A DNA stretch of 64,000 nt from Gordonibacter urolithinfaciens. GTDB lineage: Bacteria > Actinomycetota > Coriobacteriia > Coriobacteriales > Eggerthellaceae. Of this stretch, positions 1-64,000 are shown piece by piece; the stretch's first letter is position 1, and each line of letters starts with the position of its first letter. The position numbers and the translations under genes are program-made. The notes under the pieces were generated by a model. It had not been told where the DNA came from, made no database searches, and was given only the letters and a program-made list of their open reading frames with translations. The stretch covers positions 806,001 through 870,000 of the forward strand of contig NZ_LT900217.1 in the NCBI RefSeq assembly GCF_900199375.1. Direction: 5' to 3'.

Positions 1-1529
1 TCGTGTATGTACCTGTCGTCGCCGATGTAGATGGCCACGTGGCCCGAGCGGTAGAGGATGTCGCCGGGCTTCGCCTCCGAGAGCGGTATGCGCCTGAGCT
101 CCTCGTACTGGGAACCCGTGTAGTGGCTTATGCGGATGCCCGCCTGCGCGTAGCAGTACTGCGTGAGCCCGCTGCAGTCGAGCGCCTTGCCGGGGGTCGA
201 GCCTCCCCACACGTAGGGCACGCCGAGCTGGCTGTACGCCGCCTCGACGATCGCGTTCCCGTTCGCGGTCGAGTCCTTCAGGTCCTCGACCGTCATGGAG
301 TCGAGCCGGTAGAGGCCCCATTGCGCCATGATCGACTTCAGGGACTCGACGTAGGACGAGTCGGTCGCCCAGCCGGCGTCCTTGAGCCCCTCGGCCATCC
401 TGTCCGAGTCGTGCCTCTCGATCGCCTCCCGGATGAGGGCGTTGCCCGAGTAGCGCTCCGCCTGCAGGAAGACCCTGCTGCGGAAGCGGATGCACTCGGC
501 GTCGCCGGTGAAGCGGATGAAGCTCGCCGTGATCTGGGTGTGCTCGCCGGGCACGTACTCCTCGCTGGTGGCCCAGTTCGCCTTGCCGGCCACCTCGGGG
601 CAGCCCGCGTAGCCCGACCACCACTTCATGCCGAAGAGGTTGTGGTCGCGCTCTGCGAGCTGGCTCATGCGGTCGCCCTGGCCGGACTCCTGGATGATCT
701 GCGCGATGGTGCAGCCCGCCGGGTGCCCGTACTCCTCCTGGCACTCGAGCGCCGCCTCGACCATCTCGTAGGTGATGTAGGGCGGCAGCCCCTCGAGGCC
801 CTGCTTGGAGGCCGCGTCGTCCCAGAAGCCGAACAGCGCGCTCAGCAGCTGCGCGACGGCGAGCGCGCAGGCGACGAAGGCCACGATGCCGGCCACCGCC
901 CCGAGCAGGGCGGGCGCTGCGCCCGAGACCGCGCCCGCGATCGCGGAGGCGGCGCCCTTCGACCCCGCGGCTCGGGCCGCCTCGCCCGACGCCTGCGCGG
1001 CCGCCTGGGCCGCCTGGTGCTTGGCCGGGGCGGTCGCGCCGGCTGCCTCGGGGCCGCGCGCGCCTCCCTTTGGGGCGCCGAGCGCGGTCGCCGCCTTGCG
1101 GCTGCCTTGGGCTGCTTTCTTCGCCTTCCTCTGCCGCAGCCTTCCCGCGGCCTTCTTGGCCGCACGCCCCGCGTCGTACATGCCCGAGGCGCCCTCGAGC
1201 TCCTCCGAGTCGTCGAGCTGGGAGACGGCCTCCCGGGCGATCGCCAGCTTCGCCGCATCGACGCGCGAGCGCATCGCGGCCGCCGCGCGCCGGTCGCCGG
1301 CTGGTTGGGACAATTTGTCCCCGAGCCCGCCTTCCGGCGCGTCGGGCCTGGAAGGGCGCCCCTTCGCCGTTGCGGCGGGGCCTCCCGCCTCGTCGAGCGG
1401 GCCGGCACCCTCCGAGACGTTTCCCAGGGCGTCGCGCTCGGTCTCCGCGACGTCGCCCGCGGTGAGCACGTCGCGGCGCTGCGCCCCGACCACCTCGAGC
1501 ATCCCGCCGCCCTCGCTCGGGCCGGCCAT
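1..1529 (-). CDS. Conjugation cell-wall hydrolase, glucosaminidase plus NlpC/P60 (3' end cut by window edge)
   Basis: At least 509 codons are visible before the left edge. Order: an Ala/Arg/Lys-rich cytoplasmic N-terminus (about 1-185), one hydrophobic segment (about 200-235), a FlgJ-like glucosaminidase/lysozyme-like domain (about 255-400, with IIQESGQGD and HNLFGMKWW), then an NlpC/P60 domain (from about 435) with the Cys motif LDCSGLTQYC and the His motif SGHVAIYIGD. Such two-domain hydrolases open peptidoglycan for the mating channel in Gram-positive elements. The ATG lies 2 bp after the virB4 stop, so translation is probably coupled. Family assignment is firm; enzyme specificity is inferred. 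Confidence 0.88.
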   Translation of the reverse strand, partial: MAGPSEGGGMLEVVGAQRRDVLTAGDVAETERDALGNVSEGAGPLDEAGGPAATAKGRPSRPDAPEGGLGDKLSQPAGDRRAAAAMRSRVDAAKLAIAREAVSQLDDSEELEGASGMYDAGRAAKKAAGRLRQRKAKKAAQGSRKAATALGAPKGGARGPEAAGATAPAKHQAAQAAAQASGEAARAAGSKGAASAIAGAVSGAAPALLGAVAGIVAFVACALAVAQLLSALFGFWDDAASKQGLEGLPPYITYEMVEAALECQEEYGHPAGCTIAQIIQESGQGDRMSQLAERDHNLFGMKWWSGYAGCPEVAGKANWATSEEYVPGEHTQITASFIRFTGDAECIRFRSRVFLQAERYSGNALIREAIERHDSDRMAEGLKDAGWATDSSYVESLKSIMAQWGLYRLDSMTVEDLKDSTANGNAIVEAAYSQLGVPYVWGGSTPGKALDCSGLTQYCYAQAGIRISHYTGSQYEELRRIPLSEAKPGDILYRSGHVAIYIGDDRYIH

Positions 1530-1531
1530 TC

Positions 1532-4009
1532 CTATTCCTCCGCCTCTCGCGCCGCCCGGCGCATCTCGCGCTCGGCGACCTCTGCGGGCTTGGTGTTCCA
1601 CAGGTCGTAGAGCGGGCCTTTCGGGAAGTCGTCGGTGATGGGCACGCGGATCCCGGCGCTGATGAGCAGGCCCTCGCCGGGCTTGACGGCGTCGCCGATG
1701 TAGCCGCGCTCCGTGGCGGAGAGCTGGAGCATCTCCGCCCATGCGTCGAGGTCGGCGGTGGACTGCTTGTGCAGCAGGAAGAACTCGGAGTTGAGCACCA
1801 TGTCGCGGGCCTCGGCGTTGGCCAGCATGTGGCTCGTGTTCTGGCTGATGCCGGTGCAGATGAGGCCGAACTTGCGCCCCTCGCGCCACAGGCGGGCGAA
1901 GTACTCGACCACCGTCGGGTGCGCGAAGAGGCTCTGCACCTCGTCGATGTAGAGCCAGGTGTAGTTGGGGCGCGGCGGCGTTACCATCACGCGGTTGCGC
2001 ACCATCTCGAGCGCCGTGATCATGCCGAACACGCGCATGTTCTGGCCGAGGCCGTGCATGTCGATGTTGGTGATGCGGTTGTCGAGCGCCACGTTGCTCT
2101 GGCCGTTGAAGAAGGAGAACGCGCCCTTCACGTAGCGCTCGTAGCGCAGCGCGATGTCGGCGGCCTCGGGCTCGGGCTGAGCGAGCAGCGCCGCGTGGAA
2201 GTCGCCGAGCGTGGGCAGGCGGCCGTCCCTCGCGCACTCCCGGTACGCCTCGCCGACGCAGCGGGCGATGATCGAGCGGTCGCGCTCCGGCAGGCCCTCG
2301 CGGCCCTCGGCCATGAGCGCGCTCGAGAGCGCGAGCACCGCGTCGGTCTTGTACGCGAGCTTGGCGGCGTCGGCGCGGTCCGCGACGTCGGCGGTGTCGA
2401 GGGGGTTGAGCACCGCCGAGCATCCCGGGGCGAGCTCGACGTTCGCACCGCCGAGCGCGCCGACGAGGTTGCCGTACTCGCCGGCCGGGTCGAAGATCAC
2501 GACCTCGTCCTCGGGGTGCGCGAGCACGGTGTTGGTTATCTCGCGCTTCACCGAGAAGCTCTTGCCCGATCCGGGCTTGCCGCACACGAAGCCCATGGGG
2601 CTCGCCAGGCGCTTGCGGTCGCACAGCACCAGGTTCCCGCTCTCCCTGGACTGCCCGTAGTAGCCTCCGCCCGCCTCGTCGAGGCTCTGGCTGGCGAAGG
2701 GCATCTGCATGGCCACCTGCCCCGTGGTGAGGTAGCGGCTCACGGTGACGTGGTTGTCCCCGAGCGGGAGCACCGAGTTGAGAGCCTGGCGCTGCCGGAA
2801 GTGGAGCGGCTCGAGGCCGATCGTGCAGCCCTGCGCGACGCTCGTCACCTGCTGGACGCGGCGGTCGAGCTCCTCGAGGCTGTCGGCCCAGGTGTAGACG
2901 AGGCCCGTGTAGACGAACAGGCGCTCGGACTTGTTGCGCAGGAAGTCGAGCAGCTCCTCGGCCTCCTCCTTCGAGAAGCGCAGCTCGGGCGGCAGGATCT
3001 GGTAGTCGTAGCCCTTCTTCACGGCGCTCATCTGCTCGTCGATGATCTCCTTGTCCATCCAGTCGATCTGGCGCTTCACGAGCGCGAGCGCCTCGCTCTG
3101 CGCGATGGGCTGCACGTGCAGCGTCACGTTGAGCGGCAGCGGCAGGTCGATGATGGAGGCGAGGTAGGTCTCCTCGATGACTGACCCGAAGCTGCGCACC
3201 GCGAGCACCGCGCCGTAGCGCCCGTCGCTGCGGAAGCAGTCGGACCTGCCCTCGGGCTTGAAGTCGAGCGTGGAGGGCATGACGAAGTCCTTCGTGCGCG
3301 CTCCCGACGTCGGGGACAATTTGTCCCAGGAGAACTCGAAGCGCGACCCCGGGCGCAGCTGCCCCTGCAAAAGCTCGAGCCTCTCGACGCCGTCGAGGGC
3401 GCGCGACGAGCAGCGTATGCGCGCGAGCGTCTGCTCCACGTCGCCCCGGATGCGCGCGAGCTTGGGCACCGCGGCGTCGACGTCGTCGGCGCCCACGGCG
3501 TAGGTCAGGTAGCGGTGGCGCACGAGGTTCGAGACGCCCTCGCGCATCTTGTCGTTGAGGATCCGGTTGTACTCTTCGGCGAGCCCGGCGGTGGCGCGCT
3601 CCCCGGGCTCGAAGAAGACCTTGCGGCCGACCTCGTCGGCGGGGATGGGCGCGTTCACTACCTGGAGCTGCACGTGGGAGTCCGCCGGGAAGTAGTTGAA
3701 CAGCGAGCTCATCACGGTGAAGGCCGTCTCGCGCGCCTCCTTGCGCGCGGACTGGTAGCTGATGTCGGAGAACTCGACCGTCTGGCTGAACACCCCGGGC
3801 ATCACCTGGGCGATGCCGTCCCTGTACATGGCGTCGTAGCCGACGTAGGCGGCCATCTCGCGCGAGCGGTCGCGCTCCCGGCGGCGCCTCTGCCGCTCGG
3901 CCTCCGCGCCCTTCGAGGCGTCCTTGCGCCCGCCCGTGCCGCCGAGGAGCAGCCCGAGGGTGCTCGGGCGCTTCGGCCTATTCTCCTTGTTGCTTCTTGC
4001 TCGGCTCAT
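1532..4009 (-). CDS. virB4: VirB4/TraE-family conjugation ATPase
   Basis: An 825-residue type IV secretion ATPase that powers the mating channel at the membrane. Walker A is GKPGSGKS near residue 475 and Walker B is YIDEVQ near 688; the length fits the family. Its first 32 bp overlap the 3' end of the PrgI gene, and a GGAG sits 8 nt before the ATG. The N-terminus is very basic. Gene order (VirD4, Maff2, PrgI, VirB4, NlpC/P60) is that of Tn1549-like elements. Confidence 0.93.
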   Translation of the reverse strand: MSRARSNKENRPKRPSTLGLLLGGTGGRKDASKGAEAERQRRRRERDRSREMAAYVGYDAMYRDGIAQVMPGVFSQTVEFSDISYQSARKEARETAFTVMSSLFNYFPADSHVQLQVVNAPIPADEVGRKVFFEPGERATAGLAEEYNRILNDKMREGVSNLVRHRYLTYAVGADDVDAAVPKLARIRGDVEQTLARIRCSSRALDGVERLELLQGQLRPGSRFEFSWDKLSPTSGARTKDFVMPSTLDFKPEGRSDCFRSDGRYGAVLAVRSFGSVIEETYLASIIDLPLPLNVTLHVQPIAQSEALALVKRQIDWMDKEIIDEQMSAVKKGYDYQILPPELRFSKEEAEELLDFLRNKSERLFVYTGLVYTWADSLEELDRRVQQVTSVAQGCTIGLEPLHFRQRQALNSVLPLGDNHVTVSRYLTTGQVAMQMPFASQSLDEAGGGYYGQSRESGNLVLCDRKRLASPMGFVCGKPGSGKSFSVKREITNTVLAHPEDEVVIFDPAGEYGNLVGALGGANVELAPGCSAVLNPLDTADVADRADAAKLAYKTDAVLALSSALMAEGREGLPERDRSIIARCVGEAYRECARDGRLPTLGDFHAALLAQPEPEAADIALRYERYVKGAFSFFNGQSNVALDNRITNIDMHGLGQNMRVFGMITALEMVRNRVMVTPPRPNYTWLYIDEVQSLFAHPTVVEYFARLWREGRKFGLICTGISQNTSHMLANAEARDMVLNSEFFLLHKQSTADLDAWAEMLQLSATERGYIGDAVKPGEGLLISAGIRVPITDDFPKGPLYDLWNTKPAEVAEREMRRAAREAEE

Positions 4010-4403
4010 AGAGCTCGGCTCCTTTCTTCCTTGCCCTGCGCCTCGCGCGACGTCCCGGGCGGCCCGGGCGCGGCGAGCCCTCGGGGAGGCTCCCGGCGAG
4101 GCAGGGCTCGTACGCGAGCAGCTGCGGGGAGAGCTCGTGTGCCGCCAAAAGCGGCAGCAGCTCCTCGGCGCGCATGCCGAAGGGCCGCCAGAACCCGGCG
4201 AGCCAGAACGGCATGCTGCAGAGCATGATCGGGAAGGCCGCGTCCGCGACGTCGGCGTGCAGGCCCAGGTGGACGAAGGCCGCCGCCCCGACCGCGCTGC
4301 CGAAGCCGAGCGACACGCATGCGAGCGTGCGCAGGCTCATCTTCCCGACGATCTTCTCCTCGTACTCCCCGATGTCCTTCTGCACCGGTATCCGGAGCGC
4401 CAT
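3978..4403 (-). CDS. prgI: PrgI-family conjugation membrane protein
   Basis: A 141-residue protein opening with RIPVQKDIGEYEEKIVGK, typical of PrgI (PF12666), followed by two hydrophobic segments (about 25-48 and 52-70) and a basic tail. PrgI-type proteins are VirB3-like inner components that work with VirB4 in Gram-positive mating channels. It lies between the Maff2-like gene and virB4 and overlaps virB4 by 32 bp, so translational coupling is likely. The basic tail runs through the overlap and may be shaped by it. Confidence 0.85.
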   Translation of the reverse strand: MALRIPVQKDIGEYEEKIVGKMSLRTLACVSLGFGSAVGAAAFVHLGLHADVADAAFPIMLCSMPFWLAGFWRPFGMRAEELLPLLAAHELSPQLLAYEPCLAGSLPEGSPRPGRPGRRARRRARKKGAELYEPSKKQQGE

Positions 4404-4415
4404 CCGCGACGCCCC

Positions 4416-4631
4416 CTATGCCGGCAGCCAGGACGTGTCCAGCTGCCCGAAGTAGACCGACGCGGCGATGATGATCGCGCCGCCGGCGATGGTGGAAATG
4501 GCGGTCGCGATCTGCGGGCCGCCCTGCTGCTCCCTGATGGCCAGGCCGAGCGAGACCGCTCCCCACACGACCAGGAAGCCGCCGAGGAAGGTCACGCAGC
4601 CCGACACGAGCTTGATGACGTTTGCGAGCAT
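4416..4631 (-). CDS. Maff2-like small membrane protein of the conjugation module
   Basis: A 71-residue protein with two hydrophobic helices (about 8-30 and 42-62) joined by a short polar loop, the layout of Maff2/VirB2-like proteins found between VirD4 and PrgI in Tn1549-like elements. A strong AAAGGAG lies 7 nt before the ATG. It is probably the pilin-like or channel subunit; that role is inferred from position and topology rather than from a catalytic motif. Confidence 0.78.
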   Translation of the reverse strand: MLANVIKLVSGCVTFLGGFLVVWGAVSLGLAIREQQGGPQIATAISTIAGGAIIIAASVYFGQLDTSWLPA

Positions 4632-4715
4632 GCTGCTCTCCTTTGCTTTCGGTTGACGATGTTCCTTGCTGCTCCTCCCCCGCGGCGGGGGAGGCCCGCG
4701 CCCTCCGCGGCCCCG

Positions 4716-6533
4716 TCACGAGGCGCCGTCCTTCCGCCTGCGGTACTCCGCGAAGTCGAACGGGCCGCGGCGCGTGGCCTCCTCGAGCAGGCGCGAGCGC
4801 GGGTGGCGCTCGAGCCGGTACTTCCGGTCCATGAGCGGCATGCACCCGTTCACGAGCACGAGCGCGTCCTCGCGCGGCATGCGCGCCACCTCGGCGGGCT
4901 GTATGAGGTCGCGCTCGGAGATGCCGCGGTTCACGGTCCGGGTCCAGCCGGCGCCCCGCGAGTCGCTCTGCGTCTCGCTCGCCACCGTCTGCTTGCCGGC
5001 CATCTTGCTGATCTCCTCGTTGGTCTCGTTCGCCTTGCCGCCCAGGTAGAGCAGCGTGTCGCAGGCGTTCACGATGGTCTCGGCGTTGTTGTCGCCGTAG
5101 GTCTCCTTCAGCTGCGAGAGCGACTGGGCGATCATCGAGACGGCGATGTTCCTGCTGCGGGTGACGGCGATGGTCCGCTCGAAGTCGGGTATGCGCCCGA
5201 TGTTGGCGAACTCGTCGAAGACGAAGTGCACCGTCGTGGGCAGCGAGCCGCCGTGCGCCTCGAGCGCCTCGGCGCAAAGCGCGCTCACGGCCGTATCCAT
5301 GAGCAGGGCGAACAGGAAGTCGAAGGTCGAGTCGGTGTCGCTCATAGACGCGAAGAGCGCGACCTTGGCGCCCTCGTCGCCCATGTGGGCGAGGTCGAGC
5401 TCGTCTTTGGAGGTGAGGTCGCGCACGGCGCGGATGGAAAGCGGCTTCAGGCGGACGTTGCAGCTCGAGAGCATCGACTTCATGGTGTCGCCGGCGGCCA
5501 CGCGGAACTCGCGGTAGCTCGCGAGCGCGAAGTCGTCGGGCGGCGCGGGCTCGCGGACCTTGACCCACTCCCACGCGCCGTCCTCCTCGGAAAAGCCGCG
5601 CAGCGATCCGCCCTCCGCCGAGGCGCCGCCGCGCCTGACGTAGCGCTCGCCGGTCTCCAGCTCGCGGAACACCATGTCGAGCGGGCTCATGTAGCCCGGG
5701 TCGTCGCGGGCGTCGGCGAGCGAGAGCAGCGTGAGCAGCCCGTCGAGGTTTCGGTCGGCGGGCTCGCAGTGCATGACGAGGTAGGCCGTGAGCGCGGTGT
5801 AGACCAGGCGCTCGGCCTTCTCCCAGTAGGGGTCGCCCTTGTGGTCGGCGTCGCCCTCGGTGTTGGCGACGATGCCGCGGGCGAAGCGGATGACGCCCGC
5901 CTCGTCGCGTATGTAGGCTATGGGGTTGAAGCGCATGGAGCGCGTGAAGTCGATGGTGTCGAACGCGCGGATCTCGTAGCCGAGCTCCGCCAGCGCGCTG
6001 CCCATCTCGCGGATGAGCGTGCCCTTCGGGTCGGTCACGAAGAAGCTGGCGTTGGCCTGCAGGAGGTTCGGCTTGACGTAGTAGCGCGTCTTGCCGGTGC
6101 CGGGTCCTCCCACCACGAGCACGTTGTCGTTGGTGTCGGTGGAGAGGTCGAACCTGCGGCTCACGAGGCGGATGCGCGCGTTGTCGGTGAGGATGATGTT
6201 GTTGTCGGGGTCCTTGGGGTCGCCGAAGGGCGCGATGTCCTTGCGCGTGGCCCACCTGGAGCTACCGTGCTCCTCGCCGTCGCGCCGGGCCCCCTTGGTC
6301 CCCAGTGAGCGGGCCCAGGCGAGGAGCGCGCCGCACGCGCAGGCGGTCCCGGCGCACAGGGGAACCGCCTCCGCGGAGAAGACGCGCCCCGCGCGGAGCG
6401 CCGCGGGGATCGCCGCCATGGCGGCCTCCGGGTCGAGGATCGGGCTCGTGCCCGACGCCGCGATTGCCGCGGCCGCGAAGTCTCCCGCGGCGAACGCCGC
6501 CGCGGCCAGCGCGGCCGCCGCCTGCCACCTCAT
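4716..6533 (-). CDS. traG: VirD4/TraG-type coupling protein
   Basis: A 605-residue type IV coupling ATPase that brings the relaxase-DNA complex to the channel. The N-terminus (1-85) is Ala-rich with two likely membrane helices. Walker A is GGPGTGKT near residue 143; Walker B is FVFDEFANIG near 439. The motif DPKGTLIREMG that follows Walker A is typical of TraG/TraD proteins. Its ATG overlaps the stop of the upstream pcfB-like gene (ATGA), showing a tight operon. Confidence 0.95.
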   Translation of the reverse strand: MRWQAAAALAAAAFAAGDFAAAAIAASGTSPILDPEAAMAAIPAALRAGRVFSAEAVPLCAGTACACGALLAWARSLGTKGARRDGEEHGSSRWATRKDIAPFGDPKDPDNNIILTDNARIRLVSRRFDLSTDTNDNVLVVGGPGTGKTRYYVKPNLLQANASFFVTDPKGTLIREMGSALAELGYEIRAFDTIDFTRSMRFNPIAYIRDEAGVIRFARGIVANTEGDADHKGDPYWEKAERLVYTALTAYLVMHCEPADRNLDGLLTLLSLADARDDPGYMSPLDMVFRELETGERYVRRGGASAEGGSLRGFSEEDGAWEWVKVREPAPPDDFALASYREFRVAAGDTMKSMLSSCNVRLKPLSIRAVRDLTSKDELDLAHMGDEGAKVALFASMSDTDSTFDFLFALLMDTAVSALCAEALEAHGGSLPTTVHFVFDEFANIGRIPDFERTIAVTRSRNIAVSMIAQSLSQLKETYGDNNAETIVNACDTLLYLGGKANETNEEISKMAGKQTVASETQSDSRGAGWTRTVNRGISERDLIQPAEVARMPREDALVLVNGCMPLMDRKYRLERHPRSRLLEEATRRGPFDFAEYRRRKDGAS

Positions 6534-7081
6534 CTCTCGGGCCCCTCGATCTGGCGCGGGCCGCGGTCCCGGCCGATGCCCTGGCTGTGGGCCCTCGACG
6601 CCTCGCGCGCCCGCTCGGCGCGCTCCGCCAGCCGCTCGGGCGCCTGGCGCCTCTCGGCGATCTCGGAGAGCCGCTCCCTTGCGCGATCGGCGGCCTTTCC
6701 CGTCTCTTGCTCCAGCTGGCGGAAGGCCTCGTCGACCTCGGGGGCGTCCTCCACCTTGAAGAGCAGCCAGTCGCGGCCCTCGCCGGGGATGATGTGGTGC
6801 TCGACCGACGCGGCGCGCAGCTTGTCGGAGACGACCTCCTTGATCGTCGCGTACTCGGGAAGCCCAGAGAGCTCCTCGAGGCTGAGCTTCGCGTAGGCCG
6901 GCACGCCGTCGGCCGCGATGGGCTCGGCGCGCCCGCCGGCGATGGTCCCGCGGATTCCCGCGAGGCGCTCGGAGAGCTCCCTCGCGCTGCGCGCCATTGC
7001 CTCGGCGCCGGCCTCCTGGCCGATCCTCAGCATCCAGTCGAGCAGCTTGCCGCCCGCCTCGTCCCCGTAGTCGCTCGCCAT
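6530..7081 (-). CDS. pcfB: PcfB/DUF3801-family conjugation accessory protein
   Basis: A 183-residue soluble protein upstream of, and overlapping, the coupling-protein gene by 4 bp. It has an N-terminal helical part (about 1-45), a central alpha/beta part with HHIIPGEGRDWLLFKVED (about 90-115), and an Arg/Glu-rich helical tail (130-183). PcfB of pCF10 binds DNA-processing proteins and hands them to the coupling protein. The assignment rests on position directly before traG and the DUF3801-like core. Longer upstream readings in this frame run through other genes and are not used. Confidence 0.75.
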   Translation of the reverse strand: MASDYGDEAGGKLLDWMLRIGQEAGAEAMARSARELSERLAGIRGTIAGGRAEPIAADGVPAYAKLSLEELSGLPEYATIKEVVSDKLRAASVEHHIIPGEGRDWLLFKVEDAPEVDEAFRQLEQETGKAADRARERLSEIAERRQAPERLAERAERAREASRAHSQGIGRDRGPRQIEGPER

Positions 7082-7137
7082 CCCGCGCCTCCCTTCCAGT
7101 CGAGATGAAAAAGGGCGCCTTCGCGCCCCGGTCGTCC

Positions 7138-7671
7138 CTATTCGGCCCCGACGGCCCTCTCGCGCGCCATTGGGGCGCGGGCTTCCTGCCCGGCGTGCGC
7201 GCGGCTCGCCTCGCGGGCGGACGCGGCGCGCTGCGCCAGCGGCTCGGGAGCCTTCTCGTGCAGATGGGCCCACTCGCCGCTGCGGCACTGCTCCGGCGTC
7301 GCCTCGCACATGTCGCGCATGGCGCGCTCGAACCGCTCGGGCTCCTGGGCGATGGCGCCGAAGCTCCAGCTCTCGAAGCCGGTCCACGCGTCGCCGTCGC
7401 GCTTGAGCGTCCACCACTCGTCGCCGCCGTTCACCTGCTGGATGAACGCGAGGTCGCGGTAGCAGAACCCCTGGCGTATGGCCCAGTTGCCCGAGCCGAG
7501 CGCCTCGCGGAGCCTGTCGACGCTGTCCGTGCGGGAGAACTCGTAGGGGTACTCCTCGAGGAACGGGTCGTCCTGCCAGTCGAAGCCGCCGACCTTGAGC
7601 CAGCCGTTCTCCTGGCACTTCTCCACGAGCCCGTCGTGCTCGCGGCCGGTTATCCTCTCGAAGCCGTCCAT
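7138..7671 (-). CDS. Conserved mobile-element protein of unknown function
   Basis: 177 residues starting at an ATG with GGAGG about 7 nt upstream; a longer reading to 7869 has no ribosome site and unlikely composition. The core (about 1-120) is rich in aromatic residues (GNWAIRQGFCYRDL, WWTLKRDG) and looks like a compact single domain; the tail (130-177) is Ala/Arg/Glu-rich and disordered. No catalytic motif is recognised. It sits between the DnaC-like gene and pcfB, so a transfer or replication accessory role is plausible. Confidence 0.7.
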   Translation of the reverse strand: MDGFERITGREHDGLVEKCQENGWLKVGGFDWQDDPFLEEYPYEFSRTDSVDRLREALGSGNWAIRQGFCYRDLAFIQQVNGGDEWWTLKRDGDAWTGFESWSFGAIAQEPERFERAMRDMCEATPEQCRSGEWAHLHEKAPEPLAQRAASAREASRAHAGQEARAPMARERAVGAE

Positions 7672-7800
7672 GGGCCCTCCGCCTTTCGTTTGTTGCTTGG
7701 CGGGCGGCGTCCTCGCGATGGGGGCACGGTGCGAGTCGGAGCAGGCGTGCGTGCCGGCGCGTCGGCGCCGCCCAAGACGTGTATAGCGATTTCGATTGCG

Positions 7801-7863
7801 GCGGGCATCGGGGCCGCCTGCGATGGGTCGAGCTGGGTCGAGCCGTCCGCGCCTCCACGGGAA
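7801..7863. promoter_or_regulatory. Direct-repeat site, copy 1 (upstream of the 7138-7671 gene)
   Basis: Two GGGTCGAG units lie exactly 10 bp apart at 7825-7842, i.e. on the same face of the helix. The flanks on both sides align without gaps to a second copy at 9841-9902, also about 120-150 bp upstream of a minus-strand start codon. The shared layout suggests a binding site for a regulator of this element; the protein is not known. Confidence 0.5.
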
Positions 7864-7872
7864 GCGCACAAG

Positions 7873-8661
7873 CTAGCCGAGGCGGCGCCTGTCCCTTCCG
7901 CCCAGGTAGACGGTCCTGCAGGTCTGGGAGATCCTGCTCGCGATCGCCTCTGCCGTGACGCGCTCGCCGCGCCTTGCGAGCCTGTCCGCCAGCGCGCCCG
8001 GCGCGTAGTTCGACGTGACGATGGTCGGGCGCATGTCCTCGTAGCGCGCATCGAGCACGCTGAACACGGTGCCGACGGACCATTCCGTCGCGTCCTCCTT
8101 GCCGAGGTCGTCGAGCACGAGGACGTCGCACTTGGCGTACCGCGCGACGGCGGCCTCGGTGCCGCCCTCGTCGAACGTGGCCTTCACGCGCTCGAGCATG
8201 CCCTTGGCCGTCGTGAAGGCGACGTCGTAGCCGGCCTCGGCGAACAGCCTGGCCATGGCGGAGGCGGCGTGCGTCTTGCCGGCGCCGACGCCCCCGTGTA
8301 TGTAGAGCCCGGCGCCCCCGTTGCCCGCGAACGAGGCGATGTACTCGGCGAACTCGGGGCGGTCGGCCTCGGCGGCCCAGTAGCGCCTGGGGATGCCCGC
8401 GCGCGAGAGCGCCTTCTCCCGGCGGGCGGCCTCCTCCTTGGCGGCGAGGGCCGCGCGCCTTCGCGCCTCGGACTCCCGCTCGCTGGCTGCGCCCTCGCAC
8501 GGGCAGGGGGCGGCGGAGACCCAGGCGACCCTGCCCGCCAGCGCCGCGCCGAGCGGATCGAGGGCGGCGCCGCAGTGCGGGCACGCCCTCGGCTCCGGCT
8601 CGTCGAAGGAGAGCCCGGCCGCACGGGCCTGCTCCAGGGTGATGAGTCCCGCTCGGTCCAT
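7873..8661 (-). CDS. dnaC: DnaC/IstB-like helicase-loader ATPase
   Basis: About 262 residues from the ATG preceded by AAGGAAGGGG; an in-frame ATG 60 bp upstream would overlap the preceding gene. The N-terminus carries a CPHCGAALDP half zinc finger and a later CPC; a charged linker follows, then an AAA+ core with Walker A GGVGAGKTHAA and Walker B VLVLDDLGKE. The sequence SNYAP fits sensor I. It is predicted to load a replicative helicase onto the element's origin. It lies directly downstream of the winged-helix gene, a pairing seen in plasmid and ICE replication modules. Confidence 0.88.
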   Translation of the reverse strand: MDRAGLITLEQARAAGLSFDEPEPRACPHCGAALDPLGAALAGRVAWVSAAPCPCEGAASERESEARRRAALAAKEEAARREKALSRAGIPRRYWAAEADRPEFAEYIASFAGNGGAGLYIHGGVGAGKTHAASAMARLFAEAGYDVAFTTAKGMLERVKATFDEGGTEAAVARYAKCDVLVLDDLGKEDATEWSVGTVFSVLDARYEDMRPTIVTSNYAPGALADRLARRGERVTAEAIASRISQTCRTVYLGGRDRRRLG

Positions 8662-8675
8662 CGGGCGCCCCTTCC

Positions 8676-9191
8676 TTATCTTCTGAAGTCCTTGTTGTCC
8701 CTTTTGCTTATTGGGTGGCATATCGTCAGGGGTTTCCCTGTCATCTCGTCAGGGGTTCGGGCTGCGAACCCTGACGGTTCGTCACCCTTGTTCTCGGCGA
8801 ACCCTGTCATTTCGTCACCCTTTCGCGCCGGGAACCCTGACGAATCGTCAGGGGTTGCCAGCGCTCCGGGCGGCAGCCTCTCGCGCACGATGCGGTACCG
8901 CTTGGTGGCGTGCCCGCGCGCCGGGGCGTGCACGCCGCATTCCTCGATGAGGCCCCGGTCGAGCAGGTCGCGGATGGCGCGGTGGACGCTGCGCTCCTGC
9001 ACGTTGAGGAATCGTGCCAGGCCACCCTTGCTCTCGAAGTAGCCGCACCCGGCGTCGCAGAAGCCGAAGATGCGCGCGTAGACGAGCAGGGGAAGGCCGG
9101 AGAGGCCCAGGTCCGCCATCATGAAGTGCCGTACCGCCGTGAACTCGCGCGGGGAGGGGCCGTCGCGTCCCCTCGGGCCTGCGGCTGCCAT
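8676..9191 (-). CDS. Winged-helix replication-initiator-like protein with internal repeats
   Basis: 171 residues from an ATG; longer readings run into the upstream HTH gene. Residues about 15-100 form a winged-helix domain (GGLARFLNVQERSVHRAIRDL is helix-turn-helix-like) resembling the N-terminus of DnaD/RepA_N-type initiators. Residues about 112-156 are four 11-residue repeats of the form [K/T][G/P]DE[M/P][T/S]GFAxx, encoded by 33-bp DNA repeats. It is followed by the helicase-loader gene. A role in element replication is inferred from domain type and neighbour. Confidence 0.72.
   Translation of the reverse strand: MAAAGPRGRDGPSPREFTAVRHFMMADLGLSGLPLLVYARIFGFCDAGCGYFESKGGLARFLNVQERSVHRAIRDLLDRGLIEECGVHAPARGHATKRYRIVRERLPPGALATPDDSSGFPARKGDEMTGFAENKGDEPSGFAARTPDEMTGKPLTICHPISKRDNKDFRR
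8723..8856. repeat. Intragenic 33-bp iteron-like repeats with dyads
   Basis: Four imperfect 33-bp units lie inside the initiator-like gene. Each holds a CCCTGACGA...TCAGGG core; the copy at 8835-8854 is a near-perfect palindrome (CCCTGACGA, one central base, TCGTCAGGG). Repeated dyads inside a replication gene match the way RepA_N-type plasmids carry their origin within rep. Confidence 0.6.
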
Positions 9192-9196
9192 CGGCG

Positions 9197-9445
9197 CTAA
9201 TCCCTTCTGGGCGAGCCGACGATGCTGTTCCGCTCGACCCATGCGACGAGCTCGTCGTGCAGAACGATGCCGTCGCGCGTCTTGCCGCCGATGTAGCGGA
9301 TCGGGAACGGGTCGTCGGGGTCCTTGGCGAGCCGGTACATTGCGTCGCGGCTGATGCGCAGCATCGCGCACGCCTCGTCGGCGCCGAATATCGCGTTGGT
9401 CGATGCGATGAGCCTCACCTGGCTCCTGCTAATGCTCTTGGTCAT
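9197..9445 (-). CDS. Small excisionase-type HTH DNA-binding protein
   Basis: 82 residues with the layout of HTH_17/MerR-like excisionase proteins: the helix-turn-helix is about residues 22-45 (GADEACAMLRISRDAMYRLAK), followed by a wing (PFPIRYIGGK) and a C-terminal helix (VLHDELVAWVERN). GAGG lies 6 nt before the ATG. It lies 5 bp upstream of the initiator-like gene and may regulate it, or act as a recombination directionality factor. Confidence 0.75.
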   Translation of the reverse strand: MTKSISRSQVRLIASTNAIFGADEACAMLRISRDAMYRLAKDPDDPFPIRYIGGKTRDGIVLHDELVAWVERNSIVGSPRRD

Positions 9446-9523
9446 GGTCGTCCTCGAGCTCCTTTCGTCTCGAGGCTCCCTCGCGTGCCCGGCCGCGGGC
9501 GGCTCCCGGGGCGGTCGCCGCCG

Positions 9524-9742
9524 TCATTTCCTGCCGCTCCTCGACTCGATGTAGGCGTCCACTGACGCCCTCGACACCAGGAGCTTCCTTCCGAGCCTGT
9601 ACGAGTCGATCTCTCCCGACCAGATGAGGTCGTACGCCTTGTTTCGGCTCGCCCTCATGTACTCCTGCATCTCGATCACCGTCATCCATTCGTCCCGATC
9701 TCGGCTTCCCTCGGGCGCGGCGCATTCGGCTGTGCGTGCCAT
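9524..9742 (-). CDS. Excisionase-family HTH protein
   Basis: 72 residues; the start is fixed by GGAGGA 3-4 nt before the ATG at 9742, so an upstream ATG is not used. The core WMTVIEMQEYMRASRNKAYDLI then IDSYRLGRKLLVSRASVDAYIES matches HTH_17 excisionase/Tn916 Xis-type folds. It is the first gene of the minus-strand conjugation block, next to the duplicated direct-repeat site, so it is a good candidate for excision control or for autoregulation of the block. Confidence 0.8.
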   Translation of the reverse strand: MARTAECAAPEGSRDRDEWMTVIEMQEYMRASRNKAYDLIWSGEIDSYRLGRKLLVSRASVDAYIESRSGRK

Positions 9743-9840
9743 GGTTCCTCCAATCTTCCCGTGCGGCACCGCGCGAGGACACCGCACGACACCGTGTGCC
9801 TTTTCGTCTGCACGACGATTGAACCGCCTGATGGCGATTG

Positions 9841-9902
9841 GTGAGCACGGCAGGAGCGGAGACGGGTCGAAGTGGGTCGAGCTGGTCGTGCCTTCACGAA
9901 AC
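9841..9902. promoter_or_regulatory. Direct-repeat site, copy 2 (upstream of the excisionase-like gene)
   Basis: GGGTCGA units at 9864-9881 repeat with a 10-bp period, and about 20 bp of flank on one side match the copy at 7801-7863 without gaps (14 of 21 positions downstream of the repeats). It lies about 120 bp upstream of the excisionase-like start codon. Probably an operator or accessory recombination site. Confidence 0.5.
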
Positions 9903-9944
9903 GGCCATGAGCCGCGTGCCTTAGCTCGCGGCTAAGTCCCTGAA

Positions 9945-9976
9945 AAGTAAAAGGCACCCATGCGGGCGCCTGCCTA
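9945..9976 (-). terminator. Hairpin terminator (minus strand)
   Basis: Read on the minus strand: AGGCGCCC, loop GCAT, GGGTGCCT, followed by TTTACTTTT. The stem is 8 bp with one mismatch. It would end transcription coming from the WYL regulator gene before the conjugation block. The 9743-10277 interval contains no gene that I can support apart from this hairpin and the direct-repeat site. Confidence 0.6.
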
Positions 9977-10277
9977 GTAGCTGGAGTTGTTCGGTTGTGG
10001 TCGGAATGCTCGTCTTCCGCGGTGCTGTCGTCCGGGGTCCGGCATCTGTCGTTCGCCTCTTCTGTCGTGTTTGATGTTGCGTGTTCTGCGAGCGACCTTG
10101 TGCAGGTTCTTCAACCCGTTGCCCCAGGTGCACCCGGATAAATGGTACCCATCCGTTGGGACACGACCTGCTGTGGTTGTCATTTCGGACGAATGGGAGC
10201 AGACGAACGGCGCGAGGATGCGAGCCGAATTCGAGTTAGTCAATATTGGCTTTTGAATCGGACCGATTGGGATTGCC

Positions 10278-11444
10278 TCATTGCCGGCAGCTCTTCGAGT
10301 CCAATCGTGAAATAGCTGCATCCAGTGCGGCTTTGTAGCCCTCTGATGCTGCTTCGTAATCTTGGATATAGGATTCTAGGTCGGAGGCGACGGCATTCGG
10401 GAAGCTCTCGACCCACCGTTTCCCCTTAGGCTTCGCCAGCCTCACCGCGCCGTCCATCCCGAATAGCCACCTGTAAAAGGTCGGAGACGGCATCACGCTG
10501 ACGCAGGCGTAGCCGATGACGTTTCTTTCGTCGCTCTCGTCGATGTGACAGAATTTGAGGTCGTGGCCGAACCTTTCGTAAACGTACTTGGCATGAGTGC
10601 CGGATACTTCCAGGAACAGCTTTCTGGCGGTGCCCGAGCCGAACATGTCGACCCGCTGGCGCGTGTCCGCGACCACGCGCGTCCTCAGCGCCTCTACCTT
10701 ATCCCGATCCGACACCGGTTTTCCTGTGATAACTAGGTCTGTGATGTCGTCTAGTCGATGGAAGTGGGGGATGGGAAAGCCGCTTTCATCGAGATGCATA
10801 CTCTCGAGATAGTAACGGCCGAAGCTGAACACGATCGCAACCGGGTCCTCCTCATAGAACCCGACTTTTACGGTGGGTCCGCTCATCAGGTGAACCTGCT
10901 TCTTGAAGGCGACCTTTTCGTTCATCCGGATTGCTCGGGATACGGCATGGAGGACGCCAAAAAACATATCAGTGTCTTTACCGGCTTTGCGGTCGACAAA
11001 CACGGTTTCTATGCTTTCGTCAACGTCGTAGTCGGAGGAGAAAACGAGCACCTTCGAGGAAATTGCTTCCTTCTGCGCCTCGCCGATGAAGGAGCTTGTC
11101 CCCACTACGTCGGAAATCAGGATTGCCTCCTCGGATGACAAGGGCTTGTTTATAGCTCTGAACCCAATGTTCTCACCGTGGCTTGGTATCGCTACGCGGA
11201 TTCCCATTGGCATGCTTTCGCTTATCTGGTGGAGGTCCTTGAGAATGGCATTCTCCGACGTCGGCCTCTCGGAGCAAATGCCTATGACGCGCGCGATTTC
11301 CGATGCGGATATGCCCGTCCTCTCATCGGTGAAGCGGACGAGGAGGTCGAGAACGGACAGGATCCTGCTTCTCGATGTGCCGCTCGCCGCGAATCCGGCT
11401 TCCTTTAACTCGGAGATCTCCTCCTCGGTGAATGTCCTAGACAT
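10278..11444 (-). CDS. WYL-domain transcriptional regulator
   Basis: 388 residues. An N-terminal winged helix (about 25-80, with TGISASEIARVIG) is followed by a WYL-like domain (about 165-260): EEDPVAIVFSFGRYYLESM then HFHRLDDITDLVITGKPV matches the strand pattern of WYL proteins, though the WYL triplet itself is not conserved. A third region (270-388) resembles the C-terminal extension of such regulators. GGAGG lies 8 nt before the ATG. An 8+8 bp dyad 25 nt upstream is a likely autoregulatory operator. WYL regulators such as CapW and BrxR control phage-defence genes; here the divergent small membrane genes are the likely targets. Confidence 0.82.
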   Translation of the reverse strand: MSRTFTEEEISELKEAGFAASGTSRSRILSVLDLLVRFTDERTGISASEIARVIGICSERPTSENAILKDLHQISESMPMGIRVAIPSHGENIGFRAINKPLSSEEAILISDVVGTSSFIGEAQKEAISSKVLVFSSDYDVDESIETVFVDRKAGKDTDMFFGVLHAVSRAIRMNEKVAFKKQVHLMSGPTVKVGFYEEDPVAIVFSFGRYYLESMHLDESGFPIPHFHRLDDITDLVITGKPVSDRDKVEALRTRVVADTRQRVDMFGSGTARKLFLEVSGTHAKYVYERFGHDLKFCHIDESDERNVIGYACVSVMPSPTFYRWLFGMDGAVRLAKPKGKRWVESFPNAVASDLESYIQDYEAASEGYKAALDAAISRLDSKSCRQ

Positions 11445-11468
11445 TGCAGGTCCTCCATAAACAGCTTT

Positions 11469-11492
11469 ATTGCCTATGAAATTGTAGGCAAT
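11469..11492. promoter_or_regulatory. Dyad operator between WYL regulator and divergent gene
   Basis: ATTGCCTA and TAGGCAAT are perfect 8-bp arms separated by 8 nt. The site lies between the divergent starts at 11444 and 11522, where a dimeric regulator would control both genes. The WYL protein is the natural candidate binder. Confidence 0.68.
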
Positions 11493-11521
11493 CCAAACCA
11501 GTCAGAGGAGACGAAATTCCG

Positions 11522-11800
11522 ATGACGGTTGAAAATAAGGGTCGAAGCAATGGAAGAGAGAGTAGGGAGCCAACTATGAACGACGCCGGACGGGCGGTGA
11601 ACGCCCCGACGATTTCGTCAGCCGATGCCGTAGCGGAGGCGGCGTGCGATAACGGAAGGAGGATCCTCGGCTTTTCGCCGGAGCAGCTGATCGCCGCTTG
11701 CGGTCTGGCCTTGATGGGCATCGCTGTTTTAGTCGGGTCGAACTACAGCCTCTCTATCGCCAAAGGTGATTTCAGGCTTGATCTGCGCCCTGCGTGCTAG
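11522..11800 (+). CDS. Small single-span membrane protein, unrecognised
   Basis: 92 residues. The first 50 are polar; a hydrophobic stretch at about 55-78 (LIAACGLALMGIAVLVG) is a likely transmembrane helix, with a short tail ending RLDLRPAC. GAGGAG lies about 9 nt upstream of the ATG. It is divergent from the WYL regulator and shares its operator region. No family is recognised. Small membrane proteins under a WYL regulator could be membrane-acting effectors; that is inference only. Confidence 0.55.
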   Translation: MTVENKGRSNGRESREPTMNDAGRAVNAPTISSADAVAEAACDNGRRILGFSPEQLIAACGLALMGIAVLVGSNYSLSIAKGDFRLDLRPAC

Positions 11801-11906
11801 GCGATGCGCCCACGCGGAAGCAACAACCGCTGTTGTGGGACGCGGCGTCGTCGACGCGTGACGCGCCCCAAGGAATTAACTCTCGATTCGAATGATAGGA
11901 GACGAT

Positions 11907-12498
11907 ATGGAATGCAATGATTTCCCCGAAGTTGGCACCAGGTTGACGTACGGGGAGGCGATCCCCGTTTACGATCGCTTCGAGCGGTCGATGCTCGAGA
12001 AGGCGTACGGGGCCGGGCTCCTGCCCGCGGTGGGGCTGTACGACCTGCTCTGGCAGCTTGAGTCGCTCGCGCAGAAGTTCGGAATCGAGGGCAAGGGGGG
12101 CCTTCTCAAGGCTCAAGAAGGAGATTCGGTCGTTTTCGAGCGAGAGGACCGCTCTGGCGAACGGGGTGAACGGCGAGAGGTTCTACCTTTTGCAGAACCA
12201 ATCGGCGCTCAAGCAGCATGATGAGACTCATCTTTTCAAGGTCGGAATCGACGGAAACAAGCTTGCTGATGACCTCGACGAAGCTCTCGAGCTGCTTTCG
12301 AAAGAGGCCTCAAAGAGCGACGAGTACGGCGATACGTATTCGCGCGACTGGATGGAGCGAGCTTCCGACAAGCAAGAAAAAGACCCTTTCTTGAAATGGG
12401 CCGGAATCGGGTTTTGCGCGATGATGGTCTGCCTCGGAATCTCGATGCTCGTCCATTCGGTCTTCCAGATCGGCTTCTGCTCCAAGTGGTTTCTCTGA
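11907..12498 (+). pseudogene. Frameshifted C-terminally anchored membrane protein
   Basis: One gene of 196 codons is read in two frames joined at a G6 run (12095-12100). The first frame gives METCNDFP-like through LAQKFGIEGKG; skipping one base continues AFSRLKKEIRSFSSERTALANG and on to a C-terminal helix (FLKWAGIGFCAMMVCLGISMLVH). Without the shift the first frame ends at 12221. TAGGAG lies just before the ATG at 11907. Options are a real one-base insertion, a sequencing error in the homopolymer, or phase variation. The protein family is not recognised; it follows the WYL-controlled gene at 106 bp. Confidence 0.65.
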
Positions 12499-12599
12499 TG
12501 CGGAAGCTGGCAACTAGGACGACCGTCGTTCAGGTCATCAACTCATAGACGCGTCAACGTGGGGCTTCTCGTTTCGTCGATAGATGACGGAGATGTTTG

Positions 12600-12776
12600 A
12601 CCTGCGAATTTGCCACCAGCGTGCAAGCCACGGCGCTGCCTCACCTGCGGTTACGGACTGGTGGCTTGCGCCCGGGAAGGCATGAACCCTACGGACATTC
12701 CTCGCGCTCCCGCCCTTAAAACCGGCCACGATGGTCTTTAGGGCGGGAGCGCGAGGTCCACGCCCTGGGTTCGAAG
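12600..12776 (-). ncRNA. Structured non-coding element, copy A
   Basis: Read on the minus strand it opens with CGAACCCAGGGC (12764-12775), then a 17-bp perfect hairpin (12700-12716 with 12740-12756), then a second hairpin (9-bp arms GCAAGCCAC/GTGGCTTGC at 12623-12631 and 12661-12669). It begins right after the stop of the HEPN gene. A diverged copy of the same length and layout lies at 14938-15121. An RNA is favoured because the copy-B arms pair only with G-U allowed on this strand. Function unknown. Confidence 0.5.
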
Positions 12777-14597
12777 TCACTCTGCGCTCGTGTCCCCAAG
12801 GTAATTTCCGTCTCTGTAGATGACCTTTTGAGGCCCCATGAGCTTCAGCCCCTCACCGCAGATAATCAGCATCCCTTGTTCAACCAATGAGGGAAGACGG
12901 TCAGTTGGGTACGAGATATCGTAACGCTTATGCGATCCGATTCTCTTGAAGTACACACCCGAGAACGATTGGGCTTTTCCATATCGGTCGGGATCGGATT
13001 CTTCGTCGTCGGGGCAAGCAAACAAGGCGGCCTCGGGGGAATCGTCGCCATCGAGATAAAAAACGGGAAACTCAAGAGGATTGCCTTTAGGAACGGCCGC
13101 CGATGCCACGTAGTTGCAGAGCTTCCACTCCTCGCTTTTCTGCACGCAATCGCTTTCGATGCCGAGGAGGCTTCGCATTTCAGTATCGATGCTGTAAGAA
13201 CCTAGGACTAAGTAGAAAGCCAAGAGGACTGACGACCGGGCGCTTTCCATCTCGGTCCAATCGTAGAGATTGTCTTTGTGAGCAATGCCGTTCCTCATCG
13301 TTCGAGCGCTTTGGAGTGCGCGAATTATCGACTCGTACGTATCCTCGCTTATCGCCGTATCGAGAAGGTCTTCATTGCGGCTGTACAGCTGCTGCTTCTC
13401 GCAAACATAGTCGCCGAAGAACCTTGTGAGCCTACCGAGGTCTAAGACATATTCGAAACCATCCGTGAAAAGCTCATCGTTGATTTCGATTTCTCCGTCC
13501 TTGACTTCTATGTGTCGCGATTTGTCGGGAACGCCATCTCTTTTCGCAGGCAGGTAGTAAGGGTTTTCTCCGAGCTTTTTGCCGTAGTAAATACGCCTAC
13601 TCTTCGATTTCGAAGTCTTATGTATGGCGTAAAGAAATCTGTACAGGAATTGTTCGAGCGATTTGAAGTACTCCAACGCGATGGGGGCGAAATCTATGCA
13701 TCCTGCATGCGTTAAAGAATCCCTTAGCCATTCTGCGGTCTGGAAGCTTACTGCGAAATCCGTGTCACCGGTCAACGCCGAGTATCTGCCGTCTACGACA
13801 AAGCTCTTGTCTATGGCCATTCTCTGTTCGGACCCCAATTCCACGTCTGGTTTGTAGCCGATCAGACGGTCTCGGATGTCTCTCCTGAAATGGCCCATGC
13901 GCAAATGGTTAAGCGATTTGGTTATGCTCAAGCCATAGTAGGAACGCGCTTTCTGCCTAAGCTCAACCACAGCCTCCTCGAATTTGTCGAACTCCTCTTG
14001 TGGAAAGAACAGGCGGAAGAACTCTTTAACCGAGATGTAGGGCGTAGCGTCCTTCACCGACTCGTAATTGAGAACCTCCCTCTTCGCTCCGTCCATAACC
14101 AAAGAGACGTAGGTGATTTTCGATACCCCAAAGTTTTCCCTCAGCGAATCCTCAAGCTCTTTCGGGAGACTCTGGTCTAATCCAGGTTCCTTGAATACAA
14201 AAACGCTCGGGGAGCCATCGACATCCACCTTGATTATGCGGACCACCCTCTTGCTCGCTTTGAGGACGGTCGGCCCGGCTAGGCCGTCTTTTGGGAGATA
14301 TTGGTAAGCATCGCTTCTGCGAACGCGGGCACGTAGTGTTATGTATCCATATTCTGTAAGAAGCATGGAAATCGACTCGCAAATCAGTCGATACATGCAC
14401 TCATTGGCTCTGTCCATGATGAAGGTATAGTTAAGCCGTTCGGACCCTGAGACATTGCATAGATTTTCAGGTATTAAAGAGGTTCCTCCCCTCGACTCGG
14501 AATAGCCGCTTTCATCCCTCCAGCCATCTCGAATTTTCTTCAACTCGCTTAAGCCTTCTCCAAGAAGGAATTCTTTGTAGATCGGTTCGCTATTCAT
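12777..14597 (-). CDS. Large protein with HEPN RNase motif (Rx4H)
   Basis: 606 residues from the ATG preceded by GAGGT; a longer reading adds 13 residues. Residues about 285-470 form a helical region holding RNGIAH (R435, H440), the Rx4-6H active-site signature of HEPN ribonucleases, in the usual context ALQSARTMRNGIAHKD. The N-terminal 250 residues (with PKELEDSLRENFG and SVKEFFRLFF) and the alpha/beta C-terminus (500-606) are not recognised. HEPN proteins act in abortive infection and toxin systems by cutting RNA. No antitoxin or sensor partner is adjacent. GC is lower than the chromosome, suggesting transfer. The gene is bracketed by two copies of a structured element. Confidence 0.72.
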   Translation of the reverse strand: MNSEPIYKEFLLGEGLSELKKIRDGWRDESGYSESRGGTSLIPENLCNVSGSERLNYTFIMDRANECMYRLICESISMLLTEYGYITLRARVRRSDAYQYLPKDGLAGPTVLKASKRVVRIIKVDVDGSPSVFVFKEPGLDQSLPKELEDSLRENFGVSKITYVSLVMDGAKREVLNYESVKDATPYISVKEFFRLFFPQEEFDKFEEAVVELRQKARSYYGLSITKSLNHLRMGHFRRDIRDRLIGYKPDVELGSEQRMAIDKSFVVDGRYSALTGDTDFAVSFQTAEWLRDSLTHAGCIDFAPIALEYFKSLEQFLYRFLYAIHKTSKSKSRRIYYGKKLGENPYYLPAKRDGVPDKSRHIEVKDGEIEINDELFTDGFEYVLDLGRLTRFFGDYVCEKQQLYSRNEDLLDTAISEDTYESIIRALQSARTMRNGIAHKDNLYDWTEMESARSSVLLAFYLVLGSYSIDTEMRSLLGIESDCVQKSEEWKLCNYVASAAVPKGNPLEFPVFYLDGDDSPEAALFACPDDEESDPDRYGKAQSFSGVYFKRIGSHKRYDISYPTDRLPSLVEQGMLIICGEGLKLMGPQKVIYRDGNYLGDTSAE

Positions 14598-14937
14598 CCA
14601 ATACCTCGTTTTCTCTGCGTGTTTACAGCCTTGCACGAGCGAATCGCTCCCATAGGCGTATCGCGGACCGCATATGAAAAAGGAGGCTACGGAGGCGGGC
14701 CAAAAGTGCTGGCTCGGGCCATGCCGCCGTCACCTATATTTTCAGGCTCCATTGCCTGCGTTGGATGGCATTATCTCACCGCGTTGCCTCGGGAGCCATC
14801 CCGTGCGGCGGACAAAGGCAAACCCAGGGGCAGTTAGTGGAGAAGCCGCTATTAGGCCCCTAATCGCGAAAGCGGTTCAACTCATGAGTAAGCCACCTGA
14901 GACTACTCACTTTTCCCACGAATGGCGAAGGGTCGCG

Positions 14938-15121
14938 ACCTGGGGTTTTGCAAATGGCGCGCAAACCACCCGCGCTGATTCACTTACGATTGCAGCTGGC
15001 GGCTTGCGGGTTAAAGGGCGGTTGAGTTTCAAAACGGGCGCTTTCGGCGCTATTGAGCCTCCAAAGTCGGCCCGCTGCACTCTTTGGGACAAAAATAAAA
15101 ACTCAAAGCCCTGAGTTCGAA
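14938..15121 (-). ncRNA. Structured non-coding element, copy B
   Basis: Same layout and length as the element at 12600-12776: minus-strand CGAACTCAGGGC, then a different internal stem (TTGAGTTT at 15022-15029 with AAACTCAA at 15099-15106), then the GCAAGCC...GGTTTGC hairpin with two G-U pairs. About three quarters of the 75 nt at the hairpin end match copy A. It lies 340 bp upstream of the HEPN start. The remaining 14637-14937 and 15122-15425 hold no gene I can support; a CG-rich inverted repeat (AGGGGC...GCCCCT) lies near 14824-14862. Confidence 0.5.
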
Positions 15122-15425
15122 AAAAGTATTTGAAGTTGTCCCGACTTTTGTCCCCGAAGCCGACGAAGCGCGACATGGCGTTACCTGGCGGCACTCGATT
15201 CGAGACGGCACCGAAAACTGGATGCAACTGGAATGACGGGACATCAGAACTGCTGCCATCGAGTGGGAGTAACACCTCTCGTCTAACGTTTTCTTCAGCG
15301 AGGCAGACAACTACCCACACCCTGAAAACATAAGCATCGATTCAAACAACGGAGCTGCATACAGCAAAGTTCTCGCGAAGCATTTTTACATGGTTTAATT
15401 CGCGAACCGAAGAAGAGGGGCGGTC

Positions 15426-17183
15426 ATGAACGACGCAGTCAATCTTGAAAAACTTCTTATTTCTAATCCATATGGCTCCAAAAACGAATTCGAAAGCGTT
15501 GCCACTTTTGAAGAAAGCGATCCATACATCAGATGGCTTTCCATTGATTTCGCCCTTGAAAACGAAGCCGGTTCGTCAAGCGTCTTCATTTATGGCGAGG
15601 CGGAAAAGGCTGACGATGCCGCGCGTTTGTTCGGCGCGCTAATACTGGGAGAACAGGCCTTGCGAGATGGGGAAGATTTAAAGGACATCTGCGACGCTTG
15701 CAACTGCGACCTTTACGAAGCGATTGAAGAACTTGATTGCGAGGGTTTGCTTGAAAGCCCTGACGTATTAGAATGCAACATCCTGTATATCCATAGTCTT
15801 GAGCTTTCCAGTACATTGATGGATGCGAGCAACCTCCACCGGTTCTTCGACCGGATCCCTTGGTATGTGTTTCAATACACCAATGTGATGCCGCAAATCG
15901 TCTACTATCAGATCGCGAGCGTTGAAGGATATTACGAAGAAGCCGCTTCCAAAACAAGCTACGATCGCAGATCCGTAGACGAAACATCGCCGCAGCTATT
16001 TGCCAACAATGGATACACGTCCAGCGAGTCGGGCATTTTGCTTTACAAAATCGTCGACAACGGAACACTCTTGCCATGCGACAACGCCGACAATTCGAGT
16101 TTCATCGAAGATAATCGAAGCGCCGACAACGGAGCGAGTCTCGACGACTCGCTCCTTTTAACTAAAGAAAATCAGGAACTCCGTTCTTTGCCTGAAACAT
16201 CAGCAAAACAGCTAGAGCAAGATTCGAACGATGACCTGGACAAAACCTTCGTCTTCAGCAAGCGATCCTTACTTGAAAATCATATAGGATTGAGCGTCGG
16301 AGCTAACATGGCGCTCGTACCTAGAACCGCCCCGAAAAAACTGACTCAATATGTTGAAGCGGCGATCTTTGCGCACGATCTTGGCGTCCGAATGGATTAT
16401 GCCCTCGAGAAGTACGTCTCCGATTCGGAAGTGGATATTCCACCCATCTACGCCTTGTTTCAAAAGATGTACTTCACCGGCAAGAATCATATTGACGCAA
16501 CTATCGAGCGAATGAAGCCAATAGGCGCTCCAAGCGCCGGAGAGACCTTCGCGGATGTCGCATTGGTGCGAGCTGCTAACACCTATTACGTTGCCGCATT
16601 GCTTTATCGAGAGGGTCACACGATCGAGGCACACGCAATGAGCAGGTTGATGCTTGAGCAGATTGCATGGGCATTCGCCGCTTGCGAGGTGGATGAGTGC
16701 GGCTTAGCGGAGGCAATCGTTCCCACGAAGGCAATTGGCAAGTTAAAAAAGAAAATCAAATCTGTTGGAAAAATGTACGGGGTTCTCTCGAAGTATGTTC
16801 ACATCCCCATTCAAGGCCATTATGAATTCATCGACCTAAGCCATGGAAGAAACGAGGTATTGACGCAATTCGGCGTGCATTCCTATGCGCGAGGGGCGAT
16901 CATCTCGCAACTTGCTGACTTCTGGTCGGCTGTTTACGAGTACACACAATCGCGCCATTTTGAGAAACTGGAGAACTGGATAGAGACCCCTTCGGGATTG
17001 GAAATGAATCCAGAAAGACCCTTCTTATCAGTGATTCAACCGATATGTGAAGAACTGATGAGGGAATATGAGGAGAATTACCCTTCGTATGATGAATACA
17101 TAAAGTCTCATTGGAAAGTAGACGACATATCGGACAACGAACCGAATGATGCGGCTGATGAGCCCTTCGGCGGAAACAAATAA
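15426..17183 (+). CDS. Helical protein with DUF5677-like C-terminal region
   Basis: 585 residues; GAGGGGCGG precedes the ATG. Residues 1-290 are acidic and loosely conserved in look, with a Ser/Asn/Asp-rich linker at about 215-275. Residues about 330-520 are helical and contain RLMLEQIAWAFAACEVDE and then YGVLSKYVHI, the spaced Arg/Glu and LSxYxH motifs seen in DUF5677-type (HEPN-like fold) proteins. No catalytic assignment is made. GC (about 48%) is well below the chromosome. It stands alone, divergent from the HEPN gene, in the defence-like island. The 17184-17622 interval that follows holds no gene I can support. Confidence 0.62.
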   Translation: MNDAVNLEKLLISNPYGSKNEFESVATFEESDPYIRWLSIDFALENEAGSSSVFIYGEAEKADDAARLFGALILGEQALRDGEDLKDICDACNCDLYEAIEELDCEGLLESPDVLECNILYIHSLELSSTLMDASNLHRFFDRIPWYVFQYTNVMPQIVYYQIASVEGYYEEAASKTSYDRRSVDETSPQLFANNGYTSSESGILLYKIVDNGTLLPCDNADNSSFIEDNRSADNGASLDDSLLLTKENQELRSLPETSAKQLEQDSNDDLDKTFVFSKRSLLENHIGLSVGANMALVPRTAPKKLTQYVEAAIFAHDLGVRMDYALEKYVSDSEVDIPPIYALFQKMYFTGKNHIDATIERMKPIGAPSAGETFADVALVRAANTYYVAALLYREGHTIEAHAMSRLMLEQIAWAFAACEVDECGLAEAIVPTKAIGKLKKKIKSVGKMYGVLSKYVHIPIQGHYEFIDLSHGRNEVLTQFGVHSYARGAIISQLADFWSAVYEYTQSRHFEKLENWIETPSGLEMNPERPFLSVIQPICEELMREYEENYPSYDEYIKSHWKVDDISDNEPNDAADEPFGGNK

Positions 17184-17622
17184 ACAATTACGAGTGTGGG
17201 GCACTGAACGACACGATCTTGCCCATTACCGTATCGCTGAAGTTAAAGTAGATACTCTGACTTCGTCCAGTGGCACATTTTCTCCGCCTGCCTCGATCCC
17301 ACCTTCCCGCCCGCAAGCTCGCAAAAGCGCACTGCATGGTATTACTGCATGTCAAATCCAAACTTACCCCTGTCGTCGATGTCGAGACGGGAGCCGATCC
17401 TCGAACGAATGGGAATTGACTCGAATGGGCCACCTTCCGATTTGCGAAAGAGAACGACAAAGTAGTTGCTTATCCTTCAATGCAAGAACAGGAGTAGCTC
17501 TGACACTGGCGTCATGCTTTTGATGTGACGAGCAGCGAGGAAGAACATGAGAGCCGTGAGGCTGGGTGATTTAGGATTGATGCCCTGACCGAAATGCTGG
17601 TGAAAGCGTAAGGAGCAATATC

Positions 17623-18948
17623 GTGAGTGCTCATAAATATGACGATTTGTACAATTATCTAGCTGCTTTCAAAAACGACTCTCCACAAGAGATAGCTCTA
17701 TACCTAGGAGAGCTAGGACAGAAAAGATTCGATTCTTTTGTCGAAGGCGTTGCACCCCTAATATTTGTGGAGGGATTTGAAAATGAATCGGTTTTCAATT
17801 TCGCAGTTGACTCAACTCTTGAAGGTGGCAGCTTTCCCTGTACTGCCCATGATTGCCGCGAGAAGAATCTATATGATCTAGCAAAGTTTTCTGCTTTGTA
17901 TGCTGATAAAGTTCTGATCCATTGCCCGATTGAATCAGCTTTTGAGAATGCGCACGATGATTTCGTTTCAGTTGATGAGCTTGCTTTTGGAATATATCTA
18001 ACTTTGCGACTTGAAAACATTGTAAAAGCAGGCATTGTGGGATTTGTAAGCAACTACGTCCCCCTCTGCAATCACTGTCTTGCTCGGCAAATAGAATTGG
18101 AATCCAAAGCCGAAAATTTAATCTCTGATTTCTGGAATAACTTGATAGATCAGTTCTGCGCTTCAACTGTCTGTACGTTAAAAATCGCTCGAGACGGAGC
18201 CTTGTATGTGGCCATTAATGGAATGGATGCATACGGTTCTCATGAAGAGGTTGATATCGACTTTATCAAAATTCCTCCTGTGTACAAATCTCTGTTTAAG
18301 AAACATGGCGAAACGATACTCGATAAAGATATGCTGACAAGGGGAGGTGTACTTGCCTTCCTCATACCTTTATTGAGCGATTCTTTTACTGCGCTCACTA
18401 ATTCATACTTTACAGGAGGATCGTACTTAACAACACGCCCTGCTCAAATCAGGTTTTTAGAATCAGCAGCACTGACTATTGATTCTCAGAGAAAGCAGAT
18501 GGATTCATTCCGCCAGTTGTCATGCTCGTTTCCCATTGTTCAGAACGCTTCTATAAAAAGCATCTTGGATTTTCGCGCAAGAAACGAAGAATCCTTTGCT
18601 GTGTTCCGAGATACTATAACTAAAGGTCTAAAAGGAAAGCCGATAGATAGCTCAACAATCTCGGAACTAAAAACCGAACTGATTGATCCCGAGATAAATA
18701 AGATAAATCTGGCCATGAAGAACAACAGGGCACGCTTGATTACATCGACAGGCATCGAAGCGGCTATTGGTATTGCAAGCTTCGCTTTAGGGCAGTACGG
18801 TATAGTATCACCAGCTGAGGCAATGACTATTTTCGGCGCAGCAGGTGCTGGTTCGGTTGCGACGCAAGTAGTTAATCATCTACAAGCAGCCAACGTAAAG
18901 AATAATTCCATGTATTTCCTTTGGGAACTTGATAGAAAAAGCCATTAG
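17623..18948 (+). CDS. AT-rich orphan protein, unrecognised
   Basis: 441 residues starting at GTG, with AAGGAG 7 nt upstream. The first 300 residues look globular, with CNHCLARQ near 150; a helical stretch runs 300-375, and a hydrophobic pair near the C-terminus (about 385-425, with GIEAAIGIASFALGQYG) could be membrane-associated. GC is about 42%, the lowest in the window, which points to recent transfer. It is followed by a clear terminator. No family is recognised; the location between HEPN-like and restriction genes suggests, but does not show, a defence role. Confidence 0.65.
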   Translation: MSAHKYDDLYNYLAAFKNDSPQEIALYLGELGQKRFDSFVEGVAPLIFVEGFENESVFNFAVDSTLEGGSFPCTAHDCREKNLYDLAKFSALYADKVLIHCPIESAFENAHDDFVSVDELAFGIYLTLRLENIVKAGIVGFVSNYVPLCNHCLARQIELESKAENLISDFWNNLIDQFCASTVCTLKIARDGALYVAINGMDAYGSHEEVDIDFIKIPPVYKSLFKKHGETILDKDMLTRGGVLAFLIPLLSDSFTALTNSYFTGGSYLTTRPAQIRFLESAALTIDSQRKQMDSFRQLSCSFPIVQNASIKSILDFRARNEESFAVFRDTITKGLKGKPIDSSTISELKTELIDPEINKINLAMKNNRARLITSTGIEAAIGIASFALGQYGIVSPAEAMTIFGAAGAGSVATQVVNHLQAANVKNNSMYFLWELDRKSH

Positions 18949-19100
18949 GTACCGAATGAGTATCATCTGAATGGACAATAGGACAAATGAATGAATGCAT
19001 ATGATCTGGTTCAACTAAGTTGCTTTCATCCGACTTCGTCAACAAATAAAACGATCGAGTGGGAGTGATTCCACACAAAAAACGTCTTATTTCTAGCTAG

Positions 19101-19128
19101 TGCTCCGGAGTTCGCTCTGGAGCATTTT
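19101..19128 (+). terminator. Rho-independent terminator
   Basis: TGCTCCGGAG, loop TTCG, CTCTGGAGCA, then TTTT. Ten stem pairs with one G-U. It lies 150 bp after the stop of the AT-rich orphan gene and would end its transcript. Confidence 0.8.
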
Positions 19129-19303
19129 CGTTATACACAACACAGCTGGAAAAGCTACAAGCCTTTGAAAACCGAATACCTCGATGCAAGAATCGCATAA
19201 TGAAGGACCTGATTCGCAAAACGGGAGCGCCACTATCACCTCGTGCGACCAACGAAGCCGACCTACGAATTGATACCCATTTCTTAACTACCCAGGCCAG
19301 CTG

Positions 19304-19340
19304 ATACCCAAAAGACATGCTTATAATGTCTTTTGGGTAT
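19304..19340. repeat. Perfect 15-bp inverted repeat
   Basis: ATACCCAAAAGACAT and ATGTCTTTTGGGTAT flank a 7-nt AT-rich loop. There is no T tract, so a terminator is uncertain; the 3' side of the decayed restriction operon lies 57 bp away. The rest of 18949-19396 holds no gene I can support. Confidence 0.65.
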
Positions 19341-19396
19341 TCTGGAATGCGCCCACACCAAACGGAACGCGCGTTGATTAATCCAAGAAACAAGTT

Positions 19397-19924
19397 TTAG
19401 AAAAGCTCGCGAATCTCGACGTCGAGCTCCCAGGCGATCCGGGACATGATGTCGATAGACAGATTGCAGCGCCCGACCTCGCCTGCGCTCGACGGCTCCC
19501 AGAGGTCGTCGCGCAGAACTTCAAGTATTCGCTCTTCGTCCAACCCATCGCATCCATGATCCCGTTCAGCCGGTTGCCAAGAAGGAGGTCGAGGCCAACG
19601 AGGCGATATTGGCTTGAGAACATCGAATACGTGAGAGACTATGCCGTCACCGATGTCGTTTTCGACAAAGCGTCCGTGTGCGAACAATTTGCTCCTGTTC
19701 CCCTCAAGTGCAATGTCGCCAATCCTCATGACGTTATATGTGTGCAGATAATCATCATCGCGCGTTGTCGCCGAGGGATTGAATCGCATGTTAGCGACGG
19801 AGATTGCTTTGTCCAAGCCGTAACGTCCGTCGTTCTTTTCGTCGCGACGGGCATACATCTCCCCTAATTTACGCTGTCCCCAAGCACCACAGCAACGTTG
19901 TCGTACTTGGAAACCTAAATGGCT
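19397..19924 (-). pseudogene. Decayed hsdS fragment fused to an XRE-regulator remnant
   Basis: Downstream of hsdR and on the same strand. The first part reads QRKLGEMYARRDEKN...VENDIGDGIVSHVFDVLKPIS, the conserved end-piece of a type I specificity subunit; the frame then shifts (near 19615-19620) to ...GNRLNGIMDAMGWTKSEYLKF. The last 31 codons (GEVGRCNLSIDIMSRIAWEL to ELF) match the C-terminus of XRE-family regulators without their helix-turn-helix. No full protein can be made. It is likely the relic of a second, recombining hsdS cassette and a controller gene. Confidence 0.7.
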
Positions 19925-19932
19925 GACGCAGT

Positions 19933-22900
19933 CTAGCCGAGGTCGAAACCGCCGGAAAGAACGAACTCGCGCAGAAGCTTATCAAGCATGATAGAGACCT
20001 TAAAGGGTGGTATGGTCTTACCCTCGCGTTGCTCAAAGAATGCCTTGGCCCGCCTTGGGTCTGCTGTTCTCTTGAGTGAGTCGAAGCGTCCGAACTCGTT
20101 GATGTTGCCTTCCGTCACATGTCCAGCCATGAGTCGGCGCAGCTTTCCTTCATCGATGCCAAGCGCCTCAACGAGGGCCGTAACCTGTCCGGCTTTGCCG
20201 CGCACCGCAAACTCGTTGATGTAGTCCATGAACGTTTTGCCGGGTTCGATGGCGAGGTCGAAGCCCTGCGCGGCTTGTATCACTATCTCTGCGAGGCGCT
20301 GCTGCTCTTGGTCGAGGGTCGCGAACGAGCCATGCAAATCGTCTAGCATCGCGTCGAGTTCGGACTGCTCGCCACCGGCCGTCAGACGCTTGAGCCACTT
20401 CTCGAAGTTGGCGTTCATGTAGGCAGTGTCGATGTGACCAGTGTCTATTTCGGTCAGGTAGCCGTGGATATCGTAGGGCACGTCCTCGCCGCCCGCCTCG
20501 CCGCCAGGGCCGAATAGCTCCTTGTAGCGCAGCGCTAGCACGAGGTATGCGCTCTCGTCGAAGCAGAGTGCCACGGTGGTCTTGCCATCCTCGTGCTCGA
20601 ACTCGTATGTGAGCTCATCCCAGTTGAACCCCTGAATTTTTGCCGCCTCCAGCGTGTCGGTAAGCTCCTTGAAGAGCTTGGCGAACTTCGCGCACGCCTC
20701 ATCCGAGTCGGGCAGGCGGTCGAAGCTTTCTATGCCCGCGATCTTGAAGACACCGACGATTTGTCCGTACACGTCGTTCGCCCAACGCAGATTGCCCTCG
20801 AGTTTGCTCGCGAAGAGGCCCAAGGGCCGGTCGCCTGAGTACAGGCCGAACGCGGCGTGCATGTTCTGCTCCATTGTATGCGGGTAGCGGTACCAGCGTA
20901 CGGTGCCGAAGGGCTTCTCGGGGCCGAAAAGGCGGTTCGTGCGGCTGAACGCCTGGATCAGGTGCTCGTATTCCAGCACCTTGTCGAGATAGAGCGTGTT
21001 CACCCACTTGGAGTCAAAGCCGGTGAGCATCTGGTCAACCACGATGAGCAGATCAAGCTGCTCATCGCGCTTTTTCTCAATGCCCGCGTAAGGCTTCTTG
21101 TGAGCGAGACGAGCCGCCACGTCGCGCTTGAAAGCAGCATGGCTCGGTATGGTGCAGTGCTTGCCGAAGGTCGCGTTGTAGCCCTCCAGCACCTCTACCA
21201 GTCCGTCCTCCTTGTAGACAGCACCACCGTTGTTGTCGATGTTCGGATCGAAGAGCGCCGTTGTCTTGAGTCCCGGGTGCTCGTCCCGGAAGATGCGATA
21301 GTAGCTGATCGCCTCGGCAATGCTGCTCGTGGCGAGAATCGCATGGAAGGTGCCCGCCAGCGAGCGCCGCTGCCAGCCGCCGCAGATGTCGTCCACCACG
21401 GCCCGCAGGTGTTCCGAATTACCCGTGCCGTCCGCGCCGCAATACTGGCTGCGGGGCACATAATACTCGATGCCGTGGATAGGTTTTCCGTCCCCATCTG
21501 TGGCGTCGGATGCCATGGGCAGCGCCATGAAGCGCAGATAGACCCTTTTCTTGGCGGGGTCGGTCAGAGCCTCGGCAACGCTTCCCGCTTTGGCGTGGTG
21601 TAGCGCCACCTCTTCTCGCAGGTCGTCGTCTCGGAAGGTGAGCACCTTGTACGGGTCGAATCCCAGCACGTTCTTATCGCGGATGCCGTCGGCGATGGAG
21701 TAGCGGTGCAGCTCGTCACCGAACACGTCCACGGTCGTGTTCTGCTTCTTTTGGTTCTCGTCATGGATGGGCGTTCCCGTGAAGCCGAAGTACATCGCTC
21801 AGGGGAAGGTCTTGCGGATGGTCTGCATCATGTCGCCGAAGGTGGACCTGTGGCACTCGTCCACGATGAACACGATGCGCTTAGAACGCATACGCTCCAA
21901 GTCGGCAATACGGCTGGATTCTTCGCCGATGTTGCTCATCTTCTGTATGGAGGTTACGATCAGAGTGTCGTCGGGGTTGTCGCTCTTGAGCTTCGCGACG
22001 AGCACGTCTGTGTTCTCGGTCTCGGCCACTGCCTGCCTTCTCTGCTCCTCGGAAAGGTCGGCCCCTGCGAAGTTGCGGTATTCGTCGAGCGACTGCGTGC
22101 CCAGCTCTATGCGGTCTACGAGAAATATGACCTTGTCAGCATCCTTGGATGAGGCGATGAGCTGGGCGCTCTTGAAGCTTGTCATCGTCTTCCCGGAGCC
22201 CGTAGTGTGCCATATGTGTCCACCTCGGCTACTCGCCTTGTCCCACTTGGATTGCCGAACCCGCCCTGATATGCGCGACGCGGCAAAGTACTGGTAGCTG
22301 CGCATGACCTTGAGCGTGTTGTCCTTGCTGTCGGCTACAGTGTAGAAGCCAATGAGCTGGTGTGCCATGGGGATGGACAGCAGGTCGCGCGCGACGTCTT
22401 TCCAGTAGTTCACCGGCTCGTTGTCGAAGTCCGCCCAGTGGAAGTTATATGCCTCGAAGTCGCCGTCCGCACTGGGGTTGGCGAAGTAGACTGTCTCGTC
22501 GGGGTTCATGGCCACGAAGACCTGCACCAGGCTGAACATCCGCGTGAACACGCCCTCGTGCGCGTACTTTCGTATCTGGTCTCGAGCCTGGCTCACGGGC
22601 ACACCGCTGCGCTTGAGCTCGATGTGGATGAGTGGCATGCCGTTAATGAGCAACATCACGTCACCGCGACGCGTGGGAAGCATCTTGCTCTTGGTGGAGA
22701 AGTAGGGCTGGCGAGCAATCTGGTAACGGGAGCGCCCACCCGCTATCTCGGCGCGGTCGTAGATGTGAAGGCTCACCTGCTTGCCGAAGTGAAGCAGGTC
22801 GGCCTCGTTGTCGCGCGTTATGGACACGGTCTTGCCGTTAATGAAGCCGTTGAGGCGCATGGGTGTGCGCAGCTCGACTATCTGCTCGATAATCTGAGAC

Positions 22901-23100
22901 ATCTCGCCGGCGGTAAGCGGTTGCCCGTTCAACCGGTCGATGCCACGGTTGTTCTCGAAGAGGATCTGCGCCCAGTTGTCGAGCAGATCCTGCTCAGTGG
23001 GATGGTTGAGCGTGCCGTTCTTCCAGCCGTAGTCGTTCTTCAATACCCCGACGAGAGCATCCTCAAAGGCCAGCTCGTTAGTAAATACATCTGACATCAT
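19933..23100 (-). pseudogene. hsdR: Type I restriction endonuclease subunit HsdR, split by a TGA
   Basis: Two pieces in one frame, 433 and 620 residues, are separated by a single in-frame TGA (21799-21801). Upstream: PD-(D/E)xK nuclease (MPLIHIELKRSG near residue 154), Walker A HTTGSGKTMTSF (302), and VDECHRS (411). Downstream begins MYFGFTGTPIHDENQKK, the next helicase motif, and runs to a helical C-terminus. Joined, about 1055 residues is the normal HsdR length. A CGA to TGA change would explain the stop. Unless suppressed, restriction is lost while modification stays. It follows hsdS after 13 bp. Confidence 0.85.
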
Positions 23101-23113
23101 ATATTCCTGCCTA

Positions 23114-24331
23114 CTATACGAACATCTTTTCCAAGCACGCAGCTTTTAGGTTCCTTAGCAAAGTGAGCTTACGCTGGTGAAGGGTGATGAGATCGTCGAG
23201 GTCGCGGAAGAAGGAGCAAATTTGGCTTTGCTCAGTCTGCGTTGGGATTGCAATTTGTCGCTTTTTCCAATCGTCAACGTCAAAAACTAGCTTTTCGATA
23301 TCAACCCCAAATGAGCTCAAAAAATAGCATGTGCACATTGTTTTTGTCATGGAAAGAAGAGCCCAAAATTCGCTTGATATTTTCGCATTTCCAACAAGAA
23401 CAAGATACTCGTTTGAAACTATCGCTCCAGATAAGGATGGAGGTACTAGACCATTACCGCCATGGACAACCTGTCTTTTTGATATTAAAAAATCCCCAGT
23501 CTGCAATTCCTGATAATTCTTAACTAGGATATCGCGGCCTTTAACCACGGAACGCTGTACTACCCCTGCGTTCTTGCGTTTTACTGTGACTAGCTGATAT
23601 TCCTTATCATCCTCTATTTCGACCGTCCGAAAAACGATATCGGCCACCTCCCCCAGCTTACGCTGTTTCCAAGGGTCAGTGAAACCGGCGAATCTGATTT
23701 CGGGAACGGATGCACCGTCTCGCGGAAACATCTTTTCGAGCAATGCCTTCTTGAGTACGACAAACTTATCGTACTTACGCTGGTGAAGGGTGATGAGGTC
23801 GTCGAAGCTGAGCGCCAACGATGAAATTGCCTGCTGCTCCCTTGTCGTTGGATATGGGAAATCGACATCGGCGATATCATCATTGTGAATGTGAACGACC
23901 GATTTGCCTTGCGCTCTTTTCGCTAGCTCTACATGCGCCTTTCCGTACGTGATAACCAGTGCAACGTAGTCAGGATCCAATTCCGCTCCAGGGGTTAAAA
24001 CGTTCAGATCGCCACCTAATACGATATCTGATCTGCGAACGGACGAGGCGACCGCTATATCTTCTGCGGTTTCGCCAGAGGCAGGCACAATCACCTCGTT
24101 GCCGCAAGAGAACAAAGAACCTTCGCGCTCAACAGCAAACGTATCGACGTCGTCTATGCGCGTTTGGTATCGCGTATACAAGCGTCCGTAGAGAATCAGC
24201 GGGACTCCCGAATCGCAAATATCGGCCTTGCTGTACCCACGGCCTTTTGCGAAAGAACAGAGCTCCCCCAGCTTACGCTGTTCCCAAGGGTCAGTGAAAC
24301 CGGCGAATCTAATGGCAGGCACGTGGTTCAT
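23114..24331 (-). CDS. hsdS: Type I specificity subunit HsdS
   Basis: 405 residues with two target-recognition halves, each opened by IRFAGFTDPWxQRKLGE (about 7 and 211) and each closed by a helix with DDLITLHQRK. The DNA behind these repeats is nearly identical between halves (23648-23695 and 24263-24310 differ at 1 of 48 bases; 23168-23199 and 23774-23805 at 1 of 32), so domain swapping by recombination is possible. ATG overlaps the hsdM stop (ATGA). Base composition is AT-richer than neighbours, as is common for HsdS. It sets the DNA sequence methylated by HsdM. Confidence 0.93.
   Translation of the reverse strand: MNHVPAIRFAGFTDPWEQRKLGELCSFAKGRGYSKADICDSGVPLILYGRLYTRYQTRIDDVDTFAVEREGSLFSCGNEVIVPASGETAEDIAVASSVRRSDIVLGGDLNVLTPGAELDPDYVALVITYGKAHVELAKRAQGKSVVHIHNDDIADVDFPYPTTREQQAISSLALSFDDLITLHQRKYDKFVVLKKALLEKMFPRDGASVPEIRFAGFTDPWKQRKLGEVADIVFRTVEIEDDKEYQLVTVKRKNAGVVQRSVVKGRDILVKNYQELQTGDFLISKRQVVHGGNGLVPPSLSGAIVSNEYLVLVGNAKISSEFWALLSMTKTMCTCYFLSSFGVDIEKLVFDVDDWKKRQIAIPTQTEQSQICSFFRDLDDLITLHQRKLTLLRNLKAACLEKMFV
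23648..23695. repeat. hsdS internal repeat, copy 1 (pairs with 24263-24310)
   Basis: A 48-bp direct repeat encoding the start of the second recognition half; the partner at 24263-24310 differs at one base. A shorter related stretch (TTACGCTGTCCCCAAG) occurs at about 19867 in the hsdS remnant. These are natural crossover sites. Confidence 0.75.
24263..24310. repeat. hsdS internal repeat, copy 2
   Basis: Partner of the repeat at 23648-23695, encoding the start of the first recognition half. A second pair (23168-23199 and 23774-23805) encodes the LITLHQRK helices. Confidence 0.75.
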
Positions 24332-26913
24332 CGAGCATCACCGCCCAGCAGCGTGGCGAGCTCTCGGATACCAGCCATGTCGAACTCGTTACCGGTGAGC
24401 TGTTCCAGTATGCTAATAAGTTCATGTTCAGACTCGCGGATCCGCTCGTCTATATCAGCATAGGTCGTGGCATATTTGTCAGCTAGAGCGCGGATGTCGT
24501 CGATAAGCGATCCGATGACAGTATCCGGCATGGTTTCGATACGTCGGACAAGCGGATCAATCCATTTTGCCGAAAGCAGCAAACGCGCTTGGTCGTCGCT
24601 AAGCTCTTCGATGGCTTTCTTCGACTTGCCGTCGAGCACCGACTTTGCCTCCTTGAGCCGGCGTTTCAAGTCGCGCTCCTCATCGTAGAACCGCGCCGCT
24701 GCATCAAGTCGGCTTGGCAGCGAGTCCGCAGAGCGCGCCTCGTCACCCATCTCGGCACGCAGGGTTTTGGCCATCCCCTTGAGCTTGGATGCGACGAAGG
24801 CATCGCCCGACTCGTTGACAGCGTCTCCTGCGTCCGACTTCTCCTCGTCGGTCAGACCTTCCAGGATCTCCGCGATCTCAGATGCGACAACGGGAAGCCT
24901 GAACTCCATCGCGGCCACTTCCGCCGCATCCTCGGCGAGCAGTTCCCGCTGCACCAGCTCGAAGGGCAGGACATGTCCGACCCATCCGTCCTGCACCTCG
25001 ACGTCCTTGCCGCGCTGCTTCTTCAAGACCATACGTGGGTCTACGCGCCGCACCGCGTCGAAGCCCTCGGTCTGCAGCACTTCGAGATCAATGGCAATCT
25101 GCTGCCACTCGTCATCGAGCGCCTGGTAGGCGTCGTAACGGTCGATTAAATCGATACCCTCGAGGCGACTGAACAGCTCCGAGGACAATTGTGCCTCCTC
25201 GGAGCTGCGGACAACAAGCGACGGTTCGTCTACCAGCTCCTCGTAAAGCCACGGCTCGAAGTCCGCAAAACGTCCGGCGAACTCTTCGCGCCAGGCACCT
25301 ACGGCCTTGCTCTTGCGGACGGTCGATTCAATATCCTCGCTCGCCAGACGCATACTTGCGGGGTTGACCTGTTCGAACAGCTCCTCGCGTAGACCTGGTA
25401 ACGCGCGCCAGTAGTGCTTGAGCGCATCCACTTCGGATGTGGGTATACCACCGTACATGGTGGCATAGATGTCCCAGCCGCACGTTCGCTCGGAGGAGTC
25501 AACGTAGCGCGGAATGTTCAGGTTGTAGTCGTTGGCCCGCACATCGTCTTTTCTCACCACTCGGCAGTAGCGGTCCTGGTCGCCCCTGGCTTCGTAGGCG
25601 TCCACAATGCGCCGGATGTCGGAGGCGCGGAGCTTGTTGTTCTTTCCCTCCTTCACGTAGCCCTTCGACGCATCGATGATCAGGATGTCGTCGCGTTCGC
25701 GCGTCTTGCGCAGCACCATGACGATGGTGGGGATGCCCGTGCCGAAGAAGATGTTGGCCGGAAGCCCAATGATGGCGTCTATCTTGTCGCTCTCCACGAG
25801 ATTGCGCCGAATCTGACCCTCCTCGCCGCCGCGGAAGAGCACGCCGTGGGGCAGCACGATGCACATGATGCCGTCCGGTTGCAGATGGTAGAGGTCGTGC
25901 AGGAGGAATGCGTAATCCGCCTTGGACTTTGGCGCGATACCGTAGTCGTCGAAACGCGGGTCGGGTGCATCCGGCGCGTCCCAGCGCTGCGAGTAGGGCG
26001 GGTTGGATACGACGGCATCCACGAACAGCGGCTCGTAGGTCTCGGGGTGTCCCTCTTCGAACCACGGCCAGTCGTCAGCCAGAGTGTCGCCGTTTCGCGT
26101 CACAATGTTGGCCGGGTCTATGCCGCGCATCACAAGGTTCATGCGCGTGAGGTTGTAGGTGTTTTCTTTCAGCTCCTGCGCGTAGTACTTGATGCGCCCT
26201 TCGCTGCCCATTTGTCGTGCCACGGCCTGGCCGATATTTATGAGCAGGCTGCCCGAACCGCTTGTGGGGTCGTATATCTGGATCTCGTGACGGTCGCGCA
26301 GATGGTGGGCCACGATCTCGCTCATGAGCAACGATACCTCGTGGGGCGTGTAGAACTCGCCCGCCTTCTTGCCAGCGTTGGCGGCGAAGTTGGAAATCAG
26401 GTACTCGTAGATGTAACCGAGAACGTCGTAGCCCTGCCGCCCATCCATCGGAATGTCCTTGATGAGGTGCAGAAGGCTGCTGATGGCCTTGGTGCGGGCA
26501 CCCGAGGTGTCACCCAGCTTGGAGAGGCCCGTCTCCAGCGTCTCGAAGATGCGGTCGAATACGTGCCGGTGGTGCGGGTCAACAAGGCGCGAGAACGCGC
26601 TGAGTGCATCTGTCACATCGGACACGTCGAAGTCGGAACCTTTGGCGAGCCATGTGGAGTAAAGATGCTCATAGGCTATGAAGTAGCCGAGGTTCGGACG
26701 GACGAAGCCCACGATGTCGGGGTCTGCTTCGGTCACGGACACCATGTCTGCGTCCTCGAAGCCCTGACCGTGCAGCCACGACTCTTCCTTTTCCGAAAGA
26801 AACTTGTAGAAGATGAACCCGAGTATGTAGTCCTTGTACTCGCTTGCCTCGATCTTCGATCGCATCTCGTTAGCCGAGGCCCAGATTTTTGCTGCTAGCT
26901 GCTGCTTGTTCAT
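24328..26913 (-). CDS. hsdM: Type I modification methyltransferase HsdM
   Basis: 861 residues. HsdM N-terminal helical domain (1-150), then the N6-adenine methyltransferase: SAM motif DPTSGSGS (about 215) and catalytic NPPY (about 303). Residues beyond about 520 form a long charged, coiled-coil-rich extension, making the protein roughly 340 residues longer than classical HsdM. Both motifs are intact, so methylation should work with HsdS. It is the second gene of an operon headed by a ribbon-helix-helix protein. Confidence 0.94.
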   Translation of the reverse strand: MNKQQLAAKIWASANEMRSKIEASEYKDYILGFIFYKFLSEKEESWLHGQGFEDADMVSVTEADPDIVGFVRPNLGYFIAYEHLYSTWLAKGSDFDVSDVTDALSAFSRLVDPHHRHVFDRIFETLETGLSKLGDTSGARTKAISSLLHLIKDIPMDGRQGYDVLGYIYEYLISNFAANAGKKAGEFYTPHEVSLLMSEIVAHHLRDRHEIQIYDPTSGSGSLLINIGQAVARQMGSEGRIKYYAQELKENTYNLTRMNLVMRGIDPANIVTRNGDTLADDWPWFEEGHPETYEPLFVDAVVSNPPYSQRWDAPDAPDPRFDDYGIAPKSKADYAFLLHDLYHLQPDGIMCIVLPHGVLFRGGEEGQIRRNLVESDKIDAIIGLPANIFFGTGIPTIVMVLRKTRERDDILIIDASKGYVKEGKNNKLRASDIRRIVDAYEARGDQDRYCRVVRKDDVRANDYNLNIPRYVDSSERTCGWDIYATMYGGIPTSEVDALKHYWRALPGLREELFEQVNPASMRLASEDIESTVRKSKAVGAWREEFAGRFADFEPWLYEELVDEPSLVVRSSEEAQLSSELFSRLEGIDLIDRYDAYQALDDEWQQIAIDLEVLQTEGFDAVRRVDPRMVLKKQRGKDVEVQDGWVGHVLPFELVQRELLAEDAAEVAAMEFRLPVVASEIAEILEGLTDEEKSDAGDAVNESGDAFVASKLKGMAKTLRAEMGDEARSADSLPSRLDAAARFYDEERDLKRRLKEAKSVLDGKSKKAIEELSDDQARLLLSAKWIDPLVRRIETMPDTVIGSLIDDIRALADKYATTYADIDERIRESEHELISILEQLTGNEFDMAGIRELATLLGGDAR

Positions 26914-26989
26914 CCACTACTCCTGTTCTCGCCGGAATCCAGCGTAAGTCGCCGATGGGTATGAATCCAGGTAACTGCGTACACCGTGG

Positions 26990-27193
26990 TCAATCTTTCT
27001 CCGTCAGTCGCTCAATGAGGCATTGTTTTACGAGCGAGGTGAAGGTGAGGCCATTGAGGTTGGCATACTCCTTCGCCGACTCGCGCATAGTGCGCGGAAG
27101 CCTCAGTGTTACAGTGACAAGCTCCGAGTCAACGAGATAGGATTGCAGTTCCGAGGTCGGAGCGCCCGATTCGACAAGCTCTGAGTACTTCAT
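26990..27193 (-). CDS. Ribbon-helix-helix protein at the head of the hsd operon
   Basis: 67 residues; ATG at 27193 with AGGGG just upstream (a longer reading runs through unrelated DNA). Residues 24-65 (VTVTLRLPRTMRESAKEYAN then TFTSLVKQCLIERL) fit a CopG/MetJ-type ribbon-helix-helix fold. It lies 76 bp before hsdM. Probably an autoregulator of the hsd operon, or an antitoxin whose toxin is missing; no toxin gene is adjacent. Confidence 0.75.
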   Translation of the reverse strand: MKYSELVESGAPTSELQSYLVDSELVTVTLRLPRTMRESAKEYANLNGLTFTSLVKQCLIERLTEKD

Positions 27194-27221
27194 ATGAACC
27201 CCTACCAAGTAACGCCATTGT

Positions 27222-27240
27222 AAATACACGTCGAAATACA
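27222..27240. promoter_or_regulatory. Direct-repeat operator candidate
   Basis: AAATACA occurs twice with a 12-bp period, about 30 bp upstream of the ribbon-helix-helix start codon. Short direct repeats of about this spacing are typical operators of this fold. TAGAAT just beyond (minus strand, near 27243) could be a -10 box. Confidence 0.4.
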
Positions 27241-27258
27241 TTCTAACAGACAACAACA

Positions 27259-27993
27259 TTAAGCATGCCTCGGATCGACCCGCATCGCGCGCGTCAGCAG
27301 GGCGCATCCGAGCTTTCGGGCATCCGATGCGGCCACCGGCTCGCCGAGGAACATCCACGCATGCGCGCCGTTGCCCGACCGCGAGCGTTCGATGGCGACG
27401 GGCACGCCCTCCCGCTCGCACACGCTCCGAAACGCGCCCACCGCCTGCTGCCAGTCGTCCTTGTCGAAGTCGGCCGCGAGCACGCGCATCTTGTCGTCAT
27501 CAACAAGCGGATAACCCGCGACGATTCCCACGCCATCCCGTCCCGAGCCTCGGAAATGCGCCAGCAGCGCAGCGTCGTCGAGCGGCAAGAACTCGCGGTT
27601 CGCACAGTCCGCGCACTTGACGCGGGGCTTTCCGCACACGCTGCCCTTCCACTCGTTGGCGCATGCGGGCGTGTAGCCGACACGCCCCGTCTTCTTGTTG
27701 AAGTAGCTTTTCGCGTGCACGTCGCTGCGCATGGCGAACAGCGAGTTGAACAGCGCGAGCTTCTCGGCGGATGAGCTCGCCGAGGTCACGACGCCTTCGT
27801 CCGCCAACCGGCTCGCCTCGAAACGAGCGCGCCCCGCCTCCCACGTTTCGCAGGTCGCGTAGCGCCTCGCGCCGTCGAGAGCCTCGCACACCACGACCTC
27901 GCCATCGACCGTCGCCGAAGCCAGCTTCTCGACGAAGCGATACTCGACGCCGGCGATCAGCGTGCGTGCGGCCTGCGGCGAACCATCGTCCAT
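27259..27993 (-). pseudogene. Truncated TOTE-type archaeo-eukaryotic primase gene (5' fragment)
   Basis: 244 residues. Residues about 65-240 match the primase domain of TOTE conflict-system proteins: four cysteines (ACANEWKGSVCGKPRVKCADC), FLPLDDAALLAHFRG, then LAADFDKDDW with the metal-binding Asp pair and IERSRSGNGAHAWMFL. In full-length relatives a helicase and nuclease follow; here the frame stops 7 residues after LLTRAM, close to the ribbon-helix-helix gene. The abrupt end suggests that arrival of the hsd block deleted the remainder. A free-standing primase cannot be excluded. Confidence 0.65.
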
Positions 27994-28094
27994 GCGGGCT
28001 CCCGTCTCGAAGAACAGCTCGCATCAGAATACTACGAGGGGGACTCGACCCGCAATTGCCCCTCGCAACCTCGGTGATACCTAGTCGACCTTAC

Positions 28095-29153
28095 TCAACC
28101 AACGTCCGAGCAGTGCGCCTCCCTCGCAAAGTGCGTCTCCGCGATTTCGTCAAGCTGCATGCGTATGCTTTCGAACGGCAATCCCAGATCGAGCGTGCGC
28201 ACGCTTATGCGGTTGCCGCTCATCCGGTAGACCCCATCGGGCTGAATCTCTTCGTCCGTCTTGGCGTAGAGCAGCAGGCCCGATACAGTATGCGGCACTT
28301 CGGCAAGCTCGGCCTCCTTGTTCTTCACGTAGGCGAAGATCTGATATAGGTTGCCTGAATGGATGCTGCGCTTGTCGAACCGCCGCTGGGTCGTGCATGA
28401 GTAGTACTTCGCGTCGATGATGAGCACAGCGCCCCCGTGACAAAGCATGACATCGCTCTTCATCGTTGGCAACAGGTCGTCGAAATCATCGTCGAGAGCC
28501 CAACCGATACAAGAAGCTTGAGCGGCAAGCTCCGGATGCTCCTGCCGATAGTATTCCAGGATGAACTTTTCATACAGACGGCTCATGCGTTGCTCGTCAA
28601 AGAAGTCCATGAGCTTGGCACTTCCATCTGCCTGCGTCTGGAGCAGCCCTTTGGCAACAAGCCAGCACACGCCCATGAGCATGCGGTATGTCTGGTTATT
28701 CCGATCGAAACGCATATGCCAATCTACCGTGGCGAGGTCAACGTCGCGCACATCGGAAAAGAAGACCATCAGGCTCCTGAGTTCCTTCTTGCGAGCCTTG
28801 CTTATGTCGGCGTGAAGAAGCAACCTGCACGTCGCCTTGAGGATGCCGTTCATGCGCGTGTCCACGCTGAATTCGTCATAGGCGCATATCATCTGTCGGC
28901 GCATCACGCTGCGCGTCTTCACCGACTCAGACACCTCGATCTTGCCCCGCAGGGATGAGATCGCCTCGGTACGGTCCATATACTCGCGCCCCAACCCGCG
29001 TTTGATCTGCGAGCTTATGCCTCGCGAAAGGATGGCCGCGCAAAGCTCCGCTGCGTTGTCAAACTGCTCGGTTGCAACGTCGCGGTAACCCCGCCCTCTC
29101 AGCACCTGGAAAGCATACGCCAGCATGTGGTAGATATTCTGAATGCGGATCAT
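28095..29153 (-). CDS. mcrC: McrC-like subunit of McrBC restriction system
   Basis: 352 residues starting at the ATG that overlaps the mcrB stop (ATGA). Residues 1-200 are the McrC helical part (IRIQNIYHMLAYAFQVL is a family hallmark); the PD-(D/E)xK nuclease core lies at about 235-275 with KSDVML and VLIIDAKYY. McrC supplies the nuclease of the GTP-driven, modification-dependent restriction complex. Both catalytic elements look intact. Confidence 0.9.
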   Translation of the reverse strand: MIRIQNIYHMLAYAFQVLRGRGYRDVATEQFDNAAELCAAILSRGISSQIKRGLGREYMDRTEAISSLRGKIEVSESVKTRSVMRRQMICAYDEFSVDTRMNGILKATCRLLLHADISKARKKELRSLMVFFSDVRDVDLATVDWHMRFDRNNQTYRMLMGVCWLVAKGLLQTQADGSAKLMDFFDEQRMSRLYEKFILEYYRQEHPELAAQASCIGWALDDDFDDLLPTMKSDVMLCHGGAVLIIDAKYYSCTTQRRFDKRSIHSGNLYQIFAYVKNKEAELAEVPHTVSGLLLYAKTDEEIQPDGVYRMSGNRISVRTLDLGLPFESIRMQLDEIAETHFAREAHCSDVG

Positions 29154-31330
29154 TTGATGGCCCTGCGCAGCGCATCGGCCCATTCACGCACTTTGGACGG
29201 CTCGTCGAACCAGTACTCCCTCAACAGAGGCACCAGCTCGAACTCCACGATCGCAGAGAGCGCCGCATCAGTCACATCTTCGACCCTGAGTCCGCAGAAA
29301 TAGCTATGGCCGATGCAAAAGCCCTCGCCCAGAGAATCATCGTCAGCTATTGCCGCGTTCAACCGCACAACACATGAGACGAGCTCGTTAAACTTGGGGC
29401 TTGAAAGTCCGTCGCGATATTCGGCGAAGCCGTCAGAACCGAACCCGGGCCTCAGGTCGACGAACGCGAAACGACGGCGCAGCGCGTAATCAAGCATCGC
29501 GAGCGATCGGTCCGCTGTGTTCATCATGCCGATGAGGTAAACATTGCTCGGTACATAGAAGAGTTCGCGCGAGTACAGCAGTTGCAATTTGTTCTTAGGT
29601 CCGCGTTTATCATTCTCGATGAGCATAAACAACTCGCCGAAGATTTTTGAGAGGTTGCCACGATTTATCTCGTCGATGACGAAAAAGTAGTCATTATCTT
29701 CATCTTCAGCTGCCTTTTTGCAAAAGCTGTAGAAAGCGCCCTTGGTCAGTTCAAACCCTGCAGCAGAAGGACGGAAGCCTTCGATGAAGTCCTCGTAGCT
29801 GTAGCTTTGGTGAAACTGCACTATCATCACGCGATCGACGTCCTTCGCGCCCATCATCGAGTACGCAAGCCTCTTGGCCACGAACGTCTTGCCAACGCCT
29901 GGAGCGCCTTGCAAGATGACGTTCTTCTTGGAGCTCAGCACGTTCGTAAGAGCCTCATAAGCCGTCTCGTCCATGTACACTTCAGCCAAGAAATCCTCTG
30001 CACCGTACAAAGGGTATTCGAGCGCAACAACTCCCTCCTCCCCCACGGCGGCGTCTTCGAAAAAGGGATCTATTTTGGCCAGAAAGTCAGGATAGTCGGT
30101 CATATCGGTAAGGGTCTTCATGGCAAACATCTCGCCGGTCCGCCAGCTGCCCTTATGACTCCACTTAACTTTGCGAATATTCGGATAGCGGCTTTCGCCC
30201 TCGTCGTATTCGTAATCACCGACAACTACGCCACGTCCCAAAATTTCGGTGCGCCCCCGCTTCGCGAAGACCACGTCACCAGGCTTTATATCGTGGACAA
30301 ACTGCCAGACTGCGTGGGCGGAGTTCTTTTGCGTCGTCGCGCCGCCACAAACTTCCTGCAGTTTGAGCTGCATGTCTTCCTTGGTCGCATAGCCACTCAA
30401 GTCGCCGAGATCGCACCAGCCCATCCCCATTATGCCGCGACGGTAAAACTCTTCCCACATGCTTGCACCCTCGCCAGGCGCATAAAGCCAATAATGCACC
30501 GTCTCCACGCCGGCATCGCCCAGCGCGCTTTCCTCGGCCTCCTTATCGGCGGCTTTTGCAGCAGCCTTCCTCTCTTTATTGACACGCTCGGATTCGATGA
30601 ACGCGGCATTGGAGAGAGCCGGGAAATCCTGATAGGGGCAGTCTTTCGAGCCAAGTTGGGAGCGAACGACATCGCAGATAGCGAGGTACTCTGCTCCACT
30701 CGGAATAGGCGAGCCCTTTTCTTTTGGAAAAGCGGAGGCAACAACGGGTCCCGCTGTTTTCATGTCACCCAGATACCAGCGATTACGAGAGTCGAGGCTG
30801 ACGAAGGCGTACGGTCGAACCCAATACAGGCCCATGGTAAGCTTCCACCCCAGACCGAACTGCCCGATAGTCGCGTCGTACGCCTCGACGAATTCAGCGC
30901 GATTGAGCTCACTGTCTTCCGCAGCGAGCTTAATCTCGGCTTCGAAGGTTCGCCATAGATTGTCGATGTCGTGCTCCCCACGCCGTCCATCCCCCTTAAA
31001 GGCGTAGAACGTCGCGTTGAGATTATTGAGCGTAGGAACACCTTGAAAATCTTTAGGCTGGTCTGCTTCGATTCCGAAAGCTTCCGCGAAAGCTGAGACG
31101 ATCTTTCTTCTATTGGTATCCGAGATGCCTTTGTTGAAGAGTCCGAAGACCGTATAAGGGTCGATGTCGGCAGGAGTTGATGAGCTATCGAGTTTCGGGA
31201 GCTTCATGTCGACTCCCTCGTAGAGAGACAGAAGCTTGTTCATCAGGCTGCGGCGATCATTTTTGAACGTCAATAGCTTGTCCGCCAACCTTGAATAGAA
31301 GCCTGTCCATGTACAATGCTCCTTCACCAT
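29150..31330 (-). CDS. mcrB: McrB-like GTPase with an EVE/PUA-like domain
   Basis: 726 residues from the second ATG, which has AGAAGGGG 7 nt upstream; the first ATG has no ribosome site. Residues 1-240 are helical and not recognised. Residues about 275-380 (VHYWLYAPGEGASMWEEF to GRGVVVGDY) look like an EVE/PUA-like domain that could read modified bases. The AAA+ motor follows: Walker A GAPGVGKT (about 475), FFVIDEINRG, and the McrB signature MNTADRS (about 602). GTP hydrolysis drives translocation that activates McrC. Gene pair is complete. 31331-31615 upstream holds no gene I can support. Confidence 0.9.
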   Translation of the reverse strand: MVKEHCTWTGFYSRLADKLLTFKNDRRSLMNKLLSLYEGVDMKLPKLDSSSTPADIDPYTVFGLFNKGISDTNRRKIVSAFAEAFGIEADQPKDFQGVPTLNNLNATFYAFKGDGRRGEHDIDNLWRTFEAEIKLAAEDSELNRAEFVEAYDATIGQFGLGWKLTMGLYWVRPYAFVSLDSRNRWYLGDMKTAGPVVASAFPKEKGSPIPSGAEYLAICDVVRSQLGSKDCPYQDFPALSNAAFIESERVNKERKAAAKAADKEAEESALGDAGVETVHYWLYAPGEGASMWEEFYRRGIMGMGWCDLGDLSGYATKEDMQLKLQEVCGGATTQKNSAHAVWQFVHDIKPGDVVFAKRGRTEILGRGVVVGDYEYDEGESRYPNIRKVKWSHKGSWRTGEMFAMKTLTDMTDYPDFLAKIDPFFEDAAVGEEGVVALEYPLYGAEDFLAEVYMDETAYEALTNVLSSKKNVILQGAPGVGKTFVAKRLAYSMMGAKDVDRVMIVQFHQSYSYEDFIEGFRPSAAGFELTKGAFYSFCKKAAEDEDNDYFFVIDEINRGNLSKIFGELFMLIENDKRGPKNKLQLLYSRELFYVPSNVYLIGMMNTADRSLAMLDYALRRRFAFVDLRPGFGSDGFAEYRDGLSSPKFNELVSCVVRLNAAIADDDSLGEGFCIGHSYFCGLRVEDVTDAALSAIVEFELVPLLREYWFDEPSKVREWADALRRAIK

Positions 31331-31615
31331 CGGTTTCCCCTTCTCTACCATTTACGGTTATCGGCTTGTACGAATGGTTGCTCGCAAGCTTTGCATGGAA
31401 TGACGGGACGTCAAGATTCGCCGCCCATTCCCCAGACTTAAGAAGACGTCCTTTCACTCCTCCCGTCCAATAATCTCATCCATGATACCGCTTCCCGCCG
31501 AGCAGCAAAAGCATCCCCTATTTCCCCCAAATTCGCCCTCCGGGAGGTGGACTCGCCGCGCCCGTCACGCGACAATGGCCCCGTCAACCAATCGCACCGC
31601 CCCAGGAGGCCCACC

Positions 31616-32095
31616 GTGAACCAGATAGCAACCGGCACGTTCATCGCCCGCAAGCGCAAGGAGCTCAACCTCACTCAGGCGCAGCTAGCGGAGCGCCTCA
31701 GCATCTCGAGCAAGTCCGTCTCGAAATGGGAGCGCGGCAAGTGCATGCCCGACTACGCCGTGGTGAACGAGCTGTGCGAAGCCCTCGGCATCACCGTGAG
31801 CGAGCTGCTCGACGGCGAGGAGAACGAGCGCGAGAACCTGCGCATGTACGACAACGACCAGATGATCGAGATGCTCGCACGCATCCAGCGCCTCGAGAGC
31901 CAGCGCATCACCATCATCGCCATCGCGCTCATCGTGATGGGCCTCGTTCTTCTGGCCCTCTCGCCCTTGTTCGGCGGCTCGGATTTGACCGACTTCATCA
32001 GCGGCGTGCTGTTCGGCATCGGCATCGGCACGACCCTCATCGGCGTCTTCCTGGCCACGCGCAGCGTGTTCGCATATTTAGGACAGGAGAAGTAA
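31616..32095 (+). CDS. XRE regulator with two membrane helices
   Basis: 159 residues from a GTG with AGGAGG 6 nt upstream. Residues 8-62 are an XRE helix-turn-helix (LNLTQAQLAERLSISSKSVS), then an acidic linker and two hydrophobic helices (about 97-118 and 125-150). Membrane-tethered XRE proteins of this layout are common in Firmicutes and Coriobacteria. It stands alone, divergent from mcrB; no partner is evident. Confidence 0.85.
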   Translation: MNQIATGTFIARKRKELNLTQAQLAERLSISSKSVSKWERGKCMPDYAVVNELCEALGITVSELLDGEENERENLRMYDNDQMIEMLARIQRLESQRITIIAIALIVMGLVLLALSPLFGGSDLTDFISGVLFGIGIGTTLIGVFLATRSVFAYLGQEK

Positions 32096-32209
32096 CCATC
32101 GACGCTTCTTCGCTCAAAGTTTTCCGCCTGTCCCCAAAGCGCACCTCGCGACAAGAATTTTTGTGACATACTGACGTCCATCTTCGCAAGCGATCGACGG
32201 GGGGCCGTC

Positions 32210-32513
32210 ATGCAGCTCGACCTCGGCTGGAAAAGCCCCCCCCCCGGCAAGCCTTGCCAAAGGGCTCGCCTACCAGCGCGAAGGCTGCGTGTCGGGCTTG
32301 AAGGCCAACGACAAAGGCTGGACAGCCGTCGTCGAAGGCACGTACGATTACCGCGCTTTTGTCCCCGGCGCACCCGCCGACCTGTGCGAAGCGCGCTACG
32401 ACTGCCCGTACTTCGCGGGCGGAAGACCCGTCGCGCAGGAGATGGCGGAGGACTTCAAGAAACGCTACCCGCGTCGGCGCGCGCTTATGGAGGAGCTTGC
32501 AAAGCTCGGTTGA
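32210..32513 (+). pseudogene. Decayed SWIM-like zinc-finger relic with a C10 tract
   Basis: ATG and MQLDLGWKS run into ten Cs (32236-32245); removing one C joins this start to a frame ending GLKANDKGWTAVVEG...ARYDCPYFAGGRPV (stop 32513), 100 codons in all. The second part resembles a SWIM zinc finger, where CDCPY...CKH is expected, but three of four ligands are lost (YDC; PVAQE). The tract could be phase-variable, but ligand loss argues for decay. The start has a G6 run in place of a clear Shine-Dalgarno. Confidence 0.5.
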
Positions 32514-32592
32514 GGCCGCGCATCGCAGGGCCGCCTGTGGCACAATGGACGCGAACCGATTCCGCTGCGCCGCGCGAAAGGAGAGCCGCCAT

Positions 32593-33156
32593 ATGGACGA
32601 GAACGCACCCGACGCCACAGGGCCCCGACCCGAATGCCAGGCCACCGACGCCGCGTCGGCGCAGGGCGAAGGCGCTCCGAAGAAGACGGCGGCCGAGTAC
32701 GCCGCGACCTTCAACAAGGCCGTCGACGTCGCCGAGCAGGTGCTGCGCTTCGCTCCCCTTCCCGCCGGGGCCAAGCGCGTGGCGACCCGCGCCATGCCCA
32801 CGGTGAAGAAGGCGGCGAAGGTTGCCCCCATGGTGGCGCCGGCCGCCGAGCCCTACGTGCGCAAGGCCGCCGCCAAGGCCAAAGAGGTCGCGCCCGAGGT
32901 GGCCCAGGCTGCGAAGGCGGGCGCGAAGACCGTCGCTGCAGGGGCCCAGACCGGCGCGCGGGCGGCGGCGTCGGGCGCGAAGACGGTCGCCGGGCACGTG
33001 CGCGAGACGGCCCCCAAGCTGGGGCACGCGGTGTCCGACGGGGCCAAGGCCGCCGCGACCCGCGTCCATGACGATGCCCCCAAACTCGGCCGCACCGCCG
33101 CCGACAAGGCGTCGCGCCTGACTGGCAAGTTCAAGCGCAAGAAAAAGGAGGGCTGA
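32593..33156 (+). CDS. Ala/Lys-rich low-complexity protein
   Basis: 187 residues; AAAGGAG precedes the ATG. The middle and end are repeated AAKxGAKTVAAGAQ-like units, predicted to be a long amphipathic helix with a Lys/Arg-rich C-terminus (KFKRKKKEG). No family is recognised. The composition resembles histone H1-like or envelope-associated Ala/Lys proteins; no function is assigned. Its end overlaps the ribosome site of the next gene, so the two are probably co-transcribed. Confidence 0.65.
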   Translation: MDENAPDATGPRPECQATDAASAQGEGAPKKTAAEYAATFNKAVDVAEQVLRFAPLPAGAKRVATRAMPTVKKAAKVAPMVAPAAEPYVRKAAAKAKEVAPEVAQAAKAGAKTVAAGAQTGARAAASGAKTVAGHVRETAPKLGHAVSDGAKAAATRVHDDAPKLGRTAADKASRLTGKFKRKKKEG

Positions 33157-33160
33157 AGCT

Positions 33161-33640
33161 GTGGGAGGCAACGGCGACAACGCGCAGATCGAGCTCCTCA
33201 CGGAGCGCCTGCAGGGTCGCGACAACGCAGACGCCCACGCGGCACTCAAAGAGCTCCTCGCGCTGAGCGAGGCCACCGACGCCGTCTCCGCGCACTTCGA
33301 CACGTTCGCCCGCCTGCTGTATGCGAAGAGCGCCTTCGCCCGCACGCGCGGCTTCCTGCTGATCGTCGCGAACGCACGTTGGGACGCCGAGGGGCGCACG
33401 GCCGACATCTTCGACGACCTCGCGCGCCTGTTCAGCGACCCGAAGCCCACCACGGCGCGCCAGTGCGTCCAAGCTGCGCCCGCACTCGCCCAGGCACAGC
33501 CGTCGCTCGCACCGCGCATCGCCGAAGCGCTCGAGAGCGTCGATCCCGGCCGCTATCCCGACAGCACGGCCCCGCTCGTCGCCGCCGACGTCGCCGCGGC
33601 CCTCGAGGCCGTGCGCGCACTCGGCTCGACCGCCACCTGA
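33161..33640 (+). CDS. Helical-repeat (HEAT-like) protein, unrecognised
   Basis: 159 residues from a GTG 4 bp after the preceding stop, with AGGAGG inside the preceding gene. The sequence is almost all helix (AHAALKELLALSEATDAVS; FARLLYAKSAFARTRGFLLI), consistent with HEAT-type repeats. Function unknown. Confidence 0.65.
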   Translation: MGGNGDNAQIELLTERLQGRDNADAHAALKELLALSEATDAVSAHFDTFARLLYAKSAFARTRGFLLIVANARWDAEGRTADIFDDLARLFSDPKPTTARQCVQAAPALAQAQPSLAPRIAEALESVDPGRYPDSTAPLVAADVAAALEAVRALGSTAT

Positions 33641-33754
33641 TGCGCGAACCTTAAGCCTCTTCATGGTAGAATTCATCCGAACCGAAGCCGGCCCGGCGCG
33701 ATGAGCGCCGCAAGCCGGCGAGACGCAGAGCCAACCGGACGGAGCAACCGCATC

Positions 33755-34174
33755 ATGATCAAAGAACTCGTGACCGACGAAGCCATCCTCTCGCAGCCGT
33801 GCGAGCCCGCCACCGCCGAGGACGCCGCCGTGGCGCAGGACCTGCTCGACACCCTCGCCTCGCTCGACGAGGCGGCGTGCCTGGCGGCCAACCAGATAGG
33901 CGTGGCGAAGGCCGTCGTCGTCTACCACGACGAGGACGAACAGCCGCACGTCATGTACAACCCGGTTCTCAAGCAGGCGCTCGGCGCGTACAAGACGGTC
34001 GAGGGCTGCCTCACCTTGGAGGCCGAGTCCAAGGTCACCCGCTACGAGCGCGTCAAGGTGGTCTACGACGAGCTGGTGGACGGCGCCCTGGTCAGCCGCA
34101 AGCGCGACTTCACCGGCTGGACCGCCGAGCTCATCCAGCACATGATCGACCACTGCAAGGGCAAGCTGGTCTGA
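33755..34174 (+). CDS. Peptide-deformylase paralogue 1 (HMIDH variant)
   Basis: 139 residues; GGAG lies about 10 nt upstream of the ATG. Deformylase motifs are present: I as ACLAANQIG (Gln kept), II as EGCLT (Cys metal ligand), III as HMIDH. In active enzymes motif III is HExDH; here the general-base Glu is Met. The metal site (one Cys, two His) is intact, but normal deformylation is doubtful. The paralogue at 34995 keeps Glu but loses the motif I Gln. Confidence 0.82.
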   Translation: MIKELVTDEAILSQPCEPATAEDAAVAQDLLDTLASLDEAACLAANQIGVAKAVVVYHDEDEQPHVMYNPVLKQALGAYKTVEGCLTLEAESKVTRYERVKVVYDELVDGALVSRKRDFTGWTAELIQHMIDHCKGKLV

Positions 34175-34330
34175 GGATATGAGCAACAGGAGATCCCTTT
34201 AAGCCTTGTTCTCCTGAATTATCAGCCAATGTCTACGCTCGCCTTCTCGCTCAATCAACGCAATTTGATGAAATGAGGGGACGCGTTATCCGCGCAAAAA
34301 TACGAGAGCTCCCTCGGAAAAGATCGTCTC

Positions 34331-34948
34331 ATGAATGATAGACAACGCATAAAGACAACCGTTCAGGAGTCGATAGACTATTGGTCGGGACATGTAAACG
34401 AATGCGGACTGAGCGTAGACTGGAGCGAAGCTGAAACTCACTGTTGGAGGTGTGGCTGCAAGAGAAACCTGGAGCGATGTCATATTGTGCCCCACGCCCT
34501 AGGTGGAAAAGACGAACCATCGAACATAGTTCTTCTCTGCCACCGATGCCATGCAGAAGGACCAAACGTCAACGACCCGGAAATCATGTGGGACTGGCTG
34601 AAAGCTTACGGTGTTTCATACTATGGCACGTTTTGGAAAATCGTCGGAATGAAGGAATACCGCTTCATATACAGGCACAGTGTACTGAAAGAGGCGGAGG
34701 CCATATTGGAATCTGCGGGAATCCCCGTGGATTCCCCTTTGGCACAAAAGCTTTTCAACGACCATCTCGATAGGGCAACCCAAGAAGCAAGTATTCACTA
34801 TGGGCAGCCATATTTCAACGCAGCCACGATGGCGGGCATATTCCGCGTGGCTCTCAAGAAAATGGCGAAGACCCTTGGCGTTGATTTCCCTTCGCTGCCG
34901 GAAGTCAGGGATATTGCGCACGAACCATGGTGGAGCGAGCTGACGTAG
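34331..34948 (+). CDS. HNH endonuclease-family protein
   Basis: 205 residues. Zinc-HNH motif: HCWRCGCKRNLERCHIVPHA then EPSNIVLLCHRCH (about 35-75), a CxxC...H...CxxC layout with the HNH histidine and asparagine. The remaining 130 residues are helical and unrecognised. GC (about 50%) is lower than both neighbours and it separates two deformylase paralogues, suggesting insertion. Possible restriction-like or homing role; not shown. Confidence 0.72.
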   Translation: MNDRQRIKTTVQESIDYWSGHVNECGLSVDWSEAETHCWRCGCKRNLERCHIVPHALGGKDEPSNIVLLCHRCHAEGPNVNDPEIMWDWLKAYGVSYYGTFWKIVGMKEYRFIYRHSVLKEAEAILESAGIPVDSPLAQKLFNDHLDRATQEASIHYGQPYFNAATMAGIFRVALKKMAKTLGVDFPSLPEVRDIAHEPWWSELT

Positions 34949-34994
34949 CTCAAGCTTCGTCGTGCGCCCGAAACACAACAGGAGGCTTTTGACT

Positions 34995-35405
34995 ATGATC
35001 AGGCCCATCATGACGAATCGGATGTTCCTCTCGCTGCCCTCATCGGCCGCCACGGCGGCCGACGCGCAGACGGCGCAGGACCTGCTCGACACGCTCGCGG
35101 CACACGCCCACGAATGCGTCGGCATGGCGGCCAACATGATCGGCACGGCCAAGCGCATCATCGTCTTCGACGACGGGGGCACACAGCGCGTCATGTTCAA
35201 CCCGGAAATCGTCAGCCGCTCTGGCGCGTACGAGGCCGAGGAGGGCTGCCTGTCGCTTCCTGGCAGCCGCCGCGCGACGCGCCACCGCACCATCAAGGTG
35301 CGTTTCGAGGACCGAGACTTCCAACCGCGCGAGCAAACGTTCACCGGCTTCACCGCGCAGATCATCCAGCACGAGATCGACCACTGCAACGGCATTTTGA
35401 TCTGA
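34995..35405 (+). CDS. Peptide-deformylase paralogue 2 (AANM variant)
   Basis: 136 residues; GGAGG 9 nt upstream of the ATG. Motif II EGCLS and motif III HEIDH are canonical, but motif I reads GMAANMIG where the oxyanion-stabilising Gln is expected. Shorter than housekeeping deformylases (about 160-190). It aligns end to end with the product of 33755-34174, so the two are tandem duplicates. Confidence 0.82.
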   Translation: MIRPIMTNRMFLSLPSSAATAADAQTAQDLLDTLAAHAHECVGMAANMIGTAKRIIVFDDGGTQRVMFNPEIVSRSGAYEAEEGCLSLPGSRRATRHRTIKVRFEDRDFQPREQTFTGFTAQIIQHEIDHCNGILI

Positions 35406-35556
35406 CCGACGCTCCCATAGGCGACAGAGACGGCTCCGCTCACTCGAGCCTCCCCCTCTCCACGAATCGCTGACAGCCTGCATTCGTGCGGCCGAATCCG
35501 GTAGAATGTTTCGGCGAACTTTTCAACCTGACCGATGCGCGCCGCAAGGAGAACCC

Positions 35557-37719
35557 GTGCCGACCGAACCCTTCCAGAACCCTGCCGACAACAGCGCCGA
35601 CCCCGTTTTCGACCAGGAGCAACAGCACCTCGCCGGCACCTACGCGAAGCTCCAGCAGATCGGGCGCGCCCTCGTGCGCAAGATGGAGCGCGCGCAGCGC
35701 GAGGCGGCGGCCGACAAGAAGGCGATGGCCGAGGAGCTCGCGCCCAACTTCGCCACCTACGCCGACGCGATGGAGACCTACGCCGACTTCGCGGCCATGA
35801 ACCGCGTGATCGACGGGTACAACCTCGCGCAGGACGCCGACGCCGCCGAGCTCGCCAAGGTGGAGCTGCTCCTGAAGCAGCCCTACTTCGCCAAGGTCGC
35901 CCTGCAGTTCAAGCCCGGGCAGGAGCCCAAGGAGCTCTACATCGGCACGGCCGGCATCTCGGACGAGAACTACCACCGCCTCGTGGTGGACTGGCGCTCG
36001 CCCGTGGCCGAGACCTACTACAACCAGGACAACGGCCGCACCTCCTACGTGGCCGACGGCCGCACCATCACGGCCGATCTCAAACTGCGCCGCCAGTTCG
36101 ACATCGAGGAAGACCGCCTGAACGCCTACTTCGACACCACGGTCGCCATCCAGGACTCGCTCCTCCTGGCGTCGCTCTCGAAGCAGCGCACCGCGCAGAT
36201 GAAGGCCATCACGGCCACCATCCAGAAGGAGCAGAACACCGTCGTGCGCCACGAGGACGTGCCGGTGCTGCTGGTGAGCGGCATCGCGGGCAGCGGGAAG
36301 ACGTCGGTGCTGCTGCAACGCATCGCCTACCTCTTCTACCAGCAGCGCGGCAGCCTGGACCCGAGCGAGGTCTTCCTCGTCTCGCCGAACCCGGTGTTCA
36401 GCCACTACATCGCGAGCGTCCTCCCCGACCTGGGCGAGCGCAACCCGGAAAGCCTCACCTGGGACGAGTTCGCGCGCCGCCTGCTGCCGCCCGACCGCGG
36501 CAGCGGCCGCGTGGACGTGCCGCTCGCCGCGCTCGCGCGCATCGATAGGGCCGTCGAATCGTTCGAGTTCGACGCGAACGACTTCAAGGACGTCCGCGTG
36601 GAGGACAAGCGCCTCATCGCCGCCGACCAGATCCGCAAGCTGGCCGACAAGCTCGGCCGCATCCCCGCCGGCCCGCATCGCATCACGCTCATGCGCGAGG
36701 AGCTGCACGCGCGCCTGGAGAGCCGCCTCAAGCAGATGGCCGGAACCGACGAGGCGCTCGACGAGCTGGAGGCCCTCGAGGCCGACGAGCAGCTGCGCAT
36801 CTTCGGCGAGCTCATCGCGCCGACCGACGAGCAGGAGGAGCGCGCGCTCGCCCTGCGCTACCTGACCGATCACTATGCCGACGCCTTCGCCGCCGTGGAG
36901 AACGACGACTGGCTGCGCATCGACCGCATCGGCATGCGCCTTCTCGAAACCGACGGCCTCGCGCCGCTCGAGTGGCTCTACCTGAAGATGGCGCTCACGG
37001 GCCTCGGCAACCCGGACGCGAAGTACGTGATGGTGGACGAGGTGCAGGACTACACCGCCGCCCAGCTGGCCGTGCTCGCGCGCTACTTCCGCCGCGCGAA
37101 CTTCCTGCTCTTGGGCGACCCGAACCAGGCCATCGCACCCGACACGGCCTCGTTCGACGAGGTGCGCGAGGTGTTCCAGGCCGCGCGCGGCGCGGTGGAG
37201 GAATGCCGCCTCATGACGAGCTACCGCTCGACGCCCGAGATCACCGCCCTGTTCGCGAGCCTGCTGCCGCCCGAGGAGCAGCTCCAGGTCTCCTCCATCC
37301 AGCGCGCCGACGAGCCGCCGGCCCTCCGCGCCTTCGACGACGCCGCCGCCTACGCGGACGCCCTGCGCGCCGCCGTGGCCGGGGCGCGCGCAGGCGAGGG
37401 GCTCGACGCCGTCATCGTGCCGTGGAAGCACGAGGCCAAACGGCTCCAGCAGCTGCTCGGCGAGGACGCGCCGCCGCTTTTGGACGAGCACGACGAGCTC
37501 CCCGCGAGCGGCGTCGTGCTCATCACGCTCAAGCTGGCGAAGGGCCTCGAGTTCGACCACGTCGTCGTGCCGGACGCCTCGGCGCGCGTCTTCCCCGGCG
37601 ACGACCTCTCGCGCCGCCGCCTCTACACCACCATCTCGCGCGCCACCCGCCGCGTCGACGTGCTGGCGAAGGGCCCGCTCACGCCGCTGCTCGACGGCTT
37701 CGGAAAGGAAACCTCATGA
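35557..37719 (+). CDS. helD: HelD-like UvrD/Rep-family helicase
   Basis: 720 residues from a GTG with AAGGAG 6 nt upstream. An N-terminal coiled coil (about 15-90) precedes a superfamily I motor: Walker A GIAGSGKTS (about 240), Walker B VDEVQDYTAAQL (about 490), then LLLGDPNQ and SYRSTPEI. HelD proteins bind RNA polymerase and recycle stalled complexes. The stop overlaps the thpR start (ATGA), so the pair is co-translated. Confidence 0.9.
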   Translation: MPTEPFQNPADNSADPVFDQEQQHLAGTYAKLQQIGRALVRKMERAQREAAADKKAMAEELAPNFATYADAMETYADFAAMNRVIDGYNLAQDADAAELAKVELLLKQPYFAKVALQFKPGQEPKELYIGTAGISDENYHRLVVDWRSPVAETYYNQDNGRTSYVADGRTITADLKLRRQFDIEEDRLNAYFDTTVAIQDSLLLASLSKQRTAQMKAITATIQKEQNTVVRHEDVPVLLVSGIAGSGKTSVLLQRIAYLFYQQRGSLDPSEVFLVSPNPVFSHYIASVLPDLGERNPESLTWDEFARRLLPPDRGSGRVDVPLAALARIDRAVESFEFDANDFKDVRVEDKRLIAADQIRKLADKLGRIPAGPHRITLMREELHARLESRLKQMAGTDEALDELEALEADEQLRIFGELIAPTDEQEERALALRYLTDHYADAFAAVENDDWLRIDRIGMRLLETDGLAPLEWLYLKMALTGLGNPDAKYVMVDEVQDYTAAQLAVLARYFRRANFLLLGDPNQAIAPDTASFDEVREVFQAARGAVEECRLMTSYRSTPEITALFASLLPPEEQLQVSSIQRADEPPALRAFDDAAAYADALRAAVAGARAGEGLDAVIVPWKHEAKRLQQLLGEDAPPLLDEHDELPASGVVLITLKLAKGLEFDHVVVPDASARVFPGDDLSRRRLYTTISRATRRVDVLAKGPLTPLLDGFGKETS

Positions 37720-38246
37720 GGACGTTCGTCGCGCTCGATTTGCCGCCGGACTTCGCCGACGACGTCGCCGCACTTGCCCGCCAGCTGGGAGCCGCTGTGG
37801 AGGGCCGCTTCCTGCCGCGCTCGACCTACCACCTCACGCTCGCCTTCCTCGGCGAGGTCGACGAGGCGCAGGCGGCCCGCGCGGCTGACGCCCTCGACGC
37901 CGCGTGCGCGAACACGGCCCCCGTCGCGCTGGCGAGCGACGGCCTGGGCAAGTTCGGGCGCGCGAGCGACGCGACGCTCTGGCTCGGCATCGCCCCCACC
38001 CGCGAGCTGGACGATCTTGCCGAGCGCCTGCGCGACGAGCTGGCCTCCCGCAGCGTGCCCTTCGACGCGAAGCCCTTCAAGCCGCACATCACCCTCGCCC
38101 GCCGCGCCCGCATCCCCAAGGCGAGCCTGCCGCCGCTCGCCTTCCCCCGCGACGACCGGGCCGCCGCCGTCACCCTCTGCAAGAGCACCCTCGAACGCAC
38201 CGGCGCCGTCTACAAGCCCCTTCACACGACGCACCTCGGCGGCTAG
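37716..38246 (+). CDS. thpR: RNA 2',3'-cyclic phosphodiesterase (2H superfamily)
   Basis: 176 residues with both catalytic 2H motifs, HLTLAFLG (about 43-50) and HITLAR (about 125-130), and the N-terminal RTFVALDLP strand. It opens 2',3'-cyclic phosphates on RNA. Translation is coupled to helD by a 4-bp overlap. Confidence 0.93.
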   Translation: MRTFVALDLPPDFADDVAALARQLGAAVEGRFLPRSTYHLTLAFLGEVDEAQAARAADALDAACANTAPVALASDGLGKFGRASDATLWLGIAPTRELDDLAERLRDELASRSVPFDAKPFKPHITLARRARIPKASLPPLAFPRDDRAAAVTLCKSTLERTGAVYKPLHTTHLGG

Positions 38247-38415
38247 CGGGCAGCCCACGCCGCGGCCGACCCGCCGCGACCGCCCGGCCGCTCTCGGGGC
38301 TTCTCGTGCAGAAACCGCGAATCGCCTGCCCGCCTCGCCCCAGACGCGCGCCGGGAGCCTTATACTGGTACCTTTGTTGGCACTGCAGGCTACGGGCAAG
38401 ACGAAAGGCAAACCA

Positions 38416-39840
38416 ATGGGCGGATTCTTCGGGGCTGCATCGCATCACGATGTGGTGCTGGACGTATTTTTCGGGGTGGACTACCACTCGCATCTGGGGA
38501 CACGGCGCGCAGGCATGATCTTCCACGACGAGGAAGTGGGCTTCCAGCGCGAGATCCACTCGATAGAGAACACGCCCTTCCGCACCCGCTTCGAGGACGA
38601 TCTTCCCGGATTCAAGGGCATGAGCGGTATCGGCTGCATCAGCGACACCGACCCGCAGCCGCTGCTCGTGCGCTCGCACCTGGGCACGTTCGGCATCACC
38701 ACCGTAGGCGCCATCAACAATGCCGAGCAGCTGGTGGAGCGCTACTTCTCCAGCGGCAGCCGACAGTTCATGGCCATGAGCTCGGGAGCCGTGAACACCA
38801 CGGAGCTGGTGGCCGCGCTTATAAACCAGAAGGACAATTTCGTGGAGGGCATCAAGCACGCCCAGAAAGAGATCGAGGGCTCGCTCACCCTGCTCATCAT
38901 GACGAGCGACGGGACGATCATCGCCGCACGCGACAGCATGGGGCGCCTGCCGGTGCTCATCGGAAAGGACGGCGAGGGCTTCTGCATCTCGTTCGAATCG
39001 TTCGCCTACCACAAGCTGGGCTATCACGACGAGTACGAGCTGGGGCCGGGCGAGATCGTGCGCGTGGACGCGGACGGCTACGAGACCATCTCCCCCGCTG
39101 GCACGCAGATGAAGATCTGCGCCTTCCTGTGGGTCTACTACGGCTACCCCAACTCCAACTACGAGGGCGTGAACGTAGAGGTCATGCGCTACCGCAACGG
39201 CGCGATCATGGCGCGCGACGAGGCGGCGGCGGGCGGCGTGCCCGACGTGGACTACGTGGCCGGCGTGCCCGACTCGGGCGTGCCGCATGCCATCGGCTAC
39301 TCCACCGAGAGCAAGGCCCCCTTCGGCCGCCCGTTCATCAAGTACACCCCAACCTGGCCGCGCTCGTTCATGCCCGCGAACCAGGACGTGCGCAACCGCG
39401 TGGCGAAGATGAAGCTCATCCCCGTGCCCGAGCTCATCAACGGCAAGCGGCTCCTGTTCGTGGACGACTCCATCGTGCGCGGCACGCAGCTGCAGGGCAC
39501 AGTGAACTACCTGCACGAATGCGGCGCAACCGAGGTGCACATGCGCTCGGCCTGCCCGCCCATCATGTTCGGCTGCAAGTACCTGAGCTTCTCGCGCAGC
39601 CGCTCCGAGATGGAGCTCATCGCGCGCCGCGTGGTGCAGGAGCTTGAAGGCGACGAAGGGCAGAAGCACCTCGACGAGTATGCCGACAGCTCCACCGAGC
39701 GCGGCCAGTGCATGCTGAAGTCCATCTGCGAGAAGATGGGCTTCGACTCGCTGGGCTACCAGTCGCTCGACGGCATGCTGGAGGCCATCGGCATCGACCG
39801 CGAGAAGGTATGCACGTACTGCTGGTCGGGCAAGGAATAG
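38416..39840 (+). CDS. PurF-like amidophosphoribosyltransferase without the N-terminal cysteine
   Basis: 474 residues opening MGGFFGAASHHD, where the class II glutaminase nucleophile Cys is expected at position 2. The Ntn-type domain fold is otherwise recognisable (HSHLGTRRAGM, VRSHLGTFGI), and the phosphoribosyltransferase PRPP loop LLFVDDSIVRGTQ (about 347) is intact. It may use free ammonia, depend on another glutaminase, or serve a non-PurF role. TATACT near 38359 may be a -10 box. A strong terminator follows. Confidence 0.88.
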   Translation: MGGFFGAASHHDVVLDVFFGVDYHSHLGTRRAGMIFHDEEVGFQREIHSIENTPFRTRFEDDLPGFKGMSGIGCISDTDPQPLLVRSHLGTFGITTVGAINNAEQLVERYFSSGSRQFMAMSSGAVNTTELVAALINQKDNFVEGIKHAQKEIEGSLTLLIMTSDGTIIAARDSMGRLPVLIGKDGEGFCISFESFAYHKLGYHDEYELGPGEIVRVDADGYETISPAGTQMKICAFLWVYYGYPNSNYEGVNVEVMRYRNGAIMARDEAAAGGVPDVDYVAGVPDSGVPHAIGYSTESKAPFGRPFIKYTPTWPRSFMPANQDVRNRVAKMKLIPVPELINGKRLLFVDDSIVRGTQLQGTVNYLHECGATEVHMRSACPPIMFGCKYLSFSRSRSEMELIARRVVQELEGDEGQKHLDEYADSSTERGQCMLKSICEKMGFDSLGYQSLDGMLEAIGIDREKVCTYCWSGKE

Positions 39841-39853
39841 GTTTTCGGCCACG

Positions 39854-39885
39854 GCGGCGCGCAGAAACCTGCGCGCCGCTTTTTT
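39854..39885 (+). terminator. Rho-independent terminator after the PurF-like gene
   Basis: GCGGCGCGCAG, loop AAAC, CTGCGCGCCGC, then TTTTTT; an 11-bp perfect stem 14 nt after the stop codon. Confidence 0.93.
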
Positions 39886-39995
39886 ATGCGCGGAAACGAG
39901 AGGATTTACATCAACCGTCCCGGTAGTAGGACAAGCAAGCAGGCGGCGGCGCGTATGATGGGGCCACCATCCAACGCACGACCCCAGGAGGCACC

Positions 39996-40373
39996 ATGGT
40001 CGCCAACGCCGCCCTTGCCACGAATTTCCCCCTTGCCGAAGCGCCCTCGCACGGCGCCACCGTCCGCGGAGCGCATGCGCGCACCGGGCAGGATGCCCCC
40101 GCCATCCGCGTGATCGCCTGCCCCGGCGGCGCAGGCCGTCTGCCGCAGCATGCGCGCGCCTTGCCGGCGGCGGCGCTTCCCGCTGCAAGCCGCGAGGCGG
40201 CGGCCCGGCCGAAAGACACCTGCCGCCCGGACTTCCCGTCCCCCGCCCACGCAGCGCGCACGGCCCTTTGCCTGCAAGGCACCGCGTTCGGGCTGACCGC
40301 CCGCGAGCGCACGTTCGCCACCGGGGCCGGCATCCTGTTCGCGGCCGCGGCGTTGGCAACGATCCTGCTCTGA
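39996..40373 (+). CDS. Small protein with C-terminal membrane helix, unrecognised
   Basis: 125 residues; AGGAGG lies 4 nt before the ATG. The first 100 residues are Ala/Arg/Pro-rich and probably disordered; the last 20 (ATGAGILFAAAALATILL) form a likely membrane anchor. No family is recognised. It converges on the diaminopimelate dehydrogenase gene. Confidence 0.6.
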   Translation: MVANAALATNFPLAEAPSHGATVRGAHARTGQDAPAIRVIACPGGAGRLPQHARALPAAALPAASREAAARPKDTCRPDFPSPAHAARTALCLQGTAFGLTARERTFATGAGILFAAAALATILL

Positions 40374-40380
40374 GACGAGA

Positions 40381-40410
40381 ACGGGCGGACCGCTTGCGCA
40401 GCCCGCCCGT
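40381..40410. terminator. Hairpin between convergent genes
   Basis: ACGGGCGG and CCGCCCGT form an 8-bp perfect stem; an outer GAGAAC/GTTCTC pair (40376-40381 and 40420-40425 region) extends it. No T run on either side, so bidirectional termination is only likely from its place between two convergent genes. Confidence 0.5.
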
Positions 40411-40482
40411 CCAAGGTTGTTCTCGCGGCCCCATGGCCGCGCAGCTCGTTTGCCAGCCTCTCGCCGTTCTGCTGCGCGAAAC

Positions 40483-41472
40483 CTACAGCATGCTCGCGCG
40501 CAGCTCCTCGGCGCTCAAGGGCGACAGATACGCGGGCGGGACGTCGAACAGCGTCTTGCAGCCCGTCTGCCCCTCGACGGACAGGCGGTGCACCGCACGG
40601 GCACAGGCCGCCAGCACGCTGCCGGTGAACTCGGGGTTCGAATCCAGCTTCAGCGAGTACTCCACCACGTGGCCGTGCTCGCCGTCCTGGCCGGTCACGC
40701 CCGAGCGGATCACGGAACCGCCGTGCGGGATGCCGGCGTGGTCGCGGTCGAGCTCCTCCTGCGACACGAACGTCACCGTGGTGTCGTAGTCGGCGAAGTA
40801 GTTCGGCATCTCCACGATGGCGCGCTCGATGGCGGCCGTGTCGGCGCCCTCCTCCGCCACGACGAAGCACTCGCGCGTATGCTTCTGGCGGGTGGTGAGC
40901 TCGGGATTCTCGCCGGCGCGCACGGCCTCGAGCGCCGCGGGCACGGGAACGGTGTACTGGCGTGCGTCGGCCACGCCCTCGATGCGGCGGATGGCGTCGC
41001 TGTGGCCCTGGGACACGCCGCGGCCCCAGAACGTGTAGTCGTGCCCCTCGGGCAGGATGCTCGTGGCGTACAGGCGCGCGAGCGAGAACATGCCCGGATC
41101 CCAGCCGCCGGAGATCAAGGCTACCTTGCCGCCCGCCTTCGCCTCCACGTCCACGTCGGCGAAGTGGGCGGGGATGTTCGCGTGCGTGTCGAACGAGTCC
41201 ACCACGTTGAACAGGCTCGCGCAAGCGGGCGTCTGCTCGGGCAGGTCGCGCGCGCTGCCACCGCACAGCACGAGCACGTCCACGTCGCCCGTGTGCGCCG
41301 CCAGGTCATCGGCCGCGTACACGGGCACGCCGGCGGTCAGCGGCTGCACGCTCGCCGGATCGCGCCGCGTGAACAGCGCCGTAAGCTCCAGGTCCTCGTT
41401 CTGCCGGCAGGCCAGCTCCACGCCACGCCCCAGGTTGCCGTATCCGTAAATGCCGATGCGCGTCTTCGCCAT
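40483..41472 (-). CDS. ddh: meso-Diaminopimelate D-dehydrogenase
   Basis: 329 residues from the ATG with AAGGAGC upstream. Rossmann motif GYGNLGRGVE at the N-terminus, then SGGWDPGMFSLAR and HDYTFWGRGVSQGHSDA, all typical of NADPH-dependent meso-DAP dehydrogenase. It makes meso-DAP from tetrahydrodipicolinate in one step for cell wall and lysine synthesis. Single gene. Confidence 0.95.
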   Translation of the reverse strand: MAKTRIGIYGYGNLGRGVELACRQNEDLELTALFTRRDPASVQPLTAGVPVYAADDLAAHTGDVDVLVLCGGSARDLPEQTPACASLFNVVDSFDTHANIPAHFADVDVEAKAGGKVALISGGWDPGMFSLARLYATSILPEGHDYTFWGRGVSQGHSDAIRRIEGVADARQYTVPVPAALEAVRAGENPELTTRQKHTRECFVVAEEGADTAAIERAIVEMPNYFADYDTTVTFVSQEELDRDHAGIPHGGSVIRSGVTGQDGEHGHVVEYSLKLDSNPEFTGSVLAACARAVHRLSVEGQTGCKTLFDVPPAYLSPLSAEELRASML

Positions 41473-41721
41473 AGTTCCGCTCCTTGCCAAAGTGTCCGTA
41501 CGTGTTGCAACGATCATCCACGAACTGCGCCCATCCCGTCAATGCGCGCAGGTCAACTCCAAGAAAGCCCCATCGCATCGAAACACGTTGGAAACCTTGG
41601 CGGCCGAGAGGGTCGGCCGCCGCGCGAGAAATGTGCGGAGCTGTCCCATAGGAAGGACAGCCGCTCCGAGCCGCGCGCGTATGATGGCGATACAGGCGAA
41701 AACCGAGACCTAGGAGGCACC

Positions 41722-42243
41722 GTGGACGAACCGTCACGCCCCGCAAAGCAAGATGCGCAGGGAGACCTTCGTGAAGGACGCGCGATGAGCATGCCGGTGG
41801 AGGCCGCGACGGCGTTCGCGAACCTGTACCAGCGCTGGTTCGACGATGCCCGCGGCCTCGCGGAGGCCAACCGTCGGCAAGCACGGGGCGCGATCGGCGC
41901 ATGCGTGGCCGACGTGGTGACGCTCTGGAATGAGCGGGAGCGGTCATGGCTGCCGAACGCGCCGACCATCCTGCGGCTCGAGTCGGGCGACCTCGCAGCG
42001 TTCGCCATGAGGGAGCCGTGCATCGCCCTGTATTCCGGCTGCATCGCCACGGACGCCCCCGTGACGGGCCTACGTTGGGAGAGCTTCCGCCCCTGCTCGT
42101 ACGCCATCGGGCGGACGGTGGCCGACCTCGTGCTCGTCACCGGCCGAGGCGGCCTGCTCGAGGACGTGGAGGTCGTGCTCGACGATGGAGGACGGCTGTT
42201 CCTGGGCAACCGCGACGCATGGCCGCTCGCCCACGCGGTCTAG
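41722..42243 (+). CDS. Hypothetical protein, unrecognised
   Basis: 173 residues from a GTG 5 nt after AGGAGG. A helical N-terminal half (ATAFANLYQRWFDDARGL) is followed by a beta-rich C-terminal half (LRLESGDLAAFAMREPCIAL; DLVLVTGRGGLLEDVEVVL). No family or catalytic motif is recognised. Lies divergent from ddh. Confidence 0.6.
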   Translation: MDEPSRPAKQDAQGDLREGRAMSMPVEAATAFANLYQRWFDDARGLAEANRRQARGAIGACVADVVTLWNERERSWLPNAPTILRLESGDLAAFAMREPCIALYSGCIATDAPVTGLRWESFRPCSYAIGRTVADLVLVTGRGGLLEDVEVVLDDGGRLFLGNRDAWPLAHAV

Positions 42244-42262
42244 CTGCGGCCGCGCCGAGGCG

Positions 42263-43249
42263 TCACTCCCCGTACGAGGCGACGATGCCCGCCAGGTAGT
42301 CGCGATACTCGGCCGCGAGCGAGGCGGGCTTCTCGATGTGCACCCGGTCGCCGAACTGCGCGAGCCAGCCGAACAGCACGGGGCTTTTCATGACCGTGGC
42401 GTACACGCGCGCCCAGCCCTCGCCCGCCGGCAGGGACTCGACGTCCTTGCCGAACCGGTCGATGATCGCCCCCATGGCCTCGCCGCTCACCAGGAGGGTA
42501 GCCGCCACGGACTCGCCCGAATACATGCCGAACGCGCGGCCCTCGAGTTCCTGGGCGTCGAACGTGGCGATGCGCTCGTTCTTCACGGCGGGCGCGTCCG
42601 TGATCTTGATGCGATCCATGCGGTCGACGCGGTAGGTGGCGAAGTCGTCGTGCTTCTCGTTGAACACGACCAGGTAGTAGTAACCCTCGGCGTACACGAG
42701 CTGCACGGGCGTCTCGACATAGCGCTCGCCGCCGTGCTGGAGCACCTTCTCCTTGGCCGCGTCGTATTTGAAGTAGACGAACGAGATCTGCCGTTTCTGC
42801 GCGATGGCCTCCTGGATGCGGTCGACACTGTGGAACACCGACTCGTTCTGCATCTTGATGCGGCCCTCCACATGCAGGCGCTTGTCGAGCAGCGCGCACT
42901 GGCGGGCGGACGCGAGCCTCTTCACGGCCTCGACCAGCGCGTCGCTCTTGCGCTGCGTGAGGAAGCGCGAGCTCTGCACGGCGTCCACCAGCAGCAACAG
43001 CTCATGGAAGGCGAAGTCGCGCCGTTCCAGCGCATACTCCACCGGCGCGCGCTGGTAGGTGCGCACGTCCAGGCCGAACTCGCGCAGCGCCTCGATGTCG
43101 CGGTAGATGCCTTTGCGCTCGGCCGTGATGCCCTGCGCCTCCAGCCGCTCGAGGATCTGCGACATCGTGAGGCCCTGCTCAGCGTCGGTCTCCTCCTCGA
43201 GCATCCGCATAAGGTACAGGAGCTTGAGCTTCTGGCGGTTGACGGCCAT
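42263..43249 (-). CDS. WYL-domain transcriptional regulator (YafY/PafC type)
   Basis: 328 residues: N-terminal winged helix (LTMSQILERLEAQGITAERKGIYRDIEALREF, cut here to short motifs LTMSQILERL and RKGIYRDIEALREFGLD), then a WYL domain (about 140-225) with ISFVYFKYD, YYYLVVFNE and YRVDRMDRI, and a WCX-type C-terminus. Ligand unknown. Divergent from ettA across 234 bp, which holds no other gene. Confidence 0.9.
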   Translation of the reverse strand: MAVNRQKLKLLYLMRMLEEETDAEQGLTMSQILERLEAQGITAERKGIYRDIEALREFGLDVRTYQRAPVEYALERRDFAFHELLLLVDAVQSSRFLTQRKSDALVEAVKRLASARQCALLDKRLHVEGRIKMQNESVFHSVDRIQEAIAQKRQISFVYFKYDAAKEKVLQHGGERYVETPVQLVYAEGYYYLVVFNEKHDDFATYRVDRMDRIKITDAPAVKNERIATFDAQELEGRAFGMYSGESVAATLLVSGEAMGAIIDRFGKDVESLPAGEGWARVYATVMKSPVLFGWLAQFGDRVHIEKPASLAAEYRDYLAGIVASYGE

Positions 43250-43483
43250 AGGGTTCCTCCTTCGAGCGATGCGGTGCGGCCCGTCTTCGGACCGGCAGGT
43301 TGCCAGTATAGCCTATCTATCCCCTTTTCGGTACATCCTTGCAAAAAACACGGGAGACGCCCTCTCCAGGGAGCAGGGCGTCCACCGGAGACGGTGCGGA
43401 ATCTGTGCGCGCACGTGGCCAAACGCACGCGCTCGTGCGACAATAGCGCGTGCACGAACGAACCCCGACCCAGAAAGCTCGAC

Positions 43484-45163
43484 ATGCCAGAATTCATTTA
43501 CCAGATGCATCAGGCCCGCAAGGCGCACGGCGACAAGGTCATCCTCGACGACGTGACGCTGTCGTTCTACCCCGGCGCGAAGATCGGCGTCGTGGGGCCG
43601 AACGGCATGGGCAAGTCCACCCTACTCAAGATCATGGCCGGCATCGAGGAGGTCACGAACGGCGAGGCGCGCCTCACGCCGGGCTACTCCGTGGGCATCC
43701 TGCTCCAAGAACCGCCCCTCGACGAGGATAAGACGGTCCTCGAGAACATCAAGCAGGCCTTCGGCGACATCTTCGCGAAGGTGGAGCGCTTCAACGCCAT
43801 CGGCATGGAGATGGCCGAGCCCGACGCCGACTTCGACGCGCTCATGGAGGAAATGGGCCAGCTCCAGACCGAGATCGACGCCGCGAACGGCTGGGACCTG
43901 GACAGCCAGCTCTCCCAGGCCATGGACGCGCTGCAGTGCCCCGACCCCGATGAAAAGGTCGACCACCTCTCCGGCGGCGAGCGGCGCCGCGTGGCGCTCT
44001 GCCGCCTGCTTCTGGAAGCGCCCGACCTGCTCTTGCTCGACGAGCCCACGAACCACCTGGACGCGGAATCGGTGCTCTGGCTTGAGCAGTTCCTGCGGAA
44101 CTACCCCGGCGCGGTGCTGGCGGTCACGCACGACCGCTACTTCCTCGACCACGTGGCCGAGTGGATCTGCGAGGTGGACCGCGGCAGCCTCTTCCCCTAC
44201 AAGGGCAACTACTCCACCTACCTGGAGACGAAGGCCGCCCGCATCGAGGCGCAGGGCCAGAGCCAGGAGAAGCTAGCGAAGAAGCTGAAGAAGGAGCTGG
44301 AGTGGGTGCGCTCGAGCCCCAAGGCCCGCCAGGCCAAGAGCAAGGCGCGCCTGGCCGCCTACGAGCAGATGGCCGCCGAGGCGCGCGCGAACAAGAAGCT
44401 CGACTACAACGAGATCCAGATCCCCGTGCCGCCCCGCCTGGGCGCGAAGGTCATCGAGGCGAGCCACCTGCACAAGGCCTTCGGCGACCGCGTGCTCATC
44501 GACGACCTGTCGTTCGACCTGCCCCCGAACGGCATCGTGGGCGTCATCGGCCCGAACGGCGTGGGCAAGTCCACCCTGTTCAAGATGATCATGGGCCTGG
44601 AACCGGTCGACGGCGGCACGCTCGACATCGGCGAATCCGTGGTGATCAGCTACGTCGACCAGAACCGCGAGGGCATCGACCCGAACACGAAGCTGTGGGA
44701 AGTCGTCTCCGGCGGCAACGACTTCATGATCGTGGGCGACACGGAGATCCCCAGCCGCGCCTACGTGGCCAGCTTCGGCTTCAAGGGCTCCGACCAGCAG
44801 AAGCCGGCCGGCGTGCTCTCCGGCGGCGAGCGCAACCGCCTGAACTTGGCGCTCACGCTCAAGAAGGGCGGCAACCTGCTTTTGCTCGACGAGCCCACGA
44901 ACGACCTGGACACCGAGACGCTGGCCAGCCTGGAAGAGGCGCTGCTGGCGTTCCCTGGCTGCGCCGTGGTGACGTCCCACGACCGCTGGTTCCTCGACCG
45001 CGTGGCCACGCACATCCTGGCCTGGGAGGGCACCGACGAGAACCCCGGCAACTGGACGTGGTTCGAGGGCAACTTCGAGGCCTACCAGGAGAACCGCCTG
45101 GAGCGCCTGGGCCCCGAGGCCTCCAAGCCCCACCGCCTCCACCGCAAGCTCACCCGCGACTAG
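43484..45163 (+). CDS. ettA: Energy-dependent translational throttle EttA (ABC-F)
   Basis: 559 residues, two ABC domains and no membrane part. Walker A motifs GPNGMGKST (about 40) and GPNGVGKST (about 360), LSGGE signatures and LLLLDEPTNHLD/LLLLDEPTNDLD. The linker after domain 1 has the charged KLKKELEWVRSSPKARQAK sequence of EttA. Acts on the ribosome E site in response to ATP level. Start chosen at the ATG in MPEFIYQMHQARK. Confidence 0.95.
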   Translation: MPEFIYQMHQARKAHGDKVILDDVTLSFYPGAKIGVVGPNGMGKSTLLKIMAGIEEVTNGEARLTPGYSVGILLQEPPLDEDKTVLENIKQAFGDIFAKVERFNAIGMEMAEPDADFDALMEEMGQLQTEIDAANGWDLDSQLSQAMDALQCPDPDEKVDHLSGGERRRVALCRLLLEAPDLLLLDEPTNHLDAESVLWLEQFLRNYPGAVLAVTHDRYFLDHVAEWICEVDRGSLFPYKGNYSTYLETKAARIEAQGQSQEKLAKKLKKELEWVRSSPKARQAKSKARLAAYEQMAAEARANKKLDYNEIQIPVPPRLGAKVIEASHLHKAFGDRVLIDDLSFDLPPNGIVGVIGPNGVGKSTLFKMIMGLEPVDGGTLDIGESVVISYVDQNREGIDPNTKLWEVVSGGNDFMIVGDTEIPSRAYVASFGFKGSDQQKPAGVLSGGERNRLNLALTLKKGGNLLLLDEPTNDLDTETLASLEEALLAFPGCAVVTSHDRWFLDRVATHILAWEGTDENPGNWTWFEGNFEAYQENRLERLGPEASKPHRLHRKLTRD

Positions 45164-45215
45164 GCGAAAGCGAGCAAGGGGCGGTCCAAGCCTACCCCAT
45201 CTCCCCGCAACGCGA

Positions 45216-45241
45216 GCGGCGGCCCTTCGGCCGCCGCTTTT
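45216..45241 (+). terminator. Rho-independent terminator after ettA
   Basis: GCGGCGGCC, loop CTTC, GGCCGCCGC, then TTTT; 9-bp perfect stem. The opposite strand also ends fdhA here, so it may act both ways. Confidence 0.85.
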
Positions 45242-47953
45242 CTATGCCTTCTCCACCCGCACGGCGCACACCTTGTACTCGGGAGCCTTCGACACGGGGT
45301 CGAGGGCGGCGATGGTGAGCCAGTTGCTGTTTCCGTCCTGGAAGTGGAAGGGCATCCACGTCTGGCCGGGGTTAGTCTTGTCCGACACATGGGCCGTGGT
45401 CTTGAGGGAGCCGCGGCGCGACGTCACGCGCACCCGGTCGCCGTCGGCGATGCCGAGAGCGGCGGCGTCGGCATCGTTCAGCTCGATGAACGAGCTGCCG
45501 GACAGCGCGCCCAGGCCCTCGGTGCGCCCGGTCATCGCGCAGGCGTTGTACTGGGCGAGCACGCGGCCCGTCATCATGGCCAGCGGGTATTCCTCGTCGG
45601 GAAGCTCTGCCGACGGCCGGTAGTCCGGCGTGGAGAACGCGCCCACCCCCTGCGCGAACTCGTGCCGGTGCAGGATGGGCGTGCCGGGGTGCCCCGCGTG
45701 CGGGCACGGCCACTGAAGGCCCCGCCCGGCCACCTCGTCGCCGTCGAGGCGCACATGGCCCACGCCGCCGTACGACGGCGTGACCGAGGCTATCTCTTCC
45801 ATGACCTCCGCGGCGGTCAAACGCGGCTGCCCGTAGCCCATGCGGTTCATGACCTCCGTGAACACGTCGGTGTCCAGCCGCGGCCCCGCCGGCCCCTCCA
45901 CGGCCTTGCGCACGCGCTGCACGCGGCGCTCGGTGTTCGTGAACGTGCCCTCCTTCTCCGCGTAGCTGCGGCCGGGAAGCACGACGTCGGCCAGCTTCGC
46001 CGTCTCGGTGAGGAACAGGTCCTGCACCACGAGGAAGTCGAGCGCCGCGAGCGCCCGCAGCACGTGCCCCGTGTCCGGGTCGGTGCGCACCGGGTCCTCG
46101 CCGAACAGGTACAGGCCGCGCACACGCCCCTCCAGCATGGCGGGGAAGCATTCGGTAGCCTTGAGTCCGCGCTCTCGCGGCAGGCTCGCGCCCCAGGCGC
46201 GCTCGAAGCGGCGCAGCACCTCGGGGTCGGCCACCTTCTGGTAGCCCGGCAGGTCGTCCGGGCCGGCACCCATGTCGCAGGCTCCCTGCACGTTGTTCTG
46301 CCCGCGCAGCGGGTTCACGCCGCCGCCGGGCTTGCCGAGGTTGCCCGTGATCATGGCGATGTTCGAGAGCGCCATCACGCCGTCGGTGCCGGTGGAGTGC
46401 TCGGTCACGCCCAGGCAGTACACGATGGCGGCCGCGCCCGCCCCTCCGTACATCTTCGCGGCGGACACGAGGTCGCGCTGGTCGATGCCGCAGATCTCGG
46501 CCACGCGCGCGGGCGTGTAGTCGCGCACCGTGGCGGCCAGCACCTCGATGCCCTCCGTGCGCTCGCGCACGAACTCGGCATCGTAGAGGCCCTCGGCCAA
46601 AAGGACGTTCACAATGCCGTTCGCGAACGCCACGTTCGTGCCGGGCCGCAGCTTCAAATGGAGGTCCGCCTGCGCGGCCAGCCCGATGTCGCGCGGGTCC
46701 ACCACGATGAGGCGGCAGCCCCGCTCCACGGCGGCGCGCAGCTGCATGCCGATGACCGGATGGGCCTCCTCGGGGTTCGACCCCACGAGCATGACCACGT
46801 CCGCCTTCCGGCACACGTCGTCGATGGAGTTCGTCATCGCTCCCGAGCCAAGCATGGTCGCCAGACCGGCGACGGTGGGAGCGTGTCAAACACGCGCGCA
46901 GCAGTCCACGTTGTTCGTGTGGAGGCTGATGCGTGCCATCTTCTGGAACAGGTAGATGTCCTCGTTGGTGGACCGCGAGCAGGCGAAGGCCGCAAGCGCC
47001 TCCCCGCCGTACTCGTCGCGCAGCTCGGCGAAGCGGCGCGCCACCAGGTCGAGCGCGTCGTCCCAGCTGGCAGGCTCGAGCTCGCCCGTGGCGGCATTGC
47101 GCACGAGCGGCGCGGTCAAGCGGTCGGGCGCATCGACGAAGTCGAAGCTGCCGGAGCGGCCCTTCACGCACAGCAGCCCCTTGTTCGACGGCCCCGGCGC
47201 GCCCTCCGCATCAACGATGCGGCCGTCCTTCACCACGAGGTCCAGCTGGCAGCCCACGCCGCAGTGCGGGCAGGTGGTGCGCACGCGCTCCGTCTCCCAC
47301 GAGCGGTAGGCACCGCGGCGCTTCTCCACGAGCGCGCCTGTAGGGCACGCCTGCGCGCAGTTGCCGCACGACTCGCAGGCGCTCGCGCGCCAGTCCGGCC
47401 CGAACGGGGCCTCGACGGTCGTGCGCGTTCCGCGCTTGCCCGTGCGCAGCGCATGGTTGCGCGCGGCGGCGTTGCAGGCGCCCACGCAGCGCTGGCAGCG
47501 GATGCACAGGTTCGGGTCGTAGCGCAAAAACGGGTTGCCCTCAACCACGGGCTCCGGCGCGCGCGGCGCCGGGTGCGCCGGGCCTTCCACGCCATACTCG
47601 CGGCAGAGGTCGGCCAGCTCGCAGGCGCCGTTTTTGTCACACGAGAAGCACGGGGCGCCCGCGCCCTGCCCGTGGTCGGCGATGATCAGCTCGAGCGCGA
47701 TGCGGCGGTAGGCCGCAAGGCGCGGCGAGTCGGTGGTCACGGCCATGCCGTCCCATACGGCCGTCGAGCACGACGGCACCGGGTGGTCGAGGCCTTCCAC
47801 GTCCACCACGCACACGCGGCACGAGCCGACGGCGCTCACATCCTTCAAGTAGCAGAGCGTCGGGATGCGGATGCCCGCCTCCCGCGCCGCCTCCAGCACG
47901 GTCGTGCCCGCAGGCACCTCGCGCGCGATGCCGTCTATCGTGACGCTAGGCAT
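45242..47953 (-). CDS. fdhA: Formate dehydrogenase alpha subunit, selenoprotein
   Basis: 903 codons read through one in-frame TGA (46886-46888) as selenocysteine 356, in the context CARV-Sec-HAPTVAG, the known Sec site of formate dehydrogenases. Order: [2Fe-2S] ferredoxin domain (Cys34, 45, 48), a second cluster region (CFSCDKNGACELADLC), two [4Fe-4S] motifs (CIRCQRCVGAC; CESCGNCAQACPTG), the molybdopterin domain cluster (CPHCGVGC, about 245), then the Mo/W-bis-MGD fold. It oxidises formate to CO2 and passes electrons to the partner subunit. The start overlaps the partner stop by 8 bp. Needs SelA/B/C from elsewhere in the genome. Confidence 0.95.
46857..46873 (-). promoter_or_regulatory. bSECIS hairpin for selenocysteine insertion
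   Basis: On the coding strand GTCGCC, loop GGTCT, GGCGAC, starting 12 nt after the TGA. The apical GGTCT and the distance match the E. coli fdhF SECIS read by SelB. Six perfect stem pairs. Confidence 0.88.
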
Positions 47954-49826
47954 ACTGTTCCCTGCCTTCCTCGGTCGAGCCGCAGCCGAACACGTCGCAA
48001 CGCAGGCAGCGGCCGCACTCCTGCTCGACCTCCTCGCGGCTCATACCGCACTCGACGTCTTGGAAATCGCGCTTGCGCTCGCGCGCCGGCCGTTCCACCA
48101 GCTCCACGCGACCCTTGGGCGTGCGGTCGTTGGGCGGGGCCTGCGGGGCCGAGGCCTCGCAGGCCAGCTTGTGCGAGCAGCCCAGGTACGCATCGATGTT
48201 GCGCGCGGCCACCTTGCCCGCCGCGATGGCGCGGATGACCGTGGCCGGCCCCGTTTGGCAGTCGCCGCCCACGAACACGTTGTCATACCCCGCGGCCGCC
48301 AAGCCCTCGTCGGCGTCGAAGCAGCCCCGGACGGTCTCCATGCCGAACTCCTCGAACGGCTCCGTCTCGATGCCCTGCCCCACCGCTATGAGCACGATGT
48401 CCGCCGCGATGCGCTCCTGCGGCTTGTCGGCCGCCACGGGCGCAGGGCGGCCTGCGCGCACGGCTCCGATCATCTGGGGCTGCGTGGCGAGCGCCGTGCA
48501 GCGCCCTTCGCCGTCCACCTCGATGCCCACGGGCGCCTGCAGCACCACCAACTCCACGCCCTCGGCCACGGCGCTCTCCACCTCGGCCGGAAGCGCCGTC
48601 ATATCCTCCTTGCGGCGGCGGTACACCACGGACACCTCCTCGGCGCCAGCACGCACCGCCGTGCGCGCGCAGTCCATGGCCACGTTGCCGCCGCCCACCA
48701 CGGCCACCCTCTTGCCCGTGAAGTCGGGGTAGTCGCCATCGCCGATGGCGCCCAACAGCTCAACGGCCGACATGACGCCCGCGGCGTCCGCGTTCGGCAA
48801 CGCAAGCGTCTTGCCCGCCTGCGCGCCCACGGCCACGTACACCGCATAGTAGTTCTCGGCGATCTCGGCCATCTCGCGCGCGCCCACCGGCGTGTCGCAG
48901 AGCGCCGTGATGGAGCCGGCAGAGAGGATGCCGCGCAGGTCCTCGTCCAGGCGCTCGCGCGGAAGGCGGTAGGCGGGTATGCCGTAACGCAGCATGCCGC
49001 CCAGCTGGCTGCGCGCCTCGAACACCGTCACGCGGTGCCCCATGAGCGCAAGGAAGTACGCGCAGGTGAGCCCGCTCGGGCCGCCCCCCACCACGGCGAT
49101 GTTCCGCGCGGTGTCCACACTGTGCGGCGGCGGTGCCACCTGGTCGGCGGGCGCCTGGTCCACGGCGAACCGCTTGATGCCGCGGATGTTCACCGGAGCG
49201 TCGATGAGCGTGCGGCGGCACCGGGCCTCGCAAGGGTGCTCGCACACGAACGCGCAGGCCGTGGGGAACGGGTTGTCCTTGCGCACCAGGTTCACGGCGC
49301 CGGCATAGTCGCCGGCCGCCACGAGGCCGATGTAGCCGGGCACGTCCACGTGCGCCGGGCAGAGCGTCTCGCAGGGGACCGTCTGGCCCACGCCTGCGGC
49401 GCAAGAGCGCGCACCCACGTGGCGCGCGAACTCGTCGGCGAAGTCGTCCAAGCCCTCGAGCAGGGCGTTCGCCGCCTCGAAGCCGATGGCGCAGTCCGAC
49501 GTGCCGCGCACCATCTCGGCCAGCGCGCGGACCTCGGCAAGCGTCCCCGCGTCCGCCTCGCAGTCCGCCACGCGCCCGACGAGAGCCGCCAGACGCGGCA
49601 GCCCGTCGCGGCACGGCACGCACTTCCCACACGTCTGCGCCGCAGCCGCCTGCAGAAGCGCCTGCTGCACCACGACCGGGCACGTGCCCGGCGGCATGGC
49701 CTCCACGCGCCGCGCGTACTTCTCTATAAAGGCGGCGATGCGCCCGTCGTCCTTCGCCCCGGGCGCCACCGATAACCTTGCCAATGACCCTCCCCCGCTC
49801 GCTTCGCCATCACACCTCCGCATCAT
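47946..49826 (-). CDS. NAD(P)H-oxidoreductase partner of FdhA (NuoF-tail plus GltD-like)
   Basis: About 626 residues from ATGATG at 49826; no good ribosome site is seen, so a start a little downstream is possible. Residues about 60-140 match the C-terminal iron-sulfur part of NuoF (TCGKCVPCRDG). Then the GltD/NfnB-like part: Cys cluster (CETLCPAHVDVPGYI; CEHPCEARCRR), FAD-binding VVGGGPSGLTCAY, NADPH-binding VVGGGNVAMDCAR, and VGGDCQTGPATV. A final Cys cluster (ECGRCLRCDVFGC) closes the protein. Its stop overlaps the fdhA start. It should move electrons between formate and NAD(P)H. Confidence 0.85.
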   Translation of the reverse strand: MMRRCDGEASGGGSLARLSVAPGAKDDGRIAAFIEKYARRVEAMPPGTCPVVVQQALLQAAAAQTCGKCVPCRDGLPRLAALVGRVADCEADAGTLAEVRALAEMVRGTSDCAIGFEAANALLEGLDDFADEFARHVGARSCAAGVGQTVPCETLCPAHVDVPGYIGLVAAGDYAGAVNLVRKDNPFPTACAFVCEHPCEARCRRTLIDAPVNIRGIKRFAVDQAPADQVAPPPHSVDTARNIAVVGGGPSGLTCAYFLALMGHRVTVFEARSQLGGMLRYGIPAYRLPRERLDEDLRGILSAGSITALCDTPVGAREMAEIAENYYAVYVAVGAQAGKTLALPNADAAGVMSAVELLGAIGDGDYPDFTGKRVAVVGGGNVAMDCARTAVRAGAEEVSVVYRRRKEDMTALPAEVESAVAEGVELVVLQAPVGIEVDGEGRCTALATQPQMIGAVRAGRPAPVAADKPQERIAADIVLIAVGQGIETEPFEEFGMETVRGCFDADEGLAAAGYDNVFVGGDCQTGPATVIRAIAAGKVAARNIDAYLGCSHKLACEASAPQAPPNDRTPKGRVELVERPARERKRDFQDVECGMSREEVEQECGRCLRCDVFGCGSTEEGREQYA

Positions 49827-49948
49827 AGCAGAGCAGCCGCGCGCCCGGCCGCCGCCGCGTCGGGAACCGCAAACCCCACGGGAATTTCGACGGGCGGCGG
49901 ATAGGTGCCGCCCGGGAGCGGGCGCCCTCGCCGGGACGAGCTCAGAGC

Positions 49949-50831
49949 CTACGCCCGGCCCGCAGCCTCTGCGATAGCCGCCTTCAGGGTGCGTAAACAC
50001 TCCGCCGCCGGGCCCGCGCTCGCGCGGCCGTGCTCGGCCGCCAGGCGCACGATGGCGCCGCCCACCACGATGCCGTCCGCCACGGCCGCCAGCGCTGCGG
50101 CGTCCTCGGGCGTGGCGGTACCGGCGTCCACGAGGCACGGGACGTCCGGGTTCGCCCGCCGTACCCGCTCCACCAGGTCCTTGGCCTCGGCGGGATCCCC
50201 CTGCGCGCCCACCGCCCCCAGCGACAAGGCGCAGCACACGAGCCCGTCCGCTCCCTGCGCGATCGCTTGCACGCGGTCTCCCGACGTAGGCGCCACCATC
50301 GAGGCGAACGCCACGCCCGCCGCACGGCAGGGGCCGGCGAACTCCTCCTTCTCCTCGAAGGGGATGTCGGGCAGGACGAGCGCGTCCACCCCCGCCTCGG
50401 CCATGCGGCGCGCGAACCGCTCCACGCCATGGCAGAACACCACGTTGGCGTACGTCACGAACGCGAGCGGCACGTCCGTGCGCTCCCGCACGCGCTTCAC
50501 CAGCTGGAATGCCTTATCGACGGTCGCACCGCACCTCGGGCCCCTCGGCCGTGGGATCGGAGAACGGGATGCCCAGCTCCACCAGGGCCGCTCCTGCCCC
50601 GGCGAGGGCGACCACCAGTTCCTCGGTAGTTTCCAGGTCCGGGTCGCCGCAGGTGACGAACGGCACAAGCGCCTCGCCGCCCTCGAGGGCGCGCGCGATG
50701 CGGGCGACGCCCGTGGCGGCGGATACGGCCGACGATGCAGCAGAAGCGGTGCCCGCCGCGGTCGAAAGCTCAACCGATGCCGAAGCAGATGCGACAGTCG
50801 AAGGCGCAGATGCCGTTTCGATGCTACTCAT
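49949..50831 (-). pseudogene. trpA: Tryptophan synthase alpha subunit, frameshifted
   Basis: The first frame gives an Ala/Ser-rich 40-residue lead, then [19 protein letters not shown] and [13 protein letters not shown], and stops at 50514. The rest ([19 protein letters not shown] to the C-terminus) continues in another frame. About 10 residues of the family consensus between EGP and GATV are missing, so the lesion is a small deletion not divisible by three, around 50528-50540, rather than a single-base error. Overlaps trpB by 8 bp. Confidence 0.85.
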
Positions 50832-52008
50832 GGAGGTTCTCCCCTCGATAGCGGGCGATGGCGGCGCAGTCCTTGTCGCCGCGCCCGGATACGTTCACCA
50901 CCAGTATCTGATCCCGGCCCATGGTAGGCGCGAGCACGCGCGCGTGCGCCACCGCGTGGGCCGACTCGATGGCCGGGATGATACCCTCCGTGCGGCTCAG
51001 GTACTCGAACGCGTCCACGGCCTCGTCATCGGTCACGGCCACGTACTCGGCGCGCCCGGCGTCGTGCAGGGCCGCGTGCTCGGGTCCCACGCCCGGGTAG
51101 TCCAGCCCGGCGGAGATAGAGTACACAGGTGCGATCTGCCCCTGGTCGTCCTGGCAGAAGTAGCTCTTCATGCCGTGGAAGATGCCCAGCTTGCCCGTGG
51201 TGACGGTGGCGGCTGTCTCGAAGCCGTCCACGCCGCGCCCGGCGGCCTCGCAGCCCACAAGCCGCACCGACGGCTCGTCGATGAAGTGGTAGAACGCCCC
51301 GATGGCGTTCGACCCGCCGCCCACGCACGCCAGCACTGCGTCGGGCAGCCGACCCTCGGCCTCGGCCAGCTGCTGCTTGATCTCGCGCGAGATGACCGCC
51401 TGGAAGTCGCGCACGATCGTGGGGAACGGGTGCGGGCCCATGACGGAGCCCAGCACGTAGTGCGTGTCGTCGATGCGCTGCGTCCACTCGCGGAACGTGG
51501 CCGACACGGCGTCCTTGAGCGTGGCCGTGCCCTCGTCCACCGCGTGCACGCGCGCGCCCAAGAGGCGCATGCGGTACACGTTGAGCGCCTGGCGCTCGGT
51601 GTCCTCGCGGCCCATGAACACCTCGCACTCCATGCCCATGAGCGCCGCCGCCGTGGCGGTGGCCACTCCGTGCTGGCCGGCGCCCGTCTCGGCGATGAGG
51701 CGGGTCTTCCCCATCCGCTTTGCCAGCAGCGCCTGGCCCAGCACGTTGTTGATCTTGTGCGAGCCCGTATGGTTCAGGTCCTCGCGCTTCAGGTATACCT
51801 TCGCGCCGCCCAGATCCTCCGTCATGCGGCGGGCGAAGCAGAGGCGCGACGGGCGCCCCGCGTAGTTGTTCAGCAAGTCGGCGAGCTCGCGGTTGAACGC
51901 GGGATCCCGCTTGCAGTCCTCGTAGGCTTCCTCCAGCTCGCCCACGGCGCTCATCAGCAGCTCGGGGATGTACTGGCCCCCGTGGATGCCGAACCTTCCC
52001 TTGGCCAT
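50824..52008 (-). CDS. trpB: Tryptophan synthase beta subunit
   Basis: 394 residues, intact. PLP-lysine motif [11 protein letters not shown], catalytic [12 protein letters not shown], glycine loop [12 protein letters not shown] and [13 protein letters not shown]. It joins indole and serine to tryptophan. With trpA broken it could still use free indole. The T-box leader upstream controls it. Confidence 0.96.
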
Positions 52009-52132
52009 GGCCTCTCCTCCTTGCCCTCTCCGTCTGCAGCGCGCCGACCAGCCCCAAGTCTGCCGGCCTCACGCCGTTCCTTCCCAAGTGCGGGGCGCGT
52101 CGCCGCGTCGCCCTCTTCGTCGGAAGGGCATG

Positions 52133-52176
52133 AAAAAAGCCCGTCCCGACAAGCGTCTGCTTTGCCAAGGACGAGC
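52133..52176 (-). terminator. T-box terminator hairpin
   Basis: GCTCGTCC pairs with GGGACGGGC (with G-U), then TTTTTT on the minus strand, right after the T-box motif. Confidence 0.85.
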
Positions 52177-52400
52177 TTGTAGCCCGCGGTGCCACCTTGT
52201 TTCACGGTCCTGCCGTGCGCTTTGCGAGATACCCTCATATCTCCGGCAACTGACGTATGCCCCCACGTCGCAAGATACTGGGCGGCCGGGATACCCCGCC
52301 ACCGTTCACCGCGCCCTCCGTGGCCCATTTGGCAACCTGCGTCCGACCCGGTTCCCAGCACCCCGGGCTCTCTGTGCGTGCACAGCTGCTTTGACTTCCA
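52133..52400 (-). promoter_or_regulatory. Tryptophan T-box riboswitch
   Basis: Minus strand. Stem I begins near 52380 (CAGAGAGCCCGGGGTGCTGG), a TGG specifier candidate lies at 52325-52327, the conserved AAGGTGGCACCGCGG is at 52184-52198, and the terminator follows. TGGC in the antiterminator bulge fits the G73-CCA end of bacterial tRNA-Trp. Uncharged tRNA-Trp would prevent termination and switch on trpBA. The specifier position was judged by eye. Confidence 0.87.
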
Positions 52401-52559
52401 CCTCAACGGTTTGGTTCAAACTGGCTGGCATCATACCCCCGCCCGCAGCGCTTTGTCAAACGGGGAAACCTTGGCGAAACCCTTGAGGCCTTGACGCCGG
52501 CACGTCGTTGCAGTAGGTTCGAGCTCATACGCTACCGCCACACTAGGGAGAGGCTTCAC

Positions 52560-53522
52560 ATGGCCAAAGCCGCCAACAACCGGAAAGTCGCCATCGTCGG
52601 ATGCGGGTTCGTGGGATCGGCCACGGCGTTCGCGCTCATGCAGAGCGAGCTGTTCACCGAGATGGTGCTCATCGACGTCGACCGCGACCGAGCCGAGGGC
52701 GAGGCGCTCGACATCGCGCACGGCATGCCCTTCGCCGGACCCATGAACATCTACGCGGGCGACTACGACGACGCGGCGGACGCGGCCATCATCATCGTCA
52801 CGGCCGGCGCGAACCAGCAGCCCGGCGAGACGCGCCTCGACCTCGTGCACAAGAACGTGCGCATCTTCAAGTCCATCATCCCCGAGATCGCCCGACGCGA
52901 CTACCAGGGCATCCTGCTGGTAGTGTCGAACCCGGTGGACATCCTCACGCACGTGGCGCTGAAGCTCTCGGGCATGCCGGAGAACCGCGTGATCGGCTCG
53001 GGTACCGTGCTGGACACCGCGCGCTTCAAGTACATCCTCGGCGAGCACCTCGGCGTGGACCCGCGCAACGTGCACGCGCGCATCATCGGCGAGCACGGCG
53101 ACAGCGAGATCGCGGCCTGGAGCACGGCGAACGTCTCCGGCATCCCCGTGAACGACTTCTGCGAGCTGCGCGGCCATTTCGACCACGACGAGTCCATGCA
53201 GCGCATCGCCGAGGACGTGAAGAACAGCGCCTACGAGATCATCGCGAAGAAGAAGGCCACCTACTACGGCATCGCCATGTCGGTGAAGCGCATCTGCGAG
53301 GCCATCGTGCGCGACGAGAAGCCCATCCTGCCCGTGTCGAACTTCCAGCACGGCGTACACGGCCTGCACGACGTGGTGCTGTCGATGCCCGCCGTGGTGG
53401 GCAAAGACGGCATCGAGTACCAGGTGCCTTGCCCGCTCTCCGACGACGAGCTGGCAAGGCTGCATGCGTCCGCGAATACGCTGCAGGGGATCATCGGCGG
53501 GTTGGACTTGAATCTGGACTAG
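52560..53522 (+). CDS. ldh: L-lactate dehydrogenase
   Basis: 320 residues from an ATG 7 nt after AGGGAG. NAD motif GCGFVGSATA, substrate Arg in GETRLDLV, NPVDILT and the catalytic-His motif IIGEHGDSE mark an LDH of the LDH/MDH family; the substrate loop (ANQQPGETR) with Gln favours lactate over malate. Reduces pyruvate to lactate with NADH. 53523-53891 after it holds no gene; a CGCCGAATTCGGCG palindrome lies at 53735-53748. Confidence 0.92.
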   Translation: MAKAANNRKVAIVGCGFVGSATAFALMQSELFTEMVLIDVDRDRAEGEALDIAHGMPFAGPMNIYAGDYDDAADAAIIIVTAGANQQPGETRLDLVHKNVRIFKSIIPEIARRDYQGILLVVSNPVDILTHVALKLSGMPENRVIGSGTVLDTARFKYILGEHLGVDPRNVHARIIGEHGDSEIAAWSTANVSGIPVNDFCELRGHFDHDESMQRIAEDVKNSAYEIIAKKKATYYGIAMSVKRICEAIVRDEKPILPVSNFQHGVHGLHDVVLSMPAVVGKDGIEYQVPCPLSDDELARLHASANTLQGIIGGLDLNLD

Positions 53523-53891
53523 AACAGCGTCGCCTTTCCGCACAAGCGAGGCATGCTCGTTGGATTGAGGCGACGCTACCGCCGCACACGCCCATAGCCA
53601 ACATGAAAGACGTCATCTTGCTACAAATTCACCTAATTCGGCAATATCGAACGAGCCAGCCTGAAGGCTAATTACCGTGAACAGGCGTTTCTCACAGGCG
53701 ACCTTCCGAGATCGGCTTCAGACAGGGCACAAACCGCCGAATTCGGCGAATTTGCAGCAAGGGAGGCGACGGCCTGGGCGAGCGGAACGCATTCGTTCGG
53801 ATGGCGCACGGGAGCAGCTGGGAATATCACGGCTGTCGTCGCACGGACTCCTTCGACTCCGCGCCCGGGGCGCTCCGCCCAGACGGGCCGT

Positions 53892-54728
53892 TCATCGCCA
53901 CTTCGTCCTCAGCTCCCAAAACGCAACGGCGCTGGCGGCGGCCACGTTGAGGGAGTCCACGTCGTGGTCCATGGGTATCTTCACGGTGTAGTCGCAGGCG
54001 GCTATCGTGGAGGCGGCCAGGCCGTCGCCCTCGGTGCCGAGAACCAGCGCCAGGCGCTCGCAGTCGCGCAGGCGTGCATCGTGCAGGTAGATGGCGTCGT
54101 CGGACAGCGCGAGCGCGGCCGTCACGAAGCCGAGCGAGCGCAGCAGCGGCACGCCCTCGGCCGCCCAGTCGCGCACGCTGCCGATGCGTGTCCATGGCAC
54201 CTGGAACACCGTCCCCATCGACACGCGCGCGGCGCGGCGGTACAGCGGGTCGTGGCACGACGGCGTGACCAGCACCGCGTCGATGCCGAGCGTCGCCGCC
54301 GAGCGGAAGACGGCCCCGATGTTCGTGTAGTTCACCACGTCCTCGAGCACGGCCACGCGGCGCGCGCCTGCCAACAGCTCCTCCACGCTCGGCAGCGCGG
54401 GACGCTCGAACGCCGCGAGCGCCCCGCGCGTCACCTCGTAGCCGGTGAGCGCGTGGAACTGCTCGCGCGTGGCCACGAACACGGGCATATCCGGGTCGGC
54501 CGCGAGCGCGCGCTCGACGACCGGCATGGTCTGGTCGAGCCACTTCTCCTCCATGAACAGCGAGCACATGTGCACGCCGGTCGCCAGCGCGCGCTCGATC
54601 ACCTTGCGCGATTCGCCGATGAACAGGCCGTTCGCGCTGTCGGGGCAGTCGCGCAGCTGGGAGTCGGTCATGCCCGAGTACACCGCGAGCCGCGGGTCGT
54701 CCAACCCGTCGAGATGGATGATCGGCAC
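53892..54728 (-). CDS. SpoU/TrmH-family RNA methyltransferase
   Basis: 278 residues from a GTG with GGGAGAGGG upstream. An N-terminal substrate-binding part (about 1-110) precedes the SPOUT knot: LEDVVNYTNIGAVFRSA (motif 1), LALVLGTEGDGL (motif 2) and IPMDHDVDSLNVAAASAVAF (motif 3, split here: IPMDHDVDSLNV and AASAVAFWEL). It 2'-O-methylates an RNA ribose; target unknown. Likely co-transcribed with thrH upstream (14-bp gap). Confidence 0.92.
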   Translation of the reverse strand: MPIIHLDGLDDPRLAVYSGMTDSQLRDCPDSANGLFIGESRKVIERALATGVHMCSLFMEEKWLDQTMPVVERALAADPDMPVFVATREQFHALTGYEVTRGALAAFERPALPSVEELLAGARRVAVLEDVVNYTNIGAVFRSAATLGIDAVLVTPSCHDPLYRRAARVSMGTVFQVPWTRIGSVRDWAAEGVPLLRSLGFVTAALALSDDAIYLHDARLRDCERLALVLGTEGDGLAASTIAACDYTVKIPMDHDVDSLNVAAASAVAFWELRTKWR

Positions 54729-54742
54729 AGGTCGCCCTCTCC

Positions 54743-55345
54743 CTATGCGGCGGCCTGCTTGATGGCGGCCAGCAGGTCGCCGAACTCCTCGAAGGCCGGC
54801 AGGTCGGGGTTGTCGGCCTTGATGGCGTCGGTGCTGCGGAACAGGAAGCCGGCCTTGCTCGCACGGATCATCCCCAGGTCGTTGAAGCTGTCGCCGGCGG
54901 CGATGGTGTCGAAGCCGCATGACTGCAGCGCGCGCACCGTGGTGAGCTTGGACTCGGGGCAGCGCATGCGGATGCCGGCGATCCGGCCGTCGGCGGTCAT
55001 GTCCAGCTCGTTGCAGAAGATGGTCGGCCACCCCAGCTTCTCCATGAGCGGGCTCGCGAACTGGGTGAACGTGTCGCTGATGATGATGACCTGCATCTGC
55101 GAGCGCAGCTCGTCCAAGAACTCCCTCGCGCCCGGCAGCGGGTCGATGGCGGCGATGGTGCGCTGGATCTCGGGAAGGCCCAGGCCGTGCTCTGCGAGCG
55201 TGTCCAGGCGGAAGGCCATGAGCTTGTCGTAGTCGGGCTCGTCGCGCGTCGTGCGCTTGAGCTCGGGGATGCCGCTCGCCTCAGCGAACGCGATCCATAT
55301 CTCGGGCACGAGCACGCCCTCCAGGTCAAGGCAGGTCACATACAT
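54743..55345 (-). CDS. thrH: ThrH-like HAD phosphatase
   Basis: 200 residues. HAD motif I reads LDLEGVLVPE (DLEG, as in ThrH rather than DxDx), motif II IIISDTF, motif III/IV AAGDSFNDLGM. ThrH of Pseudomonas acts as phosphoserine phosphatase and transfers phosphate to homoserine. ATG at 55345 with GAGGGG upstream. 55346-55573 holds no gene. Confidence 0.9.
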   Translation of the reverse strand: MYVTCLDLEGVLVPEIWIAFAEASGIPELKRTTRDEPDYDKLMAFRLDTLAEHGLGLPEIQRTIAAIDPLPGAREFLDELRSQMQVIIISDTFTQFASPLMEKLGWPTIFCNELDMTADGRIAGIRMRCPESKLTTVRALQSCGFDTIAAGDSFNDLGMIRASKAGFLFRSTDAIKADNPDLPAFEEFGDLLAAIKQAAA

Positions 55346-55573
55346 AGGTACAACCCCTCTTCTCGAACGTTTCCCGAACGCCTCCCGCACGTCCGCCGGA
55401 TGCGGCTTACAGCATACCCGAGCCGGCCCGGTTCCGCCACGTCGCGCCCGGTCGTTTCGTCGCCCGGATGCGCGCGCCGGGAAGCGGCGGCAGCCAAGCC
55501 GCCCCTTCTCCCACCACGTGCGACGTCAAGCGCGCGAGGCTTTGCCCGCGCCGGCATCATGCGCGGCCGCCGG

Positions 55574-55957
55574 CTACGCGCCCGGCACCTCGGCCACCAC
55601 TTCCACCTCCACGAGCGCGCCCTTCGGCAGGCCCGCCACCTGCACCGCCGAGCGCGCGGGCAAATGAGCGCCGAACGAGCGGGCGTACACCTCGTTCACC
55701 GCCGCGAAGTCGCCCAGATCGGCGAGGAAGCACGTGGCCTTCGCCACGTGTTCGAAATCGGTGCCGGCGGCCGCGAGCAGCGCGCCCACGTTGCGCATGA
55801 CCTGCTCGGCCTGCTCGGCAGCCGTGTCGCCCACGAGCTCGCCCGTGGCCGGGTCGAGCGAGATCTGCCCCGAGGCGAACAGCAGCCCTCCCGCCACGAC
55901 CCCCTGGGAATAGGGCCCGATGGCCGCGGGGGCCTCCTTCGTCTCGACAACGTCCAT
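55574..55957 (-). CDS. ridA: RidA-family enamine/imine deaminase
   Basis: 127 residues, full family length. IGPYSQGV near the start, the catalytic-Arg region LPARSAVQVAGLPKGALVEVE, and the Cys in ATCFLADL fit RidA. It clears reactive enamines from PLP enzymes. Single gene. Confidence 0.93.
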   Translation of the reverse strand: MDVVETKEAPAAIGPYSQGVVAGGLLFASGQISLDPATGELVGDTAAEQAEQVMRNVGALLAAAGTDFEHVAKATCFLADLGDFAAVNEVYARSFGAHLPARSAVQVAGLPKGALVEVEVVAEVPGA

Positions 55958-56064
55958 GAGCGCTTCCTTCCGTATTCGGCGTTTCCGCCCATTCTAGCGC
56001 ATCGCCCGGGCCCCGTTTGCCCTATACTCTTCCCAACCGATCCATCCGATGCGAAGGAGGCCGC

Positions 56065-56655
56065 ATGGCCGCTACCGTCAAGACCCTTATCGAGCACAGC
56101 GGCGAATTGTACTGGGGCACGCGCCAGGCGATGCCGGGGTACCATTTCGGGGTGTCGCTCAACGTGATGGAGAACGGGCTGGTCGCGCGCGTGGTGTACG
56201 TGATGAGCGACCTGGACGACAGCGAGGAGCCCCTTGTGACGCCCGAGCTGCTGGCCTCGGCGTGCTTCTCCGTGGACGACCTCGCGCCGAACGGCATCGT
56301 GCCGAGCGACCTTCTGGACGACGAGGAGGCCGACGACGAGGGCGTCATCGGCTGGTACTGCGTGGAGGAGTCGTTCTTCGGCAAGGACGACGTGGAGGCG
56401 CTGCGCGCCAGCAACGACCGGCTGGACGGCTACCTGGACATCGTCCTCGCGATCATGACCATCTCGGCGGACGAGATAGCCGCCGGCATGCCGTCGCTCG
56501 AGGAGGTGTCGTTCTTCGACCTGCTCGACGAGTTGGAGGGCATCGCGGTGCTCATCGACGAGGGCGCGCTGGCAAAGCCGCTCCCCTTCACGTTCCGCCT
56601 GATAGGCGATGCGCTTCTGGGATGGGAGTCCGCCGACGAGGAAGACTGGCGCTAA
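56065..56655 (+). CDS. Acidic hypothetical protein, unrecognised
   Basis: 196 residues; AAGGAGG lies 5 nt before the ATG. Strongly acidic (SDLDDSEEPLV; DDEEADDEGVI), no signal peptide or catalytic motif. TATACT near 56029 may be a -10 box. The 56656-56999 interval after it is GC-rich with short repeats (CGGCACGCGCCCC twice near 56720-56765) and holds no gene I can support. Confidence 0.6.
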   Translation: MAATVKTLIEHSGELYWGTRQAMPGYHFGVSLNVMENGLVARVVYVMSDLDDSEEPLVTPELLASACFSVDDLAPNGIVPSDLLDDEEADDEGVIGWYCVEESFFGKDDVEALRASNDRLDGYLDIVLAIMTISADEIAAGMPSLEEVSFFDLLDELEGIAVLIDEGALAKPLPFTFRLIGDALLGWESADEEDWR

Positions 56656-56922
56656 GGGAGGTGCCGCCCGGCGCCTGTGCGGCAAGGCGGCGCCCGTGCA
56701 GCAGGGCGGCAGCCGCGCGGCACGCGCCCCGGGCGGCAGGGCAGCGGCCGTGCGGCACGCGCCCCATGTGGAAGGGCGCGCCCGGAGGGGTCGTGCCGAC
56801 CGTCGACCGGCCCGTAGCGGACCGCCGCGCCGCCCGCGTTGAAGGCCGCAGCGCCGTCAACGGGCCCCGGCGCCCGCAGGCGCGCCCACGCAGATCGGCT
56901 GGCACGCCCCCTCCCTTTATGT

Positions 56923-56932
56923 TACTATAGTA
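56923..56932. promoter_or_regulatory. Palindrome upstream of cydD
   Basis: TACTATAGTA, within an AT-rich patch in otherwise GC-rich DNA, 68 bp before cydD. It could be a -10 region (TATAGT) with overlapping operator. Confidence 0.4.
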
Positions 56933-56999
56933 GTATCATTTAACGGCAGGGCAGCAGCGCGGAGCCGCCGCGGGCCCCGGATCGCAAGGGAAGCGAGCC

Positions 57000-58718
57000 A
57001 TGATCGACAAGGCCATCTTCGCGCTTCCGGGGGTGGGGCGCATCCTCGGGCTGCTCGTGGCGTCCGCGGCGCTGCAGGCGCTCGCGGTGCTGGGTCAGGC
57101 GTGGTCGCTGTCCACGGCCATCACGAACCTGTGGCTGGGCGGCGCGGTGGTCGACCAGGCCCTGCTCGTGGCCGTGTTCCTCGTATGCTTCATCGGGCGG
57201 CAGGGCGTGCTCTGCGCACAGTCCGCCCTGCTCGACGCCTACGCCTACGAGCAGGCGAACGCGCTGCGCCGCTCACTGCTCGAGAAGATATTCACCACGA
57301 ACGCCCGGCTCGTGCAGGACCACGGCACCGGCAGCGTGACCGCCGCCGTGCTCGAGGGCGCCGACCAGGTGGAAACGTACTTCAAGCTCATCCTGCCCAA
57401 GGTCACGGGCATCGCCCTCATCCCCGCCATCCTGCTGGCGGCCTCGTTCGCGCTCGACTGGGTGTCGGGGCTCATCATGTTCGTGGCGTTCCCGTTCATC
57501 ATCCTGTACATGGTCATCATGGGCCACACGGCCAAGGAGAAGGCGTCGCGGCAGCACCGCACGTTCGAGATCATGTCGAACCACTTCATCGACACGCTGC
57601 GCGGCATCGACACGCTCAAGCTGTTCGGCGTGTCCAAGCGCTACGGGAAGAGCATCTACGAGGTGTCCGAGCGCTTCCGCGAGGCCACCATGCGCACGCT
57701 CAAGGTGGCGAACCTCTCGAGCCTGGTGCTGGACACGTTCGCGACGCTCTCGGTGGCGGCCGTGGCGTTCATGCTGGGATTCCGCCTGATCGACGGCTCG
57801 GTCACGCTGTTCCCGGCGCTCGCGCTGCTCGTGATAGCCCCCGAGTATTTCCGCCCCATCCGCGAGTTCGCGGCCGACTACCACGCCTCGCTCGACGGCA
57901 AGAACGCGCTCGCGTCCATCCAGGCGCTCGTGGACGCGCCCGACGAGCCGCCTGCGGAGCTGCCGCTGCCCGCCTGGCACGCCGATGCGCGCCTCGGGCT
58001 CGAGGGCGTGGGCTTCTCGTACCTGGGGTTCAAGGCGCTCGAGGGCGTGACGCTTGCAGCCGAGGGGTTCCAGAAGGTGGGCATCGTGGGCGCAAGCGGC
58101 TCGGGCAAGAGCACGCTCGTGAGCCTGCTCGGCGGCTTCGCCTCGCCCGACGAGGGCGAGATCGACGTGGACGGCGTGCGGGCGGGAAGCCTGCGCCAGG
58201 CGGCCTGGCAGAGCCAGGTGGCCTACATCCCGCAGGACCCCTACCTCTTCCACGCCACGCTGCGCGAGAACCTCGTGTTCTACTGCCCCGACGCGACCGA
58301 CGACGAGGTGGCGCGCGCTGTGGAGGTGATGGGGCTCGAGGGGCTCGTGGACGAGCTGCCCCGCGGGCTGGACACGCGCATTGGCGAGGGGGCGCGGCCG
58401 CTCTCGGGCGGGCAGGCGCAGCGTATCGCGCTCGCGCGGGCGTTCCTCGACCGCTCGCGGCGCATCCTGCTGTTCGACGAGCCCACGGCGCACCTGGACA
58501 TCGAGACGGAGATGGAGCTGAAGGAGCGCATGCTGCCGCTCATGGAGGGGCGCCTGGTGTTCTTCGCCACGCATCGGCTGCATTGGGTGGACGACATGGA
58601 CCTCGTGGTGGTCATGGAGGGCGGGCGCGTGGCCGAGCAAGGTGCGCCGGAGGAGCTGCGCGCCGGCGGCGGCGCGTTCGCACGCCTTGCCGCCCAGCTG
58701 GAAGGGGGTGCGCTATGA
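57000..58718 (+). CDS. cydD: Thiol-reductant ABC exporter subunit CydD
   Basis: 572 residues: six membrane helices (1-310) then an ABC domain with Walker A GASGSGKST (about 365), LSGGQAQRIALARA and LLFDEPTAHLD. CydDC exports glutathione/cysteine-type thiols and is needed to assemble cytochrome bd. Stop overlaps the cydC start (ATGA). Confidence 0.93.
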   Translation: MIDKAIFALPGVGRILGLLVASAALQALAVLGQAWSLSTAITNLWLGGAVVDQALLVAVFLVCFIGRQGVLCAQSALLDAYAYEQANALRRSLLEKIFTTNARLVQDHGTGSVTAAVLEGADQVETYFKLILPKVTGIALIPAILLAASFALDWVSGLIMFVAFPFIILYMVIMGHTAKEKASRQHRTFEIMSNHFIDTLRGIDTLKLFGVSKRYGKSIYEVSERFREATMRTLKVANLSSLVLDTFATLSVAAVAFMLGFRLIDGSVTLFPALALLVIAPEYFRPIREFAADYHASLDGKNALASIQALVDAPDEPPAELPLPAWHADARLGLEGVGFSYLGFKALEGVTLAAEGFQKVGIVGASGSGKSTLVSLLGGFASPDEGEIDVDGVRAGSLRQAAWQSQVAYIPQDPYLFHATLRENLVFYCPDATDDEVARAVEVMGLEGLVDELPRGLDTRIGEGARPLSGGQAQRIALARAFLDRSRRILLFDEPTAHLDIETEMELKERMLPLMEGRLVFFATHRLHWVDDMDLVVVMEGGRVAEQGAPEELRAGGGAFARLAAQLEGGAL

Positions 58719-60526
58719 GCCGCAACGACGGCGGGCGGCGGGAAGCGGTCCCTGCGACGCAGGCCGGCGGACACCGGGCCAACCGCCGAAGCCCCCGCGA
58801 GGCCGACCGTTGGGTCTCGCCCTTCTTCAAGCGGTACTGGAAGGCGCTCGCGCTGGCGCTGTTCTTAGGCGTGGCCACGTTCGGGTTCGCGAGCGGGCTC
58901 ATGGTGACGTCCGGCTACCTCATCAGCGCGGCGGCGGCCCTGCCGGGCAGCATCCTCATGATCCACCTGCCCACGCTCTTCGTGCGCATCTTCGGCATCG
59001 GCAAGCCCATCCTGCAGTACCTCGAGCGTCTCACCAGCCACGACTGGGTGCTGCGCATGACGAGCGGCCTGCGCCTCAAGCTCTACGAAGCGCTGGAGCA
59101 CGACGCCGTGTTCTTCCGCCACAGCCACCGCACGGGCGATATCCTGGGGCTTCTGGCCGAAGACATCGGGCACTTGCAGAACCTGTACTTGCGCGCCGTG
59201 TTCCCCACCGTGGTGGCCTGGCTCGTGTACGCGCTGGGCGTGGCGGTGCTCGGGTTCTTCGACGCGTGGTTCGCGCTGGCGCTCGCGCTCGTTTTGGGCG
59301 TGGAGGTGTTCCTGGTGCCGCTCGTGTCCGCACTCGCTAACCGGGCGCGCATCGAGCGCCGCAAGACGCTGAAGAACGAGCTGTACGGCGAGCTCACCGA
59401 CAACGTGCTGGGCGCCTCGGACTGGATCTTCGCGCGACGCGGCGACGAGTACCTGTCGCGTTACCAGGCCGCCGAGCAGGCCCGGCACGACATCGAGGCG
59501 CGGCTGAACCGCTTCGCGCGGCGGCGCGACCTCGCGTCCACGGCCGTGTTCGGCATTGCGGCGGCCCTGCTCCTCGTGTGGGCCGGCGGCTACTTCGGCG
59601 GCCAACCAGGCGAGGCGGCGAACTGGATCGCCGCGTTCGTGCTCGGGTTCTTCCCGCTCATCGACGCCTTCGCGCCCCTGCCCGCGGCCGCGGCCGAGAC
59701 GGGCGTCTACCGCGACTCCATCCGCCGGCTGAACGAGCTGCCCCAGCCCGCGCCGGAAGAGGGCCCCGCGCCAACGGTGGAGGCGCCCCTCACCCTGGCC
59801 GTGGAGGACGTGGCGTTTCGCTACCCCGGCTCCGCGCGCGCCGTGCTCGACGGCGTGAGCTTGACCATCCCGCAAGGCCAGAAGGTCGCCATCCTGGGGC
59901 GCAGCGGCTCGGGCAAGAGCACGCTCGCCTCCCTCATCCGCGGCGATCTGGCGCCTGCATCCGGCAGCGTGACGCTGAACGGCGTGCCCACCAGCAGCTT
60001 CGGCGACGGCGTGGCGCGCTGCATCGGCGTGATCCAGCAGCAGACGTACCTCTTCAACATGACGCTGCGCGAGAACCTGCGCATCGGCAACCCCGCCGCC
60101 ACCGACGACGAGATCCGGGAGGTGCTGGCGCACGTGGGTCTGTCCAACCTGGTAGAGCGTCTGCCCGAGGGGCTCGACACCATGGTGGACGAAGCCGGGA
60201 TGCGCTTCTCGGGCGGCGAGCGCCACCGCATCGCGCTCGCCCGCGTGCTCTTGCAGGACACGCCCGTCATACTGCTGGACGAGCCCACCGTGGGCCTCGA
60301 CCCCGCCACTGAGCGCGCGCTGCTGAAGACGTTCATCGAGAACGCGGAGGGCAGGACGCTCATCATGGTCACCCACCACCTGCAGGGCGTGTCCGCCATG
60401 GACCGCGTCGTGTTTGTGGAGGACGGCCGCATAGAGATGGAGGGCTCGCCTGCCGAGCTCGAGCGCACGAGCGAGCGCTACCGCCGCCTGCTCGCCTTCG
60501 ACTCCGGGGTGGCCGCCCCGGAGTAA
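58715..60526 (+). CDS. cydC: Thiol-reductant ABC exporter subunit CydC
   Basis: 603 residues: a 35-residue polar lead, six membrane helices, then an ABC domain with Walker A GRSGSGKST (about 405), FSGGERHRIALAR and LLDEPTVGLD. Partner of CydD. No cydAB is in the window. Confidence 0.93.
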   Translation: MSRNDGGRREAVPATQAGGHRANRRSPREADRWVSPFFKRYWKALALALFLGVATFGFASGLMVTSGYLISAAAALPGSILMIHLPTLFVRIFGIGKPILQYLERLTSHDWVLRMTSGLRLKLYEALEHDAVFFRHSHRTGDILGLLAEDIGHLQNLYLRAVFPTVVAWLVYALGVAVLGFFDAWFALALALVLGVEVFLVPLVSALANRARIERRKTLKNELYGELTDNVLGASDWIFARRGDEYLSRYQAAEQARHDIEARLNRFARRRDLASTAVFGIAAALLLVWAGGYFGGQPGEAANWIAAFVLGFFPLIDAFAPLPAAAAETGVYRDSIRRLNELPQPAPEEGPAPTVEAPLTLAVEDVAFRYPGSARAVLDGVSLTIPQGQKVAILGRSGSGKSTLASLIRGDLAPASGSVTLNGVPTSSFGDGVARCIGVIQQQTYLFNMTLRENLRIGNPAATDDEIREVLAHVGLSNLVERLPEGLDTMVDEAGMRFSGGERHRIALARVLLQDTPVILLDEPTVGLDPATERALLKTFIENAEGRTLIMVTHHLQGVSAMDRVVFVEDGRIEMEGSPAELERTSERYRRLLAFDSGVAAPE

Positions 60527-60595
60527 GGCGCCCCGGGCGGGTAACGGCGGACGGACGGATCGCTTTCGCCGTGACGCTTCAACAGCCTTCCTTGA

Positions 60596-60652
60596 TTCAC
60601 GCGTTCGCATGAATTTGTAGTAATGCGAGCATATTTCACACGAACGCGTGAA
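60596..60652. promoter_or_regulatory. Pair of inverted 18-bp operators
   Basis: The 18-mers at 60596-60613 and 60635-60652 are reverse complements differing at 2 positions, each a TTCA...TGAA dyad. Between them is an AT-rich stretch that could hold a promoter. The downstream XRE gene is the likely target. Confidence 0.6.
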
Positions 60653-60831
60653 ACGAAGGAGCAGCGATACCGAGTTTCGCAACACTCGAGAAGCTGGCGC
60701 GCTCCGCGGCCGCCACGCTCGGTCGGAAGCCCTTCCCCACGCGCAATGATTCGTTGCTTTACGCGTGGCGCGGCGCATGGTTCAATGGGTGCACGGCGGG
60801 AAGGCCGCCTGCCCCGATGAAAGGATGCCGC

Positions 60832-61293
60832 ATGAGTGTTGGAGAGACGCTTGCCCGCATGCGCCGCGAGCGCAACCTCACGCAGGAGGACGTGGCGCGC
60901 AGGCTCTACGTCACCCGCCAAGCCGTCTCGCGCTGGGAGACCGGCGAGACCGAGCCGGGCGTGGACATGTGCAAGCTCATCGCCGCCACGTTCGACATGC
61001 CGCTCATGGAGCTGCTGGAGATGCCCGACGGAGACTACTGCCAAAGCTGCGGCATGCCGTTCTACCAGGAGGCCGACCACGGCAGCGAGGCAGGCGGCGG
61101 CCGTTCGCGCGACTTCTGCTCGATGTGCTACGAGGACGGCGCGTTCGTCCGCGACGAGACCATGGAGGAGCTCATCGAGGAGGCCGCCCCCCACATGGCC
61201 GCCGCCTGCCGCATATCGCGCGACGAGGCCGTGTCGTTCATGGGCGCGCTGCTTCCCCACCTCAAGCGCTGGGAGCAGGGGCAGGGCCGGTAG
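60832..61293 (+). CDS. XRE regulator with zinc-ribbon domain
   Basis: 153 residues. Helix-turn-helix at 8-60 (NLTQEDVARRLYVTRQAVSR), then a zinc ribbon with CQSCGMPF and CSMCYEDG (about 67-100), and an acidic helical tail. Looks like the PF12674 putative zinc ribbon. AAAGGA precedes the ATG. It overlaps the convergent AraC gene by 32 bp. The operator pair 180 bp upstream may bind it. Confidence 0.85.
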   Translation: MSVGETLARMRRERNLTQEDVARRLYVTRQAVSRWETGETEPGVDMCKLIAATFDMPLMELLEMPDGDYCQSCGMPFYQEADHGSEAGGGRSRDFCSMCYEDGAFVRDETMEELIEEAAPHMAAACRISRDEAVSFMGALLPHLKRWEQGQGR

Positions 61294-62206
61294 GGGCGGC
61301 GCAAGCGGGCCGCTCCCCCGTTGCGAGCGGCCTCACGGCGCGCATCTCACGGTAGCCGGCCGCAGGATCGGGCTCGTACTGCACGCGGGGGTGGTCGTCG
61401 TCCCAGGCATAGCCGATGACGGCCGGGTCGTAGCGGTCCATGGCGCGCTGCACGGACTCCATGGCGTCCACGAAGTCCTCCTCGCGGAAGGGCTCGCCCT
61501 GGAACGAGAGGTACGTGGCGGCGGGCAGGTCGACCACGTCGAAGCCGTTGGGCACGGGTCCCTCGAAGCCGGCGGGCATCTCCGCGCCCTGCACGTACAC
61601 CGACGTGCCGGCGGGGCGGAAGCGCGGCGGCAGCCACAGGCTCACCGGCTCGCCGCCCAGCTGCTCCATGCTGGTGACAAGGCCCCACACCTGGCATCCC
61701 ACCTCCTCGCCGTACGAGAAGTAGTCGTGCGCCGACACGCCGCGCTTCAGCACCACGCGGCGCGCCGGCTTCTCGATCGTCTGCACCAGCACGTTTCTCG
61801 CCGCGTTCGCAGGGGCGGGCACGTGGGCGCGGCGCAGCTCGTCGAACTTCACGCCGTAAGGCACGAACAGGCCTATGGGGACCGGGTCGGCCGCGTAGGC
61901 GCCGGGGTTGCAGCCGAACTCGCGGCGAAACGCCCGCTGGTAGCCGTCCACGCTGCCGAACCCCGACTCGAAGGCCACGTCGGCCACGCGCCGGCCCTCC
62001 TCGCGCAGCCGCGCGGCCGAATGCGTGAGGCGCATCCGGCGCTGGTAGTCGGCGGGGGTCATGCCCGTGAGCCGACGGAACAGCCGGTAGGAATGCCACG
62101 GCGAGAACAACGACACGGCAGCGAGGTCCTCAAGGGTCACCTCGTCCTCCACGTGCTCCTCAAGGTAGTCCTGCATCCGCTGCACTGCCTGCACCTGCTC
62201 GTTCAC
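61262..62206 (-). CDS. AraC-family regulator with GyrI-like ligand domain
   Basis: 314 residues from a GTG with GGAGAGGGG about 9 nt upstream. AraC double helix-turn-helix (1-105: LEDLAAVSLFSPWHSYRLFR; VADVAFESGFGSVDGYQRAF), then a GyrI-like/effector-binding domain (about 140-290). Resembles Rob/SoxS-like multidrug sensors. Confidence 0.88.
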   Translation of the reverse strand: MNEQVQAVQRMQDYLEEHVEDEVTLEDLAAVSLFSPWHSYRLFRRLTGMTPADYQRRMRLTHSAARLREEGRRVADVAFESGFGSVDGYQRAFRREFGCNPGAYAADPVPIGLFVPYGVKFDELRRAHVPAPANAARNVLVQTIEKPARRVVLKRGVSAHDYFSYGEEVGCQVWGLVTSMEQLGGEPVSLWLPPRFRPAGTSVYVQGAEMPAGFEGPVPNGFDVVDLPAATYLSFQGEPFREEDFVDAMESVQRAMDRYDPAVIGYAWDDDHPRVQYEPDPAAGYREMRAVRPLATGERPACAAPTGPAPAPSA

Positions 62207-62302
62207 GCCGCACGCCCCTCTCCGCCGTTCGCTTTCCACCACCCGACGCCTGCACCCGTCCACTCTACCGGACGCACGCGCGGGCGCTCGACCGTTTTTG
62301 CC

Positions 62303-62422
62303 CTATTCCCACCGGAAGAACCGAACCGCCACCGCCGTGCACGCCACGACCACCGCTGCCAGCACGGCCAGCGTGAGCAGCCAGCCTCCGAGGAAGGCAG
62401 GCCATGATCCGCTCATCTGCAT
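62303..62422 (-). CDS. Possible 39-residue membrane peptide
   Basis: One hydrophobic helix (FLGGWLLTLAVLAAVVVACT) with a basic C-terminus (RFFRWE). It fits between the patatin-like gene and the AraC gene. No clear ribosome site is present, so this may be chance. Confidence 0.35.
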   Translation of the reverse strand: MQMSGSWPAFLGGWLLTLAVLAAVVVACTAVAVRFFRWE

Positions 62423-62449
62423 GCCGAACGCGAGCGTGGCGCGTGCGCG

Positions 62450-63325
62450 CTACCGCCCGAGGAAGCGCTCCCAGGCGGGCAGCTCCGCCTGCGCCTGCGC
62501 GCGGCCGCGCCGGAAGTTCGCCTGGAGCCTCGCCCGGTCGCGCTCGGTGTTGGCCACGCCCTGGTCGTTCGCGTAGAACACGTAGGCGCGGCCCTCCGCC
62601 TCCAGACGTGCGAGGCGGTCGAGCTCGGCGTTGTAACGACGCGCCCAGGTGTCCAGAGCCGCGCGCATGGCGGGACGCCGCCAGAAGAACACGTCGTAGA
62701 GGCGCTGGGGGCGCGTCCGGCGCCGGAAACCGCGAGGGCGCGTGCACACGACGAAGAAGCGCCGCAACCCGTCGGCTTCCGCGCGCGGAAGCATGATGCC
62801 GGCGCCGTCGCCGATGCCGCCATCGTACAGCGCCCGTCCGCCTATCCAGGTGGGAGGCAGGATGACAGGGTAGCTCGTGGAGGCGCGCACGCGCTCCATG
62901 AGCGCCCGCTCGTCGGGGAAGTCCCGGCGCGTGAAGTAAGCCGTGGCGCCGCTGTCGCGGTCGATGGCCTGCAGCGTGGCGCGCGCCGGGTTCGCCTGGA
63001 AGGCTGCGAAGTCGAACGGAAGCGCGTACCCGGGACGTGCGAGCGCATGGCCGTGCAGGGCCGCGCGCACGCCGTCCGCGCCCGCGAACGGCGCTATCCA
63101 CCAGCGCAGCGACAGGTCGTCGAGCGATGCGGTGAACGACGCCTCCGCCCGCCGCACGTCGCGCGACAGGTAGTCGATCGTGTTCGTCGCCCCCGCGGAG
63201 AGCCCGTACACGTCGTCGAAGAACAGCCCGTTCTCCAACATGACCGCAAGCGCCCCGGCCGAGTACGAGTTCCGCATCCCGCCGCCCTCGAAGATGAGGG
63301 CAACGTCGCGCACCGTGCTCTCCAT
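62450..63325 (-). CDS. Patatin-like phospholipase
   Basis: 291 residues. Oxyanion FEGGGMRNSYSAG at the N-terminus, nucleophile elbow GLSAGATNT (Ser about 44), and DGG-type Asp in YDGGIGDGAG (about 170) complete the Ser-Asp dyad. Hydrolyses acyl lipids. ATG at 63325. Confidence 0.9.
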   Translation of the reverse strand: MESTVRDVALIFEGGGMRNSYSAGALAVMLENGLFFDDVYGLSAGATNTIDYLSRDVRRAEASFTASLDDLSLRWWIAPFAGADGVRAALHGHALARPGYALPFDFAAFQANPARATLQAIDRDSGATAYFTRRDFPDERALMERVRASTSYPVILPPTWIGGRALYDGGIGDGAGIMLPRAEADGLRRFFVVCTRPRGFRRRTRPQRLYDVFFWRRPAMRAALDTWARRYNAELDRLARLEAEGRAYVFYANDQGVANTERDRARLQANFRRGRAQAQAELPAWERFLGR

Positions 63326-63372
63326 CGGGCCGCCCTCCCTTCTTCCCGTCGCCGGAACAGTGCCTGCGCGCC

Positions 63373-63735
63373 TCACAGCGCCGCGACCTCGCGGCGGAGC
63401 GCGGCGAGGTCGGGCGCCGGGCCCACGAGGCGGCGGTACAGGCGCTCCACCTGGCCGCGCAGCGCTATCTCGCGCGCCTCGCTCAGCACGAAGAACGACA
63501 CGCGCAGGTACAGCTCGAGTTCTTGGGCGCTTTCCAGCTGCGCGGGGTCGGCCGAGGGGCGGGCCTGCCGCTCGTCCACGAGGGCGGCCAGCATGCCCTT
63601 CGTCACGCGCCGCATGCGCGCAAGGCTCTCCTTTCGGTCGCGGTACGCCCGGTACTGCGGCAGGAACAGCGCCGTGCACACGGCCAGCACCTCTGCGCAC
63701 GCCGTGAACCACTCCGGCAGCGACCCGAGCTCCAT
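63373..63735 (-). CDS. Small membrane-anchored helical protein, unrecognised
   Basis: 120 residues; AGGAGG 4 nt before the ATG. One N-terminal hydrophobic helix (about 8-25), then charged helices (VTKGMLAALVDERQ; LELYLRVSFFVLSEAREIAL). Probably co-transcribed with the patatin gene 47 bp downstream. Confidence 0.6.
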   Translation of the reverse strand: MELGSLPEWFTACAEVLAVCTALFLPQYRAYRDRKESLARMRRVTKGMLAALVDERQARPSADPAQLESAQELELYLRVSFFVLSEAREIALRGQVERLYRRLVGPAPDLAALRREVAAL

Positions 63736-63947
63736 GGCTCCTCCTTTTCGCAAGCTCTTTTTGAGCCACTATAGAAGCGCCTGCAAGATGGTACGCACTC
63801 ACGGACGCATTCGTCACACCCCCGTGGTCACCGCAAGCCCGCAGGAGCCCACGCCGCCCTGCGTGCACGGCACAGATTCAGTGCGCGTTCGCTTCGTGCC
63901 GATGATAAGATGAATTGCGAAAACCCACGCGACAGCGAAGGAGCGCC

Positions 63948-64000
63948 ATGCCCATGCCGAACTACGACGGCCGCGTGTTCGTATCACTCGAAAACACGGA
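63948..64000 (+). CDS. Start of a gene cut by the right edge
   Basis: ATG with AAGGAG 6 nt upstream; MPMPNYDGRVFVSLENT is visible. Too short to identify. Confidence 0.6.
   Translation, partial: MPMPNYDGRVFVSLENT

What the first reader, a model, noticed from the sequence alone, without database searches (positions are those of the whole stretch)
21796..21804. Single TGA splits HsdR between helicase motifs
KTFP-stop-AMYFGFTGTP lies in one frame; one C to T change (CGA to TGA) explains it. Methylase and specificity genes are intact, giving a likely modification-only type I system.
Basis: partly seen in the sequence, partly recalled or inferred. Interest (0 to 1): 0.55.

Follow-up and report, generated by a model that had tools for sequence, protein, structure and literature searches.

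The report
Type I restriction gene with stop
A bacterium carries an ordinary DNA-marking and DNA-cutting system whose cutting gene is broken by one stop codon while the marking genes look whole, so it probably marks its DNA without cutting foreign DNA, as is already known from other bacteria.

Summary
On the minus strand hsdR (23100..19933) has one in-frame TGA at 21801..21799, between DECH and GFTGTP of the motor domain. Both parts match HsdR. hsdM and hsdS look intact, and searches found no second HsdR in the one-contig genome. Best reading: a nonsense mutation removed restriction and left methylation, as in print for S. aureus RN4220 and Mycoplasma agalactiae PG2 (passages).

Because UGA faces Cys and the genome has tRNA-Sec, SelB and a formate dehydrogenase with UGA in this window, I tested recoding. 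Two presumed Sec sites share a GGUCU-loop hairpin; the hsdR site does not. Restart at an ATG 3 nt after the stop remains possible but has no visible ribosome-binding site.

An hsdS domain remnant lies behind hsdR; relatives carry extra hsdS pieces and a recombinase not found here. The locus looks like a decayed shuffling type I system. Ordinary.

The parts
21799..21801 (-). in-frame TGA inside hsdR
21802..23100 (-). hsdR N part, 433 aa: nuclease domain and first half of the motor domain up to the DECH box
   Evidence: HSDR_N, SWI2_SNF2, ResIII; EcoR124I HsdR to residue 426
19933..21795 (-). hsdR C part, 620 aa from ATG 21795: GFTGTP motif, second motor domain, C-terminal domain
   Evidence: SWI2_SNF2 148-187, T1R_D3-like, EcoR124_C; EcoR124I HsdR from residue 431
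23114..24331 (-). hsdS, 405 aa, two target-recognition domains, intact
   Evidence: Methylase_S twice; start overlaps hsdM stop by 4 nt
24328..26913 (-). hsdM, 861 aa, intact; NPPY is seen in its translation
   Evidence: N6_Mtase E 1.3e-101, HsdM_N; 80% identical over residues 1-861 to L043
19601..19885 (-). remnant of an hsdS target-recognition domain without a start, behind hsdR
   Evidence: 67% over 91 aa to an hsdS of L024 and 48% over 94 aa to L025; direct repeat of the hsdS boundary sequence at 19856-19884. Against: no Pfam family at E <= 0.01 for 19400-19897, and not among the two Methylase_S matches of the genome

Best explanation
hsdM-hsdS-hsdR is a type I restriction-modification operon whose last gene has a nonsense codon in the first motor domain. 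Translation stops after residue 433. The product keeps the nuclease domain and the ATP-binding half of the motor but lacks GFTGTP, the second motor domain and the C-terminal domain, so no working restriction subunit is made. hsdM and hsdS lie upstream and are untouched, and the M2S1 complex methylates on its own, so the cell marks its DNA without cutting unmarked DNA. The codon is probably a recent mutation in a locus already decaying from a shuffling type I system. Shown: sequence, frames, homology, no other HsdR found. Inferred: loss of restriction, active methylation, recency, history.
For: Single stop, both parts homologous. hsdM 80% identical over its full length to L043. One HSDR_N match, one SWI2_SNF2 match and one two-domain hsdS frame in the genome at E <= 0.001. 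None of 79 usable relatives (of 80 kept from 477) has a stop at this site. In a family survey 3 of 106 SWI2_SNF2 matches in 138 genomes hold an in-frame stop inside the match, this one included; those of G120 and G109 are not at this site. The hairpin of the two presumed Sec sites is absent here. No ribosome-binding site is visible before ATG 21795, unlike hsdM. Precedents: S. [quoted passage not shown] M. agalactiae PG2, truncated hsdR with type I methylation kept (PMC9465063, passages).
Against: The part behind the stop shows no faster amino-acid change than in intact relatives (Tajima chi-square at most 2.65 in 10 comparisons), so no decay is visible; a recent mutation explains this, but so would retained function. 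An in-frame ATG sits 3 nt after the stop. The stop aligns with Cys in a genome with selenocysteine machinery. Reads were not available.
Confidence: 0.8

Rival explanations
1. Two-piece HsdR: ribosomes that end at the TGA restart at the ATG 3 nt downstream, and the two fragments assemble into a working or weak restriction subunit.
For: ATG at 21795 directly after the stop; C part open over 620 codons and not accelerated.
Against: No ribosome-binding site visible before that ATG. The Met is native to the 9 closest relatives (AM before [FL]FGFTGTP in L043-L051), so its position is not an adaptation. The cut lies inside one motor domain. None of 79 usable relatives has the same split.
Confidence: 0.06
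2. The UGA is read as selenocysteine (or read through), giving full-length HsdR.
For: tRNA-Sec above the gathering score, SelB above its cut-off and two formate-dehydrogenase-type matches with an in-frame TGA, one of them below the family's cut-off, in this genome; UGA aligned with Cys in 6 of the 9 closest relatives and in the more distant L030.
Against: Both presumed Sec sites form a hairpin with a GGUCU loop 18 nt after the UGA in the fold of the 45 nt behind it; hsdR does not, and its stretch folds no better than shuffled sequence. The residue is variable (13 kinds), so probably not catalytic. Cys codons are 4 of 40, 5 of 31, 7 of 36 and 4 of 29 of the codons one step from TGA in four relatives, so a hit on one is not remarkable. 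Limits: folding z-scores do not separate the control sites from shuffles either, and one longer fold of the window control (48 nt) lost the hairpin.
Confidence: 0.03
3. Sequencing or consensus error; the gene is intact.
For: Otherwise undisturbed frame and normal constraint; one base is enough.
Against: One-contig assembly, 99.97% complete; a substitution is not the usual homopolymer indel error (recalled).
Confidence: 0.08

Closest known systems
S. aureus RN4220 Sau1 system (hsdR premature stop codon)
   Different: The strain used for genetic manipulation, different type I family; S. aureus genomes often hold two hsdM and two hsdS with one hsdR (same passages)
Mycoplasma agalactiae PG2 hsd locus
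   Same: hsdR truncated, type I methylation still detected, several hsdS in the locus (PMC9465063, passages)
   Different: Two inserted bases in a poly(A) tract, which the authors think may switch; shuffling of hsdS there is not known. Here a stop codon outside such a tract
Type I loci with extra hsdS pieces in related genomes (L043, L025, L049)
   Same: HsdR of the same lineage (L043 HsdM 80%, HsdR N part 87%); L025 hsdS shares a domain family with the window's hsdS and with the remnant
   Different: They carry extra hsdS pieces and a recombinase; the window has one remnant and no match to such a recombinase
EcoR124I HsdR (2w00)
   Same: Same domain order; N part E about 1e-49, C part 5.6e-24
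   Different: Intact; distant sequence

Membership tests
Type I restriction-modification system | hsdM, hsdS and hsdR in one locus | tested here: met
Type I restriction-modification system | intact N6-adenine methylase and two-domain specificity subunit | tested here: met
Type I restriction-modification system | full-length HsdR with nuclease, motor and C-terminal domains in one chain | tested here: not met
   one TGA splits it; the domains are present in two pieces
Methylation-only type I system | no other HsdR in the genome to supply restriction | tested here: met
   one locus at E <= 0.001; HsdR too remote for these searches is not excluded
Methylation-only type I system | active methylation of a bipartite motif, no restriction | not testable with these tools
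   needs methylome and transformation assay
Selenoprotein | host has Sec machinery | tested here: met
Selenoprotein | SECIS hairpin just downstream of the UGA | tested here: not met
   seen at both presumed Sec sites, in one of the two printed folds for the window control
Phase-variable (shuffling) type I locus | extra hsdS cassettes plus recombinase | tested here: not met
   one remnant, no recombinase match in the window at E <= 1e-3; genome's best match 35% identical over residues 146-297 of 315

The most novel reading that the evidence does not exclude
The stop followed 3 nt later by a native ATG makes a two-piece HsdR by coupled restart, with nuclease and half a motor on one chain and the rest on the other, giving low or tunable restriction while methylation stays full.
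Probability: 0.05. Interest if true: 0.5.

Novelty: new member of a known kind. Interest (0 to 1): 0.12.

Why it matters
It predicts a strain that marks DNA with a type I pattern but no longer blocks unmarked DNA through this system, which bears on its transformability and gene uptake. More generally, a UGA aligned with Cys in a genome with selenocysteine machinery can still be an ordinary nonsense codon, and the genome's own presumed Sec sites give a usable control.

Tried and rejected
Selenocysteine: rejected on the missing hairpin, with two presumed Sec sites as controls. Folding z-scores did not separate the controls from shuffles (FDH1 0.13, -0.41, -0.57; FDH2 1.01, 0.12, 0.59; hsdR 0.80, 0.20, 0.17), and in the longer fold (48 nt) FDH1 took another structure; the argument rests on the GGUCU-loop hairpin in the 45-nt folds. 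Rfam over 19000-27500: one match, far below its gathering score. Rate tests for decay behind the stop: no acceleration (7 of the 9 closest relatives used, L046 partial and L049 frame-broken left out; synonymous distances are 0.7-1.9 or not computable, so age cannot be resolved). In the N part 2 of 10 comparisons gave a faster window (chi-square 4.24 and 4.33), the wrong part for a decay signal. Viral contigs: 2 relatives at 46-47%, not followed up. Plasmids: 83 records with distant homologs, none covering 80% of the query.

Paper searches: 'hsdR'+'premature stop codon'+'type I restriction' 25 papers, 20 listed; 'hsdR'+'split'+'type I restriction'+'two polypeptides' 98 papers with at least 3 terms, 15 listed, and the one with all four (PMC2147049, passages) does not describe a split HsdR in those passages; 'hsdR'+'modification-only'+'type I' none; 'Eggerthella'+'restriction-modification'+'type I'+'hsdS' 2, unrelated by title; 'hsdR'+'pseudogene'+'methylome'+'type I' 12, listing only. 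PMC7557576, PMC6789123 and PMC13216270 were seen as passages and not used as precedents. In one search the motif search hit a wrong place in L120, so 79 of 80 loci are usable; L068 and L109 showed short frames that I did not follow up. Alignment A1, the query, held one gene twice (L003 and L022). The 95-residue hsdS remnant found no Pfam family; it rests. No structure was predicted.

Full report
Observation. The minus-strand frame 23100..19933 encodes HsdR and carries a single TGA at 21801..21799. Pfam assigns HSDR_N and SWI2_SNF2 positions 1-144 to the part before the stop, and SWI2_SNF2 148-187, T1R_D3-like and EcoR124_C to the part after. Against EcoR124I HsdR the alignments of the two parts end and start at residues 426 and 431. 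The stop thus sits inside the first motor domain, between DECH and GFTGTP (motif names and domain roles recalled). No other stop or frameshift was seen in hsdR.

Neighbours. hsdM (26913..24328, 861 aa) overlaps hsdS (24331..23114, 405 aa) by four bases, and 13 bases separate hsdS from hsdR. hsdM matches L043 at 80% over residues 1-861. hsdS has two specificity domains. hsdR is last, so the stop should not silence the other two by polarity (inference). The genome is one contig of 3,294,868 bases and holds one SWI2_SNF2 match, one HSDR_N match and one match to the C part at E <= 0.001, so no second HsdR of these families was found that could substitute. Of the four genomes given as the same genus, three have no match to the N part and the fourth only distant ones (best 39%), which suggests the locus came by transfer.

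Relatives. A scan of GTDB genomes gave 477 relatives, of which the best 80 are kept. The nine closest (L043-L051, best segments 74-91%; the next is at 68%) bear titles of Coriobacteriaceae, Coriobacteriales, Atopobiaceae, Olsenella and Lancefieldella rimae, and one 'uncultured actinobacterium'. At the stop position they have Cys (6 of 9) or Thr (3 of 9). Over 79 usable loci 13 kinds of residue occur, mostly Lys, Arg and Asn, and no stop. A family-wide survey found 3 of 106 SWI2_SNF2 matches in 138 genomes with an in-frame stop inside the match, this one included; the other two are not at this site. L049, whose best segment is 91% identical, appears to have a frameshift in the N part of hsdR, though it is a metagenome-assembled contig.

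Recoding. UGA opposite Cys is the classic sign of selenocysteine (recalled), and this genome has tRNA-Sec (70.6 bits, gathering 47), SelB (350 bits, cut-off 242.25) and two formate-dehydrogenase-type matches with one TGA each, of 793.1 and 195.7 bits against a cut-off of 666.25. The stronger lies in the window, TGA at 46888..46886 in the context VDCCARV*HAPTVAGL. In the fold of the 45 nt behind the UGA both presumed Sec sites form a hairpin with a GGUCU apical loop starting 18 nt after it; the hsdR site does not. In a longer fold the window control took another structure, and z-scores do not set the controls apart from shuffles, so this test is good but not complete. The hsdR stretch folds like shuffled sequence (z 0.42 and 0.02). 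In four relatives Cys codons make up 4 of 40, 5 of 31, 7 of 36 and 4 of 29 of the codons one step from TGA, so a nonsense mutation at a Cys codon is no surprise. I reject recoding with high but not full confidence.

Restart. An ATG follows three bases after the stop. It is the native Met of the nine closest relatives, and no purine-rich ribosome-binding site is visible before it, in contrast to hsdM. Restart is possible, but the two chains would have to rebuild one motor domain.

Selection. Nonsynonymous change is low compared with synonymous in both parts wherever the ratio could be computed (0.04-0.27), and the part behind the stop is not faster in the window than in intact relatives (10 comparisons, chi-square at most 2.65). 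With synonymous sites near or beyond saturation this only says that the stop is young relative to these divergences, or that function persists.

Locus history. Behind hsdR lies a 95-residue hsdS domain remnant (19885..19601), 67% identical over 91 aa to an hsdS of L024, although Pfam does not recognise it. L025 carries two hsdS frames on opposite strands; one has a half like this remnant and a half 72% identical to the first domain of the window's hsdS. L043, L025, L049 and L050 have extra hsdS pieces; in L043, L025 and L050 a phage-integrase-family recombinase was confirmed by profile, and one in L049 is seen by resemblance only. The window has no match to the three recombinases, and the genome's best match to that of L043 is 35% identical over part of the protein. 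I infer that the locus descends from a shuffling system, lost its recombinase and cassettes, and then lost restriction.

Verdict. This is a nonsense-inactivated hsdR in a type I operon that should still methylate. The same state is in print for S. aureus RN4220 (PMC5399793, passages) and, by a frameshift, M. agalactiae PG2 (PMC9465063, passages). Interest is low.

Noticed in passing
window 45242-47953 (-), TGA 46888..46886: Formate dehydrogenase alpha-type frame with TGA in the context VDCCARV*HAPTVAGL, presumably a selenoprotein, with a GGUCU-loop hairpin behind the UGA; ORF listing splits it in two.
   Followed up: yes
window 28095-31351 (-): McrBC-like pair: AAA_5 protein (733 aa) and McrBC-component protein (362 aa), upstream of the type I operon.
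   Followed up: no
window 27259-27993 (-): TOTE-type primase domain in a 244-aa frame that matches only positions 1-158 of 230; looks truncated.
   Followed up: no
window 26993-27193 (-): Small protein of 67 aa in front of hsdM with weak, below cut-off resemblance to DUF6290 and CopG antitoxin.
   Followed up: partly
L049:1906-5098: hsdR of the relative with the best local identity appears frameshifted in its N part; hsdS pieces lie on both sides.
   Followed up: partly
window 12777-18948: Three proteins of 619, 585 and 441 aa beside the type I locus with no match in Pfam or PADLOC at E <= 0.001.
   Followed up: no
L022:823-1824, L048:6994-8004, L050:642-1637: A protein of 331-336 aa starting MSY sits just before hsdR in L022 and L048 and between two hsdS pieces in L050; the window has no room for it between hsdS and hsdR.
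   Followed up: no
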